Assembly (NCBI RefSeq): GCF_024029335.1 | Contig: NZ_CP097116.1 | Location: forward strand, 1,364,001-1,428,000 | Reading direction: 5' to 3' | Length of the DNA stretch: 64,000 nt | From: Fructilactobacillus myrtifloralis | Lineage (GTDB): Bacteria; Bacillota; Bacilli; Lactobacillales; Lactobacillaceae | Part shown: in pieces, positions 1 through 64,000 of the stretch | Numbering within the stretch: the stretch's first letter is position 1 | Layout of the letters: every line of letters begins with the position of its first letter | Position numbers and translations under genes: made by a program | Notes under the pieces: generated by a model | What the model saw: only the letters and a program-made list of their open reading frames with translations | Databases searched by the model: none | Told to the model about the DNA's origin: nothing

Positions 1-177
1 GTGCGTCAGGGTCTTGCTCGTCCGGACGATACGTTCGTTATTCCAGACGTGGACGAACTGTTGGCGCCGTTATTGAGTGTCATTCCCGCCCAACTCTTGG
101 CTTACTACACGAGTTTGAATAAGGGCTTGAACGTTGATTTACCCCGGAACCTGGCTAAGAGTGTTACAGTAGAATAA
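1..177 (+). CDS. glmS: Glutamine--fructose-6-phosphate aminotransferase, C-terminal end (partial)
   Basis: Frame 1 is open from the first base to TAA at 175-177 and gives 58 residues ending in [11 protein letters not shown]. This is the highly characteristic C-terminus of GlmS, together with the preceding IPAQLLAYY segment of the second SIS (isomerase) domain. GlmS makes glucosamine 6-phosphate from fructose 6-phosphate and glutamine, the entry to UDP-GlcNAc. That sugar is needed for peptidoglycan and also as donor for the GtfA/GtfB adhesin glycosylation encoded further right. The gene is cut by the window edge, so the start, the glutaminase domain and any upstream control cannot be seen. A terminator follows about 15 bases after the stop. 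Confidence 0.93.
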
Positions 178-192
178 TAAATGAGATGATTA

Positions 193-222
193 AAAAAGAA
201 TTGTGCAGACAATTCTTTTTTT
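193..222 (+). terminator. Intrinsic terminator after glmS
   Basis: AAGAATTGT and ACAATTCTT form a 9-bp inverted repeat around a 4-base loop and are followed by a run of seven T. It sits directly behind the glmS stop codon. Confidence 0.85.
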
Positions 223-245
223 CTCGGGTTAAAGAAGGTGAAACC

Positions 246-380
246 ATGAAGTATACGAAACGAACGAAACAAACGAAACACGATCGCAAGGAAACGACGT
301 GGCAAAAGTTTAAGGAGCAGCAAAATAAGTTGAGTGCGGATCGGCGCGGTGTCCGGACGGTCCACAAACGCCATTGGTAA
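246..380 (+). CDS. Small basic protein of unknown function (44 aa)
   Basis: ATG at 246 follows AAGAAGGTG at a good ribosome-binding distance. A longer reading from 186 would start inside the glmS terminator, so 246 is preferred. The product is short and very basic (many K and R, for example KYTKRTKQTKHDRKE near the N-terminus and HKRHW at the end), with no membrane segment. It is followed after 15 bases by the next gene, so the two are probably co-transcribed. The charge suggests nucleic-acid or ribosome association, but that is only an inference. No family is recognised. Confidence 0.6.
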   Translation: MKYTKRTKQTKHDRKETTWQKFKEQQNKLSADRRGVRTVHKRHW

Positions 381-395
381 CCAGAGGAGCAAACG

Positions 396-710
396 ATGAC
401 ACAACAAAGCCATGAAACGTTAGATTTAATTGAAGAGATTACCCGGCTTGACGGCAGTAAGTACTTAGAGATTAGTAACATGGTGCAAAATGGCCGTGCG
501 GAACTAGCGGTCGAACGCCACCTGTTACAACGGGTTCGGATTCTCCAACTCAACATTCCCCACTCCGTGCACGTCATTAACTATGAAAATTACATTAACC
601 AGCACTTTACGATGCCAGCCGAAGATTTTCAGGAATTTGAGGAATGGCAGCGGACTCCCGAAATGGAGCGAGAAGTAGAGTTAATCTTAAAGGAAAATCA
701 CATCGGGTAG
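396..710 (+). CDS. Hypothetical protein (104 aa)
   Basis: ATG at 396 has a clear AGAGGAG site 8 bases upstream. The 104-residue product is soluble, acidic towards its C-terminus and looks mostly helical, with segments such as EEWQRTPEMEREVELIL. No catalytic motif or known domain is recognised. It is probably translated from the same message as the small basic protein just upstream. The 3' end precedes the lactonase gene by 71 bases. Base and codon use match the surrounding housekeeping genes, so it does not look transferred. Confidence 0.7.
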   Translation: MTQQSHETLDLIEEITRLDGSKYLEISNMVQNGRAELAVERHLLQRVRILQLNIPHSVHVINYENYINQHFTMPAEDFQEFEEWQRTPEMEREVELILKENHIG

Positions 711-781
711 ATTGGCGTTCCTACCTTTACCACCATTTTAGATTGTGCGATAATAAACGAAAAGCAAATGGAGGCAGGGAC

Positions 782-1831
782 ATGATCGAAAAATTTCTGA
801 TTGGAACGTATACCAAGAATCAAAGTCAGGGAATTTATCAAATTGAATTGGATACGGAAAAACCAGCGTTACAAAACTTACAGTTGGTTGCCAAAGCCGG
901 CTCGCCAACCTACGTGGCTGAATCAAAAGCCCACCGGATTTATGCGGTGGAACGGGTCATGGAAGATGACGAACTTCACGGTGGCGTCCTTGATTTAGAC
1001 GGGACGACCTTACCGGCCAAGGAAATTGAAAAGATCGTGGAAGCGGGGAGTAGTCCCGCCTACATCACGGTTGATGAAAAACGGCAAAATGTCTACACCG
1101 CTAATTACCACACCGGGGACGTAACGATTTTCACCATTACGCCACAGGGGTTACTGTCCGCGACGGACCGGGTGCATGACCACGGTCAAGTTGGCCCCAA
1201 ACCCGAACAAGCCGACGGGGCTCACCCCCACTACGTGGACATCTCGTTTGATGGGCGGTTAGTGGTTTGTGATTTAGGGCTGGATCAAATCTTCTTGTAT
1301 GACTTAACGCCCGAAGGAAAATTGCAACTCGTTAGTGGCTTAACCTTAGCTCCTGGCTTTGGTCCCCGGCACATCACCTACATTGAGGAGATGGGGAAGG
1401 CCTATCTCGTCGGCGAATTAAGTAGTGAAGTGGCCGTCTTGAACTACAACGAAGAAACGGCTCAGTTTGAAATTGAACAAATCGTGTCAACGATTCCAGC
1501 CGATTGGACCGCCCACAACGGAGCTGCTGCCATTCACCTGTCTAGTGACCACCGGTTTGTGTACGTTTCCAACCGGGGGAATGACAGCATTGTGGTCTTT
1601 GCAATTCAACCAGATGGAAAATTACAGCAAGTCCAACGGGTTTCTACAGAAGGAGAATTCCCACGGGACTTCAACTTTAACCAAACCGAAGAGTTCTTGA
1701 TTGTGGCTAACCAAAACAGTGACAATGCGTCCTTGTTCCATCGGGATGCAGAGACTGGTAAGTTAACCTTAGTCCAAAAGGACTTTACGGTTCCAGAAGG
1801 AACTTGTGTGGCGCCCCGAAAACCACAATAA
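782..1831 (+). CDS. Lactonase-family beta-propeller protein (probable 6-phosphogluconolactonase)
   Basis: 349 residues starting MIEKFLIGTYTK. The start at 782 is chosen for its ATGGAGGCAGG ribosome site; an upstream reading overlaps the previous gene. GTYT near the N-terminus and repeated blade motifs (HYVDIS, GPRHI, HLSSDHRFVYVSNRG, PRDFNF, VANQNSDN) match the seven-bladed propeller lactonase family (Pfam Lactonase, YbhE/Pgl type). In a heterofermentative lactobacillus, 6-phosphogluconolactone hydrolysis is a step of the phosphoketolase pathway, so a Pgl role is reasonable. Substrate specificity in this family cannot be read from sequence. Cytoplasmic; no signal peptide. Confidence 0.85.
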   Translation: MIEKFLIGTYTKNQSQGIYQIELDTEKPALQNLQLVAKAGSPTYVAESKAHRIYAVERVMEDDELHGGVLDLDGTTLPAKEIEKIVEAGSSPAYITVDEKRQNVYTANYHTGDVTIFTITPQGLLSATDRVHDHGQVGPKPEQADGAHPHYVDISFDGRLVVCDLGLDQIFLYDLTPEGKLQLVSGLTLAPGFGPRHITYIEEMGKAYLVGELSSEVAVLNYNEETAQFEIEQIVSTIPADWTAHNGAAAIHLSSDHRFVYVSNRGNDSIVVFAIQPDGKLQQVQRVSTEGEFPRDFNFNQTEEFLIVANQNSDNASLFHRDAETGKLTLVQKDFTVPEGTCVAPRKPQ

Positions 1832-1861
1832 ATCGGAATCGCACAGTGCTGGTTTCAGCAA

Positions 1862-1890
1862 TTGCGCCAATCGGATACTTAATGTATATT
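1862..1890 (+). promoter_or_regulatory. Promoter of the asnS T-box transcript
   Basis: TTGCGC at 1862-1867 and TATATT at 1885-1890 are separated by exactly 17 bases, which places the transcript start at about 1897, just before the T-box leader. Confidence 0.55.
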
Positions 1891-1897
1891 AAAAGCA

Positions 1898-2130
1898 ACA
1901 AATGTCTGAGGTAGGCCAACTACAAAGGATGTTACCTAGCGAATCGAGGATGGTGGAAGCTCGACGTAACTCCCTGTGGGGAACACCTACGCGCGGAAGG
2001 AAGTAAGCTCTAACCGCACCAGACCCGGCCTTCGCCCGTTATTGCGAAGTGAGTTGGTTTTTTCAAGGAATTGAGAAAACAATTTGGGTGGTACCGCGAA
2101 GACCTCGTCCCTAGTGATGAGGTCTTTTTG
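1898..2130 (+). promoter_or_regulatory. T-box leader controlling asnS
   Basis: The conserved T-box core TGGTACCGCG lies at 2089-2098. It is followed by a terminator hairpin whose arms are AAGACCTC (2099-2106) and GAGGTCTT (2119-2126), ending in a T run. Upstream lies about 190 bases of structured leader. In T-box RNAs, uncharged cognate tRNA pairs with a specifier codon and the core, favouring read-through. Since the downstream gene is AsnRS, the specifier should be an Asn codon; an AAC triplet at 1982-1984 is a candidate, but I could not fold stem I reliably enough to be sure. Confidence 0.88.
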
Positions 2131-2178
2131 TTTGGAATTAGAATGGCGTACCAGACGCCTAGTAATGGAGGAATTACG

Positions 2179-3570
2179 ATGGATGTTTTAGTTAAAGACT
2201 TATATGCCAGTCCCAGTGAACACACCGACCAGTCATTAACCATTTCCGGCTGGATTCGGACGATTCGGGATTCAAAAAAAATTGCGTTTATTGAGGTGAA
2301 CGATGGTTCGTACATTAAGAACCTGCAGGTAATTGCCAAGCGAGATCAGTTAGCGAATTTTGAAGACGTGGTCAAGTTACCAATTAGTTCCACGGTGAAA
2401 GTTACCGGGAAACTAGTGGAAACTCCAGATGCCCAACAACCGTTTGAACTTCACGCCGATAGTGTTGCCATCGAAGGCGTGGCCGCACCCGATTATCCGC
2501 TGCAGAAGAAGAAACACTCACTCGAGTACTTGCGGACGATTGCGCACTTACGGCCTCGGACTAACACCTTCTACGCGGTGTTTCAGATTCGGTCGCTAGC
2601 TGCCTTTGCCATTCATGAATACCTGCAACATCACGACTTTGTGTACGTGAACACGCCCATCATCACCAGTAGTGATACTGAAGGGGCAGGGGAGATGTTT
2701 CGAGTGACAACGCTTAATCCTGACCACCCGGCCCAGACTGAGGACGGTCACACGGACTTTAGCCAAGATTTCTTTGGGCAGGAAACGAACTTGACGGTTA
2801 GTGGTCAACTCCAAGTGGAGCCCTTTGCCCTGGCCTTTCGAAACGTTTACACGTTTGGCCCGACCTTCCGGGCGGAAGATTCCCACACCAAGCGGCACGC
2901 AGCAGAATTTTGGATGATTGAACCCGAAATGGCCTTTGCGGGGCTACCGGAAACGGTTACGGAAATTGAAGGGTTACTCCAGTTTGTAGTGCAGTACCTG
3001 TTAGACCATGCCCAAGCCGACTTACAATTTTTAAACGACCATGTTGATCACCAGCTCTTGGAACGTCTGCAACAAACGGTTGCGGAACCGTTTGCCCGGA
3101 TTACCTATTCTAAGGCAATTGAATTGCTGCAGGAAGCAGACGTTGACTTTCAATACCCAGTGGAATGGGGTGTTGATTTAAAGGCCGAACACGAACAGTA
3201 CTTGGCCGAGCAAGTCTTTCACCGGCCGGTCTTTGTAACCGATTATCCCCGCGCAATCAAAGCCTTTTACATGCGGGACAATCCAGATGAAAAGACGGTT
3301 GCGGCCGTTGATTTACTGGTACCTCGGATTGGTGAACTGGTCGGAGGGAGTCAGCGAGAAGAACGCGAGGCCGTTTTAAGAGCTAAAATGCAGGAATTTA
3401 AGTTACCGGAAGCAGAATACGATTGGTATTTGGAACTACGTAAGTATGGTGGGACCAAGCATTCCGGGTTTGGAATTGGGTTTGAACGCCTGTTAATGTA
3501 CGTTACGGGGATGGATAACATCCGCGACGTAATTCCTTATCCACGGGTTCAAGGAAACATTAATTTCTAA
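2179..3570 (+). CDS. asnS: Asparagine--tRNA ligase
   Basis: 463 residues. The start at 2179 follows ATGGAGGAATT and lies downstream of the T-box terminator. The N-terminal ~110 residues form the OB-fold anticodon domain ([22 protein letters not shown]). The rest is a class IIb synthetase catalytic domain with motif 2 ([11 protein letters not shown], from about residue 230) and motif 3 ([10 protein letters not shown], from about residue 430). The [14 protein letters not shown] segment and the ...[12 protein letters not shown] region favour AsnRS over AspRS. It charges tRNA-Asn with asparagine in the cytoplasm. Expression is probably tuned by asparagine supply through the T-box. It is monocistronic, closed by a terminator. 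Confidence 0.96.
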
Positions 3571-3573
3571 AGG

Positions 3574-3599
3574 AAAGAACGTCAATGCGTTCTTTTTTT
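3574..3599 (+). terminator. Intrinsic terminator after asnS
   Basis: AAAGAACG and CGTTCTTT form an 8-bp stem with a 6-base loop, followed by T residues, starting 4 bases after the asnS stop. Confidence 0.85.
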
Positions 3600-3660
3600 A
3601 TGCCACGCGGTGGTTTATAATGATTATTAGCAAACCATTAATTTTGAAAGGGTGTTCACA

Positions 3661-5067
3661 GTGAAAGCAGCAACGCAAATGAAACCACTAACGCGCTGGC
3701 TCTTTATTGCCACGATGTTAGTTGGAACCTTCACCATGTCGATCAGCCAGTCCTCGTTATCGACGGCCTATCCGACCCTGATGAAGTATTTCTTGATCTC
3801 AGCCGATACGGTGCAGTGGCTTACCACGGGATTCATGATCGTAATGTGCATTACCATGCCGATTAGCCCGTGGTTGTTAAACAACATTAGTTTCAAGCAA
3901 CTGTTTATGGGAGCCTTACTCCTGTTTGATTTAGGGACCCTCATTATTTTCTGGGGGCCGAACTTTTACATGGTAATGCTCGGCCGGATTATGGAAGCCG
4001 CTGCCGTGGGAGTCCTGTTTCCTTCGTATCAGACCGTGTTACTAGAGATCACCCCGGAACAAAAGCGGGGGACCATCATGGGGGTGGCCGGACTGGTAAT
4101 GGGTTCGGCGTTAGCCTGTGGGCCGATTATCTCTGGAATCGTGCTCCGTTACACGAGCTGGCGGGGGTTATTCATTTTCTTCATGGTGGTAATTACGCTC
4201 GTCCTGCTGATCTCGTTGTTTGTCATGCGGGACGTGATGCCCCGGGTTCCATCGAAACTGGATTGGGTTTCCGTCTTTTACTCGCTCGGGTTAATCGGGC
4301 TCTTGTACGTGATTACCAAAGCTGGACAACCCGGAGCGGAATGGCCGGTCTTATTAGTAATTTTGGCGCTTTCGATCCTGCTATTAGTTTTCTTTGTTCG
4401 GCGCCAGTTAACCGTTGCAAATCCGATGTTGGATTTATGGGTCATGAAGAGTTTTAACTACGATTTATCCGTGCTTTTGACCGGCTTTTCGTATATTTCG
4501 CTAATCGTTGTTACCATCATTTTTCCGCTGTACTACCAACAAGTCTTAGGGGCCAGTCCCTTTGTTTCGGGGATGGCCTTAGTGCCTGGGGCCGCCTTGT
4601 TAAGTTTACTGAACCCCTTGACGGGAACGTTAGCGGATAAGATTGGTTTTAAGCCAACCATGTTGGTCGGAATGACCATGATCGTTGTGGGCTGGGGAAT
4701 CCTCGCCATGGTGCCAATCTTTAACATCTGGGGAATGATTGGCATCGCCATGTTAATCGAAGGTGGGAATGCCTTTGTAATGATGCCGGCTGTTACCCTA
4801 GGTGCGAACTCGCTGCCAAACCAGTTAGTGTCCCACGGGACAGCTGTTATCACAACGGTGCGCCAGGTGCTTGGGTCAACCGGAGTAGCGGTAGCCACGT
4901 TGATCTTGGTAAACCTCACGGGTCACGCGATTGAACACGGAGCGGGCTTGCACGCTGCTAACCAGCTAGGGTTCCACGCCGTTTACTGGACCTTCTTTGG
5001 GGTGGCCATCGTGGGGTTTGTGATTGCGACTCTGATTCGGTCCACGCAACCAAACGATGCTAACTAA
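3661..5067 (+). CDS. MFS multidrug exporter, DHA2 (EmrB/QacA) family
   Basis: 468 residues with about 14 hydrophobic segments, as usual for the proton-driven DHA2 drug exporters. The antiporter motif C is visible as GSALACGPIISG around residues 140-151, and GRIMEAAAVG matches the conserved TM4 region. The start is taken as GTG at 3661, 8 bases after GAAAGGG; GTG at 3652 would overlap that ribosome site. Acts in the cytoplasmic membrane. The substrate cannot be read from sequence; related lactobacillus proteins are annotated as LmrB-like. No adjacent regulator gene is present. It is a single-gene transcript bounded by terminators. Confidence 0.9.
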   Translation: MKAATQMKPLTRWLFIATMLVGTFTMSISQSSLSTAYPTLMKYFLISADTVQWLTTGFMIVMCITMPISPWLLNNISFKQLFMGALLLFDLGTLIIFWGPNFYMVMLGRIMEAAAVGVLFPSYQTVLLEITPEQKRGTIMGVAGLVMGSALACGPIISGIVLRYTSWRGLFIFFMVVITLVLLISLFVMRDVMPRVPSKLDWVSVFYSLGLIGLLYVITKAGQPGAEWPVLLVILALSILLLVFFVRRQLTVANPMLDLWVMKSFNYDLSVLLTGFSYISLIVVTIIFPLYYQQVLGASPFVSGMALVPGAALLSLLNPLTGTLADKIGFKPTMLVGMTMIVVGWGILAMVPIFNIWGMIGIAMLIEGGNAFVMMPAVTLGANSLPNQLVSHGTAVITTVRQVLGSTGVAVATLILVNLTGHAIEHGAGLHAANQLGFHAVYWTFFGVAIVGFVIATLIRSTQPNDAN

Positions 5068-5102
5068 CCGAGCAGATGTGCTAAAATTAACTTAATTAAG
5101 TT

Positions 5103-5131
5103 ACAGTCATTGGTAACAATGACTGTTTTTG
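5103..5131 (+). terminator. Intrinsic terminator after the MFS gene
   Basis: ACAGTCATTG (5103-5112) and CAATGACTGT (5117-5126) form a perfect 10-bp stem with a 4-base loop and a T tail. Immediately in front of it lies a perfect 14-bp palindrome AACTTAATTAAGTT (5089-5102) of unknown meaning. Confidence 0.85.
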
Positions 5132-5148
5132 TATGAAAGGACAACCAA

Positions 5149-5805
5149 ATGGCACAACCAAAGCGGTCCCGTCGCTGGGTCAAATGGGCGGAACGAATTT
5201 TAATTGTTTTATTACTGTTAGTCGGCCTGGCCTTGATTTTTAACTCCCAACTGGAAAGTTATTGGATTCGGTGGCAAAGTCAGCAAAAGGTGACTAAGAT
5301 TTCCCCGCAAGAAGTGCGTAAGGGCGAGCAACAGAAGGGAAATTACGACTATAAAAACGTGCAGGCGGTCTCTGAAAATGCCATTTTAGAGAGTGAAAAG
5401 GCCCGCAAAACCAATGCGATTGGTTCGATTCAAATTCCGTCCGTCAAGATTAACCTACCGATTTTTAAGGGGCTAAATTCTGAAAACCTTACGATTGGGG
5501 CGGGGACGATGAAGCCGAACCAGAAATTGGGAACGGGTAATTATGCCCTTGCTGGCCACCACATGCAGGATCCCAACGTACTGTTTTCACCGTTATCAAA
5601 GGCCAAACGGGGGCAGGTAGTTAAAATTACGGACGGGAAGCACACGTATCGGTATCGGATTATCAAAACGAAGGTCGTTCCAGAAACGGACGTTTCAGTA
5701 CTAAACGACGTTCCGAACCAGAAGTTACTGACCTTGGTTACCTGTGCCTCTGGGAATCCGGGCGAAACGGACCGCTTGATTGTCACCGGTCGTCTAATTG
5801 AATAA
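5149..5805 (+). CDS. srtA: Class A sortase
   Basis: 218 residues. An N-terminal signal anchor at about residues 15-31 (ILIVLLLLVGLALIF) is followed by an extracellular sortase domain. The catalytic His is in LAGHHM (His137), the Cys in LVTCASGN (Cys199) and the Arg in TDRLIV (Arg209), the classic triad. Sortase A joins LPXTG-type surface proteins to peptidoglycan precursors at the outer face of the membrane. It has its own ribosome site and a terminator behind it, so it appears monocistronic. It lies only 13 kb from two giant adhesins, yet neither of these ends in a recognisable LPXTG motif, so its clients are probably encoded elsewhere. Confidence 0.94.
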   Translation: MAQPKRSRRWVKWAERILIVLLLLVGLALIFNSQLESYWIRWQSQQKVTKISPQEVRKGEQQKGNYDYKNVQAVSENAILESEKARKTNAIGSIQIPSVKINLPIFKGLNSENLTIGAGTMKPNQKLGTGNYALAGHHMQDPNVLFSPLSKAKRGQVVKITDGKHTYRYRIIKTKVVPETDVSVLNDVPNQKLLTLVTCASGNPGETDRLIVTGRLIE

Positions 5806-5807
5806 GT

Positions 5808-5847
5808 AAAAAACCATCTTGGACCTCATAATCCAAGATGGTTTTTT
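5808..5847 (+). terminator. Intrinsic terminator after srtA
   Basis: A 14-bp stem, AAAACCATCTTGGA (5810-5823) with TCCAAGATGGTTTT (5832-5845), flanked by A and T runs. The symmetry means it could work in both directions. Confidence 0.9.
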
Positions 5848-5890
5848 AGGTTAGATGTGGTAAGATACGAGCAAATAGGAGGGATCTACC

Positions 5891-6991
5891 ATGGAAAAAT
5901 TAGCGCAGTTACAAGCCCAGTTGCAACAACAAAACGTGGAGGTGGCCTATCTTAGCGATCCCGAAACGATTCAATACCTCACCGGTTTTGGAAGTGATCC
6001 GGTCGAACGAGTGTTGGCCCTCGTGGTCTTTCCCGATCAGGAACCGTTTATATTTGCCCCCGCGCTTGAAGTCGAAGACATTCAAACTTCGGGCTGGCAA
6101 TTTCCCGTTTATGGGTATTTGGACCACGAAGCTCCGTTTGAGTTGCTGGCTGGTCACATCCGAGCTCGGATTGCGAATCCGAACCGGTGGGGGATCCAGC
6201 AACAACAGCTGACGGTTGCGCGGCTCCGGGCCTTACAGGACCAGTTTCCTCAGGCTGACTTTAGTGTCGATCTAACCCCCACGATTGAACGGATGCGCTT
6301 AATTAAGACGCCTGACGAAATTGATCAGTTACGAGCAGCGGGACGCGAGGCCGACTTTGCCTTCGAGGTGGCGTTTAAAACAATTGCCCCCGGGAAAACG
6401 GAAGCTGCCGTTGCCGCGGAAATTGAATATCAGTTAAAGCAACGGGGTGTGATGGAAATGAGCTTTGCGACGCTGGTTCAAGCCGGTAAGCATGCCTCCC
6501 AACCCCATGGTGATACCGGCATGACTAAGATTCAAGAGCATGAATTGGTGTTACTGGACCTTGGAACGGTACACAATGGCTACATTAGTGATGCTAGTCG
6601 AACGGTGGCGGTTGGGACCCTAGATGACCAACTGCGCACGATTTATCAGGTTTGTCTAGACGCCCAATTAGCAGCGCAAGCTGCCGTGCGTCCCGGAATT
6701 ACCGCGGCCGAACTCGACCAGGTGGCCCGGGATGTGATTGACCAAGCGGGATACGGTCAGTACTTCATTCACCGCTTAGGGCATGGGATTGGGATGAGTG
6801 AACACGAGTTTCCCTCCATCATGGAAGGCAACGATTTGCAGCTGGCTGAAAACATGTGCTTTTCCCTGGAACCGGGCATTTATATCCCGGGGGTCGCTGG
6901 CGTCCGGATTGAAGATTGTGTCCGGGTGACGGTCACTGGTTGTGAACCATTTACACATACTACTAAAACCCTTCAAGATGTGTTGCGGTAG
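5891..6991 (+). CDS. pepQ: Xaa-Pro dipeptidase, M24B family
   Basis: 366 residues, the usual PepQ length. An N-terminal creatinase-like domain covers about residues 1-130. The pita-bread metallopeptidase domain has all five metal ligands in place: Asp223 (LLDLG), Asp234 (SDASRT), His298 (GHGIGMSEH), Glu327 (LEPGIY) and Glu341 (RIEDCV). It cleaves dipeptides with C-terminal proline, the last step of proline-rich peptide use in lactic acid bacteria. Cytoplasmic, no signal peptide. ATG at 5891 follows GGAGGGA. In many lactobacilli pepQ is next to ccpA; here it is not, and its neighbours are srtA and nox. Confidence 0.93.
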   Translation: MEKLAQLQAQLQQQNVEVAYLSDPETIQYLTGFGSDPVERVLALVVFPDQEPFIFAPALEVEDIQTSGWQFPVYGYLDHEAPFELLAGHIRARIANPNRWGIQQQQLTVARLRALQDQFPQADFSVDLTPTIERMRLIKTPDEIDQLRAAGREADFAFEVAFKTIAPGKTEAAVAAEIEYQLKQRGVMEMSFATLVQAGKHASQPHGDTGMTKIQEHELVLLDLGTVHNGYISDASRTVAVGTLDDQLRTIYQVCLDAQLAAQAAVRPGITAAELDQVARDVIDQAGYGQYFIHRLGHGIGMSEHEFPSIMEGNDLQLAENMCFSLEPGIYIPGVAGVRIEDCVRVTVTGCEPFTHTTKTLQDVLR

Positions 6992-7058
6992 GTGAAAACG
7001 CCCTCAGTGCCCGATTGAGGTGGGAAAGTTACTTAAATTAATTAAGTTTTTCCAAAAA

Positions 7059-7101
7059 GTAAAGCGTTTTCATTGTACCTTTTTTCACAACATGGTATAT
7101 T
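7059..7101 (+). promoter_or_regulatory. nox promoter with cre-like and Rex-like sites
   Basis: TTGTAC (7073-7078) and TATATT (7096-7101) are 17 bases apart. GTAAAGCGTTTTCA (7059-7072) matches 12 of 14 positions of the CcpA cre consensus and abuts the -35 box. TTGTACCTTTTTTCACAA (7073-7090) resembles the 18-bp Rex site, with one good half (TTCACAA) and one degenerate half. Both readings are by eye. They would fit catabolite and NADH control of an NADH oxidase. Confidence 0.5.
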
Positions 7102-7147
7102 GGTAGCTAAACAATGTTAAAAAATTAAGTTGAAAGAGGGATTATCC

Positions 7148-8500
7148 ATGAAAGTAGTTGTAGTTGGTTGTACTCACGCAGGAACATTCGCCATTAAGCA
7201 AACGTTAGCAACCCATCCCAACGCCGAAGTAACGGTCTTTGAAAAGAACGATAACATTTCGTTCCTTTCTTGTGGAATTGCGTTATATCTCGGAAAAGAA
7301 ATCAAGAATAATGATCCAAAGGGGCTCTTTTACTCCAGCCCAGAAGAATTAGAAAACCTGGGGGCCGACGTGCAAATGAAGCATGAGGTCACGGAGATTG
7401 ATCCTGACCAAAAAGTGGTTACGGTCAAGGACCTCGTAACGGGTGAGGTCAGCGAAACTGCTTATGACAAACTAATTATGACCACGGGGTCCCTGCCAGT
7501 GGTTCCACCTATTGATGGGATCCAAAGCGACAAGGTCTACTTATGTAAGAACTGGAACGACGCCAAGAAGCTCTTTGATGAAGCACCCAAAGCTAAATCC
7601 ATTACCATCATCGGGTCTGGGTACATTGGGGCTGAACTAGCAGAGGCTTATTCTAAACAAGGTTACCAGGTTAACCTGATTGATGGGGCAACCCGGGTGC
7701 TTTACAAGTATTTTGACGCTAAGTTTACTGATATCCTGGCTGCCGATTACGAAAAGCACGGGGTAAACCTCGTGCTTGGTTCGAAGGTGACCTCGTTCGT
7801 TGAAGAACAAGACGGGATTACGGTAACAACGGCGAAGGGTGAACGGGTTCACTCTGACATTGCCATCCTTTGCATTGGCTTCCGACCGAATACGGGGCTC
7901 TTAAAGGGCAAAGTTGAAATGATGGACAACGGAGCGATTATCACGGATGAATACATGCATGCTTCGAATCGCGACATTTTTGCCGCCGGAGACAGTGCAG
8001 CGGTTCACTACAATCCCACCGGCCAAAATGCTTACATCCCGTTAGCAACGAATGCGGTGCGGCAGGGACTGCTAGTGGGTGAAAACCTCACGGAAGATAA
8101 GGTCAAGTACATGGGGACGCAATCATCCTCAGGATTGAAGCTCTATGACCGGACTTACGTTTCGACAGGACTCACGATGGCAGCGGCTAAAGCCCAGGGG
8201 ATTAAAGCTCGTCAGGTCTTGGTCGAAGATAACTATCGGCCTGAATTTATGTTAACCACCGAATCAGTCTTGATGTCTTTAGTATACGATCCCGACTCTC
8301 GGCGGATTCTCGGAGGTTCGTTAACAAGTATGTACGATGTTTCGCAATCAGCAAACGTACTATCAGTTGCGATTCAAAACCGGAACACGATTGACGATTT
8401 AGCAATGGTTGATATGTTGTTCCAACCACAGTTTGACCGGCCGTTTAACTACTTGAACATTTTAGGTCAAGCAGCGCAAGCTCAAGCAGACGACGAATAA
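7148..8500 (+). CDS. nox: NADH oxidase (probably water-forming)
   Basis: 450 residues. ATG at 7148 is 7 bases after GAAAGAGGG; an upstream TTG would lie before that site. It belongs to the pyridine nucleotide-disulfide reductase family, CoA-disulfide-reductase-like branch. There is an N-terminal FAD Rossmann motif (VVVGCTHAG), a single redox Cys42 in SFLSCGIALY, the NAD-binding motif IIGSGYIGAELAEAY near residues 155-169, and the FAD motif IFAAGDSA near residues 275-285. It reoxidises NADH with oxygen; Nox enzymes with this single Cys typically give water. In a heterofermenter this frees acetyl phosphate for ATP formation. Monocistronic, between a regulated-looking promoter and a strong terminator. 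Confidence 0.94.
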   Translation: MKVVVVGCTHAGTFAIKQTLATHPNAEVTVFEKNDNISFLSCGIALYLGKEIKNNDPKGLFYSSPEELENLGADVQMKHEVTEIDPDQKVVTVKDLVTGEVSETAYDKLIMTTGSLPVVPPIDGIQSDKVYLCKNWNDAKKLFDEAPKAKSITIIGSGYIGAELAEAYSKQGYQVNLIDGATRVLYKYFDAKFTDILAADYEKHGVNLVLGSKVTSFVEEQDGITVTTAKGERVHSDIAILCIGFRPNTGLLKGKVEMMDNGAIITDEYMHASNRDIFAAGDSAAVHYNPTGQNAYIPLATNAVRQGLLVGENLTEDKVKYMGTQSSSGLKLYDRTYVSTGLTMAAAKAQGIKARQVLVEDNYRPEFMLTTESVLMSLVYDPDSRRILGGSLTSMYDVSQSANVLSVAIQNRNTIDDLAMVDMLFQPQFDRPFNYLNILGQAAQAQADDE

Positions 8501-8516
8501 ATGGAATTGAACTAAA

Positions 8517-8553
8517 AAAAGTCAGCACCAGGAGTTTCCTGGTGCTGACTTTT
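8517..8553 (+). terminator. Strong terminator after nox
   Basis: A 17-bp perfect stem (8517-8533 with 8537-8553) around a 3-base loop. The A run on one side and T run on the other make it potentially bidirectional. Confidence 0.92.
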
Positions 8554-8686
8554 ACATAGGAGTCAAGCATAATCGGTGGAATGGTGACTTAATTGAGCCC
8601 AATTTACAGAAGTGCTAAAATAATAAACAAACAACCAGTGTAAAATTATCTGATTAAGCGCCCATAAAGCGGGCATAACCAGCTGG

Positions 8687-8863
8687 CTAGAAGTTCAACA
8701 TCGAGCCGACAATGAGGGCGACAAAACAGAGCGCAAAGGCTCCAATCAGGACCTTAAGCAGAATTTTTTTCAAACTCGGTTTCTGCGGTTCGGGCTGATT
8801 TTCCTCGAGGTGCTTAAATCTTTTTTTCAAATCTTGGTTAAGTAACTTTTCATTGTTTTTCAT
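8687..8863 (-). CDS. Small single-span membrane protein (58 aa), divergent from secA2
   Basis: Reading the minus strand from ATG at 8863 to TAG at 8687 gives 58 residues starting MKNNEKLLNQDLKKRF. A charged, amphipathic N-terminal half (residues 1-33) is followed by one hydrophobic span (about residues 34-52, LLKVLIGAFALCFVALIVG) and a short tail. There is no ribosome site, but a good minus-strand promoter, TTGCGT (8901-8896) / TATAAT (8878-8873) with a 17-bp spacer, would start transcription 2-4 bases before the ATG, suggesting a leaderless mRNA. The topology resembles SecE, and accessory Sec loci of streptococci have small proteins Asp4/Asp5, so a link with SecA2/SecY2 is a possibility. No homology is claimed. 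Confidence 0.6.
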   Translation of the reverse strand: MKNNEKLLNQDLKKRFKHLEENQPEPQKPSLKKILLKVLIGAFALCFVALIVGSMLNF

Positions 8864-8901
8864 AATAGCTAAATTATATAATTATTAAAAACGATACGCA
8901 A
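8853..8901. promoter_or_regulatory. Divergent promoters for the accessory Sec operon and the small membrane gene
   Basis: Plus strand: TTGTTT (8853-8858), 18 bases, TATAAT (8877-8882), reading towards secA2. Minus strand: TTGCGT (8901-8896), 17 bases, TATAAT (8878-8873). The two -10 boxes overlap by two bases within TTATATAATTA, so only one can be occupied at a time. Confidence 0.5.
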
Positions 8902-8938
8902 TTAATTTAAATGAATTCATGAAAGAGGCTCGGGCACA

Positions 8939-11293
8939 ATGGCAGTATTGCAAAAACGGCATTATCAAAAAACGGTGCGGCAAGTCCTCATGCTGGCAGA
9001 GTCCTATCAACAAATGTCAGATGAAGAGCTGCAGCAGCAAACCCAAATTTTGAAAGACCAGGTTAACGGTGATCAGAAACGGTTAAAAGCGGTGTTGCCT
9101 GCTGCGTATGCCGTTGTTTGTGAAGCGGCAGAGCGGGTCCTCGGTTTGCGCCCCTATCCGGTGCAGGTCTTAGGAGCCGTTGCCATGGAAGATGGTAACA
9201 TTGCCGAAATGAAAACGGGGGAAGGAAAGACGCTCACGGCCACGATGCCCATGTACCTTCATGGACTAATGGGAAGTGGGAACTTCTTAATTACGGCCAA
9301 TGAATATCTCGCTGCTCGAGATGCTCATGACATGGGTAAGCTCTACCGGTGGCTCGGCTTAACGGTAGCGAGTGCTGTTCCCGAACTAGGTCAAAAGCCC
9401 GAAGATCGGGATCTGGACACCATTTATCAAGCAGACATTGTCTATACCACGAATAGTACCCTCGGTTTTGACTACTTGTTTGATAATCTTGCCAAATCAC
9501 CACAAGAACAACATTTGCGTTCCCTGAACTTTGCCTTGATTGATGAAGCCGATGCGGTCTTATTGGATACAGCCCAAACGCCGTTGGTAATCTCTGGGGT
9601 TCCCCGGGTGCAGTCGAATTACTACCAAAGTGCTGACCAGGTCGTTAAGTTATTACAGGAACAGGACGACTATGAAATTAGTGATGATCTGAAAAACGCA
9701 TGGTTTACCCCCCAGGGAATCGTTAAAATGGAACAATACCTGGATGTTGATAACCTCCTAACGCAGGAGTGGACGGATCTATACCGGCACCTGGTGTTAG
9801 CGTTACGTGCTAACTACATTCAAAAACGGGAACGGAATTACGTGGTTAAAGACAACGAAGTGGTGTTAATTGATGCTGAAAATGGGCGGGAACTCCCCGG
9901 CATGAAGATGCAAGCTGGGATGCACCAAGCGTTAGAAGCGAAGGAACAGGTGGAAATTACTCCCGAGCAACGGACGATGGCCACCATTACCTATCAAGAC
10001 CTCTTCCGGATGTTTAAGCAGCTAGCGGGAATGACCGGGACCGCGGCCACCGATAAAAAGGAATTTTTAGAGGTCTATAACCTGTCCGTTTTCAAAGTTC
10101 CGACGAACCGTCCGAACATTCGCAAGGACTTTCCCGATCACCTGTTTATCAGTAACCGGGCGAAGTTGTTAGCGACGGTTGACGTGGTGAAAGCGGCCTA
10201 TCAAAAGGGGCAACCGGTACTAGTTGAAACGGGTTCCTTAGAGCTCTCAGAGCTGTATTCAAACTTATTGTTAAAGGAACGGATTCCCCATAGTTTGTTG
10301 AACGCGCGCAGTGAAGTAAAGGAAGCCGAGATTATTCGCCATGCTGGTGAAAAGGGCGCCATTACCGTTGCCACCTCCATGGCCGGTCGAGGAACGGACA
10401 TCAACATCAGTAAGGAAGTTGAGGAGTTAGGTGGACTCTTGGTGCTTGGAACTGAACGGATGCAAAACCGGCGGATTGATAACCAACTCCGGGGGCGCGC
10501 TGGACGGCAAGGAGCTCCGGGAGAGAGTGTCTTCTACGTTTCCCTTGAGGATAAGGTCGTAACGGAAAACGCCCCGAAGTCAATTCGACGCTTTGCTCAT
10601 CGCCATGCACATGATCAGCAACAGACTCTGAGTAACCATGGCCGGTTCCGGAATGCCATTAACCGGTCGCAACAAATTTTAACCAACCAAGAACGCAATG
10701 CTCGGTTTGAAACCCTTCAGTACGGGGAAGTGTCCCGGATTCAACGGGAAAGTATTTACCAGACCCGGAACTGGATCATGCAGGCGACCCAATTGGATCC
10801 CTTGGTGACCATGTGCTTTGAAGCCGTGGCCCAGGGCTTTGGCAGTAAACGGGCTGATTGGGTCGATGACTCCCAGACGTTACTCGAGTTTATCTATCAA
10901 AATGTTGATCCGGATTATCAATCGTCCCGTGATCTGTCGGGTCTTTCGAATGAGGAACAGGTCAAAGTGTTACTGCAGGTGATGCAGGACCGGCTCCAGG
11001 TCATGCACCAGCAGTTACCGCATCAAGATCAATGGATTTACTTTGAACGGCTCGCCGTTTTGCGGGCCGTTGATCAGGGTTGGGTCGAACAAGTTGACCA
11101 GTTGGACATGTTAATGCAGGTTACCAAAAGCCGGTCCATCGCGCAGGTTAACCCCATTTTTGAATACCAAAAAGAGGCCCAAAAAGCTTATCAAACGATG
11201 CGTGAGCACATTAAGTTGCAAGTTGTCAGAAATTTAACTAATTCAGATGTGATTCCCCAGCCAGACGGAACCGTAGACGTTGAATTTCCTTAA
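8939..11293 (+). CDS. secA2: Accessory Sec translocase ATPase SecA2
   Basis: 784 residues, shorter than housekeeping SecA (about 790-840) and lacking its C-terminal zinc/SecB tail. Walker A is MKTGEGKT (Lys97), the DEAD box is at residues 202-205 (LIDEADAV), and the helicase motif VI region contains NQLRGRAGRQGAPGES near residue 520. It drives export of glycosylated serine-rich adhesins through SecY2 at the inner face of the membrane. First gene of an operon secA2-secY2-asp1-asp2-asp3-gtfA-gtfB. The gene order with Asp proteins identifies the SecA2/SecY2 type rather than the SecA2-only type. ATG at 8939 follows AAAGAGG. Confidence 0.96.
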   Translation: MAVLQKRHYQKTVRQVLMLAESYQQMSDEELQQQTQILKDQVNGDQKRLKAVLPAAYAVVCEAAERVLGLRPYPVQVLGAVAMEDGNIAEMKTGEGKTLTATMPMYLHGLMGSGNFLITANEYLAARDAHDMGKLYRWLGLTVASAVPELGQKPEDRDLDTIYQADIVYTTNSTLGFDYLFDNLAKSPQEQHLRSLNFALIDEADAVLLDTAQTPLVISGVPRVQSNYYQSADQVVKLLQEQDDYEISDDLKNAWFTPQGIVKMEQYLDVDNLLTQEWTDLYRHLVLALRANYIQKRERNYVVKDNEVVLIDAENGRELPGMKMQAGMHQALEAKEQVEITPEQRTMATITYQDLFRMFKQLAGMTGTAATDKKEFLEVYNLSVFKVPTNRPNIRKDFPDHLFISNRAKLLATVDVVKAAYQKGQPVLVETGSLELSELYSNLLLKERIPHSLLNARSEVKEAEIIRHAGEKGAITVATSMAGRGTDINISKEVEELGGLLVLGTERMQNRRIDNQLRGRAGRQGAPGESVFYVSLEDKVVTENAPKSIRRFAHRHAHDQQQTLSNHGRFRNAINRSQQILTNQERNARFETLQYGEVSRIQRESIYQTRNWIMQATQLDPLVTMCFEAVAQGFGSKRADWVDDSQTLLEFIYQNVDPDYQSSRDLSGLSNEEQVKVLLQVMQDRLQVMHQQLPHQDQWIYFERLAVLRAVDQGWVEQVDQLDMLMQVTKSRSIAQVNPIFEYQKEAQKAYQTMREHIKLQVVRNLTNSDVIPQPDGTVDVEFP

Positions 11294-11316
11294 ACCACAG
11301 AAAGCGATTACTACCA

Positions 11317-12558
11317 ATGAAATTTTTACGCAAACATCTTTTGACTAGCCGCATTATTTGTACCTTGTCTATTTTGGTTATTTCAATTATTGGACAAGAT
11401 ATTATTGTTCCCGGAATTGACCCGGCGGTAGCCGAGGCTTCCTTGTCCAAGCAGACCTTCTTACAAATGCTGGGGGTAACCATCGGTGGAGAACTTAAAA
11501 TCCCCACGTTACTCTCGCTCGGATTAGGTCCCTACATGATGGGCTTGATTATTTGGCAGGCGGTGTCCGCCCTTGATTTTGACTGGGTAAACCGCCTCAC
11601 GGTGAGTCAAACCGGGTACATTCAAAAAACCATCACGTTAATTTTGGCCATTTTGCAGGCCATTCAGTTAATGATTTTTATCAAACCGGCTTTAGTGCCG
11701 CTCGTAATCATGAATCACACCTTATCCATGGACGTTTCGCAACTGGGAATTGTATTAATTTTAGTGGCTGGGGCAATGTTAACGGTTTTTCTGGGGAATA
11801 TTAATACCGAAAAAGGGTTCGGTGGGATTTCTGTTCTGATTCTCCCTGGAGTTTTAATTGGGTTACCACGAGCGTTACAAGCTGGTTGGCAAGATTTGAA
11901 CTATCCTTTAACCATCCCGCACCTGATTACAGCTGGGGTGGTAACTGTCATCGTAATTATCATTCTTGTGATGCTTTTGCAAATCGAACTCCGAATCCCA
12001 CTGCAACGACCGCTCATTGAAGGAACGGGAAGTAAATCGTACTTACCCTTTAAACTCTTAGTTGCCGGCGCGATGCCCTTTATGTTTTCCTCGACGTTGT
12101 TTTTGATTCCAAACGAGTTGATCGAATCTAACGGCATGTTGCGTTCAAGTGGTTTTTCTGATTTTGTCCACACGATTACCGATCAACAGACGGTGTGGGG
12201 GATCATTAACTACGGGGTCATTATCATGCTGTTAACGTATATCTTTGGTTTCATTACGGTTCAACCCTTGCGACTTTCAAAACAGATGAAAGAGAACGGC
12301 GAATACATTTTAAACGTTTTCCCTGGTACGGCTACCACGGAATACCTCGTGAAGTGGTTTTTAATCATGGCAACGTGGGGAGGACTGTGTTTAGTTGTCA
12401 TTGCGATCATTCCGTTGATTATCGGACTCAAGTGGCATGGAATCGCTAACTATACGGTCTACATTGGGAGCGTCGCAATTTTAGTTACCATCATTCAAGG
12501 AATGTGGGAACAAATTAACGCCCTATACAGTAAATACAGCTATCGAGTTTTTAACTAA
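11317..12558 (+). CDS. secY2: Accessory Sec channel protein SecY2
   Basis: 413 residues with about ten hydrophobic segments. It is recognisably SecY-like (LSLGLGPYMMGLIIWQ near residues 65-80; FPGTATTEYL near 330) but without the longer loops of the housekeeping SecY. It should form the dedicated membrane channel for the serine-rich repeat proteins encoded downstream. It begins 23 bases after secA2 and ends 12 bases before asp1. No accessory SecE or SecG homologue (Asp4/Asp5) follows in this operon; the small divergent gene at 8687-8863 is the only small membrane protein nearby. Confidence 0.94.
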   Translation: MKFLRKHLLTSRIICTLSILVISIIGQDIIVPGIDPAVAEASLSKQTFLQMLGVTIGGELKIPTLLSLGLGPYMMGLIIWQAVSALDFDWVNRLTVSQTGYIQKTITLILAILQAIQLMIFIKPALVPLVIMNHTLSMDVSQLGIVLILVAGAMLTVFLGNINTEKGFGGISVLILPGVLIGLPRALQAGWQDLNYPLTIPHLITAGVVTVIVIIILVMLLQIELRIPLQRPLIEGTGSKSYLPFKLLVAGAMPFMFSSTLFLIPNELIESNGMLRSSGFSDFVHTITDQQTVWGIINYGVIIMLLTYIFGFITVQPLRLSKQMKENGEYILNVFPGTATTEYLVKWFLIMATWGGLCLVVIAIIPLIIGLKWHGIANYTVYIGSVAILVTIIQGMWEQINALYSKYSYRVFN

Positions 12559-12570
12559 GGGGGTGCGCTA

Positions 12571-14172
12571 ATGACATTAATTATTCCGAACTTTCAGGAT
12601 GCCCACGGGCGACCGTTGGCTGATTTACCGGAAGTGGGACTGGCCAAGATGTTACAGCAGGCTGAAGAACCAGTGGAGCTGGCTTTTGTGCAATCATCAC
12701 TGACGTTAAAGCGGGATCTCCAACAACTTGGGTTGCAAGACATCCCATACTGGGATGTGTTTGCCGACTTACAGCACGTGGAGTCGATCGAAGGCTTGCC
12801 GTTAAACGTGTTCGACTTTCCGGCTCCAGCTGGCTATGAACCCTTCTTTAACCCTAGTAACAATCAAGTTTGTTTGTACAAGGACAACACACTGGCGGTG
12901 GAAATTACCGTTCACAATCAGTTGGAGGTGGAGCGGGTCGTTTACTTTGAACCAGATGGCGTCCGGCGGATTAATTACTATTCGGATGCCGGTTTCTTGA
13001 GTACAACCGTATGGCTGAATGTGACCGACCAGATTATTCGCCAGGAATGGTATACGCCGTTGCACCAAGTGGTCTTTTGGATGGACGAAGCGCAACAATT
13101 TCAGATTGATCCAGCGTTTCAAAGCGAGTTTTCGTTGTCGACCTATCCGAGCTTGCAAAGCATCATTAAGGAACGCTACGAACGGCATTTTCACACTCCA
13201 GAGCATGTGGTTGCGGCCTACCGTTCAGGTGTAGCCGCGGAAGACCAGTTTCATTTATCGTTACCGGCTCAGCACATGATTGCGCTCCTTGAACCAGAAG
13301 TTCATTTGGACAAAGTCGCGCAACTCAAACGCCAGTTTCCAAAGGCGCAGTGGGTGTTTCCTAGTCAAAAACTCGCCCAACGCTTTCAGGATGAGTATGA
13401 TGACGATCTAGAGCAAGTGGTGGCGATTGAACCCTACCCCACGAGTTTTGACCCCGGCCTAAGTAACGAGTTTGAAGCCCAGTTTGTCTATCTCCAGTTA
13501 CGCAACCAGACGGAAGCCCGGATTTCCCAACTAGTTGAGGGGGTCTTACCCGAATTACAACAGGATGAGAACATTGTGCTGCTGGTGGCGGGGGATGATG
13601 CTTCCCGACAGTTGATGCAAGCCTACCAACGCCTCTGGATTCAGCAACACCTCGGAGTAGATGTGAATGGCGACGAATTCACTATGTACACGGATGCGGC
13701 CCAACCCCAGAACTTTCAAACGGAGTCCGAGTGGCTGGATTACATCGATAATGAAGTAATCCAGGATGATGTTGAACTAACGGAAGCTGATCTCCATCGC
13801 TTTTATCGGGCCAGTTTATTTCAAACTCAGATTCAATTTATCAAAGAGCAGGAACAGAGCAGTGCCGAACTATTTCAAAAGGTGCGTCTGTTTGTGGACA
13901 TGGGAGTCCATGCCGATTTGAAGAAACAAATTCAGGCCATTTCAGCGGGGGTTCCGATTATCAGTACCACTCCGACGGATTTAGTCCGGACCGGGGAAAA
14001 TGGTTTTTATAATCAAGAACTGGCCGACTTGCCCGACCAACTTAACTACTTTTTACAGGACCTGCATCATTGGAATCAAGCCGTTGTGGCGAGCGTGGAC
14101 CTAATGGAAGAATACGAACAAGAACAGCTTTTAGAGCGCTGGAAGGGGGTTTTAAAGCATGGCAAGGCCTAA
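12571..14172 (+). CDS. asp1: Accessory Sec system protein Asp1
   Basis: 533 residues, close to the usual Asp1 length. ATG at 12571 follows AAGGGGGTG. The protein is soluble and acidic, with a glycosyltransferase-like (GT-B) fold in known homologues. The C-terminal half has HADLKKQIQAISAGVPIISTTPTDLVRTGENGFY, which resembles the nucleotide-sugar region of GT4 enzymes but without the full catalytic E-x7-E motif. In streptococci Asp1, Asp2 and Asp3 form a complex that binds the adhesin and is needed for export. The assignment rests on the order secY2-asp1-asp2-asp3 as well as the sequence. The 3' end overlaps asp2 by 14 bases, pointing to translational coupling. Confidence 0.9.
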   Translation: MTLIIPNFQDAHGRPLADLPEVGLAKMLQQAEEPVELAFVQSSLTLKRDLQQLGLQDIPYWDVFADLQHVESIEGLPLNVFDFPAPAGYEPFFNPSNNQVCLYKDNTLAVEITVHNQLEVERVVYFEPDGVRRINYYSDAGFLSTTVWLNVTDQIIRQEWYTPLHQVVFWMDEAQQFQIDPAFQSEFSLSTYPSLQSIIKERYERHFHTPEHVVAAYRSGVAAEDQFHLSLPAQHMIALLEPEVHLDKVAQLKRQFPKAQWVFPSQKLAQRFQDEYDDDLEQVVAIEPYPTSFDPGLSNEFEAQFVYLQLRNQTEARISQLVEGVLPELQQDENIVLLVAGDDASRQLMQAYQRLWIQQHLGVDVNGDEFTMYTDAAQPQNFQTESEWLDYIDNEVIQDDVELTEADLHRFYRASLFQTQIQFIKEQEQSSAELFQKVRLFVDMGVHADLKKQIQAISAGVPIISTTPTDLVRTGENGFYNQELADLPDQLNYFLQDLHHWNQAVVASVDLMEEYEQEQLLERWKGVLKHGKA

Positions 14173-15772
14173 ATTTGTGACCGCGGTCATTCACATTGGG
14201 AATGCCGATTACACGGCAGCTGCCCAATATTTAACGGATGACTATCAGTATTATCATAGTGATAGCGTTGCTCCAGACCAAACCCCACTTCCCGATCAGC
14301 CGTTGCTGAAAGAGAACGGGAAGTTAAATCCGAAGTACCGGAATGCCGTGTTTATTCTGGACGCCGGGTTCCCCTGGTTAGATGATCCAGCCGTTTTAAG
14401 CCAGCTTCCCGCTAACCAAATTTTACTAACTGAGCAACTTGAACTCAGTCCAGCCGCCAGTTCCATTTTAGCGTTGAAGGGCGCGTTTGTGACTGACCGC
14501 CAGACCCCTGAGGAGCTCATGAAGGAGATTCAACACTTCTTTTACTTTGATCCAGATGGGTATCGGTTTGATCCGCGAGCTTGGCACTTTAACTGGGAAG
14601 CCCTTAATTCAATTCAACTGCGGGGCAATGTCTATCACGATTTAGAGTTAAAACCGACGGACACGTGGCAATTAATTACGGCTCCCCACGATTCCTTTTT
14701 CTTACCCGCTAAAATGGCCGATAAGGTGTCGTTGGATTATCAGATAGAGGACGGCGCTGAACTAGGGCTAAAACTGACGCAAACGAATGCACAAACGAAG
14801 CAGGTCATCAAAACCATTTTTCTGACTGGCGATCAATTAGAACACAGCCTGGACGTGATTGGAAATGAAGTCCCATCGTTCTTCCAGGCTCTGCTGTACG
14901 GAAAGGGGCAGGGACACGTCCAAGTCGGTGATTTACACGTCCGGCGTTCCCGTGGTCCCTATGGAGAAATGATGCCCAACGATGTGGTGTTGCAAGATCA
15001 AGCATTACATGGTAATGTAGGAATTTATTTTGATGCAGGGGACTTAAAACCACCGTTGAACGTTTACTTTGCCGGTTATCGGACCAAGGAAGGTTACGAA
15101 GGCCGGCGCATGATGGAAAACTTTGGGGCGCCCTTCTTATTAATTTCTGACTGGCGGTTGGAAGGAGGGGCTTTCTACCTCGGCGATGAGGAGTTTGAAG
15201 CCCAAATTGTGTCGATCATCCAGGAAAAATTGCACGCCCTTGATTTTAAACCGTCTGATTTAATTCTAGCCGGAATGTCAATGGGAACGTTTGGTGCGTT
15301 GTACTATGGTGCTCGTTTGAATCCAGCTGGGATTGTGCTCGGGAAGCCCCTTGCTGAACTGGGCACGATTGCGCAGAACGGTCGGGTGAAACGCCCGAAT
15401 GACTTTCGCACGAGTGAAGACATGCAACTGTACTTTGAACCAGATTTATCGGACACTTCCAGTCATGACCTAGACCAACGCTTTTGGAAAAATTTGGAAA
15501 ACGGTCACTTGCAAAACACCACGTTGGCGATTGCTTACATGTTTCAAGATGACTATAACCGGGATGCCTATCAAGGGATTCGCCAGCGCTTTGTGCAGCT
15601 AAACCCGACGGGAAAATTGCTAGCAAAGGGGTTTGAAGGGCGGCACAATGACCAGACCCTTCCAATTGTGACGTGGTTTCAACGGCAGTACTGGTATTTG
15701 TTGTCCCAGTTTGGGCGCAAGAAGCCGCAAAAAGTGAAACAGGCAGGCATGAAGCAGAAAAAGGGTGCATAA
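14159..15772 (+). CDS. asp2: Accessory Sec protein Asp2 (SRRP glycan O-acetyltransferase)
   Basis: 537 residues. The central and C-terminal part is an alpha/beta-hydrolase-like domain with nucleophile elbow GMSMG (Ser374, LAGMSMGTFGALYYGARL) and a likely catalytic His in FEGRHNDQT near residue 500. Known Asp2 proteins acetylate GlcNAc on the serine-rich adhesin and are also structurally required for export, so here it probably modifies the two giant proteins downstream. It overlaps asp1 and ends two bases before the asp3 start codon. Cytoplasmic. The motif and the neighbours make the call firm, although the sequence is clearly diverged from streptococcal Asp2. Confidence 0.92.
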   Translation: MARPKFVTAVIHIGNADYTAAAQYLTDDYQYYHSDSVAPDQTPLPDQPLLKENGKLNPKYRNAVFILDAGFPWLDDPAVLSQLPANQILLTEQLELSPAASSILALKGAFVTDRQTPEELMKEIQHFFYFDPDGYRFDPRAWHFNWEALNSIQLRGNVYHDLELKPTDTWQLITAPHDSFFLPAKMADKVSLDYQIEDGAELGLKLTQTNAQTKQVIKTIFLTGDQLEHSLDVIGNEVPSFFQALLYGKGQGHVQVGDLHVRRSRGPYGEMMPNDVVLQDQALHGNVGIYFDAGDLKPPLNVYFAGYRTKEGYEGRRMMENFGAPFLLISDWRLEGGAFYLGDEEFEAQIVSIIQEKLHALDFKPSDLILAGMSMGTFGALYYGARLNPAGIVLGKPLAELGTIAQNGRVKRPNDFRTSEDMQLYFEPDLSDTSSHDLDQRFWKNLENGHLQNTTLAIAYMFQDDYNRDAYQGIRQRFVQLNPTGKLLAKGFEGRHNDQTLPIVTWFQRQYWYLLSQFGRKKPQKVKQAGMKQKKGA

Positions 15773-15773
15773 T

Positions 15774-16535
15774 ATGGAAACCATTTATGGGTTAACCTGG
15801 GATTCGTCTGATCCAAATACCGATACATATGGATCCCAAATTGCTTATAATCGGGCCGGCTTCGTTCGGTACCAAAATGAACTGCAACCGGCAGGCAAGA
15901 AAATCCACTGGTGGGAAACCAAAATTCCAGCTGGTGACGCCCAAGGGCCACACTATGGGAGTAAAGTGTTGCCCCAGTTGCCCCGCCAGGAAAAATTCCA
16001 TCTGCTGTTAGACGGAACGATTACGCCGGACGAATCGGTGGGGATCATGTTGTTGACGTATGATCAGCATCATCAACTGGTGAATGAGACCATGTCCCTA
16101 TCGAAGCAGTTAACCTTTGAGTTGACGGATGAAGAAGTTGATTATGAGATTTCGCTGGTAAAGTTTAACAACGAGCACCTGGAGTTTCGGGCCTTGTTTA
16201 TTATTCCAGATCAGATCTGGAAGACCTTTACCATTCAACCGCGGTTTGACATGGCGGCGATCGACCTCGTTCCAAAGCGAACGGATGCAGTGGCCACGAC
16301 GGGTACGGTAATTGTGCGGAGCTTTAATCGCGTTGTTGATGCGACCCCGTTATCCGGATACGAGGCTCTCGAACCGCATCGCATCATTTGGATCACCGCC
16401 GATTGGGATGCCACTGATTTAGCGCAGAAGTTAACCGATTTTAAAACCGAGTTTCACTTACGCTCAGTTCAGCTCATTGGTGGGGATCTCATTTCCCAAA
16501 AACTGTTAGTGGATGTGGAACGGTCCGATAATTAA
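15774..16535 (+). CDS. asp3: Accessory Sec system protein Asp3
   Basis: 253 residues. ATG at 15774 is 8 bases after AAAAAGGG; an upstream GTG at 15765 overlaps that site and is rejected. The N-terminal region contains IAYNRAGFVRYQNELQPAGKKIHWW and GPHYGSKVLPQLP, typical of Asp3, which has a carbohydrate-binding-module-like beta fold in known structures. It acts with Asp1 and Asp2 in binding the glycosylated adhesin and delivering it to SecA2. The C-terminal ~100 residues (after about residue 150) are an extension whose role I cannot assign. Two bases separate it from asp2. Confidence 0.88.
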   Translation: METIYGLTWDSSDPNTDTYGSQIAYNRAGFVRYQNELQPAGKKIHWWETKIPAGDAQGPHYGSKVLPQLPRQEKFHLLLDGTITPDESVGIMLLTYDQHHQLVNETMSLSKQLTFELTDEEVDYEISLVKFNNEHLEFRALFIIPDQIWKTFTIQPRFDMAAIDLVPKRTDAVATTGTVIVRSFNRVVDATPLSGYEALEPHRIIWITADWDATDLAQKLTDFKTEFHLRSVQLIGGDLISQKLLVDVERSDN

Positions 16536-16553
16536 AAGAAAGTAGGAATTGCT

Positions 16554-18017
16554 ATGAATTTTTTCATTAACCAAGCGATGGGTATGGGAAATTCAGGTGT
16601 GGAACACGCCGAATTTTACCGCGCTGCCCGGTTTAGACAAGCCAAGTTACCATTTCGCTTTTTATTTTTAAACCTAGTTCCCGAATTACACCAGGCCATG
16701 GATCGGTGGGGTCTCAAGGATCACGAAGTGTTAAATCTGTGGGAATACCTAGTGCTCGGTGATGAGTACCTGAAAACGGGACTGAAAAAACGGATCAAAG
16801 CGCACAAAGGGACCATGGTAATTGATGGGACCAATACCAACCGGAAACAAGAACTAATCACCGATTCAGGGATATGCGTGGTGCAACACTTCTTTAAGGG
16901 ACCAGATAAGCAACACCCGGACAATCAAATTTTACAGGTTGGCGTTTCACGGGTGGAACTCTATTCGGTGAAAACCGGGGAACGAAAGGTGATGTACCAC
17001 ATTGAAAACGATGTGCACCGTGGACCCAACGTGATTAACATTCATTTGTTTAATGAACACGGTCATCACTTGTTCTTCCGCAACCTATACGATCTGCATC
17101 GCTACTTCTTTGAAAACGTTGACCGGGCTTACCACGGTAAGAGTAATTTCATTATCGACCGGGGTGAATTTGCCGATGACGTTCTCATGGAAGACCGAAT
17201 TCCAGACTCAAAAATCATTTACATTGTGCACGCCGACCAGTTATCCAATCGGGATGATCCCAAGTATCCATTGTGGAATGACCACTACGAATACATGTTG
17301 GAACACATCCATGAGGTGGACCGGGTCGTAACGGCGACTAAATTACAACGAGATGATCTGTTGGTCGACGAACCAAGTGCCAAGGACATCGTAACGGCCA
17401 TCCCAGTGGGAGGAGTTCGTGACGGGGTAACGAAACAGCAGGGACGTAAAGCGCACAAGCCGTTCCGACTCATCACGGCTTCCCGGCTTGCGGCTGAAAA
17501 ACACGTGGACGTGGCGATTAAGGCGGTTGCAAAATTGCACGACCAGGGGAAGGCAATTCAGTTCGACATTTACGGTCAGGGAGAAGAGCAAAAGAAGCTC
17601 GAACAAACCATCAAATACTGCCATGCTGAGGATTACATTCACATGAAGGGTCTTTCCCACGACTTGGAACATGTCTATCCGAAGTATGATGCGTTCATTT
17701 CAACCTCATTTTCAGAAGGATTTGGGCTCACTTACATCGAAGCGTTAAACGCTGGGTTGCCAGTGGTGACATTCAATGCGCGGTTTGGGGCCCAAGAGTT
17801 AGTGCATGATGGGGTGAACGGTTACCTGGTCGATCTCAAGCGGGACGATGATGATTATAACGTTGAACAAATTCAAGGTGCCCTGCAAAAATTACTGAAG
17901 GGGAATAACTACTCCAAGTTACAGGCAGCAACCAGTAAATCGGTCGCAGAATTTCAAGATCACATCACCGCGGATAAATGGAGGGATTTAATCAATGGAT
18001 TACGTACTAGTAAATAA
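16554..18017 (+). CDS. gtfA: SRRP glycosyltransferase GtfA (Gtf1), GlcNAc transferase
   Basis: 487 residues, near the usual 500. GT4-type retaining transferase: N-terminal GxGNSGVEHAEFYRA segment, DUF1975-like insertion in the first half, and the C-terminal nucleotide-sugar site with LITASRLAAEKHVD and SEGFGLTYIEAL (Glu388 and Glu396 as the E-x7-E pair). It adds the first GlcNAc to Ser/Thr of the adhesin stalks in the cytoplasm, using UDP-GlcNAc, and works as a heterocomplex with GtfB. The last 23 bases overlap the gtfB start. Because the partner gene is short here, how GtfA recognises its acceptor is an open question. Confidence 0.94.
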   Translation: MNFFINQAMGMGNSGVEHAEFYRAARFRQAKLPFRFLFLNLVPELHQAMDRWGLKDHEVLNLWEYLVLGDEYLKTGLKKRIKAHKGTMVIDGTNTNRKQELITDSGICVVQHFFKGPDKQHPDNQILQVGVSRVELYSVKTGERKVMYHIENDVHRGPNVINIHLFNEHGHHLFFRNLYDLHRYFFENVDRAYHGKSNFIIDRGEFADDVLMEDRIPDSKIIYIVHADQLSNRDDPKYPLWNDHYEYMLEHIHEVDRVVTATKLQRDDLLVDEPSAKDIVTAIPVGGVRDGVTKQQGRKAHKPFRLITASRLAAEKHVDVAIKAVAKLHDQGKAIQFDIYGQGEEQKKLEQTIKYCHAEDYIHMKGLSHDLEHVYPKYDAFISTSFSEGFGLTYIEALNAGLPVVTFNARFGAQELVHDGVNGYLVDLKRDDDDYNVEQIQGALQKLLKGNNYSKLQAATSKSVAEFQDHITADKWRDLINGLRTSK

Positions 18018-18861
18018 CGTGGTCGCCGATAATCAGTGGCAACAAATTAAAGCGCAAGCGTCGGATCCCAAGCATCCAAATGTGATTTCGTTAGTTTCGG
18101 CGCCGAAGTTAGGCAAGTATTTTGGGGAACCCGGCGTAAATGGCATTAACGTTTTGGATCGGTTAACCCACCGGAAGTATCACCCCGGTCAATACCGATT
18201 CTTCAACGACGTGCCGGTGCCTTATTGGGACAAGGTGTTTGTGAACAAGGATGGGAGTATTTCCATCTATGATCATGGTTCAGAGATTGGCAAGGAATAT
18301 CTCTATCCAAACACCAGAAGAGCGGCGCAGGATGTACGTTACACCAACCCAGATGGCACGATGGATTACATTGAAGAGTATGCCTACGACGGGACGATCT
18401 TCAGTAACCTGTTTTATGCGGAAGATGAAATGTTAGAAATGGTCTTTTATGATCAACAACAACGTCCGGTGGTTCGATACTACCTCTATCAAAAGGTTAT
18501 TAACCTAGTGACGGTGGAAGATCCAGAAACGCATGAGGTCTTAAAGCGGTATGATTCGTTGGATGCCTTTTACAATGATCAACTGCAGAGCATTGTCACT
18601 GCGGATGATACGGTTACGATTGACTACATGGGTGTGGAATTGCTTGCACTTGCCAATACCAAGTCTCACAACATTTTACGGTTAGCCGAAAGTCCGCTTG
18701 ATGATCAAGGACACGTCCGTGGCAACCTGGTTGACATCCTGACGGATCGAATTAAAACCATCCAGACCGTGCAAGTGTCCGCCGACGATTATAAAATTTT
18801 AGAAAAACAGGACCTACCACTTGAAAAAGTTACGATAATTACAGATAATGTAAATATCTAA
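17995..18861 (+). CDS. gtfB: GtfB-like partner of GtfA, apparently C-terminally short
   Basis: 288 residues; GtfB proteins I know of are roughly 430-450. The visible part matches the N-terminal Rossmann half plus the beta-rich insert (segments like KVFVNKDGSISIYDHG, DYIEEYAYDG, HNILRLAE). The second Rossmann lobe appears to be missing, and the reading frame ends in TAA at 18859-18861 with no continuation in any frame before the next gene. GtfB has no full transferase activity of its own; it binds acceptor protein and stabilises GtfA. It overlaps gtfA by 23 bases. The family lengths are from memory, so the truncation needs an alignment. Confidence 0.8.
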   Translation: MDYVLVNNVVADNQWQQIKAQASDPKHPNVISLVSAPKLGKYFGEPGVNGINVLDRLTHRKYHPGQYRFFNDVPVPYWDKVFVNKDGSISIYDHGSEIGKEYLYPNTRRAAQDVRYTNPDGTMDYIEEYAYDGTIFSNLFYAEDEMLEMVFYDQQQRPVVRYYLYQKVINLVTVEDPETHEVLKRYDSLDAFYNDQLQSIVTADDTVTIDYMGVELLALANTKSHNILRLAESPLDDQGHVRGNLVDILTDRIKTIQTVQVSADDYKILEKQDLPLEKVTIITDNVNI

Positions 18862-18961
18862 ATAATTGCACATAACTTTTTTGTTACAAGTTTTATAAAG
18901 ATAAAGAAGGTATGTCTTTTAATAATTTACAGTAACTCAAAATGATTAAAGGAGCCCAAAT

Positions 18962-21900
18962 ATGAGTAGATTTAATCAAAAACGTCGCGAGGCTATTTTT
19001 GATAACAATAAAAAAGTCCGCTATCGGATGTATAAAGCCGGGAGAAGGTGGCTGGTTGCCGGAACTGCAACCGTTACTGGACTTGCGGCTAGTTTGTTTT
19101 TAGGTGTGCCCTCGACGTTCGCCGATGCCGCCCAACAAGTCTCCAAACAAGTTGACGAAAATAGTGACCTGTTGATTAGTAATCAAAAGGCCACCATTCC
19201 GTCGACTTCAACTTCTAATAGTGATACTAGTAGTGACAGCACGAGCTCAGTCAGTGAATCAACGACGTCCGAATCAACTAGTTCAGTGAGTGAATCGACT
19301 GATTCAACTTCTAACAGCTCGACGTCAACTTCCAGCACTAGCGAGAGCAAGAGTGACAGTGCGGAAAGTACTTCTACGACTGCTAGTCAGTCCGAAAGTA
19401 CCACTGCTGCTGAAACCCAGGATGCTTCTCAAGTTAGTGAAGTAGGGTCTGCTTCAACTTCAGTTGTGGATGGGTCCATGAACATCCAACTGGCCGCCGC
19501 AAGTAATGACAGTCAGTCGAAGTCAACGTATACCACTTCTGAAATCGATTCCATTAGTAACTCAATTAGCGATGACTACGATTCTCAATCGGCATCAGCT
19601 AGTGAGTCACTTTCGCTTGTTTCAGGTTCACAACTAAATGATGCGTCTGTAGCTGCTAGTGCCAGCAAGTCAACCAGCGCTAGCCAGGTTAAGGATTCGC
19701 AATATAACGCCAGTGTTTCTAATCGGGACCGTTCTTATTCAGAATCTAATAGTCGCGTAGATGGATCATTATCAAAATCTGCTTCTGCTTCCGCTAGCCG
19801 GAGCAAGCTTGGCTTTGACAGTATGAGTCAATCAAACTCAACGTGGCTTGATAGCGCTTCCGCTTCGCATGCTAACAGTACTTCGTACGATTCCCAATGG
19901 TCTTTCGTTTCGGATGCCCTCTCACGGGGAGCTAACTCATTTGAAATTAAGTACCCGAACGGTGGTGCTCCCGTAAGTGAACAAAGATCATTTAAATCAG
20001 AACAAGATTTTCTTAGCATTCAAGCTAGTAACCTTTCATCCGTTGAAAATAGTGCGTTGACTAGCATTAACGATAGCCATATTATCGTTCAGGATTCTGT
20101 TAGTCGGTCTGCAAGCAAGTCTGCATCAGTTAGTGCTTCAAATTCAACGTCGAATTTTGACAACCTAGCTTCTAGCGCTTCCGCTTCTGATAGCAACGTT
20201 AACAAGAGCATTTCTAACTACCAACGTGATTCTGCGCAAGCCAGCATGAATTACGATAAGAGTGTGAGTGCCAGTCAATCGACTAGTCGGCAGTTGAGTA
20301 ACGATTACTCCACGAGTATCGAAGGTTCTAACAGTCAGCTAACTAGTACTTCGGAATACATTAGTAAACTCCGCTCCCAAAGCCTGGAAGCTGGTGTTCT
20401 AGAATCAATGAGTGGATCCGCTAGTCAATCGGCTTCCGTTCTGTCCACTTCAGCAAGTAACAGTTTTTCGTCTTACTCTTCATACCTAAAGAGTAACTCG
20501 ATGAACGAATCGAAAAATTACAGCATTACTAAGAGCCTGACGCTTTCCGAAAGCGAGGTTATTCACAATTACAATAGCGTCGTTGAAAGTGATGCAAGTG
20601 CCCGGGCTTCTCGGATGGGTTCACAATCGAACTCGGTTAGCTTGAGTCAATCAACCTCTGCAAGTCAGTCTGTTTCTGACATGGACGAAGTTTCCAGTCA
20701 ATCACGGAGTGCTTCTACTAGTAGCAGTTTGAGCACGTCAGATCTGAACGAACAATCAACTTCCGCTAGTCGATCAGCTTCAGCAACTTCTGCTAGCACC
20801 ACCGGCGTTGGTTCTGTTAGTGATTCACTCAGCACTTCTGCTTCGGTGAGCGCCAACACGTCTGATTCAACTAGTCGTGAAGCAGTTAACAGTGGCAGTC
20901 TTTCCGCTGAACACTCAATGGAACAGTCACTTTCGCGGAGTCAAGTAAGTGACGATGCGAGCGTTAGTGATTCTAAGAGCGCTTCAGATTCCCGTTCACA
21001 AGCGGATTCATTCTTCCAGTCCTACAGCAAGCGGCAGAGTATGTCGATTTCTGAACAATCTAACTCTGCTTCGAAGTCTACTTACTTTAGCTTGGGCTAC
21101 TCCCTGAGTGACAGTAATAGTATTAATGCAAGCAACGTTTTCAGTAACTACATTTCTACGAGTGCTACTGACTCACGCGCAAGCATGGATAATAGTCTGT
21201 CGACGTCCGCTTCTAAATACTCGACTTCAATGCCGTCCGCAACTTCTGAGTACTTGAGTGACAGTACTTCTAAGAGCAAAGAGTTGATTAACTCCGAAAA
21301 GGCTTCAGTTTCACAAAGTGCTTCCTTGAAGAGTGCTAGTGATTCTAATGTTTCAACTTCAAACTCGAAGTCAATTAGCTTGAGTCAAAAGAGTCTTTCT
21401 GTTGAATCGGCAAGCATTACTTCAGCTTCAGCAAGTCGGTCGTTATCACTTGCAAATAGTGAACAACAATCACTTACTGACCAAGAATCGGCTTCAGCCT
21501 CAGCAACGAGTGCATCAACATCGGCTGCAAACTCCAATTCAGATAGCATTTCCGTGAGTGGTTCGGCCTCAGCCAGTGCTTCCACGAGTTCTTCCTTAAG
21601 TGCCGTTGGAGCTAACAGTATTAGTGCCAGTGTTTCTGGTTCTCTGAGTGCTTCTGGAGTTGCTAACGAATCTGCTTCTGCGAGCGCTTCAACCAATGCT
21701 TCTCAGTCGACTTCAACTTCAATTGCAAACGATTCGCAAAGTCAAAGCAAGCAAGCCTCAACTTCTGCTTCCATTAGTTTGAGTCAATTGAACTCAATCA
21801 GTGACAGCATGAAGGAAGTTGGTTCTGGTACGAACTCTGCCTCTGCTTCTACAAGTGCTTCCACGAGTGCTGAAACCAGCACAACGGCTGCTGACAGTTC

Positions 21901-24900
21901 TTCTATGAGTGCCAGCGTTAGTGATTCATCTTCAGTTAAACACGTTGATGACAGCACAGCGGCTAGTGCTTCCACGAGTGCCAGCGATTCAAACAGTGCA
22001 CAACTCAGCATTTCCGCTGCTAACTCTAGTTCTGATTCGGCTAATGAATCTGTTTCGGCTTCACTAAGTGGTTCTAAGACGGGACCTACAAATGATTCTG
22101 CTAGTGCAAGTGCCTCAGTAAGTGCTAGTGATTCGGCGGTAGCATCTACTAGTCAAAGTCAATCGGCATCTACAAGCATGGCTGAAAAGTCGATGAGTGA
22201 TGCCAGTGCTTCTACGAGTGCTAGTTCTGCCAGTGCCTCAGCCAGTGCTTCGAAGAGCATGTCGGCTGAAAGTAGTAACTCTGCTAGCCAGTCAGCAAAC
22301 AAGAGCACGTCAGCTTCTGCTGCTGATTCAATGAGCAACGCAGCGGTTAGTGATAGTGCCAGCAAGTCAACGAGTCAATCGTTGTCTGAATCTGCTTCTA
22401 ACTCGAAGTCGATTAGTCAATCAGGGATGGACAGTATCTCTGATTCAGAAGCTAAATCAATGAGTGATTCCATTGCTAGTGACAGTATGAGTGCTTCGAA
22501 GAGTACCTCTGAAGCTAGTGATAGTGCCTCAGCTTCAACTAGTTCCGAATCCGCTAGTGCCTCAGCTTCGACAAGTAAGGCAGTTAGCGAAAGCACTTCT
22601 GCGAGTGCTTCAACTTCTGAAAGCGATTCAGTAATGAAGAGTGTTTCAGAATCTGTATCGAAGAGTGGTTCTGGAATGGACTCACAATCAGCAAGCAACT
22701 CTGCTAGCCAAAGTACCTCAACTAGTACTTCAGCTGCGAAGTCAACGAGTGATTCCATCAGCACTTCTGCTTCAATGCAAAGTAAAGCTGACTCGACGAG
22801 CACGTCTAAGAGTGCTTCCACGAGTAAGTCTGATGAAACTTCGATGAGTAACAGTACTTCTACTGCTAACTCCGCAAGTACTTCCGCTTCTAAGAGTGCT
22901 AGCGAATCCGCCAGTGCTTCGAAGAGTCAAAGTGTAAGCATTTCTAATGCTGACTCAACTCCAGGTTCTCGGAGTACCTCAGTAAGTACGTCGATGAGCG
23001 AAGCTTCTGACAGTGCTTCGAAGTCCACGAGTTCCTCGGACTCCTCATCAATGAGTGCCAGCAAGTCGGCTTCCGCAAGTGCGAACTCGAAGTCAACCAG
23101 TGATGCCAGTGCTTCTAACAGTATTGCTTCGAAGAGTACTTCAACTAGCATGTCGATGAGCACCAGTTCATCTGCAAGTAAGTCAGCAAGTCAATCCGCA
23201 ATGGACAGTACGTCTGACTCCGCTGCTAAATCAATGAGCAACTCCGTTGCTAGTGATAGTACGAGTGCTTCCGCAAGTACTTCCGCTAAGAGCGACAGTG
23301 CTTCAACATCAATGAGCAATGCTTCTGATAGTGCCTCGAAGTCCGCGAGCGACTTCGCAAGCAACAGTAAGCAAGCTAGTGAATCAACTTCCATGAGCAA
23401 TTCTGAAGCTAAGAGTCTTTCCGACTCAGTTTCAACGAGTGGATCTGGAACTGATTCAGCCTCAGCAAGCAAATCAGCAGAGCAAAGTGCTTCGATGAGT
23501 ACCTCAGCAGCTGACTCAGCAAGTATCTCTGCCAGCAAATCAGCTTCAATGCAAAGCGATGCAGATTCGATGAGCACGTCTGCGAGTTCCTCAGCTAGTC
23601 AATCTGACGAAACTTCGATGAGCATCAGTACCTCAACTGCGAACTCCGCAAGTACTTCTGCTTCCACGAGTGCTTCAGCATCAGCTAGCGCTTCGAAGAG
23701 TCAAAGTGAAAGCAATGCTTCCAACTCAACTCCAGGATCAGCTAGTGATTCAGTAAGTGTTTCGATGAGCAATGCTTCTGATAGTGCTTCGAAGTCCATG
23801 AGTTTCTCGGACTCCTCATCAATGAGTGCCAGCAAGTCGGCTTCCGCAAGTGCGAACTCGAAATCCACTAGTGATGCTAGTGCTTCTGATAGTGCAGTTT
23901 CAAAGAGTGCTTCGATGAGTACTTCAACGAGCACGAGTGCTTCCGCAAGCAAGTCAGCAAGTCAATCCGCAATGGACAGTACGTCTGACTCTGCTGCTAA
24001 ATCAATGAGCAACTCCGTTGCTAGTGACAGTACGAGTGCTTCCGCAAGTACTTCCGCTAAGAGCGACAGTGCTTCAACATCAATGAGCAATGCTTCTGAC
24101 AGTGCTTCGAAGTCCGCGAGCGACTTCGCAAGCAATAGTAAGCAAGCAAGTGAATCAACTTCCACGAGCAATTCTGAAGCTAAGAGTCTTTCTGACTCAG
24201 TTTCAACGAGTGGATCTGGAACTGATTCAGAATCTGCAAGCAACTCAGCAGAGCAAAGTGCTTCAATGAGTACTTCGGCAGCAATTTCTGCCAGTGATTC
24301 AGCAAGCAAATCAGCTTCAATGCAAAGCGATGCAGACTCGATGAGCACGTCTACGAGTGCCTCAGCTAGTCAATCTGACGAAACTTCGATGAGCATCAGT
24401 ACTTCAACGGTTAACTCTGCAAGTACTTCTGCTTCCACGAGTGCTTCAGCATCAGCTAGCGCTTCGAAGAGTCAAAGTGAAAGCAATGCTTCCAACTCAA
24501 CTCCAGGATCAGCTAGTGATTCAGTGAGTGCTTCGATGAGCAATGCTTCTGATAGTGCTTCGAAGTCCACGAGTTCCTCGGACTCCTCATCAATGAGTGC
24601 CAGCAAGTCGGCTTCCGCAAGTGCGAACTCGAAATCCACTAGTGATGCTAGTGCTTCTGATAGTGCAGTTTCAAAGAGTGCTTCGATGAGTACTTCAACG
24701 AGCACGAGTGCTTCCGCAAGCAAGTCAGCCAGTCAATCCGCAATGGACAGTACGTCTGACTCCGCTGCTAAATCAATGAGCAACTCCGTTGCTAGTGATA
24801 GTACGAGTGCTTCCGCAAGTACTTCCGCTAAGAGCGACAGTGCTTCAACATCAATGAGCAATGCTTCTGATAGTGCCTCGAAGTCCGCGAGCGACTTCGC

Positions 24901-27900
24901 AAGCAACAGTAAGCAAGCTAGTGAATCAACTTCCACGAGCAATTCTGAAGCTAAGAGTCTTTCTGACTCAGTTTCAACGAGTGGATCTGGAACTGATTCA
25001 GCCTCAGCAAGCAACTCAGCAGAGCAAAGTGCTTCAATGAGTACTTCGGCAGCAATTTCTGCCAGTGATTCCGCAAGCAAATCAGCTTCAATGCAAAGCG
25101 ATGCAGACTCAATGAGCACGTCTACGAGTGCCTCAGCTAGTCAATCTGACGAAACTTCGATGAGCATCAGTACTTCAACTGCGAACTCCGCAAGTACTTC
25201 TGCTTCCACGAGTGCTTCAGCATCAGCTAGCGCTTCGAAGAGTCAAAGTGAAAGCAATGCTTCCAACTCAACTCCAGGATCAGCTAGTGATTCAGTGAGT
25301 GCTTCGATGAGCAATGCTTCTGATAGTGCTTCGAAGTCCACGAGTTCCTCGGACTCCTCATCAATGAGCACCAGCAAGTCAGCTTCAGCAAGTGCCAACT
25401 CGAAGTCCGCTAGTGATGCTAGCGTATCAATGAGTAACGCTTCTAACAGTGCTTCCATGAGTGCTTCGATGAGTGCCAGCGCTTCCGCAAGCAAGTCAGC
25501 AAGTCAATCCGCAATGGACAGTTCTTCTGATTCTGCTATGAAGTCGATGAGCAACTCCGTTGCTAGTGAAAGTACCCAAGCTTCGGCAAGTACTTCTGCT
25601 AAGAGTGATAGTGCTTCAATGTCGATGAGTAACGCTTCTGACAGTGCTTCGAAGTCCATGAGTGACTTGGCAAGCAACAGTAAGCAAGCTAGCGAATCAG
25701 CTTCGATGAGTACTTCAACTGTTAAGAGTCTTTCCGACTCAGTTTCAATGAGTGGCTCTGGTAACAACTCAGCCTCAGCAAGTACATCAGCGGCACAAAG
25801 TGCCTCAATGAGTACTTCGGCAGCAATTTCTGCTAGTGATTCAGCAAGTACTTCTGCTTCAATGCAAAGCGATGCTGACTCGAAGAGTACTTCTGCAAGT
25901 GCTTCAGCTAGTCAATCTGACGAAACTTCGATGAGCATCAGTACTTCAACGGTTAACTCCGCAAGTACTTCTGCTTCCACGAGTGCTTCAGCATCAGCTA
26001 GCGCTTCGAAGAGTCAAAGTGAAAGCAATGCTTCCAACTCAACTCCAGGATCAGCTAGTGATTCAGTGAGTGCTTCGATGAGCAATGCTTCTGATAGTGC
26101 TTCGAAGTCCACGAGTTCCTCGGACTCCTCATCAATGAGCACCAGCAAGTCAGCTTCAGCAAGTGCCAACTCGAAGTCCGCTAGTGATGCTAGCGTATCA
26201 ATGAGTAACGCTTCTAACAGTGCTTCCATGAGTGCTTCGATGAGTGCCAGCGCTTCCGCAAGCAAGTCAGCAAGTCAATCCGCAATGGACAGTTCTTCTG
26301 ATTCTGCTATGAAGTCGATGAGCAACTCCGTTGCTAGTGAAAGTACCCAAGCTTCGGCAAGTACTTCTGCTAAGAGTGATAGTGCTTCAATGTCGATGAG
26401 TAACGCTTCTGACAGTGCTTCGAAGTCCATGAGTGACTTGGCAAGCAACAGTAAGCAAGCTAGCGAATCAGCTTCGATGAGTACTTCAACTGTTAAGAGT
26501 CTTTCCGACTCAGTTTCAATGAGTGGCTCTGGTAACAACTCAGCCTCAGCAAGTACATCAGCGGCACAAAGTGCCTCAATGAGTACTTCGGCAGCAATTT
26601 CTGCTAGTGATTCAGCAAGTACTTCTGCTTCAATGCAAAGCGATGCTGACTCGAAGAGTACTTCTGCAAGTGCTTCAGCTAGTCAATCTGACGAAACTTC
26701 GATGAGCATCAGTACTTCAACGGTTAACTCCGCAAGTACTTCTGCTTCCACGAGTGCTTCAGCATCAGCTAGCGCTTCGAAGAGTCAAAGTGAAAGCAAT
26801 GCTTCCAACTCAACTCCAGGATCAGCTAGTGATTCAGTAAGTGCTTCGATGAGCAATGCTTCTGATAGTGCTTCGAAGTCCACGAGCTTCTCAGACGCTA
26901 CGTCAATGAGCACCAGCAAGTCAGCTTCAGCAAGTGCCAACTCGAAGTCCGCTAGTGATGCTAGCGTATCAATGAGTAACGCTTCTAACAGTGCTTCCAT
27001 GAGTGCTTCGATGAGTGCCAGCGCTTCCGCAAGCAAGTCAGCAAGTCAATCCGCAATGGACAGTTCTTCTGATTCTGCTATGAAGTCGATGAGCAACTCC
27101 GTTGCTAGTGAAAGTACCCAAGCTTCGGCAAGTACTTCTGCTAAGAGTGATAGTGCTTCAATGTCGATGAGTAACGCTTCTGACAGTGCTTCGAAGTCCA
27201 TGAGTGACTTGGCAAGCAACAGTAAGCAAGCTAGCGAATCAGCTTCCATGAGTACTTCAACTGTTAAGAGTCTTTCCGACTCAGTTTCAATGAGTGGCTC
27301 TGGTAACAACTCAGCCTCAGCAAGTACATCAGCGGCACAAAGTGCCTCAATGAGTACTTCGGCAGCAATTTCTGCTAGTGATTCAGCAAGTACTTCTGCT
27401 TCAATGCAAAGCGATGCTGACTCGAAGAGTACTTCTGCAAGTGCTTCAGCTAGTCAATCTGACGAAACATCGATGAGCATCAGTACTTCAACGGTTAACT
27501 CCGCAAGTACTTCTGCTTCGAAGAGTGCCAGTGAATCAGCAAGTGCTTCCATGAGTTACAGTGAAAGCATTTCGAAGTACGATTCACAGCCAGGCTCACA
27601 AAGCATGTCTGTAAGTGCTTCGATGAGCAATGCTTCTGATAGTGCTTCGAAGTCCACGAGCTTCTCAGACGCTACGTCAATGAGCACCAGCAAGTCAGCT
27701 TCAGCAAGTGCCAACTCGAAGTCCGCTAGTGATGCTAGCGTATCAATGAGTAACGCTTCTAACAGTGCTTCCATGAGTGCTTCGATGAGTGCCAGCGCTT
27801 CCGCAAGCAAGTCAGCAAGTCAATCCGCAATGGACAGTTCTTCTGATTCTGCTATGAAGTCGATGAGCAACTCCGTTGCTAGTGAAAGTACCCAAGCTTC

Positions 27901-30900
27901 GGCAAGTACTTCTGCTAAGAGTGATAGTGCTTCAATGTCGATGAGTAACGCTTCTGACAGTGCTTCGAAGTCCATGAGTGACTTGGCAAGCAACAGTAAG
28001 CAAGCTAGCGAATCAGCTTCGATGAGTACTTCAACTGTTAAGAGTCTTTCCGACTCAGTTTCAATGAGTGGCTCTGGTAACAACTCAGCCTCAGCAAGTA
28101 CATCAGCGGCACAAAGTGCCTCAATGAGTACTTCGGCAGCAATTTCTGCTAGTGATTCAGCAAGTACTTCTGCTTCAATGCAAAGCGATGCTGACTCGAA
28201 GAGTACTTCTGCAAGTGCTTCAGCTAGTCAATCTGACGAAACTTCGATGAGCATCAGTACTTCAACGGTTAACTCCGCAAGTACTTCTGCTTCCACGAGT
28301 GCTTCAGCATCAGCTAGCGCTTCGAAGAGTCAAAGTGAAAGCAATGCTTCCAACTCAACTCCAGGATCAGCTAGTGATTCAGTAAGTGCTTCGATGAGCA
28401 ATGCTTCTGATAGTGCTTCGAAGTCCACGAGCTTCTCAGACGCTACGTCAATGAGCACCAGCAAGTCAGCTTCAGCAAGTGCCAACTCGAAGTCCGCTAG
28501 TGATGCTAGCGTATCAATGAGTAACGCTTCTAACAGTGCTTCCATGAGTGCTTCGATGAGTGCCAGCGCTTCCGCAAGCAAGTCAGCAAGTCAATCCGCA
28601 ATGGACAGTTCTTCTGATTCTGCTATGAAGTCGATGAGCAACTCCGTTGCTAGTGAAAGTACCCAAGCTTCGGCAAGTACTTCTGCTAAGAGTGATAGTG
28701 CTTCAATGTCGATGAGTAACGCTTCTGACAGTGCTTCGAAGTCCATGAGTGACTTGGCAAGCAACAGTAAGCAAGCTAGCGAATCAGCTTCCATGAGTAC
28801 TTCAACTGTTAAGAGTCTTTCCGACTCAGTTTCAATGAGTGGCTCTGGTAACAACTCAGCCTCAGCAAGTACATCAGCGGCACAAAGTGCCTCAATGAGT
28901 ACTTCGGCAGCAATTTCTGCTAGTGATTCAGCAAGTACTTCTGCTTCAATGCAAAGCGATGCTGACTCGAAGAGTACTTCTGCAAGTGCTTCAGCTAGTC
29001 AATCTGACGAAACATCGATGAGCATCAGTACTTCAACGGTTAACTCCGCAAGTACTTCTGCTTCGAAGAGTGCCAGTGAATCAGCAAGTGCTTCCATGAG
29101 TTACAGTGAAAGCATTTCGAAGTACGATTCACAGCCAGGCTCACAAAGCATGTCTGTAAGTGCTTCGATGAGCAATGCTTCTGATAGTGCTTCGAAGTCC
29201 ACGAGCTTCTCAGACGCTACGTCAATGAGCACCAGCAAGTCAGCTTCAGCAAGTGCCAACTCGAAGTCCGCTAGTGATGCTAGCGTATCAATGAGTAACG
29301 CTTCTAACAGTGCTTCCATGAGTGCTTCGATGAGTGCCAGCGCTTCCGCAAGCAAGTCAGCAAGTCAATCCGCAATGGACAGTTCTTCTGATTCTGCTAT
29401 GAAGTCGATGAGCAACTCCGTTGCTAGTGAAAGTACCCAAGCTTCGGCAAGTACTTCTGCTAAGAGTGATAGTGCTTCAATGTCGATGAGTAACGCTTCT
29501 GACAGTGCTTCGAAGTCCATGAGTGACTTGGCAAGCAACAGTAAGCAAGCTAGCGAATCAGCTTCGATGAGTACTTCAACTGTTAAGAGTCTTTCCGACT
29601 CAGTTTCAATGAGTGGCTCTGGTAACAACTCAGCCTCAGCAAGTACATCAGCGGCACAAAGTGCCTCAATGAGTACTTCGGCAGCAATTTCTGCTAGTGA
29701 TTCAGCAAGTACTTCTGCTTCAATGCAAAGCGATGCTGACTCGAAGAGTACTTCTGCAAGTGCTTCAGCTAGTCAATCTGACGAAACATCGATGAGCATC
29801 AGTACTTCAACGGTTAACTCCGCAAGTACTTCTGCTTCGAAGAGTGCCAGTGAATCAGCAAGTGCTTCCATGAGTTACAGTGAAAGCATTTCGAAGTACG
29901 ATTCACAGCCAGGCTCACAAAGCATGTCTGTAAGTACTTCGATGAGCAACGCTTCTGATAGTGCTTCGAAGTCAACGAGCTTCTCAGACACAACGTCAAT
30001 GAGTACTAGCAAGTCAGCTTCAGCAAGTGCCAACTCGAAGTCCGCTAGTGATGCTAGCGTATCAATGAGTAACGCTTCTAACAGTGCTTCCATGAGTGCT
30101 TCGATGAGTGCCAGCGCTTCGGCAAGCAAGTCAGCAAGTCAATCTGCAATGGATAGTTCTTCTGATTCTGCTATGAAGTCGATGAGCAACTCCGTTGCTA
30201 GTGAAAGTACCCAAGCTTCAGCAAGTACTTCTGCTCAGAGTGACAGTGCTTCAGCATCAATTAGTTCGAAATTAGATAGTGAATCAACTTCTAATGACAA
30301 GGCAGTTAGCGAAAGTGTTAATGCTAGTCAATCGACTTCTATGAGCGCTTCAGTTGCTAAGAGTCAATCGATTTCCGCATCGAAGAGCGGCTCTGGAACT
30401 AATTCTGAATCAGCAAGTACTTCAGCTATGAAGAGTGCTTCTCTCAGTGGTTCAGCAACGACTTCAACCAGTCTTTCTGCTAGTGTTTCGGCCTCAATGG
30501 ACAGTCAAGTAAACTCAAAGAGTGCTTCTGCAAGTGCTTCCACGAGTCAATCTGACGAAACCTCCATGAGTGTCAGTGCTTCAACTGTTAACTCTGCTAG
30601 TGCTTCTGCTTCGAAGAGTGCGAGTGAATCAGCTAGCGCTTCGAAGAGTTACAGTGAAAGCATTTCAAAGTACGATTCACAGCCAGGCTCACAAAGTATG
30701 TCTGTAAGTACTTCAATGAAGGAAGCTTCGAAGAGTGCTTCAGCATCAACGAGCTTGTCTGATTCAACTTCACTGAGTCAAAGTAAGAGTGCTTCTGCTA
30801 GTGATGTTTGGAAGTCAGAAAGCGACGTTAGTGCATCAAATGCAGCTAAAGTTCAAAGCAACTCGAAGAGTACGTCCATGCTGAACTCCACTTCCACGAG

Positions 30901-33160
30901 TCAATCAGTTAGTCAATCGATCGAGAATAGCATTTCTGCTTCAGCAATGCGGTCCTTGAGTAACAAGATTGTTAGTCAAAGTGACAGTGCTTCCTTGAGT
31001 ACCTCGGCTGCTTCCAAGAGCGCTTCAATGTCAACAAGTATGAAGGTTGATAGCGAATCTGCATCTGACAGCATGGCAATTAACAACAGTAAGGAAGCAA
31101 GTCGCTCAACTTCGATGAGTACTTCGACAGTTAAGAGCTTGTCTAACTCAGTTTCATTTAGTGGATCTGGAATGAACTCCGCTTCAGTAAGCATGTCAGC
31201 AGCTCACAGTGCTTCCTTGAGTAGTTCCGCTACTGCTTCAACGAGTCTTTCTGCTAGTGCTTCGGCTTCGATGGAAAGTAACGCTGACTCCTTGAGCACC
31301 TCAGCCAGCGCTTCGACGATCTTGTCTGATCAAGATTCGTTGAGTAAGAGCATTTCGATCTTTAGATCTGCAAGTGACTCTGCTTCAACATCGTCATCGT
31401 TGTCTGCCAGTGCTTCGGCAAGTCAAAGTGCCAGCTTTGGTAAGTACACTTCAAACTCAGGTTCACAAAGTGATTCTTCAAGTGCTTCTATTTCTTACCA
31501 AAGTGAAAGTGCTTCAACTTCAACGTTCTTGTCAAAACAAGCTTCTATGAGTACAAGTACTTCCGCTGCAGTTAGTGAAGTCAAGAAGTCTGAAAGTGAC
31601 TTTAGTGCTTGGAAGAGTGCTACTTCCGTAAGTGGTTCGAAGAGCGCATCGATGAGTGAATCGACTTCAACTAGTAAGTCGGTTAGTCGTTCCGTAATTG
31701 ACAGCACGTCTGACTCAGCAATGCGGTCCTTGAGTCGCGACATTGTTAGTCAAAGTGATAGTGCTTCAGCAAGTACGTCGGCTGCCTCGAAGAGTGCTTC
31801 AACGTCAAGTAGCATGGAATCTGTGAGTGCTTCTGAATCTGCTAGTGCTGCTAACAGTAACAGTAAGCGGGCTAGTCGTTCTAGTTCTATGAGCACCTCA
31901 CAGGCCAAGAGCTTATCAGCTTCTGTTTCATTTCATGGTTCTGGTACTAATTCGGCTTCAACTAGCATGTCAGCAGCAAACAGCGCTTCAGCAAGTATGT
32001 CGGCTGTGAAATCCATGAGTACTTCTGCAAGTACTTCTGGTTCACTAGAAAGCAAGGTCAACTCCATGAGTGGATCGGCTAGTGCTTCCACGAGTCTGTC
32101 TGATAAGACGTCGACGAGTGTCAGTGCTTCTACCATCAACTCGGCAAGCACCTCTGCTTCGACATCATCATCGTTGTCTGCTAGTGCTTCTACTAGTCAT
32201 TTGACAAGCCGTTCAACGTACGCTTCAAACCCTGGATCACAAAGTGATTCAACGAGTGCCTCTGCTTCACAACAAAGTTACAGCGCTTCAAGATCGACGA
32301 GTCTTTCTCAATACACTTCCATGAGTATGAGTCGGTCAGCTTCACTTAGCTTTGTTTCGAAGTCTGCTAGTGATGATAGTGCTTCAACTAGCGCTACTTC
32401 GAAGAGTGCTTCGATGAGTACCTCGATGATTGACTCTGACGCAAGCAGTAAGTCGATGAGTGAATCAGCTATCATTAGTACGTCTGATTCAGCAGCCAAA
32501 TCGACTAGCATCTCAGACGCAAGTGTGAGTGCTTCAGGTTCAACTAGTGCTGCTTCTCGGAGTACAAGTGCTTCAACCTCTGCAAGTATTTCCGGTTCAA
32601 TTAGTAGTTCAATTGTTAACGACAACAATGCTGCTAACAATGGAAATGCTGGGAATAACGGAAATACCGGAACTAACGGTAATATGAATCCAACGCAATC
32701 AAACAACGGCAACGTTGCTGGTGGTAACGGATTTGCACCGGTAATTGGGAACGGAGCCTTAGCAGGTCTCGCAGCCGTTAATGGAAATGCCATTATTCCA
32801 GGCTTGGTTGGTGCAGCTGTGCAACAGTTGGCTACGAATAACAACGGTGGTAATAACCAGAATAATGCTGGCAATGCCAACGCTGCGAACGCAAATGCTA
32901 ACGCACAAGCCAATGCTAATGCGGCGAACGCGAATGCAAATAATCAAAATGCGAGTCGGAAGACTAAGCACAAGAAGCATTCGTCGAAGACGAAGGTTAA
33001 GGACTTTGCTAACAAGCAAAGAATGAACCAAAAGCAACACAAGAACACTAATTATGCAGAACCAATCGCCTTTGCCTTGGCAGGGTTCGGAATTCTTGGA
33101 TTGTTGTTGTTCTTGCTCTTCAAACGGAACAAGGATAATGACGATAATTCTCGAAACTAA
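18962..33160 (+). CDS. Giant serine-rich repeat adhesin 1 (4732 aa)
   Basis: ATG at 18962 follows AAAGGAGCCC. Residues 1-54 are a long signal peptide with the KxYKxGKxW-type motif (VRYRMYKAGRRW) and a hydrophobic core ending near TFADA, the hallmark of SecA2/SecY2 cargo. Then comes a stalk in which about every second residue is serine, with Ala, Thr, Asp, Lys and Met between. Residues ~300-370 are less repetitive; no large globular binding domain is seen. From about residue 1150 the stalk is built of 257/258-residue super-repeats. The C-terminus has an Asn/Ala-rich part, a basic part (KTKHKKHSSKTK) and one membrane span with a charged tail (LLLFLLFKRNK). No LPXTG motif is visible. Likely O-glycosylated by GtfA/GtfB and exposed at the cell surface. 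Confidence 0.95.
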   Translation: MSRFNQKRREAIFDNNKKVRYRMYKAGRRWLVAGTATVTGLAASLFLGVPSTFADAAQQVSKQVDENSDLLISNQKATIPSTSTSNSDTSSDSTSSVSESTTSESTSSVSESTDSTSNSSTSTSSTSESKSDSAESTSTTASQSESTTAAETQDASQVSEVGSASTSVVDGSMNIQLAAASNDSQSKSTYTTSEIDSISNSISDDYDSQSASASESLSLVSGSQLNDASVAASASKSTSASQVKDSQYNASVSNRDRSYSESNSRVDGSLSKSASASASRSKLGFDSMSQSNSTWLDSASASHANSTSYDSQWSFVSDALSRGANSFEIKYPNGGAPVSEQRSFKSEQDFLSIQASNLSSVENSALTSINDSHIIVQDSVSRSASKSASVSASNSTSNFDNLASSASASDSNVNKSISNYQRDSAQASMNYDKSVSASQSTSRQLSNDYSTSIEGSNSQLTSTSEYISKLRSQSLEAGVLESMSGSASQSASVLSTSASNSFSSYSSYLKSNSMNESKNYSITKSLTLSESEVIHNYNSVVESDASARASRMGSQSNSVSLSQSTSASQSVSDMDEVSSQSRSASTSSSLSTSDLNEQSTSASRSASATSASTTGVGSVSDSLSTSASVSANTSDSTSREAVNSGSLSAEHSMEQSLSRSQVSDDASVSDSKSASDSRSQADSFFQSYSKRQSMSISEQSNSASKSTYFSLGYSLSDSNSINASNVFSNYISTSATDSRASMDNSLSTSASKYSTSMPSATSEYLSDSTSKSKELINSEKASVSQSASLKSASDSNVSTSNSKSISLSQKSLSVESASITSASASRSLSLANSEQQSLTDQESASASATSASTSAANSNSDSISVSGSASASASTSSSLSAVGANSISASVSGSLSASGVANESASASASTNASQSTSTSIANDSQSQSKQASTSASISLSQLNSISDSMKEVGSGTNSASASTSASTSAETSTTAADSSSMSASVSDSSSVKHVDDSTAASASTSASDSNSAQLSISAANSSSDSANESVSASLSGSKTGPTNDSASASASVSASDSAVASTSQSQSASTSMAEKSMSDASASTSASSASASASASKSMSAESSNSASQSANKSTSASAADSMSNAAVSDSASKSTSQSLSESASNSKSISQSGMDSISDSEAKSMSDSIASDSMSASKSTSEASDSASASTSSESASASASTSKAVSESTSASASTSESDSVMKSVSESVSKSGSGMDSQSASNSASQSTSTSTSAAKSTSDSISTSASMQSKADSTSTSKSASTSKSDETSMSNSTSTANSASTSASKSASESASASKSQSVSISNADSTPGSRSTSVSTSMSEASDSASKSTSSSDSSSMSASKSASASANSKSTSDASASNSIASKSTSTSMSMSTSSSASKSASQSAMDSTSDSAAKSMSNSVASDSTSASASTSAKSDSASTSMSNASDSASKSASDFASNSKQASESTSMSNSEAKSLSDSVSTSGSGTDSASASKSAEQSASMSTSAADSASISASKSASMQSDADSMSTSASSSASQSDETSMSISTSTANSASTSASTSASASASASKSQSESNASNSTPGSASDSVSVSMSNASDSASKSMSFSDSSSMSASKSASASANSKSTSDASASDSAVSKSASMSTSTSTSASASKSASQSAMDSTSDSAAKSMSNSVASDSTSASASTSAKSDSASTSMSNASDSASKSASDFASNSKQASESTSTSNSEAKSLSDSVSTSGSGTDSESASNSAEQSASMSTSAAISASDSASKSASMQSDADSMSTSTSASASQSDETSMSISTSTVNSASTSASTSASASASASKSQSESNASNSTPGSASDSVSASMSNASDSASKSTSSSDSSSMSASKSASASANSKSTSDASASDSAVSKSASMSTSTSTSASASKSASQSAMDSTSDSAAKSMSNSVASDSTSASASTSAKSDSASTSMSNASDSASKSASDFASNSKQASESTSTSNSEAKSLSDSVSTSGSGTDSASASNSAEQSASMSTSAAISASDSASKSASMQSDADSMSTSTSASASQSDETSMSISTSTANSASTSASTSASASASASKSQSESNASNSTPGSASDSVSASMSNASDSASKSTSSSDSSSMSTSKSASASANSKSASDASVSMSNASNSASMSASMSASASASKSASQSAMDSSSDSAMKSMSNSVASESTQASASTSAKSDSASMSMSNASDSASKSMSDLASNSKQASESASMSTSTVKSLSDSVSMSGSGNNSASASTSAAQSASMSTSAAISASDSASTSASMQSDADSKSTSASASASQSDETSMSISTSTVNSASTSASTSASASASASKSQSESNASNSTPGSASDSVSASMSNASDSASKSTSSSDSSSMSTSKSASASANSKSASDASVSMSNASNSASMSASMSASASASKSASQSAMDSSSDSAMKSMSNSVASESTQASASTSAKSDSASMSMSNASDSASKSMSDLASNSKQASESASMSTSTVKSLSDSVSMSGSGNNSASASTSAAQSASMSTSAAISASDSASTSASMQSDADSKSTSASASASQSDETSMSISTSTVNSASTSASTSASASASASKSQSESNASNSTPGSASDSVSASMSNASDSASKSTSFSDATSMSTSKSASASANSKSASDASVSMSNASNSASMSASMSASASASKSASQSAMDSSSDSAMKSMSNSVASESTQASASTSAKSDSASMSMSNASDSASKSMSDLASNSKQASESASMSTSTVKSLSDSVSMSGSGNNSASASTSAAQSASMSTSAAISASDSASTSASMQSDADSKSTSASASASQSDETSMSISTSTVNSASTSASKSASESASASMSYSESISKYDSQPGSQSMSVSASMSNASDSASKSTSFSDATSMSTSKSASASANSKSASDASVSMSNASNSASMSASMSASASASKSASQSAMDSSSDSAMKSMSNSVASESTQASASTSAKSDSASMSMSNASDSASKSMSDLASNSKQASESASMSTSTVKSLSDSVSMSGSGNNSASASTSAAQSASMSTSAAISASDSASTSASMQSDADSKSTSASASASQSDETSMSISTSTVNSASTSASTSASASASASKSQSESNASNSTPGSASDSVSASMSNASDSASKSTSFSDATSMSTSKSASASANSKSASDASVSMSNASNSASMSASMSASASASKSASQSAMDSSSDSAMKSMSNSVASESTQASASTSAKSDSASMSMSNASDSASKSMSDLASNSKQASESASMSTSTVKSLSDSVSMSGSGNNSASASTSAAQSASMSTSAAISASDSASTSASMQSDADSKSTSASASASQSDETSMSISTSTVNSASTSASKSASESASASMSYSESISKYDSQPGSQSMSVSASMSNASDSASKSTSFSDATSMSTSKSASASANSKSASDASVSMSNASNSASMSASMSASASASKSASQSAMDSSSDSAMKSMSNSVASESTQASASTSAKSDSASMSMSNASDSASKSMSDLASNSKQASESASMSTSTVKSLSDSVSMSGSGNNSASASTSAAQSASMSTSAAISASDSASTSASMQSDADSKSTSASASASQSDETSMSISTSTVNSASTSASKSASESASASMSYSESISKYDSQPGSQSMSVSTSMSNASDSASKSTSFSDTTSMSTSKSASASANSKSASDASVSMSNASNSASMSASMSASASASKSASQSAMDSSSDSAMKSMSNSVASESTQASASTSAQSDSASASISSKLDSESTSNDKAVSESVNASQSTSMSASVAKSQSISASKSGSGTNSESASTSAMKSASLSGSATTSTSLSASVSASMDSQVNSKSASASASTSQSDETSMSVSASTVNSASASASKSASESASASKSYSESISKYDSQPGSQSMSVSTSMKEASKSASASTSLSDSTSLSQSKSASASDVWKSESDVSASNAAKVQSNSKSTSMLNSTSTSQSVSQSIENSISASAMRSLSNKIVSQSDSASLSTSAASKSASMSTSMKVDSESASDSMAINNSKEASRSTSMSTSTVKSLSNSVSFSGSGMNSASVSMSAAHSASLSSSATASTSLSASASASMESNADSLSTSASASTILSDQDSLSKSISIFRSASDSASTSSSLSASASASQSASFGKYTSNSGSQSDSSSASISYQSESASTSTFLSKQASMSTSTSAAVSEVKKSESDFSAWKSATSVSGSKSASMSESTSTSKSVSRSVIDSTSDSAMRSLSRDIVSQSDSASASTSAASKSASTSSSMESVSASESASAANSNSKRASRSSSMSTSQAKSLSASVSFHGSGTNSASTSMSAANSASASMSAVKSMSTSASTSGSLESKVNSMSGSASASTSLSDKTSTSVSASTINSASTSASTSSSLSASASTSHLTSRSTYASNPGSQSDSTSASASQQSYSASRSTSLSQYTSMSMSRSASLSFVSKSASDDSASTSATSKSASMSTSMIDSDASSKSMSESAIISTSDSAAKSTSISDASVSASGSTSAASRSTSASTSASISGSISSSIVNDNNAANNGNAGNNGNTGTNGNMNPTQSNNGNVAGGNGFAPVIGNGALAGLAAVNGNAIIPGLVGAAVQQLATNNNGGNNQNNAGNANAANANANAQANANAANANANNQNASRKTKHKKHSSKTKVKDFANKQRMNQKQHKNTNYAEPIAFALAGFGILGLLLFLLFKRNKDNDDNSRN
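22427..32620 (+). repeat. Super-repeat array in SRRP1, about 14 units of 771 or 774 bp
   Basis: Equivalent positions (the ATGGAC of AMDS or its diverged equivalent) fall at 22427, 23201, 23972, 24743, 25514, 26285, 27056, 27830, 28601, 29375, 30149, 30923, 31697 and 32471. Steps are 771 or 774 bases. Units from about 25.3 to 30.2 kb are almost identical at DNA level; the flanking units are diverged. Each unit carries one Pro-Gly-Ser, in a TPGSA or QPGSQ version; the latter version adds one codon. Assembly collapse or expansion is possible here. Confidence 0.93.
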
Positions 33161-33194
33161 TCTCCGATCTGATTGGGAAAACTTAATTTAAGGC

Positions 33195-33233
33195 AAAAGA
33201 GCCTAGTGATTAATTCACTAGGCTCTTTTTGTT
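33195..33233 (+). terminator. Intrinsic terminator between the two adhesin genes
   Basis: AAAGAGCCTAGTGA (33196-33209) and TCACTAGGCTCTTT (33215-33228) form a perfect 14-bp stem with a 5-base loop and a T tail. The second adhesin is therefore probably transcribed from its own promoter. Confidence 0.92.
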
Positions 33234-33348
33234 ATAATTAGTGCTGATTGATAATCCTTATTTAATAATTGTATTATCCGAAAAATAGCGTATAATGAGT
33301 AAATCTAAGGTAATTATCAGAAAGCTAATTAGAAAGGGGTGCGGGATT

Positions 33349-36300
33349 ATGAAGAACTTCAACCAACAACGATTTGATGAATTATTCGCGAACAATCAAA
33401 AAGTGCGGTATCGGATGTATAAATCGGGAAAACGCTGGTTAATTGCAGGCACAGCTACGCTTAGCGGAGCTGCCGCCACGATTTGGTTGGGGACTCCGGT
33501 CATAATGGCCGAAGTTACTCCGACCGTTAATCGCGAACTAACCGATAAAGATCAAGTCCTGGTTAATGAAACTTCTTTAACGATTCCGGCCCATTCAGAA
33601 ACAGAATCGGAGGCTTCGTCAACTACAACGAGCTCATCCCTCCCAACTAGTTCGGTTAGTACCCAGACTGCAACGGAGACTGCTGAAAAAACGGTCGATT
33701 CGCAAAGTGCAGCAACTTCAGTAGGGGATCAGCAACCAAGCGAGTCCCAAACTTCACCAGCCCAAAGTAATCAACTGGCAGACCAACCAAGTCAGGAAGT
33801 AACCAGTCAAGTCACAGGGACAGCCACGCAGCCAAGTAGGAGTGATCAGACCGTTACTAACTCGACGAGTGAGCCAGCTCGTTCACAGTCGGAAGCACCA
33901 GCAACTAGTAATTCAGTGTCCACAACAGGTACAACTGCTGAGCAGTCGGTGAGTGATTCTGAAGTCTCAAATACTACTAATCACAGTGATTCAGAAGCGA
34001 ATAGCCGGGATGGTTCATTTGATAGCAGTGCAACTTCGCAAGCTTCTGCGAGTGAGCAGAATGACGCCCAAATTGAGCACTCGTTATCTGAAAACCAATC
34101 CATGAGTCTGGTAACAGCTGATTCACTAGCTGCTTCAACCAGTGCTTCTGAACTTCATGGACAAGCATTGGCAGTTACGAACTCGTCAACTGTGGAGAAC
34201 CGGAGTGATTTTCCGACTGGTCCAGCGGGGGAAAACAAGCAAGTAAATATTTTTATGGATGCAATTGATCACGCGTTAAAGCTAGTTAACTCGAGCTTGG
34301 CTGAACTGGGGATTTCGGCCAACGTTGATAACGTTTTGAGTGGTAATGATTACATCTATGACGGTAATTCCGGCTCAATTCAAATTAGAACCAGTCGGGG
34401 TTGGTTTAACATCTTTGGCAACCAGACTTCCAATCTTTACATTTGGAATCCGACTGCAAACGGGGGTGCTGGCGCTTGGGAACTGGTGGGTGCCTATACA
34501 ACCACCGATTATAATCAGGACGTTACGGTTCAAATTAACCCTGCCGACTATGGGCTTAACCCGGGGGATGAAATGTATTTTCAAGCGGGCGTACAAAGTC
34601 GGGATTTAGCTAATCGAGTTGCCGATTACATTATCAGTCAATTTGGCAATAATTTGATTGACCGGGTGTTTAGACGGTCGCTCGAGGATGCGGTTAATGC
34701 TTATAATGCCGTTGTCGGCATTGCCAACAGTGAGTCTTATTCGAAAGTATTGGGCTTACCAGTGGTGCTGAATTTCCCGTCGCTGTCGGCCTCTGCTTCG
34801 GGCAGCTTGCATGATTCATTGGCAACGTCTTTATCAGAAAGTATGTCAACGAGCTGGGGATCAGAGTCGCAAAGGTTAACCCCGTCGCAGTTGGCTTCTT
34901 TGAGTGGATCGCAAGCTGATTCGATTCAGGAGAGTCTCAGTAACTTACGGAGTCTTTCGCATGCGATTGATTTCAGCATTTCCTATACATCGTTAGATAT
35001 TCCAAGTTTGATGACGTCGGCATCCATTGTTAATTCAATGAGCATCCAAACGTCACGGTTACACTCCTATACCTCAAGTTTTCTTGGGGATAATCAGCTG
35101 GAAATCAGTTCATCGCTAAGTGTGAAGTATTCTGAGGAAGCCAGCACTAGTTATCAAAGTAGCTTACAAGCTGCCCAAGCGTTACAAGCCCAATTGGATT
35201 CGCAACTAACGTCGGCCAGTGATTCGCTTGACCTACAAGCCAACTCAGCCTTTTATTCAACTAGTACAGCAACGAGTCAGGCATTTCAAACTTCGGTCCA
35301 GCATTCCCAATCCACGTCGCAGTCAATCGTAGATGCAAGTGGGGCGGTTAGTGCGTATAATTCCACGAGCTATAGTGTGTCTAAATCACGGAGTGAGCAC
35401 GATGTATTACCATTTTGGGTATGGGGTCGGGCTTCTGATTCAATGTCCATGTCAGATGCCTATTCAACCGAGTATTCGATTGTGAACTCGCGGAATCAGG
35501 CCCCACAGTCGAAGCGGACGTCCCAGTCGATTGCAACTTCGCTTTCGCAGTCCTTGCGGGGCAGTGCACAATTGTCAGCGTCAACTAGTCAATCTTTGAT
35601 GGAATCTAGCAGTGCTTCAACTAGTACCTCGATCTCAACGCCAGCTTCGGTAGCCACCTCAATTTCACAGGTGGCTTCGACGGCTTATAATCAATCGTTG
35701 ATCGCAAGTTTAGCATTGTACTACGCTTCGCTAAGCATTTCGGATAGTCGTGAAGCATCTGACGTGGCTAGTGCATCAGCACAAGCAAGTACCAATGAGA
35801 TGCGCGCTTCAGCAGCGGCTTCAACTTCAAGTAGTCAATCTGCGAACCAGAGCCAGTCCCAATCCGTCTTAGCAGCAAGGGCCGGTGAATCTAGCTATGA
35901 TTCGGCAGTAGCCTCTGACAGTGCTTCAACCTCGGATTGGACTAGTCAAGCGGCAGCTACCAGTGCCTCTCTGTCGGCAGCAACGTCATTAAGTAGTCAG
36001 AACCAGATGGACGCAATGAGTACGTCCGCACGACGGTCAGTGAATGCGAGCCTTTCGATGTCGTTGGCAACCAGTCAAGCGGTGCAAATGAGTACTTCTG
36101 CTTCTGCAGCGGATTCGATGAATGCACAATCGGAGAATACGGATAGTCGGGGATCAGAATCGCGAAGTTCCTCGTTAGAACAAAGCAGGATTAATTCATT
36201 TTCAACCTCAAGACGGATGAGTCAAAGCGGGGGAGCCTCAGCTTCATTTAGTTTGAGTGCGCAGCAGCAAAGTTGGCGATCGGCTAGTCGGTCAGTTTCG

Positions 36301-39300
36301 ATTGCAAACAAGGTGCTTTCTAATTCGTTGGCAACTAGTTCGGCTCAGTCCCAATCAGCCTCGCATAGTAAGTTAGACTCACTGTCAACTTCAGCTTCGC
36401 AAAGTAACTCGCATTCGGATTCGTTAAGCACTTCTAACCGTGCTTCAGTTTCGCAATCTAATTTTGAAAGTGCTTCTACTTCCTTAAGTGACTCGATATC
36501 AAAAGAACGGTCAGAAAGCACTTCGGCATCGAAACAGAGCTCTGAGAGCGTCTCAATTTCAGAGTCCAATTCCGAAGTTGAATCGACTTCACTTTCTGAA
36601 TCTGAAAGTACGTCAATTTCGCTAAGCAATTCTGGATCAAAAGCAGAATCAGAAAGTGCTTCGGAATCGAAACAGAGTTCAGAGAGCGTTTCAACTTCAG
36701 AATACAATTCAGATGTTAAATCGACTTCACTTTCTGGATTAGGAAGTACTTCAATTTCGCAAAGCAATTCTGGATCAAAAGCTGACTCAGAAAGTGCTTC
36801 AGGATCAAAACAAAGTTCTGAAAGTGCCTCAACTTCAGAATACAATTCCAAAGTTACATCAACATCACTTTCCGAATCTAGAAGTACCTCAATTTCACTA
36901 AGCAATTCCATATCAAAAGCAGACTCAGAAAGTACTTCAGCATCGAAACAAAGTTCTGAAAATGCCTCAACCTCAGAATCCAATTCTGAAGTTGAATCGA
37001 CTTCACTTTCTGAATCAGGAAGTACTTCAACTTCGCTAAGTGATTCTGGATCAAAAGCAGAATCAGAAAGTGCTTCGGCATCGAGACAAGGGTCAGAGAG
37101 CACCTCTACTTCAGAATCTAACTCAGAAGCTGAATCGACTTCACTTTCCAAGTCTGGCAGTAATTCGGTATCTTTGAGCGATTCAATATCAAAAACAGAT
37201 TCTGAAAGCACTTCATCATCTAAGCAAAGTTCAGAGAGCGCATCTATCTCAGAATCCAATTCAGAGGTTAAATCTGCCTCACTTTCTGAATCGGAGAGTA
37301 CTTCAACTTCGCTAAGTGATTCTGTATCAAAAGCTGAATCCGAAAGTACTTCAGGATCAAAACAAAGTTCAGAGAGCGCCTCAACATCAGAATCTAATTC
37401 GGAGGTTAAGTCTGCTTCACTTTCTGAATCTGAAAGTACGTCAATTTCGCTAAGCAATTCTGTATCAAAAGCAGAATCCGAAAGTGCTTCGGAATCGAAA
37501 CAGAGTTCAGAGAGCGTTTCAACTTCAGAATCTAACTCAGAAGCTGAATCGACTTCACTTTCCAAGTCTGGCAGTAATTCGGTATCGTTGAGTAATTCAG
37601 CATCAAAAGAGAGCTCAGAAAGTACTTCAGAATCGCAACAAAGTTCCGATAGTACTTCAACATCAGAATCTAATTCAGAGGTTAAATCTACTTCACTATC
37701 CGAATCTGGAAGTACTTCAATTTCGCTAAGCAATTCTGTATCAAAATCAGAATCAGAAAGTACTTCAGGATCGAAACAAAGTTCTGAGAGTACCTCAACA
37801 TCAGAATCAAATTCTGAAGTTACATTAACATCACTTTCCGAATCTAGAAGTACCTCAATTTCGCTAAGCAATTCTGTATCAAAAGCAGAATCAGAAAGTA
37901 CTTCGGCATCGAAACAGAGTTCCGAGAGTGCTTCGACCTCAGAATCCAATTCCGAAGTTAAGTCCACATCGCATTCTGAATCAGGAAGTACGTCAACTTC
38001 GCTAAGCGATTCAGTATCGAAAGCAGAATCAGAAAGCACTTCTAACTCCAAACAAAGTTCCGAGAGCAGTTCAACCTCAGAATCTAATTCCAAAGTTAAA
38101 TCTACTTCGCTATCTGAATCAGGGAGTACGTCAACTTCGCTAAGCGATTCAGTATCAAAAGCCGAATCAGAAATTACTTCGACATCGAAACAAAGTTCTG
38201 CGAGTGCTTCAACCTCTGAATCTAATTCCGAAGTTAAATCTACTTCGCTATCTGGATCTGTTAGTACCTCAGTATCTTTGAGTGATTCAGTATCGAAAGC
38301 AGAATCAGAAAGTACTTCTGACTCCAAACAAAGTTCTGAAAGCACCTCAACATCAGAATCCAATTCCGAAGTTGAATCGACTTCACTTTCTGAATCAGGT
38401 AGTAAGTCAGCTTCGCTAAGCGATTCTGTATCAAAATCCGAATCAGAAAGTACTTTAGGATCTAAGCAAAGTTCCGAGAGTTCCTCAACCTCAGAATCCA
38501 ATTCAGAGGTTAAGTCAACTTCACTATCCAAATCTGGAAGTACATCAACTTCTCTAAGTGAATTGACTTCAAAATCCGAATCAGAAAGTACATCAACTTC
38601 GAAGCAAAGTTCTGAAAGCACATCAACATCAGAATCTAATTCTGATGTTAAATCTGCTTCACTTTCCGATTCTGAAAGTACTTCGGTATCGTTGAGTAAT
38701 TCAATATCAAAAGCAAATTCTGAAAGTAATTCAGCATCGAAACAAAGTTCTGAAAGCATTTCGACCTCAGAATCCAATTCCGAGGTTGAGTCTGCTTCGC
38801 TTTCCGAATTAGGTAGTACGTCAACTTCGCTGAGTGACTCGACGTCAGAAGCAGATTCCGAGAGTACCTCGAAATCGAAGCAACATTCTGAGAGCACATC
38901 AACTTCGCTTTCCGTATCGGATAGTACCTCAGCTTCACTAAGTGATTCGGTATCAAAGGCCGAATCTGAAAGTACTTCAGGATCAAAACAAGGATCCGAG
39001 AGTTTTTCAACTTCAGAATCTAATTCAGAGGTTAAATCAACATCACTTTCCGAGTCTGATAGTAATTCGGTGTCTCTGAGCGATTCAATATCAAGATCAG
39101 AATCCGAAAGTACTTCGGCATCGAAACAGGATTCAGAGAGTGCTTCGACCTCAGAATCCAATTCAGAGGTTAAGTCTGCTTCACTTTTCGAGTCTGGTAG
39201 TACATCAACTTCGTTAAGTAATTCTGCGTCAAGATCAGAATCAGAAAGTACTTCAGCTTCGAAACAGAGTTCCGAGAGCGCCTCAACATCAGAATCTAAT

Positions 39301-42300
39301 TCGGATGTTAAATCTGCCTCATTTTCAGAATCAGAGAGTAATTCAACTTCGCTAAGTGATTCGATATCCACGGCAGATTCAGAAAGAACTTCGGAATCTA
39401 AGCAAAATTCGGAAAGCACTTCTACTTCAGAATCCAATTCGGATGTTAAGTCTACTTCACTCTCCGAATCTGAAAGCAGTTCAACTTCAGAATCTAATTC
39501 AGAGGTTAAATCAACTTCACTTTCAGAGTCTGATAGTAATTCGGTATCTCTAAGCGATTCAATATCAAAGGCAGATTCTGAAAGCACTTCAGAATCGAAA
39601 CAAAGTTCTGAAAGTGCCTCAACCTTAGAATCCAATTCCAAAGTTACATCAACATCACTTTCCGAATCCGGAAGTACTTCAACTTCTCTAAGCAATTCTA
39701 TATCAAAAGTAGAATCAGAAAGTACGTCAATTTCGCTAAGTGATTCGACGTCAGAAGCAGATTCCGAAAGTACCTCGGAATTGAAGCAACATTCTGAGAG
39801 AACATCAACTTCGCTTTCCATATCGGGTAGTATCTCAGTTTCACTAAGTGACTCGGTATCAAAGGCCGAATCTGAAAGTACTTCAGGATCAAAACAAAGA
39901 TCTGAGAGTGTTTCAACTTCAGAGTCCAATTCCGAAGTTAAATCTATTTCACTTTCTGAATCAGATAGTACGTCAACTTCACTAAGCAATTCTGCATCAA
40001 AAGCGGACTCGGAAAGTTCATCGGCATCGAAACAAAGTTCAGAGAGCGCTTCAACATCAGAATCTAATTCGGAGGTTAAGTCTGCTTCACTTTCCAAGTC
40101 TGATAGTACTTCAACTTCATTAAGTGATTCAGTATCGAAAGCAGAATCAGAAAGTACTTCGGCATCGAAACAAGATTCTGAAAGCAGTTCAACCTCAGAA
40201 TCCAATTCCGAGGTTAAGTCTGCTTCACTTTCTAAATCAGAAAGTACTTCAACTTCGCTAAATGACTCAGTATCAAAAGCAGATTCCGAAATCACCTCAG
40301 TATCTAAGCAAAGTTCTGCGAGTGCTTCAACCTCAGAATCTAATTCCGAAGTTAAGTCTACTTCGCTATCTGGGTCTGGTAGTACCTCGGTATCTTTGAG
40401 TGATTCAGTATCGAAAGCAGATTCCGAAATCACCTCAGTATCTAAGCAAAGTTCTGCGAGTGCTTCAACCTCAGAATCTAATTCCGAAGTTAAATCTACT
40501 TCGCTATCTGAATCAGGAAGTACGTCAATTTCGCTAAGTAATTCTGTATCAAAAGCCGAATCAGAAAGTAGTTCGGCATCGAAACAGGGTTCCGAGAGTG
40601 TTTCAAATTCGGAATCCAATTCCGAGGTTAAATCGACTTCACTTTCTGAATCGGGTAGTACGTCAATTTCGCTAAGCAATTCTATATCAATAGCAGAATC
40701 AGAAAGCATTTCAGCTTCGAAACAGAGTTCCGAGAGCGCCTCAATTTCAGAATCTAATTCCGAAGTTAAATCGACTTCGCTTTCCGAATCTGATAGTAAT
40801 TCGGTATCTCTAAGTGATTCAATATCAAAAGCCGAATCTGAAAGTACTTCAGGATCGAAACAGAGTTCCGAGAGTACCTCAATTTCAGAGTCTAATTCAG
40901 AGATTAAATCGACTTCACTCTCCGAATCTGATAGTAATTCGGTATTTCTAAGCGATTCAATATCAAAAGCAGATTCCGAAAGTACTTCGGGATCAAAACA
41001 AAGTTCCGAGAGCGTCTCAACATCAGAATCCAATTCGGATGTTGAGTCTGCCTCATTTTCAGAATCAGAGAGTAATTCAACTTCACTAAGTGGTTCGACA
41101 TCTACATCAGATTTCGAAAGTACTTCAGCGTCGAAACAAAGTTCTGAAAGCAATTCAACTTCAGAATCTAATTCCGAGGTTAAGTCTGTTTCATTTTCCG
41201 AGTCTGAAAGTACTTCGGTATCGTTGAGTAATTCAGCATCAAAAGAGAGCTCAGCAAGCACTCCAGCATCTGAACAAGGTTCGGAGAGTGCCTGGACCTC
41301 GGAATCCAATTCCGAAGTTACATCAACATCACTTTCCGAATCTGTTAGTGGGTCGATTTCGCTAAGCAATTCTGTATCTAAAGTAAATTCAGAAAGTGAT
41401 TCAGAATCGGGTAGTATTTCAACATCAGAATCTAATTCCGAAGTTACATCGACTTCACTATCCGAATCTGGTAGTATATTCGGATCTCTGAGTTCTTCAA
41501 TATCAAAAGCAGATTCCGAAAGTACTTCGGAATCTAAGCAACATTCTGAGAGTACCTCAACCTCAGAGTCCGATTCCGAAATTACATCGACTTCGCTTTC
41601 AGAATCGGGGAGTACGTCAACTTCGCTAAGCAACTCTACATCTACAGCAGATTCAGAGAGCACCTCAGACTCCAAACAAAGTTCTGCGAGTGCCTCGACC
41701 TCAGAATTTAATTCAGAGGTTAAGTCTGTTTCAATTTCCGAATCCGGCAGTACCTCAATATCTTTGAGTGATTCAATATCAAAAGCAGATTCCGAAAGTA
41801 CTTCGGAATCTAAGCAAAGTTCCGAGAGCGCCTCAATATCAGAATCTAATTCGGAGGTTAAGTCTGCTTCACTTTCCAAGTCTGATAGTACTTCAACTTC
41901 ATTAAGTAATTCTGTATCAAAATCCGAATCAGAAAGTACTTCGGCATCGAAACAAGATTCTGAAAACAGTTCAACATCAGAATCCAATTCAGAGGTTAAA
42001 TCAACATCACTTTCCGAATCTGGAAGTACGTCAATTTCGTTAAGTAATTCTGTATCAATAGCAGAATCAGAAAGCATTTCAGCTTCGAAACAGAGTTCCG
42101 AGAGCGTCTCAACATCAGAATCCAATTCGGAGGTTAAGTCTGCCTCACTTTCAGAATCGGATAGTATGTCAACTTCGCTAAGTGAATCTACATCTACAGC
42201 AGATTCAGAAAGCACCTCAGAATCGAAGCAAAGTTCCGAGAGTGTTTCAACTTCTCTTTCCGAGTCCGATAGTAGTTCTGTATCTTTGAGCGATTCAGTA

Positions 42301-44235
42301 TCGAAAGCAGAATCAGAAAGTACTTCTGACTCCAAACAAAGTTCAGAAAGCAATTCAACCTCGGAATCTAATTCCGAAGTTACATCAACATCACTTTCCG
42401 AATCTGTTAGTGGGTCAATTTCGCTAAGCAATTCTATATCTAAATTAGATTCAGAAAGTACTTCAGAATCGGGTAGTATTTCAACATCAGAGGCCAATTC
42501 GGCAGTTAAGTCTGCCTCACTTTCAGAATCAGATAGTACGTCAACTTCGCTAAATGACTCAGTATCCAAAGCGGACTCAGAAAGTACTTCATCATCTAAA
42601 CAAGATTCCGAGAGCGTCTCAATTTCAGATTCTAATTCAGAGGTTGAATCGACTTCACTATCCGAATCTGAAAGTACGTCAACTTCGCTAAGCGATTCAG
42701 TATCGAAAGCAGAATCAGAAAGTACTTCAGACTCCAAACAAAGTTCTGAAAGCAGTTCAACTTCAGAATCTAATTCCGAGTTTAAATCCACTTCACTTTC
42801 TGAATCAGGTAGTACGTCAACTTCGCTAAGTGAATCGACTTCAAAATCCGAATCAGAAATTATATCAGCATCGAAGCAAAGTTCTGAGAGTGCTTCAACT
42901 TCAGAATCCAATTCCGAAGTTAAGTCAACATTGCTTTCCGAATCAGAAAGTACGTTAACTTCACTAAGTGACTCTGTATCAAAAGCAGATTCCGAAAGCA
43001 CCTTGGGATCAAAACAAAGTTCGCAGAGTGCTTCAGTTTCAGAATCAAATTCGGATGTTAAGTCTGTTTCACTCTTAGAATCTGGAAGCACGTCAACTTC
43101 GTTAAGTAACTCGATGTCGAAATTCGAATCAGAAAGTACTTCTGCATCGAAACAAAGTTCCGAGAGTGTTTCAACTTCAGAATCTAGTTCAGAGGTTAAA
43201 TCAACTTCATTCTCCGAATCGGTTAGTGAGTCGATTTCGCTAAGTGATTCTGTATCCACAGCAGATTCCGAAAGCACATCATCATCGGAATTCAACTCCG
43301 AAGTTACGTCTGCCTCGATTTCAGAGTCTGAAAGTATTTCAGTATCGTTAAGTGGTTCGATATCAAAAGCAGATTCCGAAAGCACATCAATTTCAGAATC
43401 CAATTCTGAGATTAGATCTGCTTCGCTTTCAAAATCGGGGAGTATTTCAAATTCGTTAAGTGACTCGGAATCGAAAGCGGATTCAGAGAGCACATCAGCT
43501 TCTTATTCGAGTTCCGAATCTAACTATTCTTCGCTTTCCGAATCTGAGAGTGCGTCAACTTCACTTTTCGAATCCGGTAATGAGTCAATTTCGCTAAGTG
43601 AATCAGCATTTAATTCAGAAGTTAAGTCTGCTTCGATTTCTCACTCTAATTCGTCAGCGGCCTCGACTTCACGGTCTGTATCGGAGAGGACGTCGTCTAC
43701 AAGTAGCACCACTTCCGAGCAAACCACAGAAACGAGTACCACAACCACCTCACCAACTGCTGCAAGTGATGGTGGGTCAGTAAACCCGGTTGGAGTTAAC
43801 AACGCTGGGCAACTCCGGCAGCAACCAGGAACGCCAACTGATGCCACCAGTGGACAATCCCGTCCCGGAGTTGTAAATAGCCATTACGAAGTAGCATCAC
43901 AACCACAAGCAGGGGAAAATAATGATAATGGGATTTTGCAGGCCAGTGATCATCCGGTTGCCCAAACCATTACCGGTCTTGCTCATCCTGGTGGGACGGA
44001 GAACGTTGCTAGTCTGGAAAGTTCGCAGTCGACTCCAGCTACCAACGGGACCACGCAGCAACGGTCAACGAAGACTAAGCAGCCAACTGCAACTAACCAG
44101 CATCAGCAGGCAGCGCATGCGCGTAAAAGTGGCCTAAGTGAGCACGCCGTTAGCTTTGGAGCAGCGGGTGCCACGGGCTTGCTACTCCTAGCTCATCTAG
44201 GAAGACAACTTAGAAGAAAACATCGCAAACGCTAG
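33349..44235 (+). CDS. Giant serine-rich repeat adhesin 2 (3628 aa) with a globular domain
   Basis: ATG at 33349 lies 8 bases after GAAAGGGGT; an upstream ATG at 33295 has no ribosome site. The signal peptide carries VRYRMYKSGKRW and ends near MAEV. After a Ser/Thr-rich segment (residues ~55-280) there is a non-repetitive domain of about 200 residues (roughly 285-490) with aromatic and Asn-rich stretches such as SRGWFNIFGNQTSNLYIWNP, the likely ligand-binding region. A Ser-x stalk follows; from about residue 1050 to 3380 it consists of 46-residue repeats with Glu, Lys, Gln and Val at fixed places. The C-terminus is a TTETSTTTTSPT linker, a basic region and one membrane span ending RRKHRKR. 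No LPXTG is seen. Surface adhesin, cargo of SecA2/SecY2. Confidence 0.95.
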   Translation: MKNFNQQRFDELFANNQKVRYRMYKSGKRWLIAGTATLSGAAATIWLGTPVIMAEVTPTVNRELTDKDQVLVNETSLTIPAHSETESEASSTTTSSSLPTSSVSTQTATETAEKTVDSQSAATSVGDQQPSESQTSPAQSNQLADQPSQEVTSQVTGTATQPSRSDQTVTNSTSEPARSQSEAPATSNSVSTTGTTAEQSVSDSEVSNTTNHSDSEANSRDGSFDSSATSQASASEQNDAQIEHSLSENQSMSLVTADSLAASTSASELHGQALAVTNSSTVENRSDFPTGPAGENKQVNIFMDAIDHALKLVNSSLAELGISANVDNVLSGNDYIYDGNSGSIQIRTSRGWFNIFGNQTSNLYIWNPTANGGAGAWELVGAYTTTDYNQDVTVQINPADYGLNPGDEMYFQAGVQSRDLANRVADYIISQFGNNLIDRVFRRSLEDAVNAYNAVVGIANSESYSKVLGLPVVLNFPSLSASASGSLHDSLATSLSESMSTSWGSESQRLTPSQLASLSGSQADSIQESLSNLRSLSHAIDFSISYTSLDIPSLMTSASIVNSMSIQTSRLHSYTSSFLGDNQLEISSSLSVKYSEEASTSYQSSLQAAQALQAQLDSQLTSASDSLDLQANSAFYSTSTATSQAFQTSVQHSQSTSQSIVDASGAVSAYNSTSYSVSKSRSEHDVLPFWVWGRASDSMSMSDAYSTEYSIVNSRNQAPQSKRTSQSIATSLSQSLRGSAQLSASTSQSLMESSSASTSTSISTPASVATSISQVASTAYNQSLIASLALYYASLSISDSREASDVASASAQASTNEMRASAAASTSSSQSANQSQSQSVLAARAGESSYDSAVASDSASTSDWTSQAAATSASLSAATSLSSQNQMDAMSTSARRSVNASLSMSLATSQAVQMSTSASAADSMNAQSENTDSRGSESRSSSLEQSRINSFSTSRRMSQSGGASASFSLSAQQQSWRSASRSVSIANKVLSNSLATSSAQSQSASHSKLDSLSTSASQSNSHSDSLSTSNRASVSQSNFESASTSLSDSISKERSESTSASKQSSESVSISESNSEVESTSLSESESTSISLSNSGSKAESESASESKQSSESVSTSEYNSDVKSTSLSGLGSTSISQSNSGSKADSESASGSKQSSESASTSEYNSKVTSTSLSESRSTSISLSNSISKADSESTSASKQSSENASTSESNSEVESTSLSESGSTSTSLSDSGSKAESESASASRQGSESTSTSESNSEAESTSLSKSGSNSVSLSDSISKTDSESTSSSKQSSESASISESNSEVKSASLSESESTSTSLSDSVSKAESESTSGSKQSSESASTSESNSEVKSASLSESESTSISLSNSVSKAESESASESKQSSESVSTSESNSEAESTSLSKSGSNSVSLSNSASKESSESTSESQQSSDSTSTSESNSEVKSTSLSESGSTSISLSNSVSKSESESTSGSKQSSESTSTSESNSEVTLTSLSESRSTSISLSNSVSKAESESTSASKQSSESASTSESNSEVKSTSHSESGSTSTSLSDSVSKAESESTSNSKQSSESSSTSESNSKVKSTSLSESGSTSTSLSDSVSKAESEITSTSKQSSASASTSESNSEVKSTSLSGSVSTSVSLSDSVSKAESESTSDSKQSSESTSTSESNSEVESTSLSESGSKSASLSDSVSKSESESTLGSKQSSESSSTSESNSEVKSTSLSKSGSTSTSLSELTSKSESESTSTSKQSSESTSTSESNSDVKSASLSDSESTSVSLSNSISKANSESNSASKQSSESISTSESNSEVESASLSELGSTSTSLSDSTSEADSESTSKSKQHSESTSTSLSVSDSTSASLSDSVSKAESESTSGSKQGSESFSTSESNSEVKSTSLSESDSNSVSLSDSISRSESESTSASKQDSESASTSESNSEVKSASLFESGSTSTSLSNSASRSESESTSASKQSSESASTSESNSDVKSASFSESESNSTSLSDSISTADSERTSESKQNSESTSTSESNSDVKSTSLSESESSSTSESNSEVKSTSLSESDSNSVSLSDSISKADSESTSESKQSSESASTLESNSKVTSTSLSESGSTSTSLSNSISKVESESTSISLSDSTSEADSESTSELKQHSERTSTSLSISGSISVSLSDSVSKAESESTSGSKQRSESVSTSESNSEVKSISLSESDSTSTSLSNSASKADSESSSASKQSSESASTSESNSEVKSASLSKSDSTSTSLSDSVSKAESESTSASKQDSESSSTSESNSEVKSASLSKSESTSTSLNDSVSKADSEITSVSKQSSASASTSESNSEVKSTSLSGSGSTSVSLSDSVSKADSEITSVSKQSSASASTSESNSEVKSTSLSESGSTSISLSNSVSKAESESSSASKQGSESVSNSESNSEVKSTSLSESGSTSISLSNSISIAESESISASKQSSESASISESNSEVKSTSLSESDSNSVSLSDSISKAESESTSGSKQSSESTSISESNSEIKSTSLSESDSNSVFLSDSISKADSESTSGSKQSSESVSTSESNSDVESASFSESESNSTSLSGSTSTSDFESTSASKQSSESNSTSESNSEVKSVSFSESESTSVSLSNSASKESSASTPASEQGSESAWTSESNSEVTSTSLSESVSGSISLSNSVSKVNSESDSESGSISTSESNSEVTSTSLSESGSIFGSLSSSISKADSESTSESKQHSESTSTSESDSEITSTSLSESGSTSTSLSNSTSTADSESTSDSKQSSASASTSEFNSEVKSVSISESGSTSISLSDSISKADSESTSESKQSSESASISESNSEVKSASLSKSDSTSTSLSNSVSKSESESTSASKQDSENSSTSESNSEVKSTSLSESGSTSISLSNSVSIAESESISASKQSSESVSTSESNSEVKSASLSESDSMSTSLSESTSTADSESTSESKQSSESVSTSLSESDSSSVSLSDSVSKAESESTSDSKQSSESNSTSESNSEVTSTSLSESVSGSISLSNSISKLDSESTSESGSISTSEANSAVKSASLSESDSTSTSLNDSVSKADSESTSSSKQDSESVSISDSNSEVESTSLSESESTSTSLSDSVSKAESESTSDSKQSSESSSTSESNSEFKSTSLSESGSTSTSLSESTSKSESEIISASKQSSESASTSESNSEVKSTLLSESESTLTSLSDSVSKADSESTLGSKQSSQSASVSESNSDVKSVSLLESGSTSTSLSNSMSKFESESTSASKQSSESVSTSESSSEVKSTSFSESVSESISLSDSVSTADSESTSSSEFNSEVTSASISESESISVSLSGSISKADSESTSISESNSEIRSASLSKSGSISNSLSDSESKADSESTSASYSSSESNYSSLSESESASTSLFESGNESISLSESAFNSEVKSASISHSNSSAASTSRSVSERTSSTSSTTSEQTTETSTTTTSPTAASDGGSVNPVGVNNAGQLRQQPGTPTDATSGQSRPGVVNSHYEVASQPQAGENNDNGILQASDHPVAQTITGLAHPGGTENVASLESSQSTPATNGTTQQRSTKTKQPTATNQHQQAAHARKSGLSEHAVSFGAAGATGLLLLAHLGRQLRRKHRKR
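36480..43400 (+). repeat. 138-bp tandem repeats in the SRRP2 stalk, about 50 units
   Basis: The unit encodes 46 residues of the form SKAESESTSxSKQSSES, then xSTSESNSEVKSxSLSES, then xSTSxSLSxSx. Equivalent starts at 37741, 37879 and 38017 are exactly 138 bases apart. Copies are diverged from one another, unlike the near-identical SRRP1 units, and some are shortened (for example near 38880, 39470 and 41400). Confidence 0.88.
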
Positions 44236-44253
44236 TTCAGTTGATTAGGCAGC

Positions 44254-44288
44254 AAAAAAGACCTCGTGATTTTCACGGGGTCTTTTTT
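44254..44288 (+). terminator. Terminator after SRRP2, between convergent genes
   Basis: A stem of about 14 bp (AAAAGACCTCGTGA with TCACGGGGTCTTTT, one G-T pair) with A and T runs on the two sides. It separates the adhesin gene from the convergent deacylase and may serve both. Confidence 0.87.
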
Positions 44289-45436
44289 TAGTGGTTAGTG
44301 GTAACGCCATTGTTAAGCATCAGCTGTCGGTAAATGTCGATGAAGTTGAAGTACATTTGTTTATCGATGTACTCATTTGCACTGTGTAAGGATTGATTGC
44401 CGGGTCCAAAGATCATAAAGGGGAAGTCCGCCGCTTGATTAACTAAGAATTTGGCGGCATCTGTCGTATAGGTTCCGCCAAAGGTTGAAATCGGGTGTCC
44501 CGAAACCTGTTCTCCGACTTGCTGACCACGTTTTACCAGTTGATTTTCAGCTTGACCATCGACAGGGGGCAAGTTCATGAGTACCCGTACGTCAAATTGA
44601 TACTTCGAAGCTTGGTGCTGCAACTGGTTTACAGCGCTTTGAATGGTGTCGAGGACGGCAGCATTATCAAATTCATCGATGGTGCGGGCGTTTAAAGCGA
44701 CCGTTGCCGTTCCTGGAATGGAATTAACCTGGTCACCACCGCTTAACACCGTAAAATTAAATAAAAAGTCGCCAGTAGCGGGATCAGTGGCGTGGACCTG
44801 GCTCATTCGTTGGTTAATAATTGTGAGGAGCTCCAACAAGTTCTGGACGGCATTATTGCCAAGCTGCGGCATTGAACTGTGAGCCACCTTGCCCTTGGCT
44901 TCAATCTGGACATCAAGCGAGCCCTTGTGCGCATAGCAAATTTGGTAGCCAGTTGGTTCACCAATGATTAGAGCCGTGGCATCGTCCATATATCCCTGGT
45001 TGGTGAGCTGTTCGGCACCGTATTCACCGACTTCTTCACCAACCGTTAGGAGAAACCGCACGGTTCCGGGAAGGGGAGTCTGACTCTCTTTAAGGTCAAT
45101 CATGGCGATTACCATGGCAGCCAGACTGCTTTTCATATCGCAAGCGCCTCGGCCATACAGTTTGCCATTCTTTTCGGTAAGGACGAATGGATCGGTATCC
45201 CAGTCGCCGCCCGCGGCAACCACGTCGGCATGGCCACTAAAAACGGTGACCGGGTTTCCCTGACCAATTTCCGCCACCAGATTGGCACGCCCAGGTGCAT
45301 ATTCAATTTGGTGGGTCGCGATGTCGTGCTTGGCAAACACCTGGCTGAGGTAGTCGGCGACCTCCGCTTCGTGATCGTTGACGGATTGAATGGCAACTAA
45401 GTCCGCCAGCAGTTGAATTTTTTCGGTTGGGTTCAT
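44288..45436 (-). CDS. M20 family deacylase (ArgE/DapE type), copy 1
   Basis: 382 residues. The ATG at 45436 has AAGGA 8 bases upstream; an upstream alternative at 45478 lacks one. Metal-binding and catalytic motifs of the M20 family are complete: SGHADVV (His, Asp), GACDMKSS (bridging Asp), TVGEEVGEYG (general base Glu and ligand Glu), PTGY, dimerisation-domain HSSMPQLGNNAV, and the C-terminal FGPGNQSLHSANEY (His). It removes an acyl group (succinyl, acetyl) or cleaves a small peptide in the cytoplasm; which one cannot be told. It resembles the second M20 protein at 47664-48890. It is transcribed against the adhesin genes and divergently from the DJ-1 gene. Confidence 0.88.
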   Translation of the reverse strand: MNPTEKIQLLADLVAIQSVNDHEAEVADYLSQVFAKHDIATHQIEYAPGRANLVAEIGQGNPVTVFSGHADVVAAGGDWDTDPFVLTEKNGKLYGRGACDMKSSLAAMVIAMIDLKESQTPLPGTVRFLLTVGEEVGEYGAEQLTNQGYMDDATALIIGEPTGYQICYAHKGSLDVQIEAKGKVAHSSMPQLGNNAVQNLLELLTIINQRMSQVHATDPATGDFLFNFTVLSGGDQVNSIPGTATVALNARTIDEFDNAAVLDTIQSAVNQLQHQASKYQFDVRVLMNLPPVDGQAENQLVKRGQQVGEQVSGHPISTFGGTYTTDAAKFLVNQAADFPFMIFGPGNQSLHSANEYIDKQMYFNFIDIYRQLMLNNGVTTNH

Positions 45437-45576
45437 GGTAGTCGTCCTTTCTTTTTCTACTAGGATAACCGAAACCATCGAAAAGTCAATTTAGTTGCGA
45501 TTAATTAAAATCAATCTGGTTGTTAGCGGCTAAATTGGTTAGAATGGGGGTGGATAAGCGGAAGGGAGCAAGGAGA

Positions 45577-46266
45577 ATGACAAAAAAGATTTTGGTGGTT
45601 GAAACAAACGTGGCTAATTTTGCCGGGACGAATCATCTAACTGGGTTATGGTTAGGCGAGTCAGCAGAATTTGTTGCCACGGTACAAGCCGCGGGGCTAG
45701 CAGTCGATTATGTTAGTCCTAACGGGGGTTACGTACCGTTGGATCCGCGGAGCATGAAGCCCAATTACGTTGATGACAATACGTTACGGACGTACTTAAC
45801 GCATGATTATCAAACGCGAGCGTTGGCCAATACTTTAAAGACCAACCAGGTTAATCCGGATGATTATGTGGCGCTGTACTTTACCGGTGGTCACGGGGTG
45901 ATGTTTGATTTTCCTAATAATCTGGAATTACAGGCACTGGTGAAAACGGTTTATGGCAATGGTGGCTACCTTTGCACGGTTTGCCACGGGATTGCCGGTC
46001 TTTTGAACGTTAAGCTAGCGGATGGTAACTACCTAATTGCCGGAAAAAAGGTTACGGGCTTTACGACCAGTGAAGAATTACTGAGCGGGAATTCAAAACG
46101 AGTGCCGTTTTTAAACGAAAAAGTAGCAACTAGTCACGGGGCCCAGTTTGTCAAGGAACGACCGTTTAAGAGTTTCGCGGTGCAGGATGGTCAGTTAATT
46201 ACGGGCCAAAATCCGGCGTCACCACAGGCAGTTGCCGACCAGTTATTAACTAATCTCCAGGCGTAG
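45577..46266 (+). CDS. DJ-1/PfpI family protein (class I glutamine amidotransferase-like, Hsp31-type)
   Basis: 229 residues. ATG at 45577 with GAAGGGA 9 bases upstream; a longer reading from 45520 is ignored. The nucleophile elbow is CTVCHGIAGLL with the reactive Cys near residue 146. FTGGHGVMFDF with the neighbouring His and an acidic residue fits the Hsp31/HchA-like subgroup. Homologues act as glyoxalase III (methylglyoxal detoxification), deglycase-like or chaperone proteins; the choice cannot be made from sequence. Cytoplasmic. It has a divergent promoter region of about 140 bases shared with the M20 gene. Confidence 0.85.
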   Translation: MTKKILVVETNVANFAGTNHLTGLWLGESAEFVATVQAAGLAVDYVSPNGGYVPLDPRSMKPNYVDDNTLRTYLTHDYQTRALANTLKTNQVNPDDYVALYFTGGHGVMFDFPNNLELQALVKTVYGNGGYLCTVCHGIAGLLNVKLADGNYLIAGKKVTGFTTSEELLSGNSKRVPFLNEKVATSHGAQFVKERPFKSFAVQDGQLITGQNPASPQAVADQLLTNLQA

Positions 46267-46352
46267 TTAGAGATTAGGACGATAGAAAGGGGCCGTTCAC
46301 CATCAAACAGAGTAAGCAACAACACCGCGCACTTACCAACTGGGGGCTTCGC

Positions 46353-46958
46353 GTGGCCACCGTGATCTGGATTCTGTTATTCCTCAGCTTTTTTACGTGG
46401 GGAATTCATCTGTATGCGGAACGCGATCAAAGTAGCGACCGGTTAGCCTTTGTTAGTTCGTTAATTGGGTTTTCCGGAATTATTTTTACGGGATTGTGGT
46501 CAGTCGCTAACTTGCGGACACAACTACGCGCAGAACGCCGTAACAGTTTCGATGCCTCGCTTGGGTTAGAAAAGTATAAGGGTTATTCCGAGATTTCTCG
46601 GGAGTTAATCACGGTGGGACGGAAGATTCCGACGCTACCACTGACACGGGAACACGAACTTGAAAGTTATAACGACGATCTCAATAAAACGTTAACTTTT
46701 AATGAGGACTATTTTAACCTCCTCGAAGTTTCCTCTGATCGGAGCCACGATGAGCAGTTGGTAACCCAGTTTCAACAGCGTCACCACACGATTTTGACGC
46801 AATGGCAACAGTTAGCAACGCAGTTACAACAAGTCGGGGACGAGCAGCCCACTGGGACCCAACACCAGACGATTACGCAACAAACCCAGCAGTTACAGCA
46901 GTCACTGGGCGATCTCTCGTTGTTTGTCATGCGCTGTGCTAACAGTCAATTAGAATAA
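46353..46958 (+). CDS. One-TM membrane protein of unknown function
   Basis: Reading from GTG at 46353 gives 201 residues starting with a membrane span (VIWILLFLSFFTWGIHLYA), a second possible span (residues ~35-55, SSLIGFSGIIFTGLWSVANL) and a helical, Gln-rich C-terminal part. The same frame is open upstream to 46278 without any ATG, GTG or TTG. However, GAAAGGGG at 46285-46292 is ideally placed for ATC at 46302, which would add IKQSKQQHRALTNWGLR, a positively charged cytoplasmic lead. The true start may thus be the unusual ATC. It follows the DJ-1 gene by 86 bases or less and ends before a terminator. No family recognised. Confidence 0.65.
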   Translation: MATVIWILLFLSFFTWGIHLYAERDQSSDRLAFVSSLIGFSGIIFTGLWSVANLRTQLRAERRNSFDASLGLEKYKGYSEISRELITVGRKIPTLPLTREHELESYNDDLNKTLTFNEDYFNLLEVSSDRSHDEQLVTQFQQRHHTILTQWQQLATQLQQVGDEQPTGTQHQTITQQTQQLQQSLGDLSLFVMRCANSQLE

Positions 46959-46988
46959 GCTACTGCAAAGCACAACGGTAATTTTTAC

Positions 46989-47028
46989 AAGCTAAATCCG
47001 AACATTATGTTTGGATTTAGCTTTTTTT
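46989..47028 (+). terminator. Intrinsic terminator
   Basis: AAGCTAAATCC (46989-46999) and GGATTTAGCTT (47013-47023) form an 11-bp stem, followed by a T run. It closes the DJ-1/membrane-protein transcript. Confidence 0.87.
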
Positions 47029-47042
47029 CTACCAAATTTAAT

Positions 47043-47070
47043 TTGACTTCCATTCAAAATGAGCTATACT
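47043..47070 (+). promoter_or_regulatory. Promoter of the GNAT acetyltransferase gene
   Basis: TTGACT (47043-47048), 16 bases, TATACT (47065-47070): close to consensus and 47 bases before the start codon. Confidence 0.65.
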
Positions 47071-47116
47071 AACAAAAATTACTGACAAACAGACTACGTT
47101 GAATATTGGAGTTCAC

Positions 47117-47641
47117 ATGACGACTGAAATTAAACACCTAACTAACGATTCACAAACGGTAACGGAACTACACGATTTAATTGTCAATACGTTTTGGGAT
47201 ACTTACCGTGGATCGAGTGCTGATGCTAACATCGCCGCTTATTTGGACCAGGAGTATTCGCCAGCGCGGATTAAGGAGCAATTAACGGAATCTAATTGTG
47301 CCTTTTACTTTATTGTGGTCGATGGTAAAATTGGTGGTTACATGAAACTTAATTTTGGGGAGGCCCAAACCGAGGATTACGATGGCAAGTCGATGGAAGT
47401 AGAAAAGCTTTACGTACTGCCAGACTTTAAACGTCAGGGACTGGGAACCCAACTGCTGGAATTTGCGGAGCAAAAAGCACGGGCTCATGCAGCTGACTAC
47501 ATGTGGCTGGGAGTTTGGAGTGAGAACGAAAAAGCGAAAGCCTTTTATCATGAAATTGGCTTTCGGCAAACGACGACCCACACCTTTGAATTGGGGGATG
47601 ATCCGCAAACCGATTTGGTCCTCGTCAAAAAATTAAAATAA
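47117..47641 (+). CDS. GNAT family N-acetyltransferase (PaiA-like)
   Basis: 174 residues from ATG 47117, with TTGGAG 5 bases upstream; a TTG at 47099 lacks a ribosome site. The acetyl-CoA binding motif A is VEKLYVLPDFKRQGLGTQLL (Q/R-x-x-G-x-G/A as RQGLGT), followed by motif B with GVWSENEKAKAFYHEIGF. The closest resemblance is to the polyamine-type PaiA acetyltransferases, but the substrate is not determined. Cytoplasmic. The stop is 22 bases before the M20 gene, so the two probably share a transcript. Confidence 0.87.
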   Translation: MTTEIKHLTNDSQTVTELHDLIVNTFWDTYRGSSADANIAAYLDQEYSPARIKEQLTESNCAFYFIVVDGKIGGYMKLNFGEAQTEDYDGKSMEVEKLYVLPDFKRQGLGTQLLEFAEQKARAHAADYMWLGVWSENEKAKAFYHEIGFRQTTTHTFELGDDPQTDLVLVKKLK

Positions 47642-47663
47642 GTTGCAAGGTTAGGTGGATGAA

Positions 47664-48890
47664 ATGGAACGACAGGCAAAATTAGCAATCCTGGAACGGT
47701 TAGTCGGGTTTAAAACAACTGGTGGCAATGAATTGGCAGCTGCGCAGTACCTCCAGTCCTTATTAGCTGAACATGGAATTACCAGTGAACTTCAGGAACT
47801 GGGAAACCACCAGGCGAATTTAATTGCCGAAATTGGAACGGGTCAGCAACCGGTGTTCACGGTGAGCGGACACTTAGACACCGTTGCGGTTGATGAAGCG
47901 GAGTGGGACACCGACCCGTTTGAGCTGGTCCAAAAGGATGGCCAGTTCTATGGCAGTGGTGTGACCGATATGAAAGGGGGCGTGGCTGCCCTAGTGATTG
48001 CCATGATTGACCTTCATGATCATCAGGTTCCCTTACAAGGGACACTACGCCTAGTGTTAACGGCCGGTGAAGAAGCCGATATGCATGGTTCACGCAAGCT
48101 CCACGCTGACGGTTCGATGCGCGATTCTTCAGCGCTACTAATTGCTGAACCGACGGGGTACCGAACCGTGTACGCTAACAAGGGGGAAGTTGATTTTGTG
48201 GTGACTTCGCTTGGGAAGGCGGCCCACAGTTCCCGCCCCAACTTTGGAATTAACGCCATTCAAAATCTAATGGACTTTTTAGAAGCCGTTAAGACGAAGA
48301 TTGAGCAGACGTCCGCTGCCAACCCTGATTCGGTCTTAGGGAAAACGACCTTTACGGTTGACCTATTTCGCGGGGGGATTCAAATCAACGCGATTCCATC
48401 CAAGGCGGAAGCCCAGATCAATACTCGGATTGTACCGGAGTACGATAACGAGGCGGTAATTGCCGATTTTAAGGCGGTGTTAGCCGACTTTAATGCGCAT
48501 CACGAAGGGGAAATTCAAGTCAATTTGTTGATGAACATTCCGCCGGTGGTTGCCAACCCCGATTCACGGTTGATTCACGAGATTGTCAAGATTGCCACGC
48601 CCTACATGCAGCAGATGCATTATTCGGCGGAAGAACAGCAACAAGGTGCTGAAATGCTTGCTAAGCAGGGCTTTAATCCATTTTCAACTGATCAATTGGA
48701 AGTGTTGAGTGCGGCGGGCGGAACGGATGCCTCAGAGTTGTTACGCGATGAGTTGCAGGGCGCTAACTACGCCGTGTTTGGTCCCGGTAACCCGCTCAAA
48801 ATGCACCAAACAAACGAATCCGCTTCGGTGCAAATGTGGTTTGATTTCATTGAAATTTATGAGAAATTATTCGCCCAATATTTGAACTAG
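47664..48890 (+). CDS. M20 family deacylase (ArgE/DapE type), copy 2
   Basis: 408 residues from ATG 47664, 5 bases after AGGTGG; GTG at 47655 is an alternative three codons earlier. M20 motifs are complete: VSGHLDTVA, GVTDMKGGVAAL, LTAGEEADMHG, PTGY, HSSRPNFGINAIQ, and FGPGNPLKMHQTNE. It shares its layout and many residues with the deacylase at 44288-45436 and is probably a paralogue, about 25 residues longer because of an insert near AEEQQQGAEMLAKQGFNPF. It is closed by a terminator. DapE, ArgE or a dipeptidase activity are all possible. Confidence 0.87.
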   Translation: MERQAKLAILERLVGFKTTGGNELAAAQYLQSLLAEHGITSELQELGNHQANLIAEIGTGQQPVFTVSGHLDTVAVDEAEWDTDPFELVQKDGQFYGSGVTDMKGGVAALVIAMIDLHDHQVPLQGTLRLVLTAGEEADMHGSRKLHADGSMRDSSALLIAEPTGYRTVYANKGEVDFVVTSLGKAAHSSRPNFGINAIQNLMDFLEAVKTKIEQTSAANPDSVLGKTTFTVDLFRGGIQINAIPSKAEAQINTRIVPEYDNEAVIADFKAVLADFNAHHEGEIQVNLLMNIPPVVANPDSRLIHEIVKIATPYMQQMHYSAEEQQQGAEMLAKQGFNPFSTDQLEVLSAAGGTDASELLRDELQGANYAVFGPGNPLKMHQTNESASVQMWFDFIEIYEKLFAQYLN

Positions 48891-48895
48891 GTTAG

Positions 48896-48925
48896 AACCG
48901 ATCACGAGGTAGTGGTCGGTTTTTT
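48896..48925 (+). terminator. Intrinsic terminator after M20 copy 2
   Basis: AACCGATCAC (48896-48905) and GTGGTCGGTT (48912-48921) make a 10-bp stem (one G-T pair) with a T tail. Confidence 0.85.
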
Positions 48926-48995
48926 GTTTGTGATGGTTTAAATATGGATGGTTTACGATAACGGTAAGCTGGGATGCTGCTTGATAGTAATTATG

Positions 48996-49018
48996 TATTT
49001 ATCAAATTATGATAAATA
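48996..49018. promoter_or_regulatory. Perfect inverted repeat upstream of dld, possible operator
   Basis: TATTTATCA, five bases, TGATAAATA: a perfect 9-bp inverted repeat centred 96 bases before dld. There is no T tail and no gene ending here, so an operator is more likely than a terminator. A TATACT -10 candidate lies at 49066-49071. The regulator is unknown. Confidence 0.45.
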
Positions 49019-49102
49019 TTAAAGTGTTAAAGGTTTTGTTAATAGCAGTTCTTAAATTTTTGCTTTATACTGAATTTAAATTGAGAGGAGGGTATTAAGA
49101 TA

Positions 49103-50785
49103 ATGACTGTAATAAGTGACTTAAAAACTGTTGTTGGGAATCATCATGTGATTACTTCGGAAGGAAAATCATTGAAATATCGGGAAGGATATCGCTCGGG
49201 TCGTGGGAATGCCTTAGCTGTAGTGAGACCAGGTTCATTGGTAGAATTATGGCGGGTATTGAAGGTTGTTCAGGATAATAGTCTGATTGTCATTATGCAA
49301 GCCGCGAATACGGGATTAACTGAAGGTTCTGTACCTAGTCAAGTAGATTATGACCGTGATGTAATTGTAATTAATGTTATGCGGATTAAGGGAATGCAAT
49401 TAATTGATAATAACCACCAAGTAATTGCGTTTCCTGGTACAACTTTACACGAGCTAGAAACAAGGTTAAATAAGGTTGACCGAGAACCACATTCGGTAAT
49501 TGGTTCTTCAAATATTGGAGCCACTGTAATTGGGGGAATTAATAATAATTCTGGTGGAGCCTTGATTCAACGGGGCCCAGCATATACCGAATTGTCACTA
49601 TATGCGCAGATTACTAAAGACGGAAAGTTACAATTAGTTAATCATTTAGGCATCAATTTAGGTCATTCTCCAGAAGAAGTTTTAACTAATTTAGAGAAAC
49701 ATAATTATTCAGAGCATGAGATTACGTTCAACGATGAACGAGTTGGTCATAATCGTGATTACGAAGAGCGGGTTAGAAACGTTGCCTCAGATCAACCAAC
49801 TCGATACAATGCTGATCCAAAAGAACTTTATGAAGTTTCAGGTTCAGCTGGAAAATTAGTAGCATTTGCCGTTCGTTTAGATACATATCCAAAACCCCAA
49901 AAAGAACAGGTATTTTATATCGGAACCAATGATCCAGATGTGTTGGAAAAATTAAGAAGACATATTTTAACGAAGTTTAAAAATTTGCCAATTTCTGGAG
50001 AATACATGCATCGCGAGGCCTATGATTTGGCTAAGAAATATGGTAAAGATTCTTTGATGGTAATTGATTATCTGGGAACGACACCTTTACCTTTCTTATT
50101 TAATTTTCGTGCTGCTACAGAAAGAATGTTACATCATATTCCAACTTTCAAACCTGATTTTGTGGATAGAGTGTTGCAACGTTCTAGTGCTCTATTTCCA
50201 AACCAACTCCCGAAGAGAATGGAGGATTTTAGAAGTAAGTATTATCATTATCTACAATTGAAAGTAGCCGATGCTGGAATATTTGAAGCAAAAGAATATT
50301 TAAATGAATTTGTTAAAGCTAATGAAATGGAATATTTTGAATGTACGACAAAAGAAGCAAAACTTGCTGCTATTCATCGCTATGTAGCTGCTTCTGTACC
50401 AATTAGATATCAAGAAACTCATCAAAAGGAAAAAAACGCAATTTTGCCATTGGACGTGGCTCTTCCACGAAATGAGGAGCATTGGTTTGAAACATTACCA
50501 AAATCAATTGATGACAAAATTAAATATAAGTTGTATTATGGCCATTTTTTAGATCATGTGATGCATCAGGATTATATTTTACAACCAGGGGTTGATAGTC
50601 ATGAATTAAAAAAAGCCATTTTAAAGCTTTTTGATGAACGAGGAGCAATTTATCCAGCAGAACATAATGTTGGTCATTTATATCACGCACCAGCTAGTTT
50701 AGTAAAGCACTACAAAGAAAATGATCCCACGAACACTTTTAATCCTGGAATTGGATTAACATCAGTAAAGAAAAATTGGCATTGA
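49103..50785 (+). CDS. dld: Quinone-dependent D-lactate dehydrogenase (FAD)
   Basis: 560 residues, the usual Dld length, from ATG 49103 with GAGAGGAGGG upstream. The N-terminal PCMH-type FAD-binding domain contains VRPGSLVELWRVLKV, MQAANTGLTEGSVP and SSNIGATVIGGINNNSGGAL. The C-terminal half holds the membrane-binding and cap domains of the Dld family (NVGHLYHAPASLVKHY near the end). It oxidises D-lactate to pyruvate at the membrane, passing electrons to quinone. Without the rest of the genome it is not clear that the cell makes or takes up quinones. Base composition is clearly more AT-rich than the genes to the left, the first sign of a block reaching to 56 kb. Confidence 0.93.
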   Translation: MTVISDLKTVVGNHHVITSEGKSLKYREGYRSGRGNALAVVRPGSLVELWRVLKVVQDNSLIVIMQAANTGLTEGSVPSQVDYDRDVIVINVMRIKGMQLIDNNHQVIAFPGTTLHELETRLNKVDREPHSVIGSSNIGATVIGGINNNSGGALIQRGPAYTELSLYAQITKDGKLQLVNHLGINLGHSPEEVLTNLEKHNYSEHEITFNDERVGHNRDYEERVRNVASDQPTRYNADPKELYEVSGSAGKLVAFAVRLDTYPKPQKEQVFYIGTNDPDVLEKLRRHILTKFKNLPISGEYMHREAYDLAKKYGKDSLMVIDYLGTTPLPFLFNFRAATERMLHHIPTFKPDFVDRVLQRSSALFPNQLPKRMEDFRSKYYHYLQLKVADAGIFEAKEYLNEFVKANEMEYFECTTKEAKLAAIHRYVAASVPIRYQETHQKEKNAILPLDVALPRNEEHWFETLPKSIDDKIKYKLYYGHFLDHVMHQDYILQPGVDSHELKKAILKLFDERGAIYPAEHNVGHLYHAPASLVKHYKENDPTNTFNPGIGLTSVKKNWH

Positions 50786-50829
50786 AAATTTTTGTTATTA
50801 AATGGGATCTATAATTAAATAGTTAAATG

Positions 50830-50885
50830 AAAGCATCTTCGAGAATAGTTTTGGATGGAACTAGTTAAACTCGAAGGTGCTTTTT
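50830..50885 (+). terminator. Intrinsic terminator after dld
   Basis: AAAGCATCTTCGAG (50830-50843) and CTCGAAGGTGCTTT (50870-50883) form a 14-bp stem with a 26-base loop and T tail. The following stretch 50886-51228 has no coding potential that I see; it holds the glpK promoter and a leader of about 130 bases. Confidence 0.8.
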
Positions 50886-51062
50886 CAATGGGATAAATTA
50901 GCCAATGATAGTGGGTATTCTATTTAAGTTAATGGTTCCGGAGATGATTGGTAATGATTATTTTTTGTAGGATGAGTTTTCTTTATAAATTAAATGAAAT
51001 CATATGATTATACGCGACAGACATTGTGAATATTTAATTATATTAGGAAAAATATACATTGC

Positions 51063-51091
51063 TTGTGAAAAACGCTGTATTTTAGTATAGT
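51063..51091 (+). promoter_or_regulatory. Promoter of the glpK operon
   Basis: TTGTGA (51063-51068), 17 bases, TATAGT (51086-51091). GAAAAACGCTGTAT across the -35 region matches the cre consensus at only 10 of 14 positions, so CcpA control is a weak suggestion. The leader up to glpK is about 130 bases. Confidence 0.5.
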
Positions 51092-51228
51092 AGTCCTCAG
51101 ATAAGGAAATGCTTACAAACACTTTTAAACCGCGTTATTTCTTGTCTAGTTTAGCTGTTTTATTTTGTGAATTTTTCGTTTAATTTAACCTTTTAACGGA
51201 ATTATTGTGAAAAGAAAGGATAGTGGCA

Positions 51229-52737
51229 ATGAAAAAATATGTTTTAGTGATTGATGAAGGAACAACTAGTGCACGCGCGATCATTTATGATCAAGCTGGG
51301 AAACCGGTTGCTAGCGATCAAAGAGAAATCACAATGTATTATCCACAACCAGGTTGGGTTGAACAGGATGCAAATGAAATTTGGTTGACAGTACAAGCCG
51401 TGATGGCAACCGCTTTAATTAAAGCAAAATTGAATCCAGAGCAAATTTCTGGTATTGGAATTACTAATCAAAGAGAAACAACGGTTATTTGGGATCGAAA
51501 TAGTGGCTTGCCCATTTATCACGCTGTGGTTTGGCAATCGCGGCAGACGGCGCCGCTTTCTGAAAAACTGATTCAAGATGGATATACAGATTTAATTCAG
51601 GAAAAAACTGGGTTGATCGTTGATGCTTATTTTTCGGCAACTAAGATACGCTATATTCTTGATCAAGTTTCTGGAGCACAGCAACGTGCCGAAGTTGGTG
51701 ATCTACTATTTGGGACAATTGATAGCTGGCTTTTATGGAAATTAACGGGAGGATTGGTTCATGCTACTGATTATACCAATGCATCGAGAACAATGCTTTT
51801 TGATATTAATAAATTACGATGGAGTCAGGAGTTACTAGAACTTTTACAAATTCCCAGTATTATGTTACCTGAAGTTAAGGATTCATCCGGTGTTTTTGGT
51901 AAAACAATTCCAGAACATTTCTTTGGTGCTGCAATTCCAATCGCGGGCATAATCGGCGATCAGCAAGGAGCATTATTTGGTCAATTGGCACTGGTTCCTG
52001 GTGCAGTTAAAAATACATATGGAACGGGATCTTTTATTGTGATGAACACTGGTAAAAAAAAGAACAAAAGTAAGAATGGTTTGTTAACCACAATTGGATA
52101 TGCAATTAACGGTCAGATTACATATGCACTTGAAGGATCGGTATTTGTATCTGGATCCGCAATTCAATGGCTTCGTGATCAAATGAAACTAGTAAATAAA
52201 AGTTCAGAAAGTGAAACATTGGCCGAACAATCAAATAGTGATGACGAAGTTTATGTGGTACCAGCATTTACGGGGCTTGGGGCTCCGTATTGGAATCCAC
52301 AAGCGCGCGGCGCAGTTTTTGGATTATCACGAGGAACTACCCGAGCTGATTTTGTTAAAGCAACATTACAATCATTGGCATATCAGAGCCGTGACGTGGT
52401 TGATGCAATGGTCAGTGATACCGGTATTCCATTAACCAAGTTGCATGTTGATGGGGGAGCATCACTAAACAATTATTTGATGCAATTTCAAGCTGATTTA
52501 TTGCAAAAGAAGGTGGTTCGTTCAAATGACGTTGAGACAACTTCCATTGGAGCAGCTTACTTAGCAGGATTAGCAACTGGGGTTTGGAATGATGTTGCCG
52601 ATTTAAAAGAGCTACAGGGAAAACCGAAAAACTTTGCTCCAAAATTAAGCTCAGATGAAGCAAATCGATTATACCGAGGATGGCAAAAAGCAATTAAGGC
52701 AACAGAATTCTTTAGTGCGGAGGTCCAAAATGGTTAA
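51229..52737 (+). CDS. glpK: Glycerol kinase
   Basis: 502 residues. ATG at 51229 lies 8 bases after AAAGAAAGGA; GTG at 51223 is too close to that site. FGGY-family kinase with [10 protein letters not shown] at the N-terminus, [17 protein letters not shown] and AVVWQSRQT in the substrate region, and [20 protein letters not shown] near residue 410. His230 in the EHFFG segment corresponds to the histidine that EI/HPr phosphorylates in Gram-positive GlpK, so activation by the PTS is likely retained. Phosphorylates glycerol to sn-glycerol 3-phosphate in the cytoplasm. First gene of glpK-glpO-tpiA-like-glpF; overlaps glpO by 8 bases. Confidence 0.95.
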
Positions 52738-54547
52738 TTTTTCTTTCAAGCGGCGGAATGATTTAGTGACCAAATTAAATCAAAATGATTTTGATGTAGT
52801 TATCATTGGTGGTGGAATTACAGGAGCAGGGATTGCAGTTCAATCAGCTGGATCTGGTTTGAAAACGGCTTTAATTGAAATGCAAGATTTTGCTGAAGGA
52901 ACTAGTAGTCGATCTACAAAATTAGTGCATGGGGGGATTCGTTATTTAAGGACCTTTGATGTCGATGTGGTTAGGGATACTGTCCAAGAGCGAGCTCGGG
53001 TGCAACGGATTGCACCTCACATCCCTAGAGCAGCTAAGATGTTAATGCCGATTTATAAAGATGATGATGCAACTTTTACACCCTTAAGTGCCCAAGTGGC
53101 AATGGAGATTTACGATCAATTATCCGGAATTTCTGTGAACAGTCCATATGCACACCGCCTTTTAAATGCACAGGGAGCGAAGGAATACCTGCCTCAAATT
53201 AAACAAGATAAACTAGCCGCATTGGCAGTTTATCTTGACTATAAAAATAATGATGCGCGATTGACAATTGATAATCTGAAACAAGCGTTTGATGATGGAG
53301 CAATTGCAGTTAGTCATTTACAAGCAACTAAAATTGAAGATGATGGAGATATGAAAATTGTAACTGCAATAGACGGTATTTCCCAAAATTCGGTTCAAAT
53401 TCATAGTAAGATGGTAATTAATGCCGCAGGACCGTGGTTCGATCAAGTAGCCCGGTTAGTGGATCAGCAACATCAACCTAAAATTAGGGGAACCAAAGGG
53501 ATTCATTTAGTTGTTGATGAGGAGGTCTTAAACGTACCAGAGACAGTTTACTTTGATTCAGGTCATCATGATGGACGGATGATTTTTGTAATTCCAAGGT
53601 TTGGAAAAACTTATTTTGGGACTACCGATACAGATTATCGGGGGGATTATCGTAATCCAGAAGTGGAACCAGCTGATGTTGATTATCTTCTAAGTGCAGT
53701 TAACCAACATTTTCCGGATACTAACGTTACCTTAGATGATGTAGAAAGTAGTTGGGTTGGCATCAGGCCGTTAATTGGGAACGGAGATTATAACGGTAAT
53801 ACGCAAAATAAAAAAATTAATGATACACAAATTAAGAAATTAAGTGAAAAAATTAAAGCGTATTTTGAACATAAAGTTTCAATTGAACAATTAGATCAAT
53901 ATTTAGCATCAATGTTATCTCCTGATAAAAGTGCTTCCCAAGTTTCTCGAGGATTTCAAATTAAACTTGATGATGGTTTGATTAATGTTTCAGGAGGTAA
54001 ATTAACTGATTATCGGCTAATGGCGCAAGTGGCAATGGAACATGTGAAGAAATACTTTCAAGCGCACTGGAATTATTCAATTAAGTTGGTTGACTCCACA
54101 GAGTATCAAATTTCTGGAGGACATTTTGATCCTACTCAAGTTGAATCAACCTTGGAGCGCTTTGCTAAAACCTTAGAGACAACGGGACTTAATTCTAAAG
54201 ATGCTAGTAAGATTGCTTCCTTATTTGGTTCAAATGCACTTAAAATTGCTGATTATGTCAAAACCGGTTGGCGAGCACCCGGGTTAACGTTGGCGGAAAC
54301 CAGTGTCTTGAGTTATTCATTAGACCATGAAATGGTAGTACGACCAATTGATTTTTTATTACGCCGTACTAATTATTTGTTATTTGCAACAACGCGAACG
54401 AAACAAATTCAGGAGGCGATAATTACTGAAATGAGTCGCCAACTTGGTTGGGATGCTGATACAGAACAAGTAATGCGCTCTGAATACTACCGAATTCGTG
54501 ACATGATTCAATTACGGCAATTAAAGGAGAACCAAAATGATGAGTAA
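52730..54547 (+). CDS. glpO: Alpha-glycerophosphate oxidase
   Basis: 605 residues from ATG 52730 within the end of glpK, after GGAGG. The FAD Rossmann motif [10 protein letters not shown] begins near residue 25, followed by [15 protein letters not shown]. Residues about 350-422 (from GNGDYNG to GGKLTDYR) contain the extra ~50-residue insertion that separates GlpO oxidases of streptococci, enterococci and mycoplasmas from GlpD dehydrogenases; QVSRG before the GGK motif also fits. GlpO uses oxygen and releases hydrogen peroxide while making DHAP. Overlaps both neighbours, so it is translationally coupled. Glycerol use through this operon would be aerobic. Confidence 0.92.
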
Positions 54548-55322
54548 TCGGTTACCGCTAATTTTAGCTAATTGGAAAATGAATAAAAATCGTAGCGAGA
54601 TTCATGAATTCTTGCAAGCAATCACGGGTAAATTACCGTTGACAAATTTACTTCAAGTAGGAGTGGCGGCGCAAAGTGTTTATCTAGAAAAAATGGTTGA
54701 TTACGTTAATCATCATCAACTGCCTTTGGACATTTTTTCTGAAAACTTATTTTATGTTAATCAAGGTTCTTACACTGGGGAAACTTCTCCAGCAGCTCTT
54801 GTTGATATTGGTGTTAAAGGTTCAATTATTGGTCACTACGAACGAAGAAAATTATTTAAAGAAAGTAATGGTTCGGTAGGGTTAAAAGTAGCTGCTAGTT
54901 TAAAAAATGGGTTGTTACCATTAGTGGCTATTTCGGAAGACACCTCTACCTATGATCCTACCGACATTGAGATGTCGCCACTGACTGAAATTGCAATTTC
55001 TTTTGCCGGAATTGATAAAAAATGGGCGAGTAAAATTGTGGTTGCCTATGAGCCAGCGTGGGCAATTGGTTCTGACCGAACACCAACTTTAAAAGAGATT
55101 GAACATGCTGCAAAGGTGATTCGACAATCATTAACAGTAATTTTTGGATCTGCGGCTGCTAATCAAATTAGAATTCAATATGGGGGAGCAGTTACTCCGG
55201 AAAATGCAAAAGCCATCTTTGCATTGCCAAATATTGATGGTTTATTAATTGGACGTTCATCGCTAGTAGCAGATAATTTTTTGCGGATTATCGATGATGC
55301 CTTAGCTGTCGAAAAGGAGTAA
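54537..55322 (+). CDS. tpiA: Triosephosphate isomerase-like protein (diverged paralogue in glp operon)
   Basis: 261 residues; ATG 54537 lies 7 bases after AAAGGAG and overlaps glpO by 11 bases. The catalytic residues are kept: Lys14 (ANWKMN), His100 (IGHYERR) and Glu172 (AYEPAWAIGS). But signature motifs are altered: GHYERR instead of GHSERR (Ser to Tyr at residue 101), IQYGGAV instead of YGGSV, and LLIGRSSL instead of GGASL. It should convert DHAP to glyceraldehyde 3-phosphate after GlpO. Related diverged TIMs act on tetrulose phosphates, so a different sugar phosphate is possible, but the operon argues for DHAP. Confidence 0.88.
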   Translation: MMSNRLPLILANWKMNKNRSEIHEFLQAITGKLPLTNLLQVGVAAQSVYLEKMVDYVNHHQLPLDIFSENLFYVNQGSYTGETSPAALVDIGVKGSIIGHYERRKLFKESNGSVGLKVAASLKNGLLPLVAISEDTSTYDPTDIEMSPLTEIAISFAGIDKKWASKIVVAYEPAWAIGSDRTPTLKEIEHAAKVIRQSLTVIFGSAAANQIRIQYGGAVTPENAKAIFALPNIDGLLIGRSSLVADNFLRIIDDALAVEKE

Positions 55323-55326
55323 TTTG

Positions 55327-56034
55327 ATGAAACTGAAAATTTTTGGTGAGACGATTGGTACCGGCCTTCTAATTTATTTTGGAACGGGATTACTAATTTT
55401 TGGAACGCCATTTCCTGATTTGCTTGGCCCAGCAATTGGCTGGGGGTTTACCTTAGCAGTTTTGGTTTATGTAATCGGTCCTCTTTCAGGTGCTCATCTT
55501 AATCCGGTGGTAACACTGACGATGTACTTAACGAAGCGAATGTCTGGAAAAGAAGCTTTAATCTTTGTTGGCTCACAATTACTAGGCGGGTTGTTAGGTG
55601 AATTAGCGGTTGTCGTTACTTATGGATCATTGCTGCAACATAAGGGACAAAGTTGGCAAACAATGGTAGTTAAGAATAATTTAGGAGGAACAGTTTTTCC
55701 TAATCTTTCTCCAGTTGGTGCTTTTTTAACTGAGGTTTTATTGACAACCGTGTTGCTATTAGTGATTTTAGTTTTAAATCATTCACGCACTAATATGTAT
55801 GCAATTCAATCCCCAATCGCCGTTGGTTTAACCATTTTTGTATTAGTAATTGTCGGTGGGAACTTAACTGGGGCTTCAATGAATCCGATTCGGTCATTTT
55901 TCCCAGCAATTTTTGCTGGCGGACTAGCACTACAATCAATATGGTTGTACCTTCTTGCTCCATTTGTAGGTGTATTGGTAGCTGTTTTGATCAATCAATT
56001 TGTTCTTAAACCAGAATTAAAAATAAATAGGTGA
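55327..56034 (+). CDS. glpF: Glycerol uptake facilitator (MIP/aquaglyceroporin family)
   Basis: 235 residues from ATG 55327, 7 bases after AAGGAG. Six membrane spans with two half-helix loops. The two NPA boxes are altered: SGAHLNPVVTL (Asn59, NPV) and GASMNPIRSF (Asn186, NPI, with the selectivity-filter Arg189 kept). Asn and Arg, the functional residues, are present; the Ala changes occur in some lactobacillus GlpF channels. Passive entry of glycerol is the likely job, given the operon with glpK and glpO; water, dihydroxyacetone or lactic acid are other substrates known in the family. Last gene of the operon, followed by a terminator. Confidence 0.92.
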   Translation: MKLKIFGETIGTGLLIYFGTGLLIFGTPFPDLLGPAIGWGFTLAVLVYVIGPLSGAHLNPVVTLTMYLTKRMSGKEALIFVGSQLLGGLLGELAVVVTYGSLLQHKGQSWQTMVVKNNLGGTVFPNLSPVGAFLTEVLLTTVLLLVILVLNHSRTNMYAIQSPIAVGLTIFVLVIVGGNLTGASMNPIRSFFPAIFAGGLALQSIWLYLLAPFVGVLVAVLINQFVLKPELKINR

Positions 56035-56041
56035 AATCTAT

Positions 56042-56080
56042 AAAACATCTCATTAACTAATCGGTTGGTGAGATGTTTTT
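56042..56080 (+). terminator. Intrinsic terminator of the glp operon
   Basis: AAAACATCTCA (56042-56052) and TGAGATGTTTT (56069-56079) form an 11-bp stem, extended inside by weak pairs, with a T tail. Confidence 0.86.
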
Positions 56081-56190
56081 GGACTTAATTCTGTTTAATT
56101 TCAATAATTGTGGGCTTTTATTTTTCAAGATTTCAGATAATATGATACAGTTAGTCTACGTACAAAAAATAAGTAAAGGGAGAATAACTC

Positions 56191-56817
56191 ATGAAAATTC
56201 AACTCGCAATTGATTTAGAAGATGTAGACGGAGCCATTAAGTTAATCGATGAAACCAAGGACAGTATTGATATTTTTGAATACGGAACTCCATTGGTAAT
56301 TAACTTTGGTCTGGAAGGTTTAGCTAAGATTAGAAAGCAATTTCCAGACATTACCTTATTAGCCGACCTAAAGATTATGGATGTGGCTTCCTACGAAGTT
56401 GACCAAGCCTTTAAGTACGGTGCTGACATTACCACGATTTTAGGGGTAGCTGAGGATCAATCCATCAAGGATGCCGTTAAGGCTGCTCACGATGCCGGTA
56501 AGGAAATCTTAGTCGACATGATCGGGGTAACTGACGTTGCCAAACGGGCCCGTGAAATTGACGCAATGGGCGCTGATTACATCGGTACGCACACTGGTTA
56601 TGATCTACAAGCTAAGGGTGAAACTCCATTTGCTACGTTTGCTAAGATCAAGGAAAACGTAACGAAGACCAAGACAGCCATTGCCGGTGGGATTAAGTTA
56701 GACAACGTTGATGAAGTCAAAGCTGCTAACCCGGATCTATTGATTGTGGGTGGGGGAATCGCAACGACCGATGACCCAGCTAAAGTAGCTGCTGAATTCA
56801 AGGAAAAATTAAAGTAG
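56191..56817 (+). CDS. hxlA: 3-hexulose-6-phosphate synthase
   Basis: 208 residues, ATG 56191 after AAAGGGAG. An orotidine-decarboxylase-like TIM barrel with QLAIDLEDVDGA at the N-terminus, the catalytic-region ADLKIMDVASYEVDQAF (D-x-K-x-x-D), THTGYDLQ, and the phosphate-binding AGGIKLDNV and IVGGGIAT. It condenses formaldehyde with ribulose 5-phosphate, or works in reverse to give ribulose 5-phosphate from hexulose phosphate. In lactobacilli without methylotrophy the role is presumably formaldehyde detoxification or pentose phosphate supply. Ten bases before hxlB. GC-richer codon use resumes here after the glp block. Confidence 0.93.
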   Translation: MKIQLAIDLEDVDGAIKLIDETKDSIDIFEYGTPLVINFGLEGLAKIRKQFPDITLLADLKIMDVASYEVDQAFKYGADITTILGVAEDQSIKDAVKAAHDAGKEILVDMIGVTDVAKRAREIDAMGADYIGTHTGYDLQAKGETPFATFAKIKENVTKTKTAIAGGIKLDNVDEVKAANPDLLIVGGGIATTDDPAKVAAEFKEKLK

Positions 56818-56827
56818 GCGAACACGT

Positions 56828-57358
56828 ATGTGGCACACGATTCTTTCCGAATTAGCACAGCAAGACGTTCCAATTGAAGCGACCGAATTAACCTTATTAA
56901 ACCAGGCACCTCGGATCTTTGTTTACGGTGGTGGCCGCTCCGGACTGGCGTTACGCGGGCTGGCGATGCGATTAATGCAGCTCGGTAAAACGGCCTATGT
57001 AGTGGGAGAAACGACGACCCCAGCGATTCAAGCGGGGGACTTGTTACTAGTAGCCTCGGCCTCTGGAACTACGACCGGGACCGTCAACATTGCAACTACG
57101 GCCCACCAAGTGGGAGCTCAGTTGTGGTTATTGTCAACCACGAACGATTCGCCCCTCGCAAAACTGGCGGACGTAGTGACCATTTTACCGGGTAAGAGCA
57201 AGGATCGAGTGGGATCAGAGCAAGCCTCAATTCAACCGATGGGGAGTTTATTTGAACAATCGGTGTGGTTATTTGGGGATGCGTTAACGCTGGCCTACAT
57301 GGATTTTGCGGGTATTTCTGAAGCAGAGATGCGCAAACGGCACGCTAATTTAGAGTAA
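56828..57358 (+). CDS. hxlB: 6-phospho-3-hexuloisomerase
   Basis: 176 residues; single SIS domain with VYGGGRSGLALRGLAMRLMQLG near residue 30 and DLLLVASASGTTTGTVN near residue 75. SEAEMRKRHANLE is a typical C-terminus of the family. It interconverts 3-hexulose 6-phosphate and fructose 6-phosphate, the partner step of hxlA. The pair is co-transcribed and closed by a terminator. Confidence 0.93.
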   Translation: MWHTILSELAQQDVPIEATELTLLNQAPRIFVYGGGRSGLALRGLAMRLMQLGKTAYVVGETTTPAIQAGDLLLVASASGTTTGTVNIATTAHQVGAQLWLLSTTNDSPLAKLADVVTILPGKSKDRVGSEQASIQPMGSLFEQSVWLFGDALTLAYMDFAGISEAEMRKRHANLE

Positions 57359-57374
57359 TTTAAACGTAAAGAAG

Positions 57375-57405
57375 ACGATTAATCATTGGGATTAGTCGTT
57401 TTTTT
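57375..57405 (+). terminator. Intrinsic terminator after hxlB
   Basis: ACGATTAATC (57375-57384) and GATTAGTCGT (57390-57399), one G-T pair, followed by seven T. Confidence 0.86.
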
Positions 57406-57526
57406 ATGGCCACGGAAAGGATGCTAGTGGTGAGAAGTTCAAACAGATAATGGATACATTCACAAAGGCTACTCCAATCCTATAATTTAATGTTAAATGT
57501 AATAATTATTGAATTTTCATTAATTA

Positions 57527-57535
57527 TGGTAAAAT
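57527..57535 (+). promoter_or_regulatory. Extended -10 promoter of the candidate small RNA
   Basis: TGGTAAAAT is a TGn extended -10 element; TTGAAT at 57509-57514 is a possible -35 with a 15-bp spacer. The predicted transcript start is at about 57541-57543, exactly at the 5' base of the long closing stem described in the next entry. Confidence 0.55.
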
Positions 57536-57541
57536 TCTAGA

Positions 57542-57691
57542 TGGTAACTTTCATTATCTGAAGTACTCAAATTATCGGAACACTTACACTCACATTATCC
57601 GAAGCACTCAAGCTATTTCTGAGCCACTCAGGAATGAATTGTTACCAACTGGGAAAGCCCCACTGACGTTAGTTAGTGGGGCTTTCTTTTT
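57542..57691 (+). ncRNA. Candidate structured small RNA (~150 nt) with own promoter and terminator
   Basis: No open frame of note lies here, yet there is an extended -10 promoter at one end and a strong terminator at the other (GAAAGCCCCACT 57653-57664 with AGTGGGGCTTTC 57675-57686, then T run). TGGTAAC (57542-57548) pairs with GTTACCA (57641-57647) and TTCATT (57550-57555) with AATGAA (57633-57638), a 13-bp closing helix with a tiny internal loop. Inside are four related elements of 17-22 bases at 57553, 57571, 57594 and 57613, of the type ATTATCnGAAGnACTCA, each ending in CTCA; the last also forms CTGAG/CTCAG. I do not recognise the family. The rest of 57406-57841 is non-coding. Confidence 0.6.
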
Positions 57692-57782
57692 GTGAAAAAT
57701 GACGTTGGCTAAAGACTTGTTTAATTTAAACTCTAGTAGTTGGATTGACTAAATGATCCAGACGTTAATTTCTAAGCCCGAA

Positions 57783-57811
57783 TTGGGAAAGCGGGTGTGC
57801 AATGATAGAAT
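57783..57811 (+). promoter_or_regulatory. Promoter of the tandem membrane-anchored protein genes
   Basis: TTGGGA (57783-57788), 17 bases, TAGAAT (57806-57811) preceded by TGA, an extended -10 form. It lies 31 bases before the next start codon. Confidence 0.55.
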
Positions 57812-57841
57812 GAGCATAGCAAACAAATAAGGAGTTCAAGG

Positions 57842-58417
57842 ATGGAAACTAGGGTAAAAAAACAGCACCGAAAAAACGTAAAAAAATTTCTATTAGGATT
57901 GTTACTGGTTATTCCAGTTGCTTTTTTAGTGGGCTATGAGATTGCGCAAGCAGGTTATCATAATGATAGTAAACCGGTAAAACCAACGCCCAGCAAGCAA
58001 TCTAAGCAGCACGTTTGGGATAAGGGTGAATCCCGTGATTCGGAAACTAGTGAAGGAGCTCCGACAACGAGGGGACAACAAGGGCAGAACAGTGGGAATG
58101 GTAATGCTAGGAACCCAACGACGCACGCCCAAACTCGTCAGCAAACGGTTAATCAGGATACGGGAACTAATAACGACGGGGAAACGACTGACCCCTTGAG
58201 TGGACCTGGAGCTGGATGTGCGGTTGTTAATCGTTACCAGACTGATCCAGAAACCGGAAAAATCGTTGATGTTTCTACTGGTCAGGAAGCAACTGAAGCC
58301 GAAAAAAATGAATTTATGCAGAATCAGGAAGAGCAACGGGATTATTTAAAGCGGGCAAATGAAAAAATTAACCAAATGAATCAACCGGAAAATTCAAATT
58401 CAAGCGACGAACATTAA
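57842..58417 (+). CDS. Signal-anchored low-complexity protein A (191 aa)
   Basis: ATG 57842 after AAGGAG. A basic N-terminus (KKQHRKNVKK), one membrane span at residues ~15-35 (FLLGLLLVIPVAFLVGYEIA), then an outside region rich in Ser, Thr, Asn, Gln and Gly without clear fold, and a short ordered-looking C-terminal part with DPETGKIVDVSTGQEATEAE. It has one Cys (AGCAVV). The product is probably extracellular and membrane-tethered. The following gene has the same plan, so the two form a tandem pair. No family recognised. Confidence 0.7.
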   Translation: METRVKKQHRKNVKKFLLGLLLVIPVAFLVGYEIAQAGYHNDSKPVKPTPSKQSKQHVWDKGESRDSETSEGAPTTRGQQGQNSGNGNARNPTTHAQTRQQTVNQDTGTNNDGETTDPLSGPGAGCAVVNRYQTDPETGKIVDVSTGQEATEAEKNEFMQNQEEQRDYLKRANEKINQMNQPENSNSSDEH

Positions 58418-58443
58418 AACTGATGATGGAGGCAACTTAAGGA

Positions 58444-59154
58444 ATGGAAAAACGGGTTAATTTATATCACAAGGGAAAGAAAGGCAAAATCATAATCATT
58501 GGTGTGCTGGGATTGATTTTGTTAGTTATCTTGGGAAGCTATGCGTTAGCACGCTCAGAGCATAAAATAACTACCGAGCAACCGCGGAAGCATACAAGAG
58601 CTAGTGGCAAGAAAACTTCGGTTCAACCAGCTAAAAAGCAGAAGGTTACGGAACCAGCTAGTCCACAACCTTCTAATTTTGCTACTGGGACGCAATCAGA
58701 TGCTACCAATGACGATCGTTCAACGGATCAAGAAAAGCTCGCGCAACAAGCCGAATATAATCGGGAAAAATTTCGGAAACGGGCCATTGATGCTCAGAAC
58801 GCAACCCATGCGTTGGTAACAAACCCGGATGGCACCAGAAGTTACGTTACAAAAGCTCAAGCGGAACAAGCGGGGACGATGACCACGTTGTGGGATATGG
58901 GACCAGATGGTGATGTCGTTCCAGTTTATGATTCTAAGGAAATGACGAACCAAAGTAACGATGATAGTGCTAATAATGAACCTCAGAATAATTCAGATGG
59001 AAATGTAACGGATGACGACAACTATGAGGTAACTTCTGGAGACGATGAAAATACAGTGATTGTAAAAAATAAAAAGACTGGAGAAACGATTCAGAAGAAA
59101 TCTGTTGGAACCCCTGATTGGGATTATGTTCATGACCGTCCGATTACATATTAG
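58444..59154 (+). CDS. Signal-anchored low-complexity protein B (236 aa)
   Basis: ATG 58444, 26 bases after gene A, with GATGGAGG somewhat far upstream. Same plan as gene A: basic start (HKGKKGK), membrane span (IIIIGVLGLILLVILGSYAL), disordered Thr/Ser/Pro-rich linker, and a C-terminal part including VTNPDGTRSYVTKAQAEQAG and VIVKNKKTGETIQKKSVG. No Cys. Probably co-transcribed with A. An anchored extracellular or cell-wall-facing role is likely, but no function is suggested. It is the last gene of ordinary base composition before the very AT-rich AbiH gene. Confidence 0.7.
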   Translation: MEKRVNLYHKGKKGKIIIIGVLGLILLVILGSYALARSEHKITTEQPRKHTRASGKKTSVQPAKKQKVTEPASPQPSNFATGTQSDATNDDRSTDQEKLAQQAEYNREKFRKRAIDAQNATHALVTNPDGTRSYVTKAQAEQAGTMTTLWDMGPDGDVVPVYDSKEMTNQSNDDSANNEPQNNSDGNVTDDDNYEVTSGDDENTVIVKNKKTGETIQKKSVGTPDWDYVHDRPITY

Positions 59155-59205
59155 ATGATTAAATTTATATAATTACTTTTTTTGATATTTTAAGGTGGAT
59201 ATTTG

Positions 59206-60411
59206 ATGGGAAAAGAGAATAATTTATTGATTATTGGAAATGGATTTGATTTATTTCATGGAATGAAAACATCTTTTAGTGATTTTGTTGATAAGGAATT
59301 TACCTATTTTGATTGGTATATCCTAGAGCGAATGAAAAGAGAAGCAATTACCTCACGAATTTATGAAAATACTGCTGATACAAAAAAATATATTGATGGA
59401 ATTAATTTGGGAATCAATTGGTTTGATTTGGAAACAATTCTCAGAGATTCAATGTTTTTTGAATATTATAATTTAGATAAATATAAATACTTTATTAATT
59501 TTAATGCTGTGATTAAAAGATGGAAAATTAATCTTAGAAAATATTTAAAAAATGAAGAGAACAAAATTAAAGTAAAAGAATTTTATAAAATCAATGATAT
59601 TTTAAATAATTCAGATTCAATATTAACCTTTAATTATACTAAAACTCTAGAAACGTTATATGGAGTTTCATATGGTAAAATTAATTATTTTCATGGATCA
59701 ATAGATGAAGACTTTGTCTTTGGGTATTCTTCAGCAAAAAAAGCTAAAATTTTTGGCAAAAACATGGATAAATTATATGAAAATGATGTTAATAAAGTCG
59801 TTAATTTAGATACTCAAAGAAACGGTGATCATTCATTAGAGTTGAATAAATTATTGCTATCTTCAATAAAAGAAATACAAAGATTTATTTTATGGACAAG
59901 GAGAAATGAAAACTATTCTAAAATACCAAAAAATGATTTGGTTTCAATTTTTTTGAGAGACATCTCTAATGAAACTCCAGAATCAAGTTATGCTTACTAT
60001 ACTATACAGTTAGGGGATTTTTTGGAAATGAGAAATCCTTTCCAAAAAGATGAAAATAGTGATGATTCTATTTATCGCTATATCAATTATTTAAGAGGCT
60101 TTGGACATGTAAAAGCTTTAGAGGCATTAAAAAAATATTTTAATTATATTCAGAATTTAAATATTGATGATTCAGAGAGTATTATTACAATTATTGGACA
60201 TGATTTTAATTCTGATATTGATATAAATTCATTTATTTCTCAAGCTGTTGGGAGGATAAAAAAAGTACGATATTATTACTATGTAGATGAAAGTGATGAC
60301 GGAAGTGATAAAGAAGATGAATTACGTGAATCAATAAAAGAATCACTTAGTACACAATTTAATATAGATAAAAAATCAATTAGAGCTATTAATTTAGAAA
60401 CTTTAAAATAA
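59206..60411 (+). CDS. AbiH family abortive infection (anti-phage) protein
   Basis: 401 residues from ATG 59206, 7 bases after AAGGTGG; a TTG directly before it is ignored. The N-terminus NLLIIGNGFDLFHGMKTSFSDF is the diagnostic AbiH signature, a glycine-rich nucleotide-binding segment; LTFNYTKTLE and NYFHGSI are further conserved blocks. AbiH of Lactococcus stops certain phages by abortive infection; the mechanism is unknown. The gene is far more AT-rich than anything to its left and abuts a prophage attachment site, so it was probably acquired as defence cargo. It is a single-gene unit with its own terminator. Confidence 0.88.
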   Translation: MGKENNLLIIGNGFDLFHGMKTSFSDFVDKEFTYFDWYILERMKREAITSRIYENTADTKKYIDGINLGINWFDLETILRDSMFFEYYNLDKYKYFINFNAVIKRWKINLRKYLKNEENKIKVKEFYKINDILNNSDSILTFNYTKTLETLYGVSYGKINYFHGSIDEDFVFGYSSAKKAKIFGKNMDKLYENDVNKVVNLDTQRNGDHSLELNKLLLSSIKEIQRFILWTRRNENYSKIPKNDLVSIFLRDISNETPESSYAYYTIQLGDFLEMRNPFQKDENSDDSIYRYINYLRGFGHVKALEALKKYFNYIQNLNIDDSESIITIIGHDFNSDIDINSFISQAVGRIKKVRYYYYVDESDDGSDKEDELRESIKESLSTQFNIDKKSIRAINLETLK

Positions 60412-60420
60412 TAGAACGCA

Positions 60421-60453
60421 AAAAAGGAGAATGACTAATGCCATCCTCCTTTT
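60421..60453 (+). terminator. Terminator after the AbiH gene
   Basis: AAAAGGAG and CTCCTTTT arms, extended by ATG/CAT after one mismatch, with a T tail at 60450-60453. Confidence 0.65.
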
Positions 60454-60470
60454 AATTTGCTTTGTTTTTA

Positions 60471-60684
60471 CCGACTTTTCACCGACTTTTTTTATCAAAG
60501 CATGCAATTTAATGGAAATGTAGAAAATGTAAAATGCCTTTATAGCAGTGTTTTGAGACTGTATGGCACTAAATGAAAATACTTAATGGAGTCGGCGGGA
60601 TTCGAATTATAGATACATAAAACCCTATGGATAAGGCTTTTCTAGAAGTGGCCACTTATTTTTGCCGACTTTTTGCCGACTTTT
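60471..60684 (+). repeat. Paired direct repeats CCGACTTTT flanking the attachment site
   Basis: CCGACTTTT occurs at 60471-60479 and 60482-60490, and again at 60665-60673 and 60676-60684. Within each pair the copies are 11 bp apart, one helical turn, and all four point the same way. The pairs lie on either side of the tRNA-like core at 60587-60606. This is what integrase arm-binding sites look like. Confidence 0.6.
60587..60606 (-). other. Attachment site: tRNA 3'-end remnant
   Basis: On the minus strand this reads as a T-loop (TTCGAAT), T-stem strand CCCGC, acceptor strand CGACTCC and discriminator A, the 3' end of a tRNA gene. No tRNA body precedes it in the window. It lies next to a tyrosine integrase, so it is probably the attL core left by integration; the intact tRNA should lie beyond the right end of the prophage. 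Confidence 0.7.
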
Positions 60685-60690
60685 TCAAAA

Positions 60691-61854
60691 TTAATTTTGC
60701 ATGTATTTATCAAACTGCTGGGACGACTTATTGACAGTTTCTTTCGTTACGTAAGTGTAGACATCTAGCGTAGTTCTTACGTCATCGTGTCCCATTCGCC
60801 GTTGCGCTTCCTTAACTGGGACACCAGCAGCGAAAAGGGCAGTACAGTAACTTTTCCGGAATCCGTGTACAGTGATTTTAGGTAAGTCGCTATGACTAAT
60901 GATTTCTGTTAACCATTTACCAGGCGTATTTAATGATTTGTACTTTTTTAAATATTTACCTGGGAAAACAGTTGTATTTCCATCCAGAGGCACTCCGTTC
61001 ATAAACAATGATTTTCTCAAAATTGCTTTCCAGTTTTGCAAAATTTTTAGCGTTTCTGAGTCCAAAGGAATCTCTCGATAGCCAGCCTGAGTTTTTGGCG
61101 GTTCTACAATCGTTTTTCCTTTTTCGCCTTGTGTCAAGGTTTTGTTAATATTTACGCTTTGTTTGTCAAAATCAATGTCAGACCAACTTAATGCCAAGCA
61201 TTCACCACGTCTTATTCCAGAATAGGCAAGTAATCTAAATAATACATATTGTTCAAATTTGGAATCATCTTGCTCCAGAATTTGGAAAAATTTCCGCAAC
61301 TGATACTTGTCCCAAAAATTTTGTTTCTTAACTCCTGGATTGATTTTTACCTTTGGCAACGTAACGGCACTAGCAGGATTAAAAGCATCAATGTATCGAC
61401 GCTTGATTGCGAACTGGAAAATCCTCGATGTTAACTGATACCATTTTTTATAATTTCTCTTCGGAGCTATTTCAAACCATTGATTTACGGCTGCTTGAAT
61501 TTGGTCGATAGTAATGTTTTTTATGAACATGCTGCCAAATTCAGGCAAAATATGGTTTTTAAACATTCCTTCAACTCTTGAAGATGTGCTTATTCGCACT
61601 GTGCTAGAATAAATTGGAAACCATTGATTATAAACTTCGCCAAAAGTTATTTTATCGTTTCGATCCACAGGAGCTAAGTTGTCTTTGTCAAATTGTAGTT
61701 TGATTCTTGCAAAGACTAACTTGGCTTCTTTTTTTGTTTTGAAACCATTACGACTAATGCTGCGCTTCTTGCCAGTTGATTTTTCTACTCCTAAAAATCC
61801 CTTGAAACCATAGAGCTTTTTTCCATTTTTTTCATACTGATGAATAGTAGCCAA
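60691..61854 (-). CDS. int: Tyrosine recombinase / phage integrase
   Basis: 387 residues; start is TTG at 61854, 5 bases after AAAGGAGG, with no better ATG. An N-terminal arm-binding AP2-like part (residues ~1-55, YGFKGFLGVEKSTGKKR), a SAM-like core-binding domain (~70-160) and a catalytic domain. The catalytic residues are Arg215 (GIRRGE), His330 and Arg333 (HGFRKS), His356 (MGHDDVRTT) and Tyr366 (LDVYTYV). It integrates and excises the element at the tRNA site directly downstream of its stop codon, the usual arrangement for temperate phages of lactobacilli. Confidence 0.94.
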   Translation of the reverse strand: MATIHQYEKNGKKLYGFKGFLGVEKSTGKKRSISRNGFKTKKEAKLVFARIKLQFDKDNLAPVDRNDKITFGEVYNQWFPIYSSTVRISTSSRVEGMFKNHILPEFGSMFIKNITIDQIQAAVNQWFEIAPKRNYKKWYQLTSRIFQFAIKRRYIDAFNPASAVTLPKVKINPGVKKQNFWDKYQLRKFFQILEQDDSKFEQYVLFRLLAYSGIRRGECLALSWSDIDFDKQSVNINKTLTQGEKGKTIVEPPKTQAGYREIPLDSETLKILQNWKAILRKSLFMNGVPLDGNTTVFPGKYLKKYKSLNTPGKWLTEIISHSDLPKITVHGFRKSYCTALFAAGVPVKEAQRRMGHDDVRTTLDVYTYVTKETVNKSSQQFDKYMQN

Positions 61855-61900
61855 AGTTGCCTCCTTTCACAGTTGCATGCTTTGAATGAACAAAGCAAAG

Positions 61901-61942
61901 CCCTATGCCGGAGTTGAACCGGCTCATCGCTACCGAGTAGGG
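61901..61942 (-). other. tRNA-like three-way fold between int and the next gene
   Basis: Plus-strand CCCTA (61901-61905) pairs with TAGGG (61938-61942). It encloses a T-arm-like hairpin (61907-61923; minus strand GCCGG, loop TTCAACT, CCGGC) and a short D-arm-like hairpin (CTC 61923-61925 with GAG 61935-61937). There is no anticodon arm. It may be a tRNA fragment, a processed structure or chance. Confidence 0.35.
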
Positions 61943-61951
61943 TACTTGATA

Positions 61952-62698
61952 TTACTTGTTAGCCACATACTTAAATCCGCCAAAGAAACTTGATTTTGCG
62001 ATCACATTTCCAGATGTATCTTTGATTAGGACGTCCGTTTGTGCGTTTACTTTTTTGTTATTACGTAACTTATAGTTATCGATTAAATTTTGAGCCAATT
62101 CCCAAGCTGCTTTTGAAACATCTTTCAGTTCATTGTCATTCAATCCCAGCGCTTCATCGCTAAGAACAATTACTGTTTGATTAGATTCTGGATCTACGTA
62201 AGCATCCGAAATTGCTCCATTACTCTTTTCAGGAAGTTGACCCAAAGCATTTGCATACTCAGTTAGATTATTTTCATCATTTTTGGCTTTTGCTTTTTTA
62301 ACCTCAGCAGCTTCCTTTTTGTCCATTTCCTCTTTGTATTTTTTGTCTTCAGCTTTCTTTTTCTTTGCTTGTTCTTGTTTTTCTGCCTGCTCTTTCTTAT
62401 CGCTTTCTAGCTTTAGCTTTTTAGCTTCTTCCTTTTCCTTATCTTCCTTGGCCTTAGAGTTTGATTTTTTAGTTGTTTTTTCAGTTTTGGGCTTATTATC
62501 GTTCGATGAACTTCCTAATGATGCAACGAATGAAATTAAGGATATAGCTCCGATTATTGCTGCAATAATTGTTAGCCATTTATATTGTTTAGCTTCTTTT
62601 GGCTTACTTGATTTATTGTCTTTGTAGTTTAAATATCCTCCAACTGATAAGAATAGGGCCAGCAAAGTGACAACAATAAGAACAATTTTCAAAAACAT
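61952..62698 (-). CDS. Prophage membrane and coiled-coil protein of unknown function
   Basis: 248 residues, ATG 62698 after GGAGG. Two membrane spans near the N-terminus (residues ~3-22 and ~43-62), then a long Lys/Glu/Ala-rich helical segment (about 70-145, for example EKEEAKKLKLESDKK), then a ~95-residue C-terminal domain (NALGQLPEKSNG to the end) that looks globular. It lies between int and the repressor module. Genes in this place in temperate phages often act in superinfection exclusion, which is a guess from position only. No domain is recognised. Confidence 0.7.
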   Translation of the reverse strand: MFLKIVLIVVTLLALFLSVGGYLNYKDNKSSKPKEAKQYKWLTIIAAIIGAISLISFVASLGSSSNDNKPKTEKTTKKSNSKAKEDKEKEEAKKLKLESDKKEQAEKQEQAKKKKAEDKKYKEEMDKKEAAEVKKAKAKNDENNLTEYANALGQLPEKSNGAISDAYVDPESNQTVIVLSDEALGLNDNELKDVSKAAWELAQNLIDNYKLRNNKKVNAQTDVLIKDTSGNVIAKSSFFGGFKYVANK

Positions 62699-62743
62699 AA
62701 AAACCTCCAGACAGCTTTTAACGTCAATCAGATTTGGACGTAA

Positions 62744-63133
62744 TTATTTAAATCTGAACCCATAAATCTTGGCTACTTCGTGCAAGTAATCAATTGAAAT
62801 TCCAAGTTCATCCGCCACCTCAAAATCATTCTCAGGTCTAATTTTAAGAACCCGATTAATTAGTTTTTTTGGTATGCATTTTTGCATGGCAGATTTTCTA
62901 GCTACGTATTCTTGATGCAAATTTCTAGTGTCTTGATAGTCAGAAATATCTCCGACTGATAGCCGATGGTGCTCAATCTCTTCATAAAGCCATTGCAACT
63001 GTTCCTGCGGACTTAATGATTTATTGATAATTATTTTATTTCCTATGTTCAATCCATATAGGCCTTTTGGCATCCGTTCAAATTTAAAAACTAATTCCGG
63101 ATGCCGAGAAATTAAAATTTCGATGTTTGTCAT
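62744..63133 (-). CDS. ImmA/IrrE-like metallopeptidase
   Basis: 129 residues. The zinc motif is EEIEHHR (HExxH variant written E-E-I-E-H-H), in the context LQWLYEEIEHHRLSVGDI, typical of the short phage-encoded ImmA proteins of lactobacilli. A YVARKSA segment follows, as in that family. In ICEBs1, ImmA cleaves the repressor ImmR to release the element; here the neighbouring repressor is short and has no self-cleavage domain, so the same arrangement is likely. Gene ends 45 bases before the membrane-protein start and begins 17 bases after the repressor stop. Confidence 0.85.
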   Translation of the reverse strand: MTNIEILISRHPELVFKFERMPKGLYGLNIGNKIIINKSLSPQEQLQWLYEEIEHHRLSVGDISDYQDTRNLHQEYVARKSAMQKCIPKKLINRVLKIRPENDFEVADELGISIDYLHEVAKIYGFRFK

Positions 63134-63150
63134 GGCTTAACACCTACTTG

Positions 63151-63477
63151 TTATTGATGATCACGTTTATACTGCGCTTTTTTGAATTCAATGTAATCGT
63201 TGATTTCTTTCTTTTGCTCATCCGTCAGTCCATCCAACATATGAGCAGCAACTGGCGTATCACCTAAGTCGACTTTTCGTCCCAAAAGATAGTCGGTAGT
63301 TACATCGAAAATGTCGGCAAGTTTCTCTAATTCATCAGCAGTTAATTTGCGTTTCCCTTTCATCACTCTGTTCAGAACACTCGGATCCATTTTTAAACGG
63401 CGCGCTAATTCTGCCTGACTCATGTTTTCTATTTCTAGAAGATTAGTAATTATATTTATTGTTTTACTCTGATTCAT
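63151..63477 (-). CDS. CI-type phage repressor (short, HTH-XRE)
   Basis: 108 residues from ATG 63477, 7 bases after AGGAG; an upstream ATG at 63507 precedes that site and is rejected. The HTH is MSQAELARRLKMDPSVLNRV with KGKRKLTADELEKLADIF following. The C-terminal ~40 residues (DGLTDEQKKEINDYIEFKK) are helical and no LexA/CI-type serine peptidase domain is present. It should bind the operators at 63495-63631 and keep the lytic genes off. Divergent from the cro-like gene. Confidence 0.88.
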   Translation of the reverse strand: MNQSKTINIITNLLEIENMSQAELARRLKMDPSVLNRVMKGKRKLTADELEKLADIFDVTTDYLLGRKVDLGDTPVAAHMLDGLTDEQKKEINDYIEFKKAQYKRDHQ

Positions 63478-63494
63478 TTCATGTCTCCTATAAA

Positions 63495-63631
63495 TTGCGA
63501 TTATCACAATTTATATTAACATGATTGCCTAATCATCAATGATAAAGTTGCTAAAATATCAATTAAATTTATTGACATTGCTAAAATATCAATATATAAT
63601 CATTTTATATTAAACGTTGCTGTTTTAGCAA
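63495..63631. promoter_or_regulatory. Lysogeny switch operator array, five 15-bp sites
   Basis: Five imperfect palindromes begin TTGC and end CAA: 63495-63509, 63525-63539, 63548-63562, 63578-63592 and 63617-63631. The last is the best (TTGCT, five bases, AGCAA); two are identical (TTGCTAAAATATCAA) and 30 bp apart. They lie between the repressor and the cro-like gene. Confidence 0.65.
63572..63600 (+). promoter_or_regulatory. Rightward early promoter (PR) of the cro-like gene
   Basis: TTGACA (63572-63577), 17 bases, TATAAT (63595-63600): a perfect consensus promoter. The 17-bp spacer contains operator 63578-63592 completely, so repressor binding would block it directly. The expected transcript start is near 63607. 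Confidence 0.85.
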
Positions 63632-63652
63632 TGATGAAAGGAGATTTTTAAA

Positions 63653-63859
63653 ATCACACATACAAAAAAGCTCAATATTCAGCTGCTTAAAGACAAACGA
63701 TTAAGCAAAGGGATTTCTCAAAGAGAAATGGCTAGGGCACTAGGAATCTACTTTTCACAGTATTCACGAGGTGAAAAGGGCGAAAGAAATTTTAAAGTGA
63801 ACGAATTACCCATAATTGCCAAGAAATTGGGAATGTCGATTGAGGACTTGTTTTCTTAA
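63653..63859 (+). CDS. Cro-like HTH protein, apparent ATC start
   Basis: The frame ending in TAA at 63857-63859 encodes THTKKLNIQLLKDKRLSKG, then ISQREMARALGIYFSQYSRG and a C-terminal IEDLFS, an XRE-type HTH of Cro size (68 residues). No ATG, GTG or TTG exists in this frame upstream of the HTH. AAAGGAG at 63637-63643 is 9 bases from ATC at 63653, the position where Met would be expected. The only in-frame ATG (63731) would delete half the HTH. It is therefore called with a non-standard ATC start. It lies behind the consensus PR promoter and opposes the CI repressor. Confidence 0.7.
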   Translation: MTHTKKLNIQLLKDKRLSKGISQREMARALGIYFSQYSRGEKGERNFKVNELPIIAKKLGMSIEDLFS

Positions 63860-63909
63860 TTTTTGCCCTAATCATTGACAAAACGTCAATGTAGAAAGGA
63901 GAAATAATT

Positions 63910-64000
63910 ATGGATCAATGGATTTACATGCTAGCAAAAGCCTCGTGCTGGGCAGCGCTATTTGTTGGAACAATGAATGTTTTGCTAGATAACCGAGATT
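63910..64000 (+). CDS. Early phage gene, partial (start only)
   Basis: ATG 63910 after GAAAGGAG. The 30 residues visible, MDQWIYMLAKASCWAALFVG and onward, include a hydrophobic stretch and continue past the window. It follows the cro-like gene by 50 bases and is probably in the same early transcript. A small inverted repeat TTGAC/GTCAA (63876-63890) lies between. Function unknown. Confidence 0.5.
   Translation, partial: MDQWIYMLAKASCWAALFVGTMNVLLDNRD

Follow-up and report, generated by a model that had tools for sequence, protein, structure and literature searches.

The SRRP1 gene of Fructilactobacillus myrtifloralis encodes a serine-rich protein in which a unit of about 258 residues recurs in tandem, nearly identical from copy to copy in the middle of the array and diverged at both ends, raising the question of how such an array is formed and kept alike. 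The window analysed was a stretch of 64,000 nucleotides (bases 1364001–1428000) of the host genome (G000), which is a single contig of 1,458,675 bases. The features of the window are listed in Table 1. Very probably, the array is the recombining stalk, with a homogenised core and drifting ends, of a serine-rich surface protein that uses the accessory Sec system for export.

Table 1. Features of the SRRP1 locus (window coordinates)
Feature	Position	Strand	Evidence
Accessory Sec and glycosylation genes SecA2, SecY2, Asp1, Asp2, Asp3, GtfA-like, GtfB-like	8939..18861	+	Pfam, NCBIfam
SRRP1, serine-rich surface protein gene, 4732 aa	18962..33160	+	open frame
Possible further, more decayed unit left of array, aa 811–1040	21392..22081	+	unit profile score 56.0
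U0, left edge unit, 257 aa	22190..22960	+	61% to best sister
U1–U3, left core, three 257-aa units	22961..25273	+	90–97% mutually, 79–87% to U4–U9
U4 and U5, identical 257-aa units	25274..26815	+	771/771 bases equal
U6–U9, T/Q alternating, 258, 257, 258 and 258 aa	26816..29908	+	joints T, Q, T, Q at unit starts
U10, mosaic border unit, 258 aa	29909..30682	+	identity by column
U11 and U12, right edge units, 258 aa each	30683..32230	+	67% to best sister
U13, partial right edge unit, 130 aa	32231..32620	+	59% to best sister
Duplicated 1545-bp two-unit block, copy 1	26132..27676	+	2111-bp exact match
1545-bp block, copy 2	27677..29221	+	exact matches at lags 1545 and 3090
SRRP2, second serine-rich gene, 3646 aa, 138-bp repeats, outside array	33295..44235	+	

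SRRP1 directly follows the genes SecA2-SecY2-Asp1-Asp2-Asp3-GtfA-like-GtfB-like and is itself followed by SRRP2. Pfam cut-offs were passed in this gene group for SecA, SecY, Asp1, Asp2, Asp3 and one GT1 domain, and NCBIfam equivalog cut-offs for SecA2, Asp1 and Asp2; SecY2, Asp3 (66.7 vs 67.25), GtfA (237.6 vs 574.6) and GtfB (31.6 vs 338.3) scored below the latter. Accessory Sec and glycosyltransferase genes thus adjoin SRRP1, as they do SRRPs (serine-rich repeat proteins), with SecY2, GtfA and GtfB sub-cut-off in NCBIfam. Both SRRP1 and SRRP2 carry a KxYKxGKxW signal, above the cut-offs of PF19258 and TIGR03715 in SRRP1, where it corresponds to the long signal peptide, here putatively cleaved, that is a hallmark of SRRPs. 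The C-terminus of SRRP1 consists of a hydrophobic stretch and a basic tail. An LPxTG motif was absent anywhere in SRRP1 of G000 and of a second species (G003), and in the array-bearing frame of a third (G007). SRRP1 is therefore described as SRRP-like and kept out of the canonical SRRPs because LPXTG is missing, though the relative in F. lindneri has one. The host genome encodes one sortase (5149–5805), the sole Sortase-family match.

Apart from the signal, the Pfam search assigned no domain to SRRP1. AlphaFold2 modelled residues 200–472, from an alignment of three sequences only, as long helices with a mean pLDDT of 50, and neither Pfam nor AlphaFold2 found a ligand-binding domain ahead of the array. 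One long helix was predicted before the array at residues 399–471 (20156–20374; block pLDDT ~70–84). NCBIfam matches of SRRP1 and SRRP2 to ClfA, SdrC and similar proteins were far under their cut-offs and were taken as effects of composition.

Some observations concern the surroundings. SRRP2 (to 44235) is without LPxTG, like SRRP1 (to 33160). The motif is missing also from SRRP1 and SRRP2 of G003 and from one protein of another genome (G001), and is present in G004 and F. lindneri. A second locus of the host genome (G000:C1, ~819–832 kb) encodes two serine-rich proteins ending with LPQTG. Antisense to SRRP2 lies an open frame of 2382 residues (36345–43493, minus strand), probably a by-product of serine codons and not a gene. 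At the right end of the window, an AbiH-family gene (phage abortive infection) adjoins a phage-type integrase (59203–61854, ~34% GC), and this region is possibly a mobile island.

The array was delimited by self-comparison. Across the 22.0–32.7 kb stretch as a whole, the two best self-matches were at lags of 771 and 774 bases, at which 58% and 53% of positions agreed. Units were cut at a recurring Pro-Gly-Ser joint and aligned almost gap-free. The array (22190–32620) contained 13 full units of 257 or 258 residues and a partial unit of 130 residues, a count derived from one assembly. The preliminary description, which had placed about 14 units at 771 or 774 bp from 22427 onwards, was thus borne out, with a start slightly further to the left. 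A further unit, in a more decayed state, may lie to the left of the array: its profile score of 56.0 compared with at most 46.6 for other serine-rich proteins in the same search, and it gave a weak match in the genome search too.

Identity to the best sister, from U0 to U13, was 61, 92, 97, 97, 100, 100, 100, 98, 100, 99, 82, 67, 67 and 59%. U4 and U5 did not differ at any of 771 bases, nor U6 and U8 at any of 774, and DNA identity among U4–U9 was 94–100%. U4 and U6 differed by 11 synonymous and 13 replacement codons; U0 and U9 differed by 75 and 97, respectively. The centre was clearly more alike than the edges in this self-alignment, silent sites included, just as had been proposed from the first inspection of the sequence.

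The array had also been called a higher-order repeat. Inside the unit no sub-repeat was detected among the non-serine residues of seven units (P 0.18–0.86 against 200 shuffles each), and the same measure returned a clear 46-residue peak from a stretch of SRRP2 used as positive control. With no internal period in any of the seven units, a strict higher-order repeat was dropped; the array is a long tandem repeat, to which the term "higher-order" applies only at the level of a two-unit block. In SRRP2 the unit of 46 residues (138 bp) is not homogenised like that of SRRP1, the longest exact self-match being 80 bp at lag 138.

The two-unit block was evident from exact matches. The largest exact self-match was 2111 bp at lag 1545 (26132–28242 vs 27677–29787), and 566 bp of it recurred at lag 3090 (26132–26697 again at 29222–29787). 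The second-largest, at lag 771, covered 884 bp (25184–26067). When recombination in a shared stretch duplicates a block in tandem, the resulting exact match is as long as the block plus that stretch, and the two matches decompose accordingly (2111 = 1545 + 566; 884 = 771 + 113). The duplication of a 1545-bp block, inferred earlier from alternating unit types, was thus confirmed and its borders are now given in Table 1. The alternation of T and Q joints together with a silent marker (codon column 145, TCC/TCG) was found as claimed. The two types, TPGSA (257 residues) and QPGSQ (258), had been said to differ by one codon, which holds for their length; differences also occur at about 20 codon columns flanking the joint on either side.

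Matches of this kind invite the suspicion that assembly created part of the near-identity of the core, by collapsing or expanding reads, and that the true number of units is another one. Exact repeats of 2111 bp are indeed hard to assemble from short reads, but a genome in one contig suggests that long reads were used, and the order of the markers in U6–U9 is consistent. In G003, also one contig, a similar array has core units that differ at many sites (87–98% identity), so arrays of this kind are not tied to a single assembly. We consider an artefact unlikely.

A search of 10 Fructilactobacillus genomes, the host included, with one unit gave matches in four of them, in many places in G000, G007 and G003 and in one place in F. 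lindneri (G009). Full units numbered 13, 6 and 12 in G000, G007 and G003, respectively, so that the variation in unit number that had been foreseen between strains was found as variation between three species. The GtfB-like protein of G007 is 94% identical to that of G000, and that of G003 82%. One of the six full units of G007 has a 34-residue deletion, and SRRP1 of this species is frameshifted ahead of the array; given the frameshift, G007 may perhaps do without SRRP1. Its SRRP2 is split in two frames by one in-frame stop (L021:1-20000). The single match in F. lindneri is a stretch 62% identical to unit residues 43–251. After its GtfB-like gene F. lindneri has a serine-rich remnant (L044:12423-14087), and F. 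florum (L040) has no serine-rich frame of at least 450 residues among those listed in the fetched stretch.

Leading periods were compared across 20 serine-rich frames of at least 450 residues from the fetched loci, one F. lindneri record being represented twice. Only in SRRP1 of G000, G003 and G007 was 771/774 bp the leading period. Most other frames led with 42 to 345 bp and one showed no period. Long leading lags were also seen in F. lindneri (747), Weissella minor (1035), W. uvarum (1269) and one G004 protein (1272); therefore, long units are not unique to SRRP1.

Units of the three species were then compared by position (numbered by genome, so that U10 is G000_10). The first and last units resembled their positional counterparts in other species and not their sisters. 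At the left end, G000_00 shared 88% identity with G007_00 and 71% with G003_00. At the right end, G000_11, G000_12 and G000_13 were 92, 91 and 92% identical to G007_04, G007_05 and G007_06, and the partial unit G000_13 was 69% identical to G003_12. The positional likeness of the right-hand full units did not extend to G003: G003_10 and G003_11 were 61–64% identical to G000_11 and G000_12, no higher than many unlike pairs, and in the tree G003_11 joined the right-hand units of the other species with 67% support and G003_10 the G003 core with 70%.

Core units behaved in the opposite way. Units 02–09 of G000 and G003 were 66–69% identical between the genomes (64 pairs), against 81–100% within G000 and 87–98% within G003 (28 pairs each). 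The cores of G000 and G007 were 80–84% identical (16 pairs), under the values of their end units (88–92%). In the tree, G007_01 and G007_02 stood beside G000_01–03 inside the G000 core clade (support 86–99), and G007_03 paired with G000_10. As G007_01–03 were placed among G000 units, turnover since the split of G000 and G007 is therefore incomplete. This grouping, and the identity of just 79–87% between U1–U3 and U4–U9, set limits on the homogenisation of the core.

Two units were mosaics. U10 was 91–98% identical to U9 in columns 1–120, 52–67% in columns 121–210 and 86–91% in the remainder, and its part from column 121 onwards was 81–96% identical to G007_03. G003_10 departed from the G003 core after about column 60. 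These mosaic units mark the borders of the recombining zone. A pattern of concerted evolution is now shown across species, in that ends match by position and the core by species. Together with the anatomy of the exact matches, this concerted evolution in three species supports the earlier proposal of unequal recombination.

The same pattern bears on whether the exchange continues or whether each lineage duplicated its units in a single recent episode. Each of the two exact blocks could have arisen from one event not long ago; however, the graded identities (92% for U1, 97% for U2–U3 and 94–100% for U4–U9) need several events of different age, as do the mosaic units in G000 and G003 and the mixed joint types in G000 and G007. 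A single burst per lineage is accordingly very unlikely.

The composition of the unit was highly ordered. Serine made up 43% of the array, and 78% of serines were followed by another two residues on, in keeping with the long stretch of SRRPs in which serine alternates with Ala, Val, Thr and other residues. Conservation was counted over eight pairs of diverged units read both ways, pairs which share units and are not independent: serine was kept at 904/964 TCN codons (94%) and 722/780 AGY codons (93%), alanine at 364/610 (60%) and threonine at 124/298 (42%). In pairs of TCN serines the third base differed in 254/440 (58%). Silent sites have thus diverged far while the serines stayed, indicating that selection keeps the placing of serine; on these counts, the serine positions are evidently under strong selection.

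Such selection could in principle, acting on the protein and without recombination, have made the central units alike. Part of the protein likeness is selected, as serine positions are strongly so, but the identity of U4 with U5 and of U6 with U8 includes silent sites, whereas diverged units differ in the TCN third bases counted above. Moreover, the G000 and G003 cores are just 66–69% identical, so no fixed sequence is demanded, and silent identity was found to be high in the core against the edges, which contradicts selection as the only cause. This explanation is extremely improbable, and recombination among the core units remains the preferred one.

Non-serine doublets interrupt the alternation of serine near residues 15, 42, 49, 56, 97, 110, 121 and 198. 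All eight recur within two residues, indels allowed, in the 28 full units other than those at the head of an array; the three first units share mainly the second-half doublets, and T-type units have a ninth at 253. In each of seven units tested, 7–10 of 10 breaks coincided with those of U9, a level reached by 0–6 of 2000 shuffles of the serine steps. These breaks were rejected as evidence of function, since shared descent without odd-length indels suffices to explain them; they are evidence of common descent. Five indels were found away from the joint, all even in length: 34, 2 and 4 residues in single units, 2 residues in the partial unit that ends the array in each of the three species, and 4 residues before the array. 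A rule of even-length indels was likewise not adopted, the number being small and other serine-rich proteins having periods of odd residue number (345, 747, 1035 and 1269 bp).

A further reading of these data is that the stalk is a position-coded glycan lattice rather than a loose spacer. Serines would form a two-residue lattice that slips out of phase at eight fixed positions in every 258-residue unit, and the breaks would act like defects, which move by at most two residues in diverged units, persist and are common to three species. If the glycosylated chain is extended, each break would flip the sugar-bearing face, and the 258-residue unit would be a glycan-pattern repeat copied whole by recombination. 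We regard this reading as doubtful. The array, with its long units and conserved placing of serines, makes the distinction between a glycosylated stalk as a mere spacer and as a patterned surface testable.

The joints between units offered another candidate for function. In G000, PGS occurred at 12/13 joints and SGS at the remaining one, and all 12 prolines of the array were at unit joints. Over the three species, proline was present at 28/31 joints and PGS at 26/31, the other joints being SGS in U12 and its G007 orthologue, RTGS in G003_11, and PSS in G007_01 and G003_01. Such figures would fit a functional hinge or turn every 258 residues, with the unit existing to space it. Most joints, however, are recent copies of one another, so the retentions are not independent, and the SGS, RTGS and PSS variants do occur. 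Among 11 diverged representatives, residues G161, G163, D216 and T107 were kept in 11/11, more conserved than the joint proline (7/9 of those having a residue there). Structure prediction of one unit (AlphaFold2, U9 and 27 aligned units, modelled without sugars) found no fold: mean pLDDT was 33.6 and no residue reached 50. With the unit predicted unfolded throughout, no rigid segments were seen that a hinge could join, and the regular Pro-Gly-Ser hinge suggested in the preliminary description was not upheld. We judge a hinge improbable.

The history most consistent with these results is as follows. An ancestral unit of ~258 residues would have been tandemly duplicated before the three species split. 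Homologous recombination of misaligned copies would then add, remove and homogenise core units in frame; the data do not distinguish unequal crossing-over from gene conversion. The end units would seldom recombine and would evolve like single-copy sequence. The recombination enzyme is presumably RecA, the gene of which is present in the host genome. The array would serve as the stalk of a surface protein rich in serine and exported via the adjoining accessory Sec system, and O-glycans would be added to its serines by GtfA/GtfB, as the adjoining genes and the conserved serines suggest. Unit number would set how far the protein reaches. An extended chain measures 0.3 nm per residue, or very roughly 75–80 nm per unit if fully extended. 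The length of the stalk likely changes by recombination while the serine lattice stays intact. Slowly changing ends and a recombining core can be read side by side in one gene of three species, making the process easy to follow.

The literature offers two groups of proteins for comparison. Passages of an SRRP review give repeats of 10–20 residues, a repeat number variable between species and strains, and an LPXTG anchor, and name Lactobacillus fructivorans among SRRP-bearing species (PMC6973325). The serine-rich region is given as 400–4000 residues in a paper on PsrP (PMC3909270), the serine-rich region is described as an extended stalk in parts of a streptococcal review (PMC7661464), and repeats are noted to harm assembly in sections of a PsrP survey (PMC10269691). 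Our search of the open literature found no paper on Fructilactobacillus serine-rich proteins, none on concerted evolution of bacterial serine-rich repeats, and no long-unit SRRP among the matches listed (one listing being the best 15 of 164), from which absence from print is not claimed. Like SRRPs such as that of Lactobacillus reuteri, as far as covered in those passages (PMC6973325), SRRP1 adjoins accessory Sec genes and has serine at alternate residues and a very long second serine-rich region. Unlike the SRRPs described there (PMC6973325), its unit is 258 residues long with no detectable sub-repeat, LPXTG is missing, and a folded binding region was not found before the array.

The second group is that of the Periscope Proteins, for which sections of two papers describe tandem repeats near-identical at the DNA level, with a number proposed to vary by intragenic recombination and to set projection (PMC8201768, PMC9704523). 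Like these, SRRP1 has an array of highly identical DNA, with high-identity tandem repeats at U4–U9. Its unit number differs between three species. The Periscope repeats, as presented in those sections, are folded domains, whereas the SRRP1 unit is predicted to be unfolded, is serine-rich and is presumably glycosylated. On the proposed reading, the SRRP1 array would act in the manner of a periscope, but in a serine-rich protein and with a long unit for which no fold is predicted. Among its own relatives, the SRRP1 orthologues of G003 and G007 have the same 258-residue unit but 12 and 6 full units instead of 13, and the relative in F. lindneri has a frame of 555 residues only, ending with LPQTG, compared with the 4732 residues of SRRP1 without LPxTG. 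Length-variable adhesin stalks are already known, and what is new here is the 258-residue serine-rich unit and the missing LPXTG; a serine-rich stalk can thus consist of units far beyond 10–20 residues, in which selection keeps the placing of serine.

Follow-up and report, generated by a model that had tools for sequence, protein, structure and literature searches.

A putative trans-encoded antisense small RNA of Fructilactobacillus complementary to the coding repeats of two serine-rich-repeat adhesin genes

Pairing of a small RNA within a coding sequence, with decay of the message as its consequence, is established for MicC and ompD (PMC11347162). For antisense and trans-acting RNAs of Staphylococcus aureus, loop contact, spreading to a long duplex and cleavage of the sRNA-mRNA duplexes by RNase III have been described (PMC3861533). 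The regulation of serine-rich-repeat adhesins is poorly known, and no mention of any RNA regulator is made in a review devoted to those of streptococci (PMC7661464). We found no antisense RNA directed against serine-rich repeats in the literature, which is weak evidence because coverage was partial.

We analysed a window of 64,000 nucleotides (G000:C1:1364001-1428000) from a 1.46-Mb genome of the genus Fructilactobacillus. On its + strand lies a small RNA gene of ~150 nt (57542-57691), preceded by an extended -10 element, TGgTAAAAT (57527-57535, + strand), that places the predicted +1 at ~57541; the sequence upstream holds no convincing -35 element. The promoter element TTATGGTAAAATTCTA is unchanged in the sister species G007, and the DNA just upstream of it has diverged. 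The RNA is predicted to be closed by a helix whose 5' arms (57542-57555) pair with 3' arms at 57633-57647, namely UGGUAAC (57542-57548) with GUUACCA (57641-57647) over 7 bp and UUCAUU (57550-57555) with AAUGAA (57633-57638) over 6 bp. Four elements follow one another along the same strand: ATTATCTGAAGTACTCA (57553-57569), ATTATCGGAACACTTACACTCA (57571-57592), ATTATCCGAAGCACTCA (57594-57610) and the degenerate CTATTTCTGAGCCACTCA (57613-57630). The fourth appears mostly structural, as it pairs back with the first in the predicted fold. An 18-nt apical loop, ACACUUACACUCACAUUA (57580-57597), is unpaired in the predicted folds of the G000 and G007 RNAs, and the unit ends in an intrinsic terminator with a T-run (57653-57691, hairpin at ~57653-57686). 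The first-pass annotation had described this ~150-nt unit, with its extended -10, its 7- and 6-bp arms and its four elements, and all these parts are present as it had described them. The terminator hairpin that it reported is present as well, with 17 bp in our model instead of 12.

The whole unit has a folding energy of -57 kcal/mol (z = -8.4 relative to shuffled sequences); the domain without the terminator reaches -27.2 (z = -4.4), and none of 200 shuffles was equally good. The strict patterns of a simple scanner list neither its promoter nor its terminator. No ORF of at least 20 aa is present on either strand of the unit, and its - strand is a broken serine-repeat fragment, so that a coding gene was rejected for both strands. 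The Rfam search that the first-pass annotation had proposed gave no match at gathering scores in the window, on which basis the known Rfam RNAs (6S, SRP, tmRNA, RNase P, riboswitches and known sRNAs) were discarded. Sub-threshold matches to the unit were weak and mostly located over the terminator.

The 5' neighbour of the RNA gene is a 6-phospho-3-hexuloisomerase-like gene (56828-57358) coding for a SIS domain and followed by its own terminator-like hairpin, and the 3' neighbour (57842-58417) codes for a small protein whose family is unknown. The latter gene is adjacent to another small-protein gene (58444-59154). Both products carry a membrane stretch at the N-terminus and end in a low-complexity tail, neither has a match in Pfam, and both genes are also found in G007. 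The DNA behind the isomerase gene varies by species, with a transposase-like insertion in G001 and small antitoxin-like genes in G003 and G004. The isomerase gene of G004 (G004:C1:728350-728891; L049, L050) is split over two frames, one part of which contains a stop.

The first-pass annotation had missed the identity of the repeats, and the target that they designate is our main result. In reverse complement, the repeats of the RNA match the serine repeats of two giant genes, SRRP1 (G000:C1:825807-818767, - strand, 2347 aa) and SRRP2 (G000:C1:832351-825923, - strand, 2143 aa). The guess of the first-pass annotation that they might be binding sites for target mRNAs fits with their being antisense to the coding repeats of these two adhesin genes, and its other guess, binding sites for a protein, is not required. 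A BLAST search of the RNA against its own genome yielded 35 matches at E <= 10. Those at E <= 1e-3 are the RNA gene itself and only two + strand blocks (821983-822782 and 827183-829321), which fall within SRRP1 and SRRP2, and every match in these blocks is antisense. Conversely, when the SRRP2 repeats were searched against ten genomes of the genus, the sole match outside SRRP genes was the RNA locus, in G000 and G007. Each SRRP protein combines a KxYKxGKxW signal and an LPxTG anchor with a long serine repeat, and the adjacent genes include one for a GtfA-like glycosyltransferase and one that is weakly GtfB-like (family models were run on SRRP2 and its neighbours, with GtfA and GtfB matches under curated cut-offs and a weak one for GtfB). 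With these features, the two targets meet the criteria for serine-rich-repeat adhesins. The anti-repeat core of the RNA spans 57546-57618 (+ strand), and each of the four elements is an antisense copy of a 21-nt half-repeat coding for S-(A/V/T)-S-D-(S/N). The RNA gene (~1421541) is ~590 kb away from its putative targets (G000:C1:818767-832351). It thus meets, by sequence only, the definition of a trans-encoded sRNA, with its own promoter and terminator away from the target. A cis-antisense RNA was rejected, as the gene is not opposite the target at the same locus.

Long open frames are found on the + strand opposite the SRRP genes (G000:C1:819026-822913 and 826137-829460), and likewise on the - strand of the window at 36345-43493. 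These frames opposite giant serine-rich genes, of 1100-2400 aa, presumably reflect a serine-codon effect and could be mis-annotated as genes. The window also harbours two adjacent giant genes (18962-33160 and 33295-44235), coding for proteins of 4732 and 3646 aa, both with KxYKxGKxW matches. Neither of them forms a strong predicted duplex with the RNA.

Between G000 and G007, the RNA shows 6 differences over 150 nt and no gap (4.0%; 96% conserved), whereas divergence is 29.4% and 20.0% in the two intergenic flanks, which also contain gaps, and the neighbour gene has changes at 23 of 91 four-fold sites (25%). There are no differences in the 14 nt of the 5' arm or in the 43 nt of the terminator part (57649-57691), and two in 61 nt of the core (binomial P ~5e-6 at a 25% neutral rate). 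The paired bases of the 7+6 bp helix are identical, two changes being located in the bulge between the arms, and the closing helix therefore gives no covarying pairs between the two genomes. Given 96% conservation where flanks and synonymous sites differ by 20-29%, this comparison indicates that the RNA is under selection as an RNA. The first-pass proposal of a new structured small RNA, for which conservation of the paired arms in relatives was to be a check, is thus borne out in G007: the arms are kept, and selection, a stable fold and the lack of an Rfam family and of an ORF all support it. A dead inverted fragment of an adhesin gene, folding by chance, would fit the inverted copying of coding repeats and the stops and frame break seen on the - strand; with arms, core and terminator so strongly conserved relative to the diverged flanks, and with such a tight fold, this explanation is hardly credible. 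The target adhesin gene of G007 (G007:C1 ~1251841; L041) has an in-frame TAA just before the serine repeat, which might be tolerated, mark a pseudogene or stem from a sequencing error. The target may thus be broken in that species, though the RNA is conserved.

Duplex energies were computed with the 73-nt core, without accounting for mRNA structure. The predicted duplexes extend over about 70 bp and reach -100.4 kcal/mol with SRRP1 (mRNA nt 3024-3097; G000:C1:822711-822784) and -104.3 kcal/mol with SRRP2 (mRNA nt 3069-3142; G000:C1:829210-829283). Nearly all bases of the 18-nt apical loop are paired with the SRRP2 mRNA in the latter, and we propose this loop as the seed, a role inferred from the models. 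The G007 RNA is predicted to pair with its own SRRP at -104.6 kcal/mol, and that adhesin gene has four sites <= -95 kcal/mol within the first 330 nt of its repeat. By comparison, dinucleotide-shuffled cores gave -38.3 +/- 4.0 kcal/mol (best -52.7). The best value was -49.1 kcal/mol in the rest of the window, when the complement of the RNA gene itself was excluded, -45.3 kcal/mol in the other G000 regions tested, including other long KxYKxGKxW genes, and -33 kcal/mol on the strand opposite the SRRP messages. Complementarity to an mRNA that is specific and beyond chance is thus established at the level of predicted duplexes, and expression, pairing in the cell and repression are inferred.

Each SRRP mRNA contains 29-30 non-overlapping sites < -40 kcal/mol, 12-13 of which are < -60, and weaker sites recur every 70-100 nt through much of the repeat. 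With up to ~30 sites, the adhesin mRNA might conversely act as a sponge, sequestering the RNA so that less of it reaches other targets. We consider this unlikely, since no other target of comparable strength was detected, with none in the genome BLAST search and at most -49 kcal/mol in the other regions tested, although a target recognized by a short seed is not excluded. In each of the three adhesin genes, the best-paired site is found where the long serine repeat begins. This location could also suit an RNA that raises the output or quality of the adhesin, either by stabilizing the mRNA or by slowing ribosomes there, which would let glycosylation or export keep up. We found no precedent for such an effect in the literature searched, and RNase III usually cleaves long duplexes (review PMC3861533); a positive role seems very unlikely.

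The target site itself bears signs of constraint. When SRRP1 and SRRP2 are aligned and scored per 75 nt, 60-84% of positions are identical near the beginning of the long repeat, but 97% in 3026-3100. Among 1357 75-nt segments of the SRRP1 repeat, the one closest to SRRP2 is 3022-3096, with 74/75 identical positions (median 80%, 95th percentile 88%), and it coincides with the best duplex site. The 26 codons of this site display no synonymous and two amino-acid differences, versus 44 and 10, respectively, in the next 100 codons (Fisher P = 2e-6). A lack of synonymous differences would be expected if the nucleotide sequence itself were needed for pairing. Alternatively, local gene conversion may have produced the conserved site, and the exact homology between the two genes is uncertain because of the repeats. 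Changes in the RNA that are compatible with G-U pairs are in excess (4 vs 1 for SRRP2, 5 vs 3 for G007), but not significantly so; wobble bias goes in the right direction and was not retained as proof of pairing, as the changes are too few. One core change, U/C at 57564 versus GAGTAC/GAGTGC, follows the target, but only one position is concerned, and each species has both forms. Another possibility is that the RNA is functional and of adhesin origin but now has some other role, such as protein binding, its complementarity being a mere trace of ancestry. Sequence identity alone would yield complementarity, and the copied part includes neither the terminator nor the 3' half of the closing helix. 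Nevertheless, the core hardly changed during the divergence of the adhesin repeats, whose best-paired site has diverged least and is devoid of synonymous changes, and predicted pairing stays near -100 in both species, all of which makes this scenario improbable.

The RNA is present in only 2 of 397 Lactobacillaceae genomes, both of one genus (G000 and G007), and none of the other genus members, of ten in all, has this type of serine repeat. It is absent from the corresponding locus of G001, G003, G004, G008 and G009. A wider family was rejected given its absence from the other 395 genomes, as was a mobile or phage origin, since plasmids, phages and viral contigs gave no match. No antisense copy was found elsewhere in the genome for the tested repeats of a related SRRP of G004 or for a 3-kb piece of the window gene 18962-33160, nor was there one for the tested repeats of a giant serine-rich gene of G003. 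With none in these three giant genes, we discarded the idea that adhesins in general each have an anti-repeat RNA of their own.

The explanation that we favour, and regard as probable from sequence analyses, is a trans-encoded antisense sRNA that pairs in the coding region of the serine-rich-repeat adhesin messages and lowers adhesin output. As the RNA mirrors the repeats and is predicted to pair over ~70 bases, it is probably a dedicated switch for these surface proteins. An inverted copy of a fragment of the ancestral adhesin repeat array would have landed in the intergenic DNA that follows the hexulose-phosphate pathway genes and would then have acquired a promoter, a closing helix and a terminator. 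An inverted-duplication origin has been proposed for some plant microRNAs, an analogous birth route. The RNA would keep the anti-repeat strand in a closed domain with the 18-nt loop exposed. This loop might recognize the first serine repeats of the SRRP1 and SRRP2 mRNAs, ~3 kb into the coding sequence, from where pairing could extend to ~70 bp. The long duplex would be cut by RNase III, block ribosomes, or both, resulting in less full-length, wall-anchored adhesin. An RNase III gene is present in G000; its role, the sign of the effect and the expression of the RNA are inferred. Hfq (PF17209) was not found in G000, where control searches were positive, and the RNA does not qualify as an Hfq-dependent sRNA. 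One objection is that the RNA, paired so far inside the coding region, could be displaced by elongating ribosomes. More tentatively, and with somewhat less than even confidence, we envisage a polyvalent anti-repeat RNA, an inverted copy of its target that may coat the giant mRNA at tens of sites, set the dose or length of the adhesin and constrain its synonymous codons. Such an RNA would explain codon constraint within low-complexity repeats, and its derivation from the repeats of its own target would reveal a simple birth route for new bacterial regulators. Two targets, one RNA and one defined 74-nt site make for a clean test.

In kind, this is a trans-encoded base-pairing RNA. MicC-ompD of Salmonella and similar sRNAs (PMC11347162, PMC4911921) are likewise trans-encoded, with pairing in the coding region and mRNA decay. 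MicC, however, uses a short seed, RNase E and Hfq, in contrast with ~70 bp, many repeated sites and no detected Hfq for the Fructilactobacillus sRNA. RNAIII of S. aureus, which acts on spa, coa and rot (PMC3861533), is similarly a structured Gram-positive RNA directed against surface-protein mRNA, with loop contact and RNase III, but it forms short pairings at the ribosome binding sites of many genes and is no inverted copy of target coding repeats. LhrC of Listeria also combines a small size with redundant binding sites against an adhesin mRNA, lapB (PMC4132741); its redundancy resides in CU-rich motifs that impede lapB translation, whereas here it mirrors the coding repeats of the adhesins. 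Cis-antisense RNAs, such as type I antitoxins and plasmid copy-number RNAs, share the kissing loop, the long complementarity and RNase III, but not the distance of ~590 kb from the target, the imperfect complementarity and the two targets. Relative to the examples found, the differing traits are the inverted copy of target coding repeats, the ~70-bp pairing deep in the coding region and the many sites per message.
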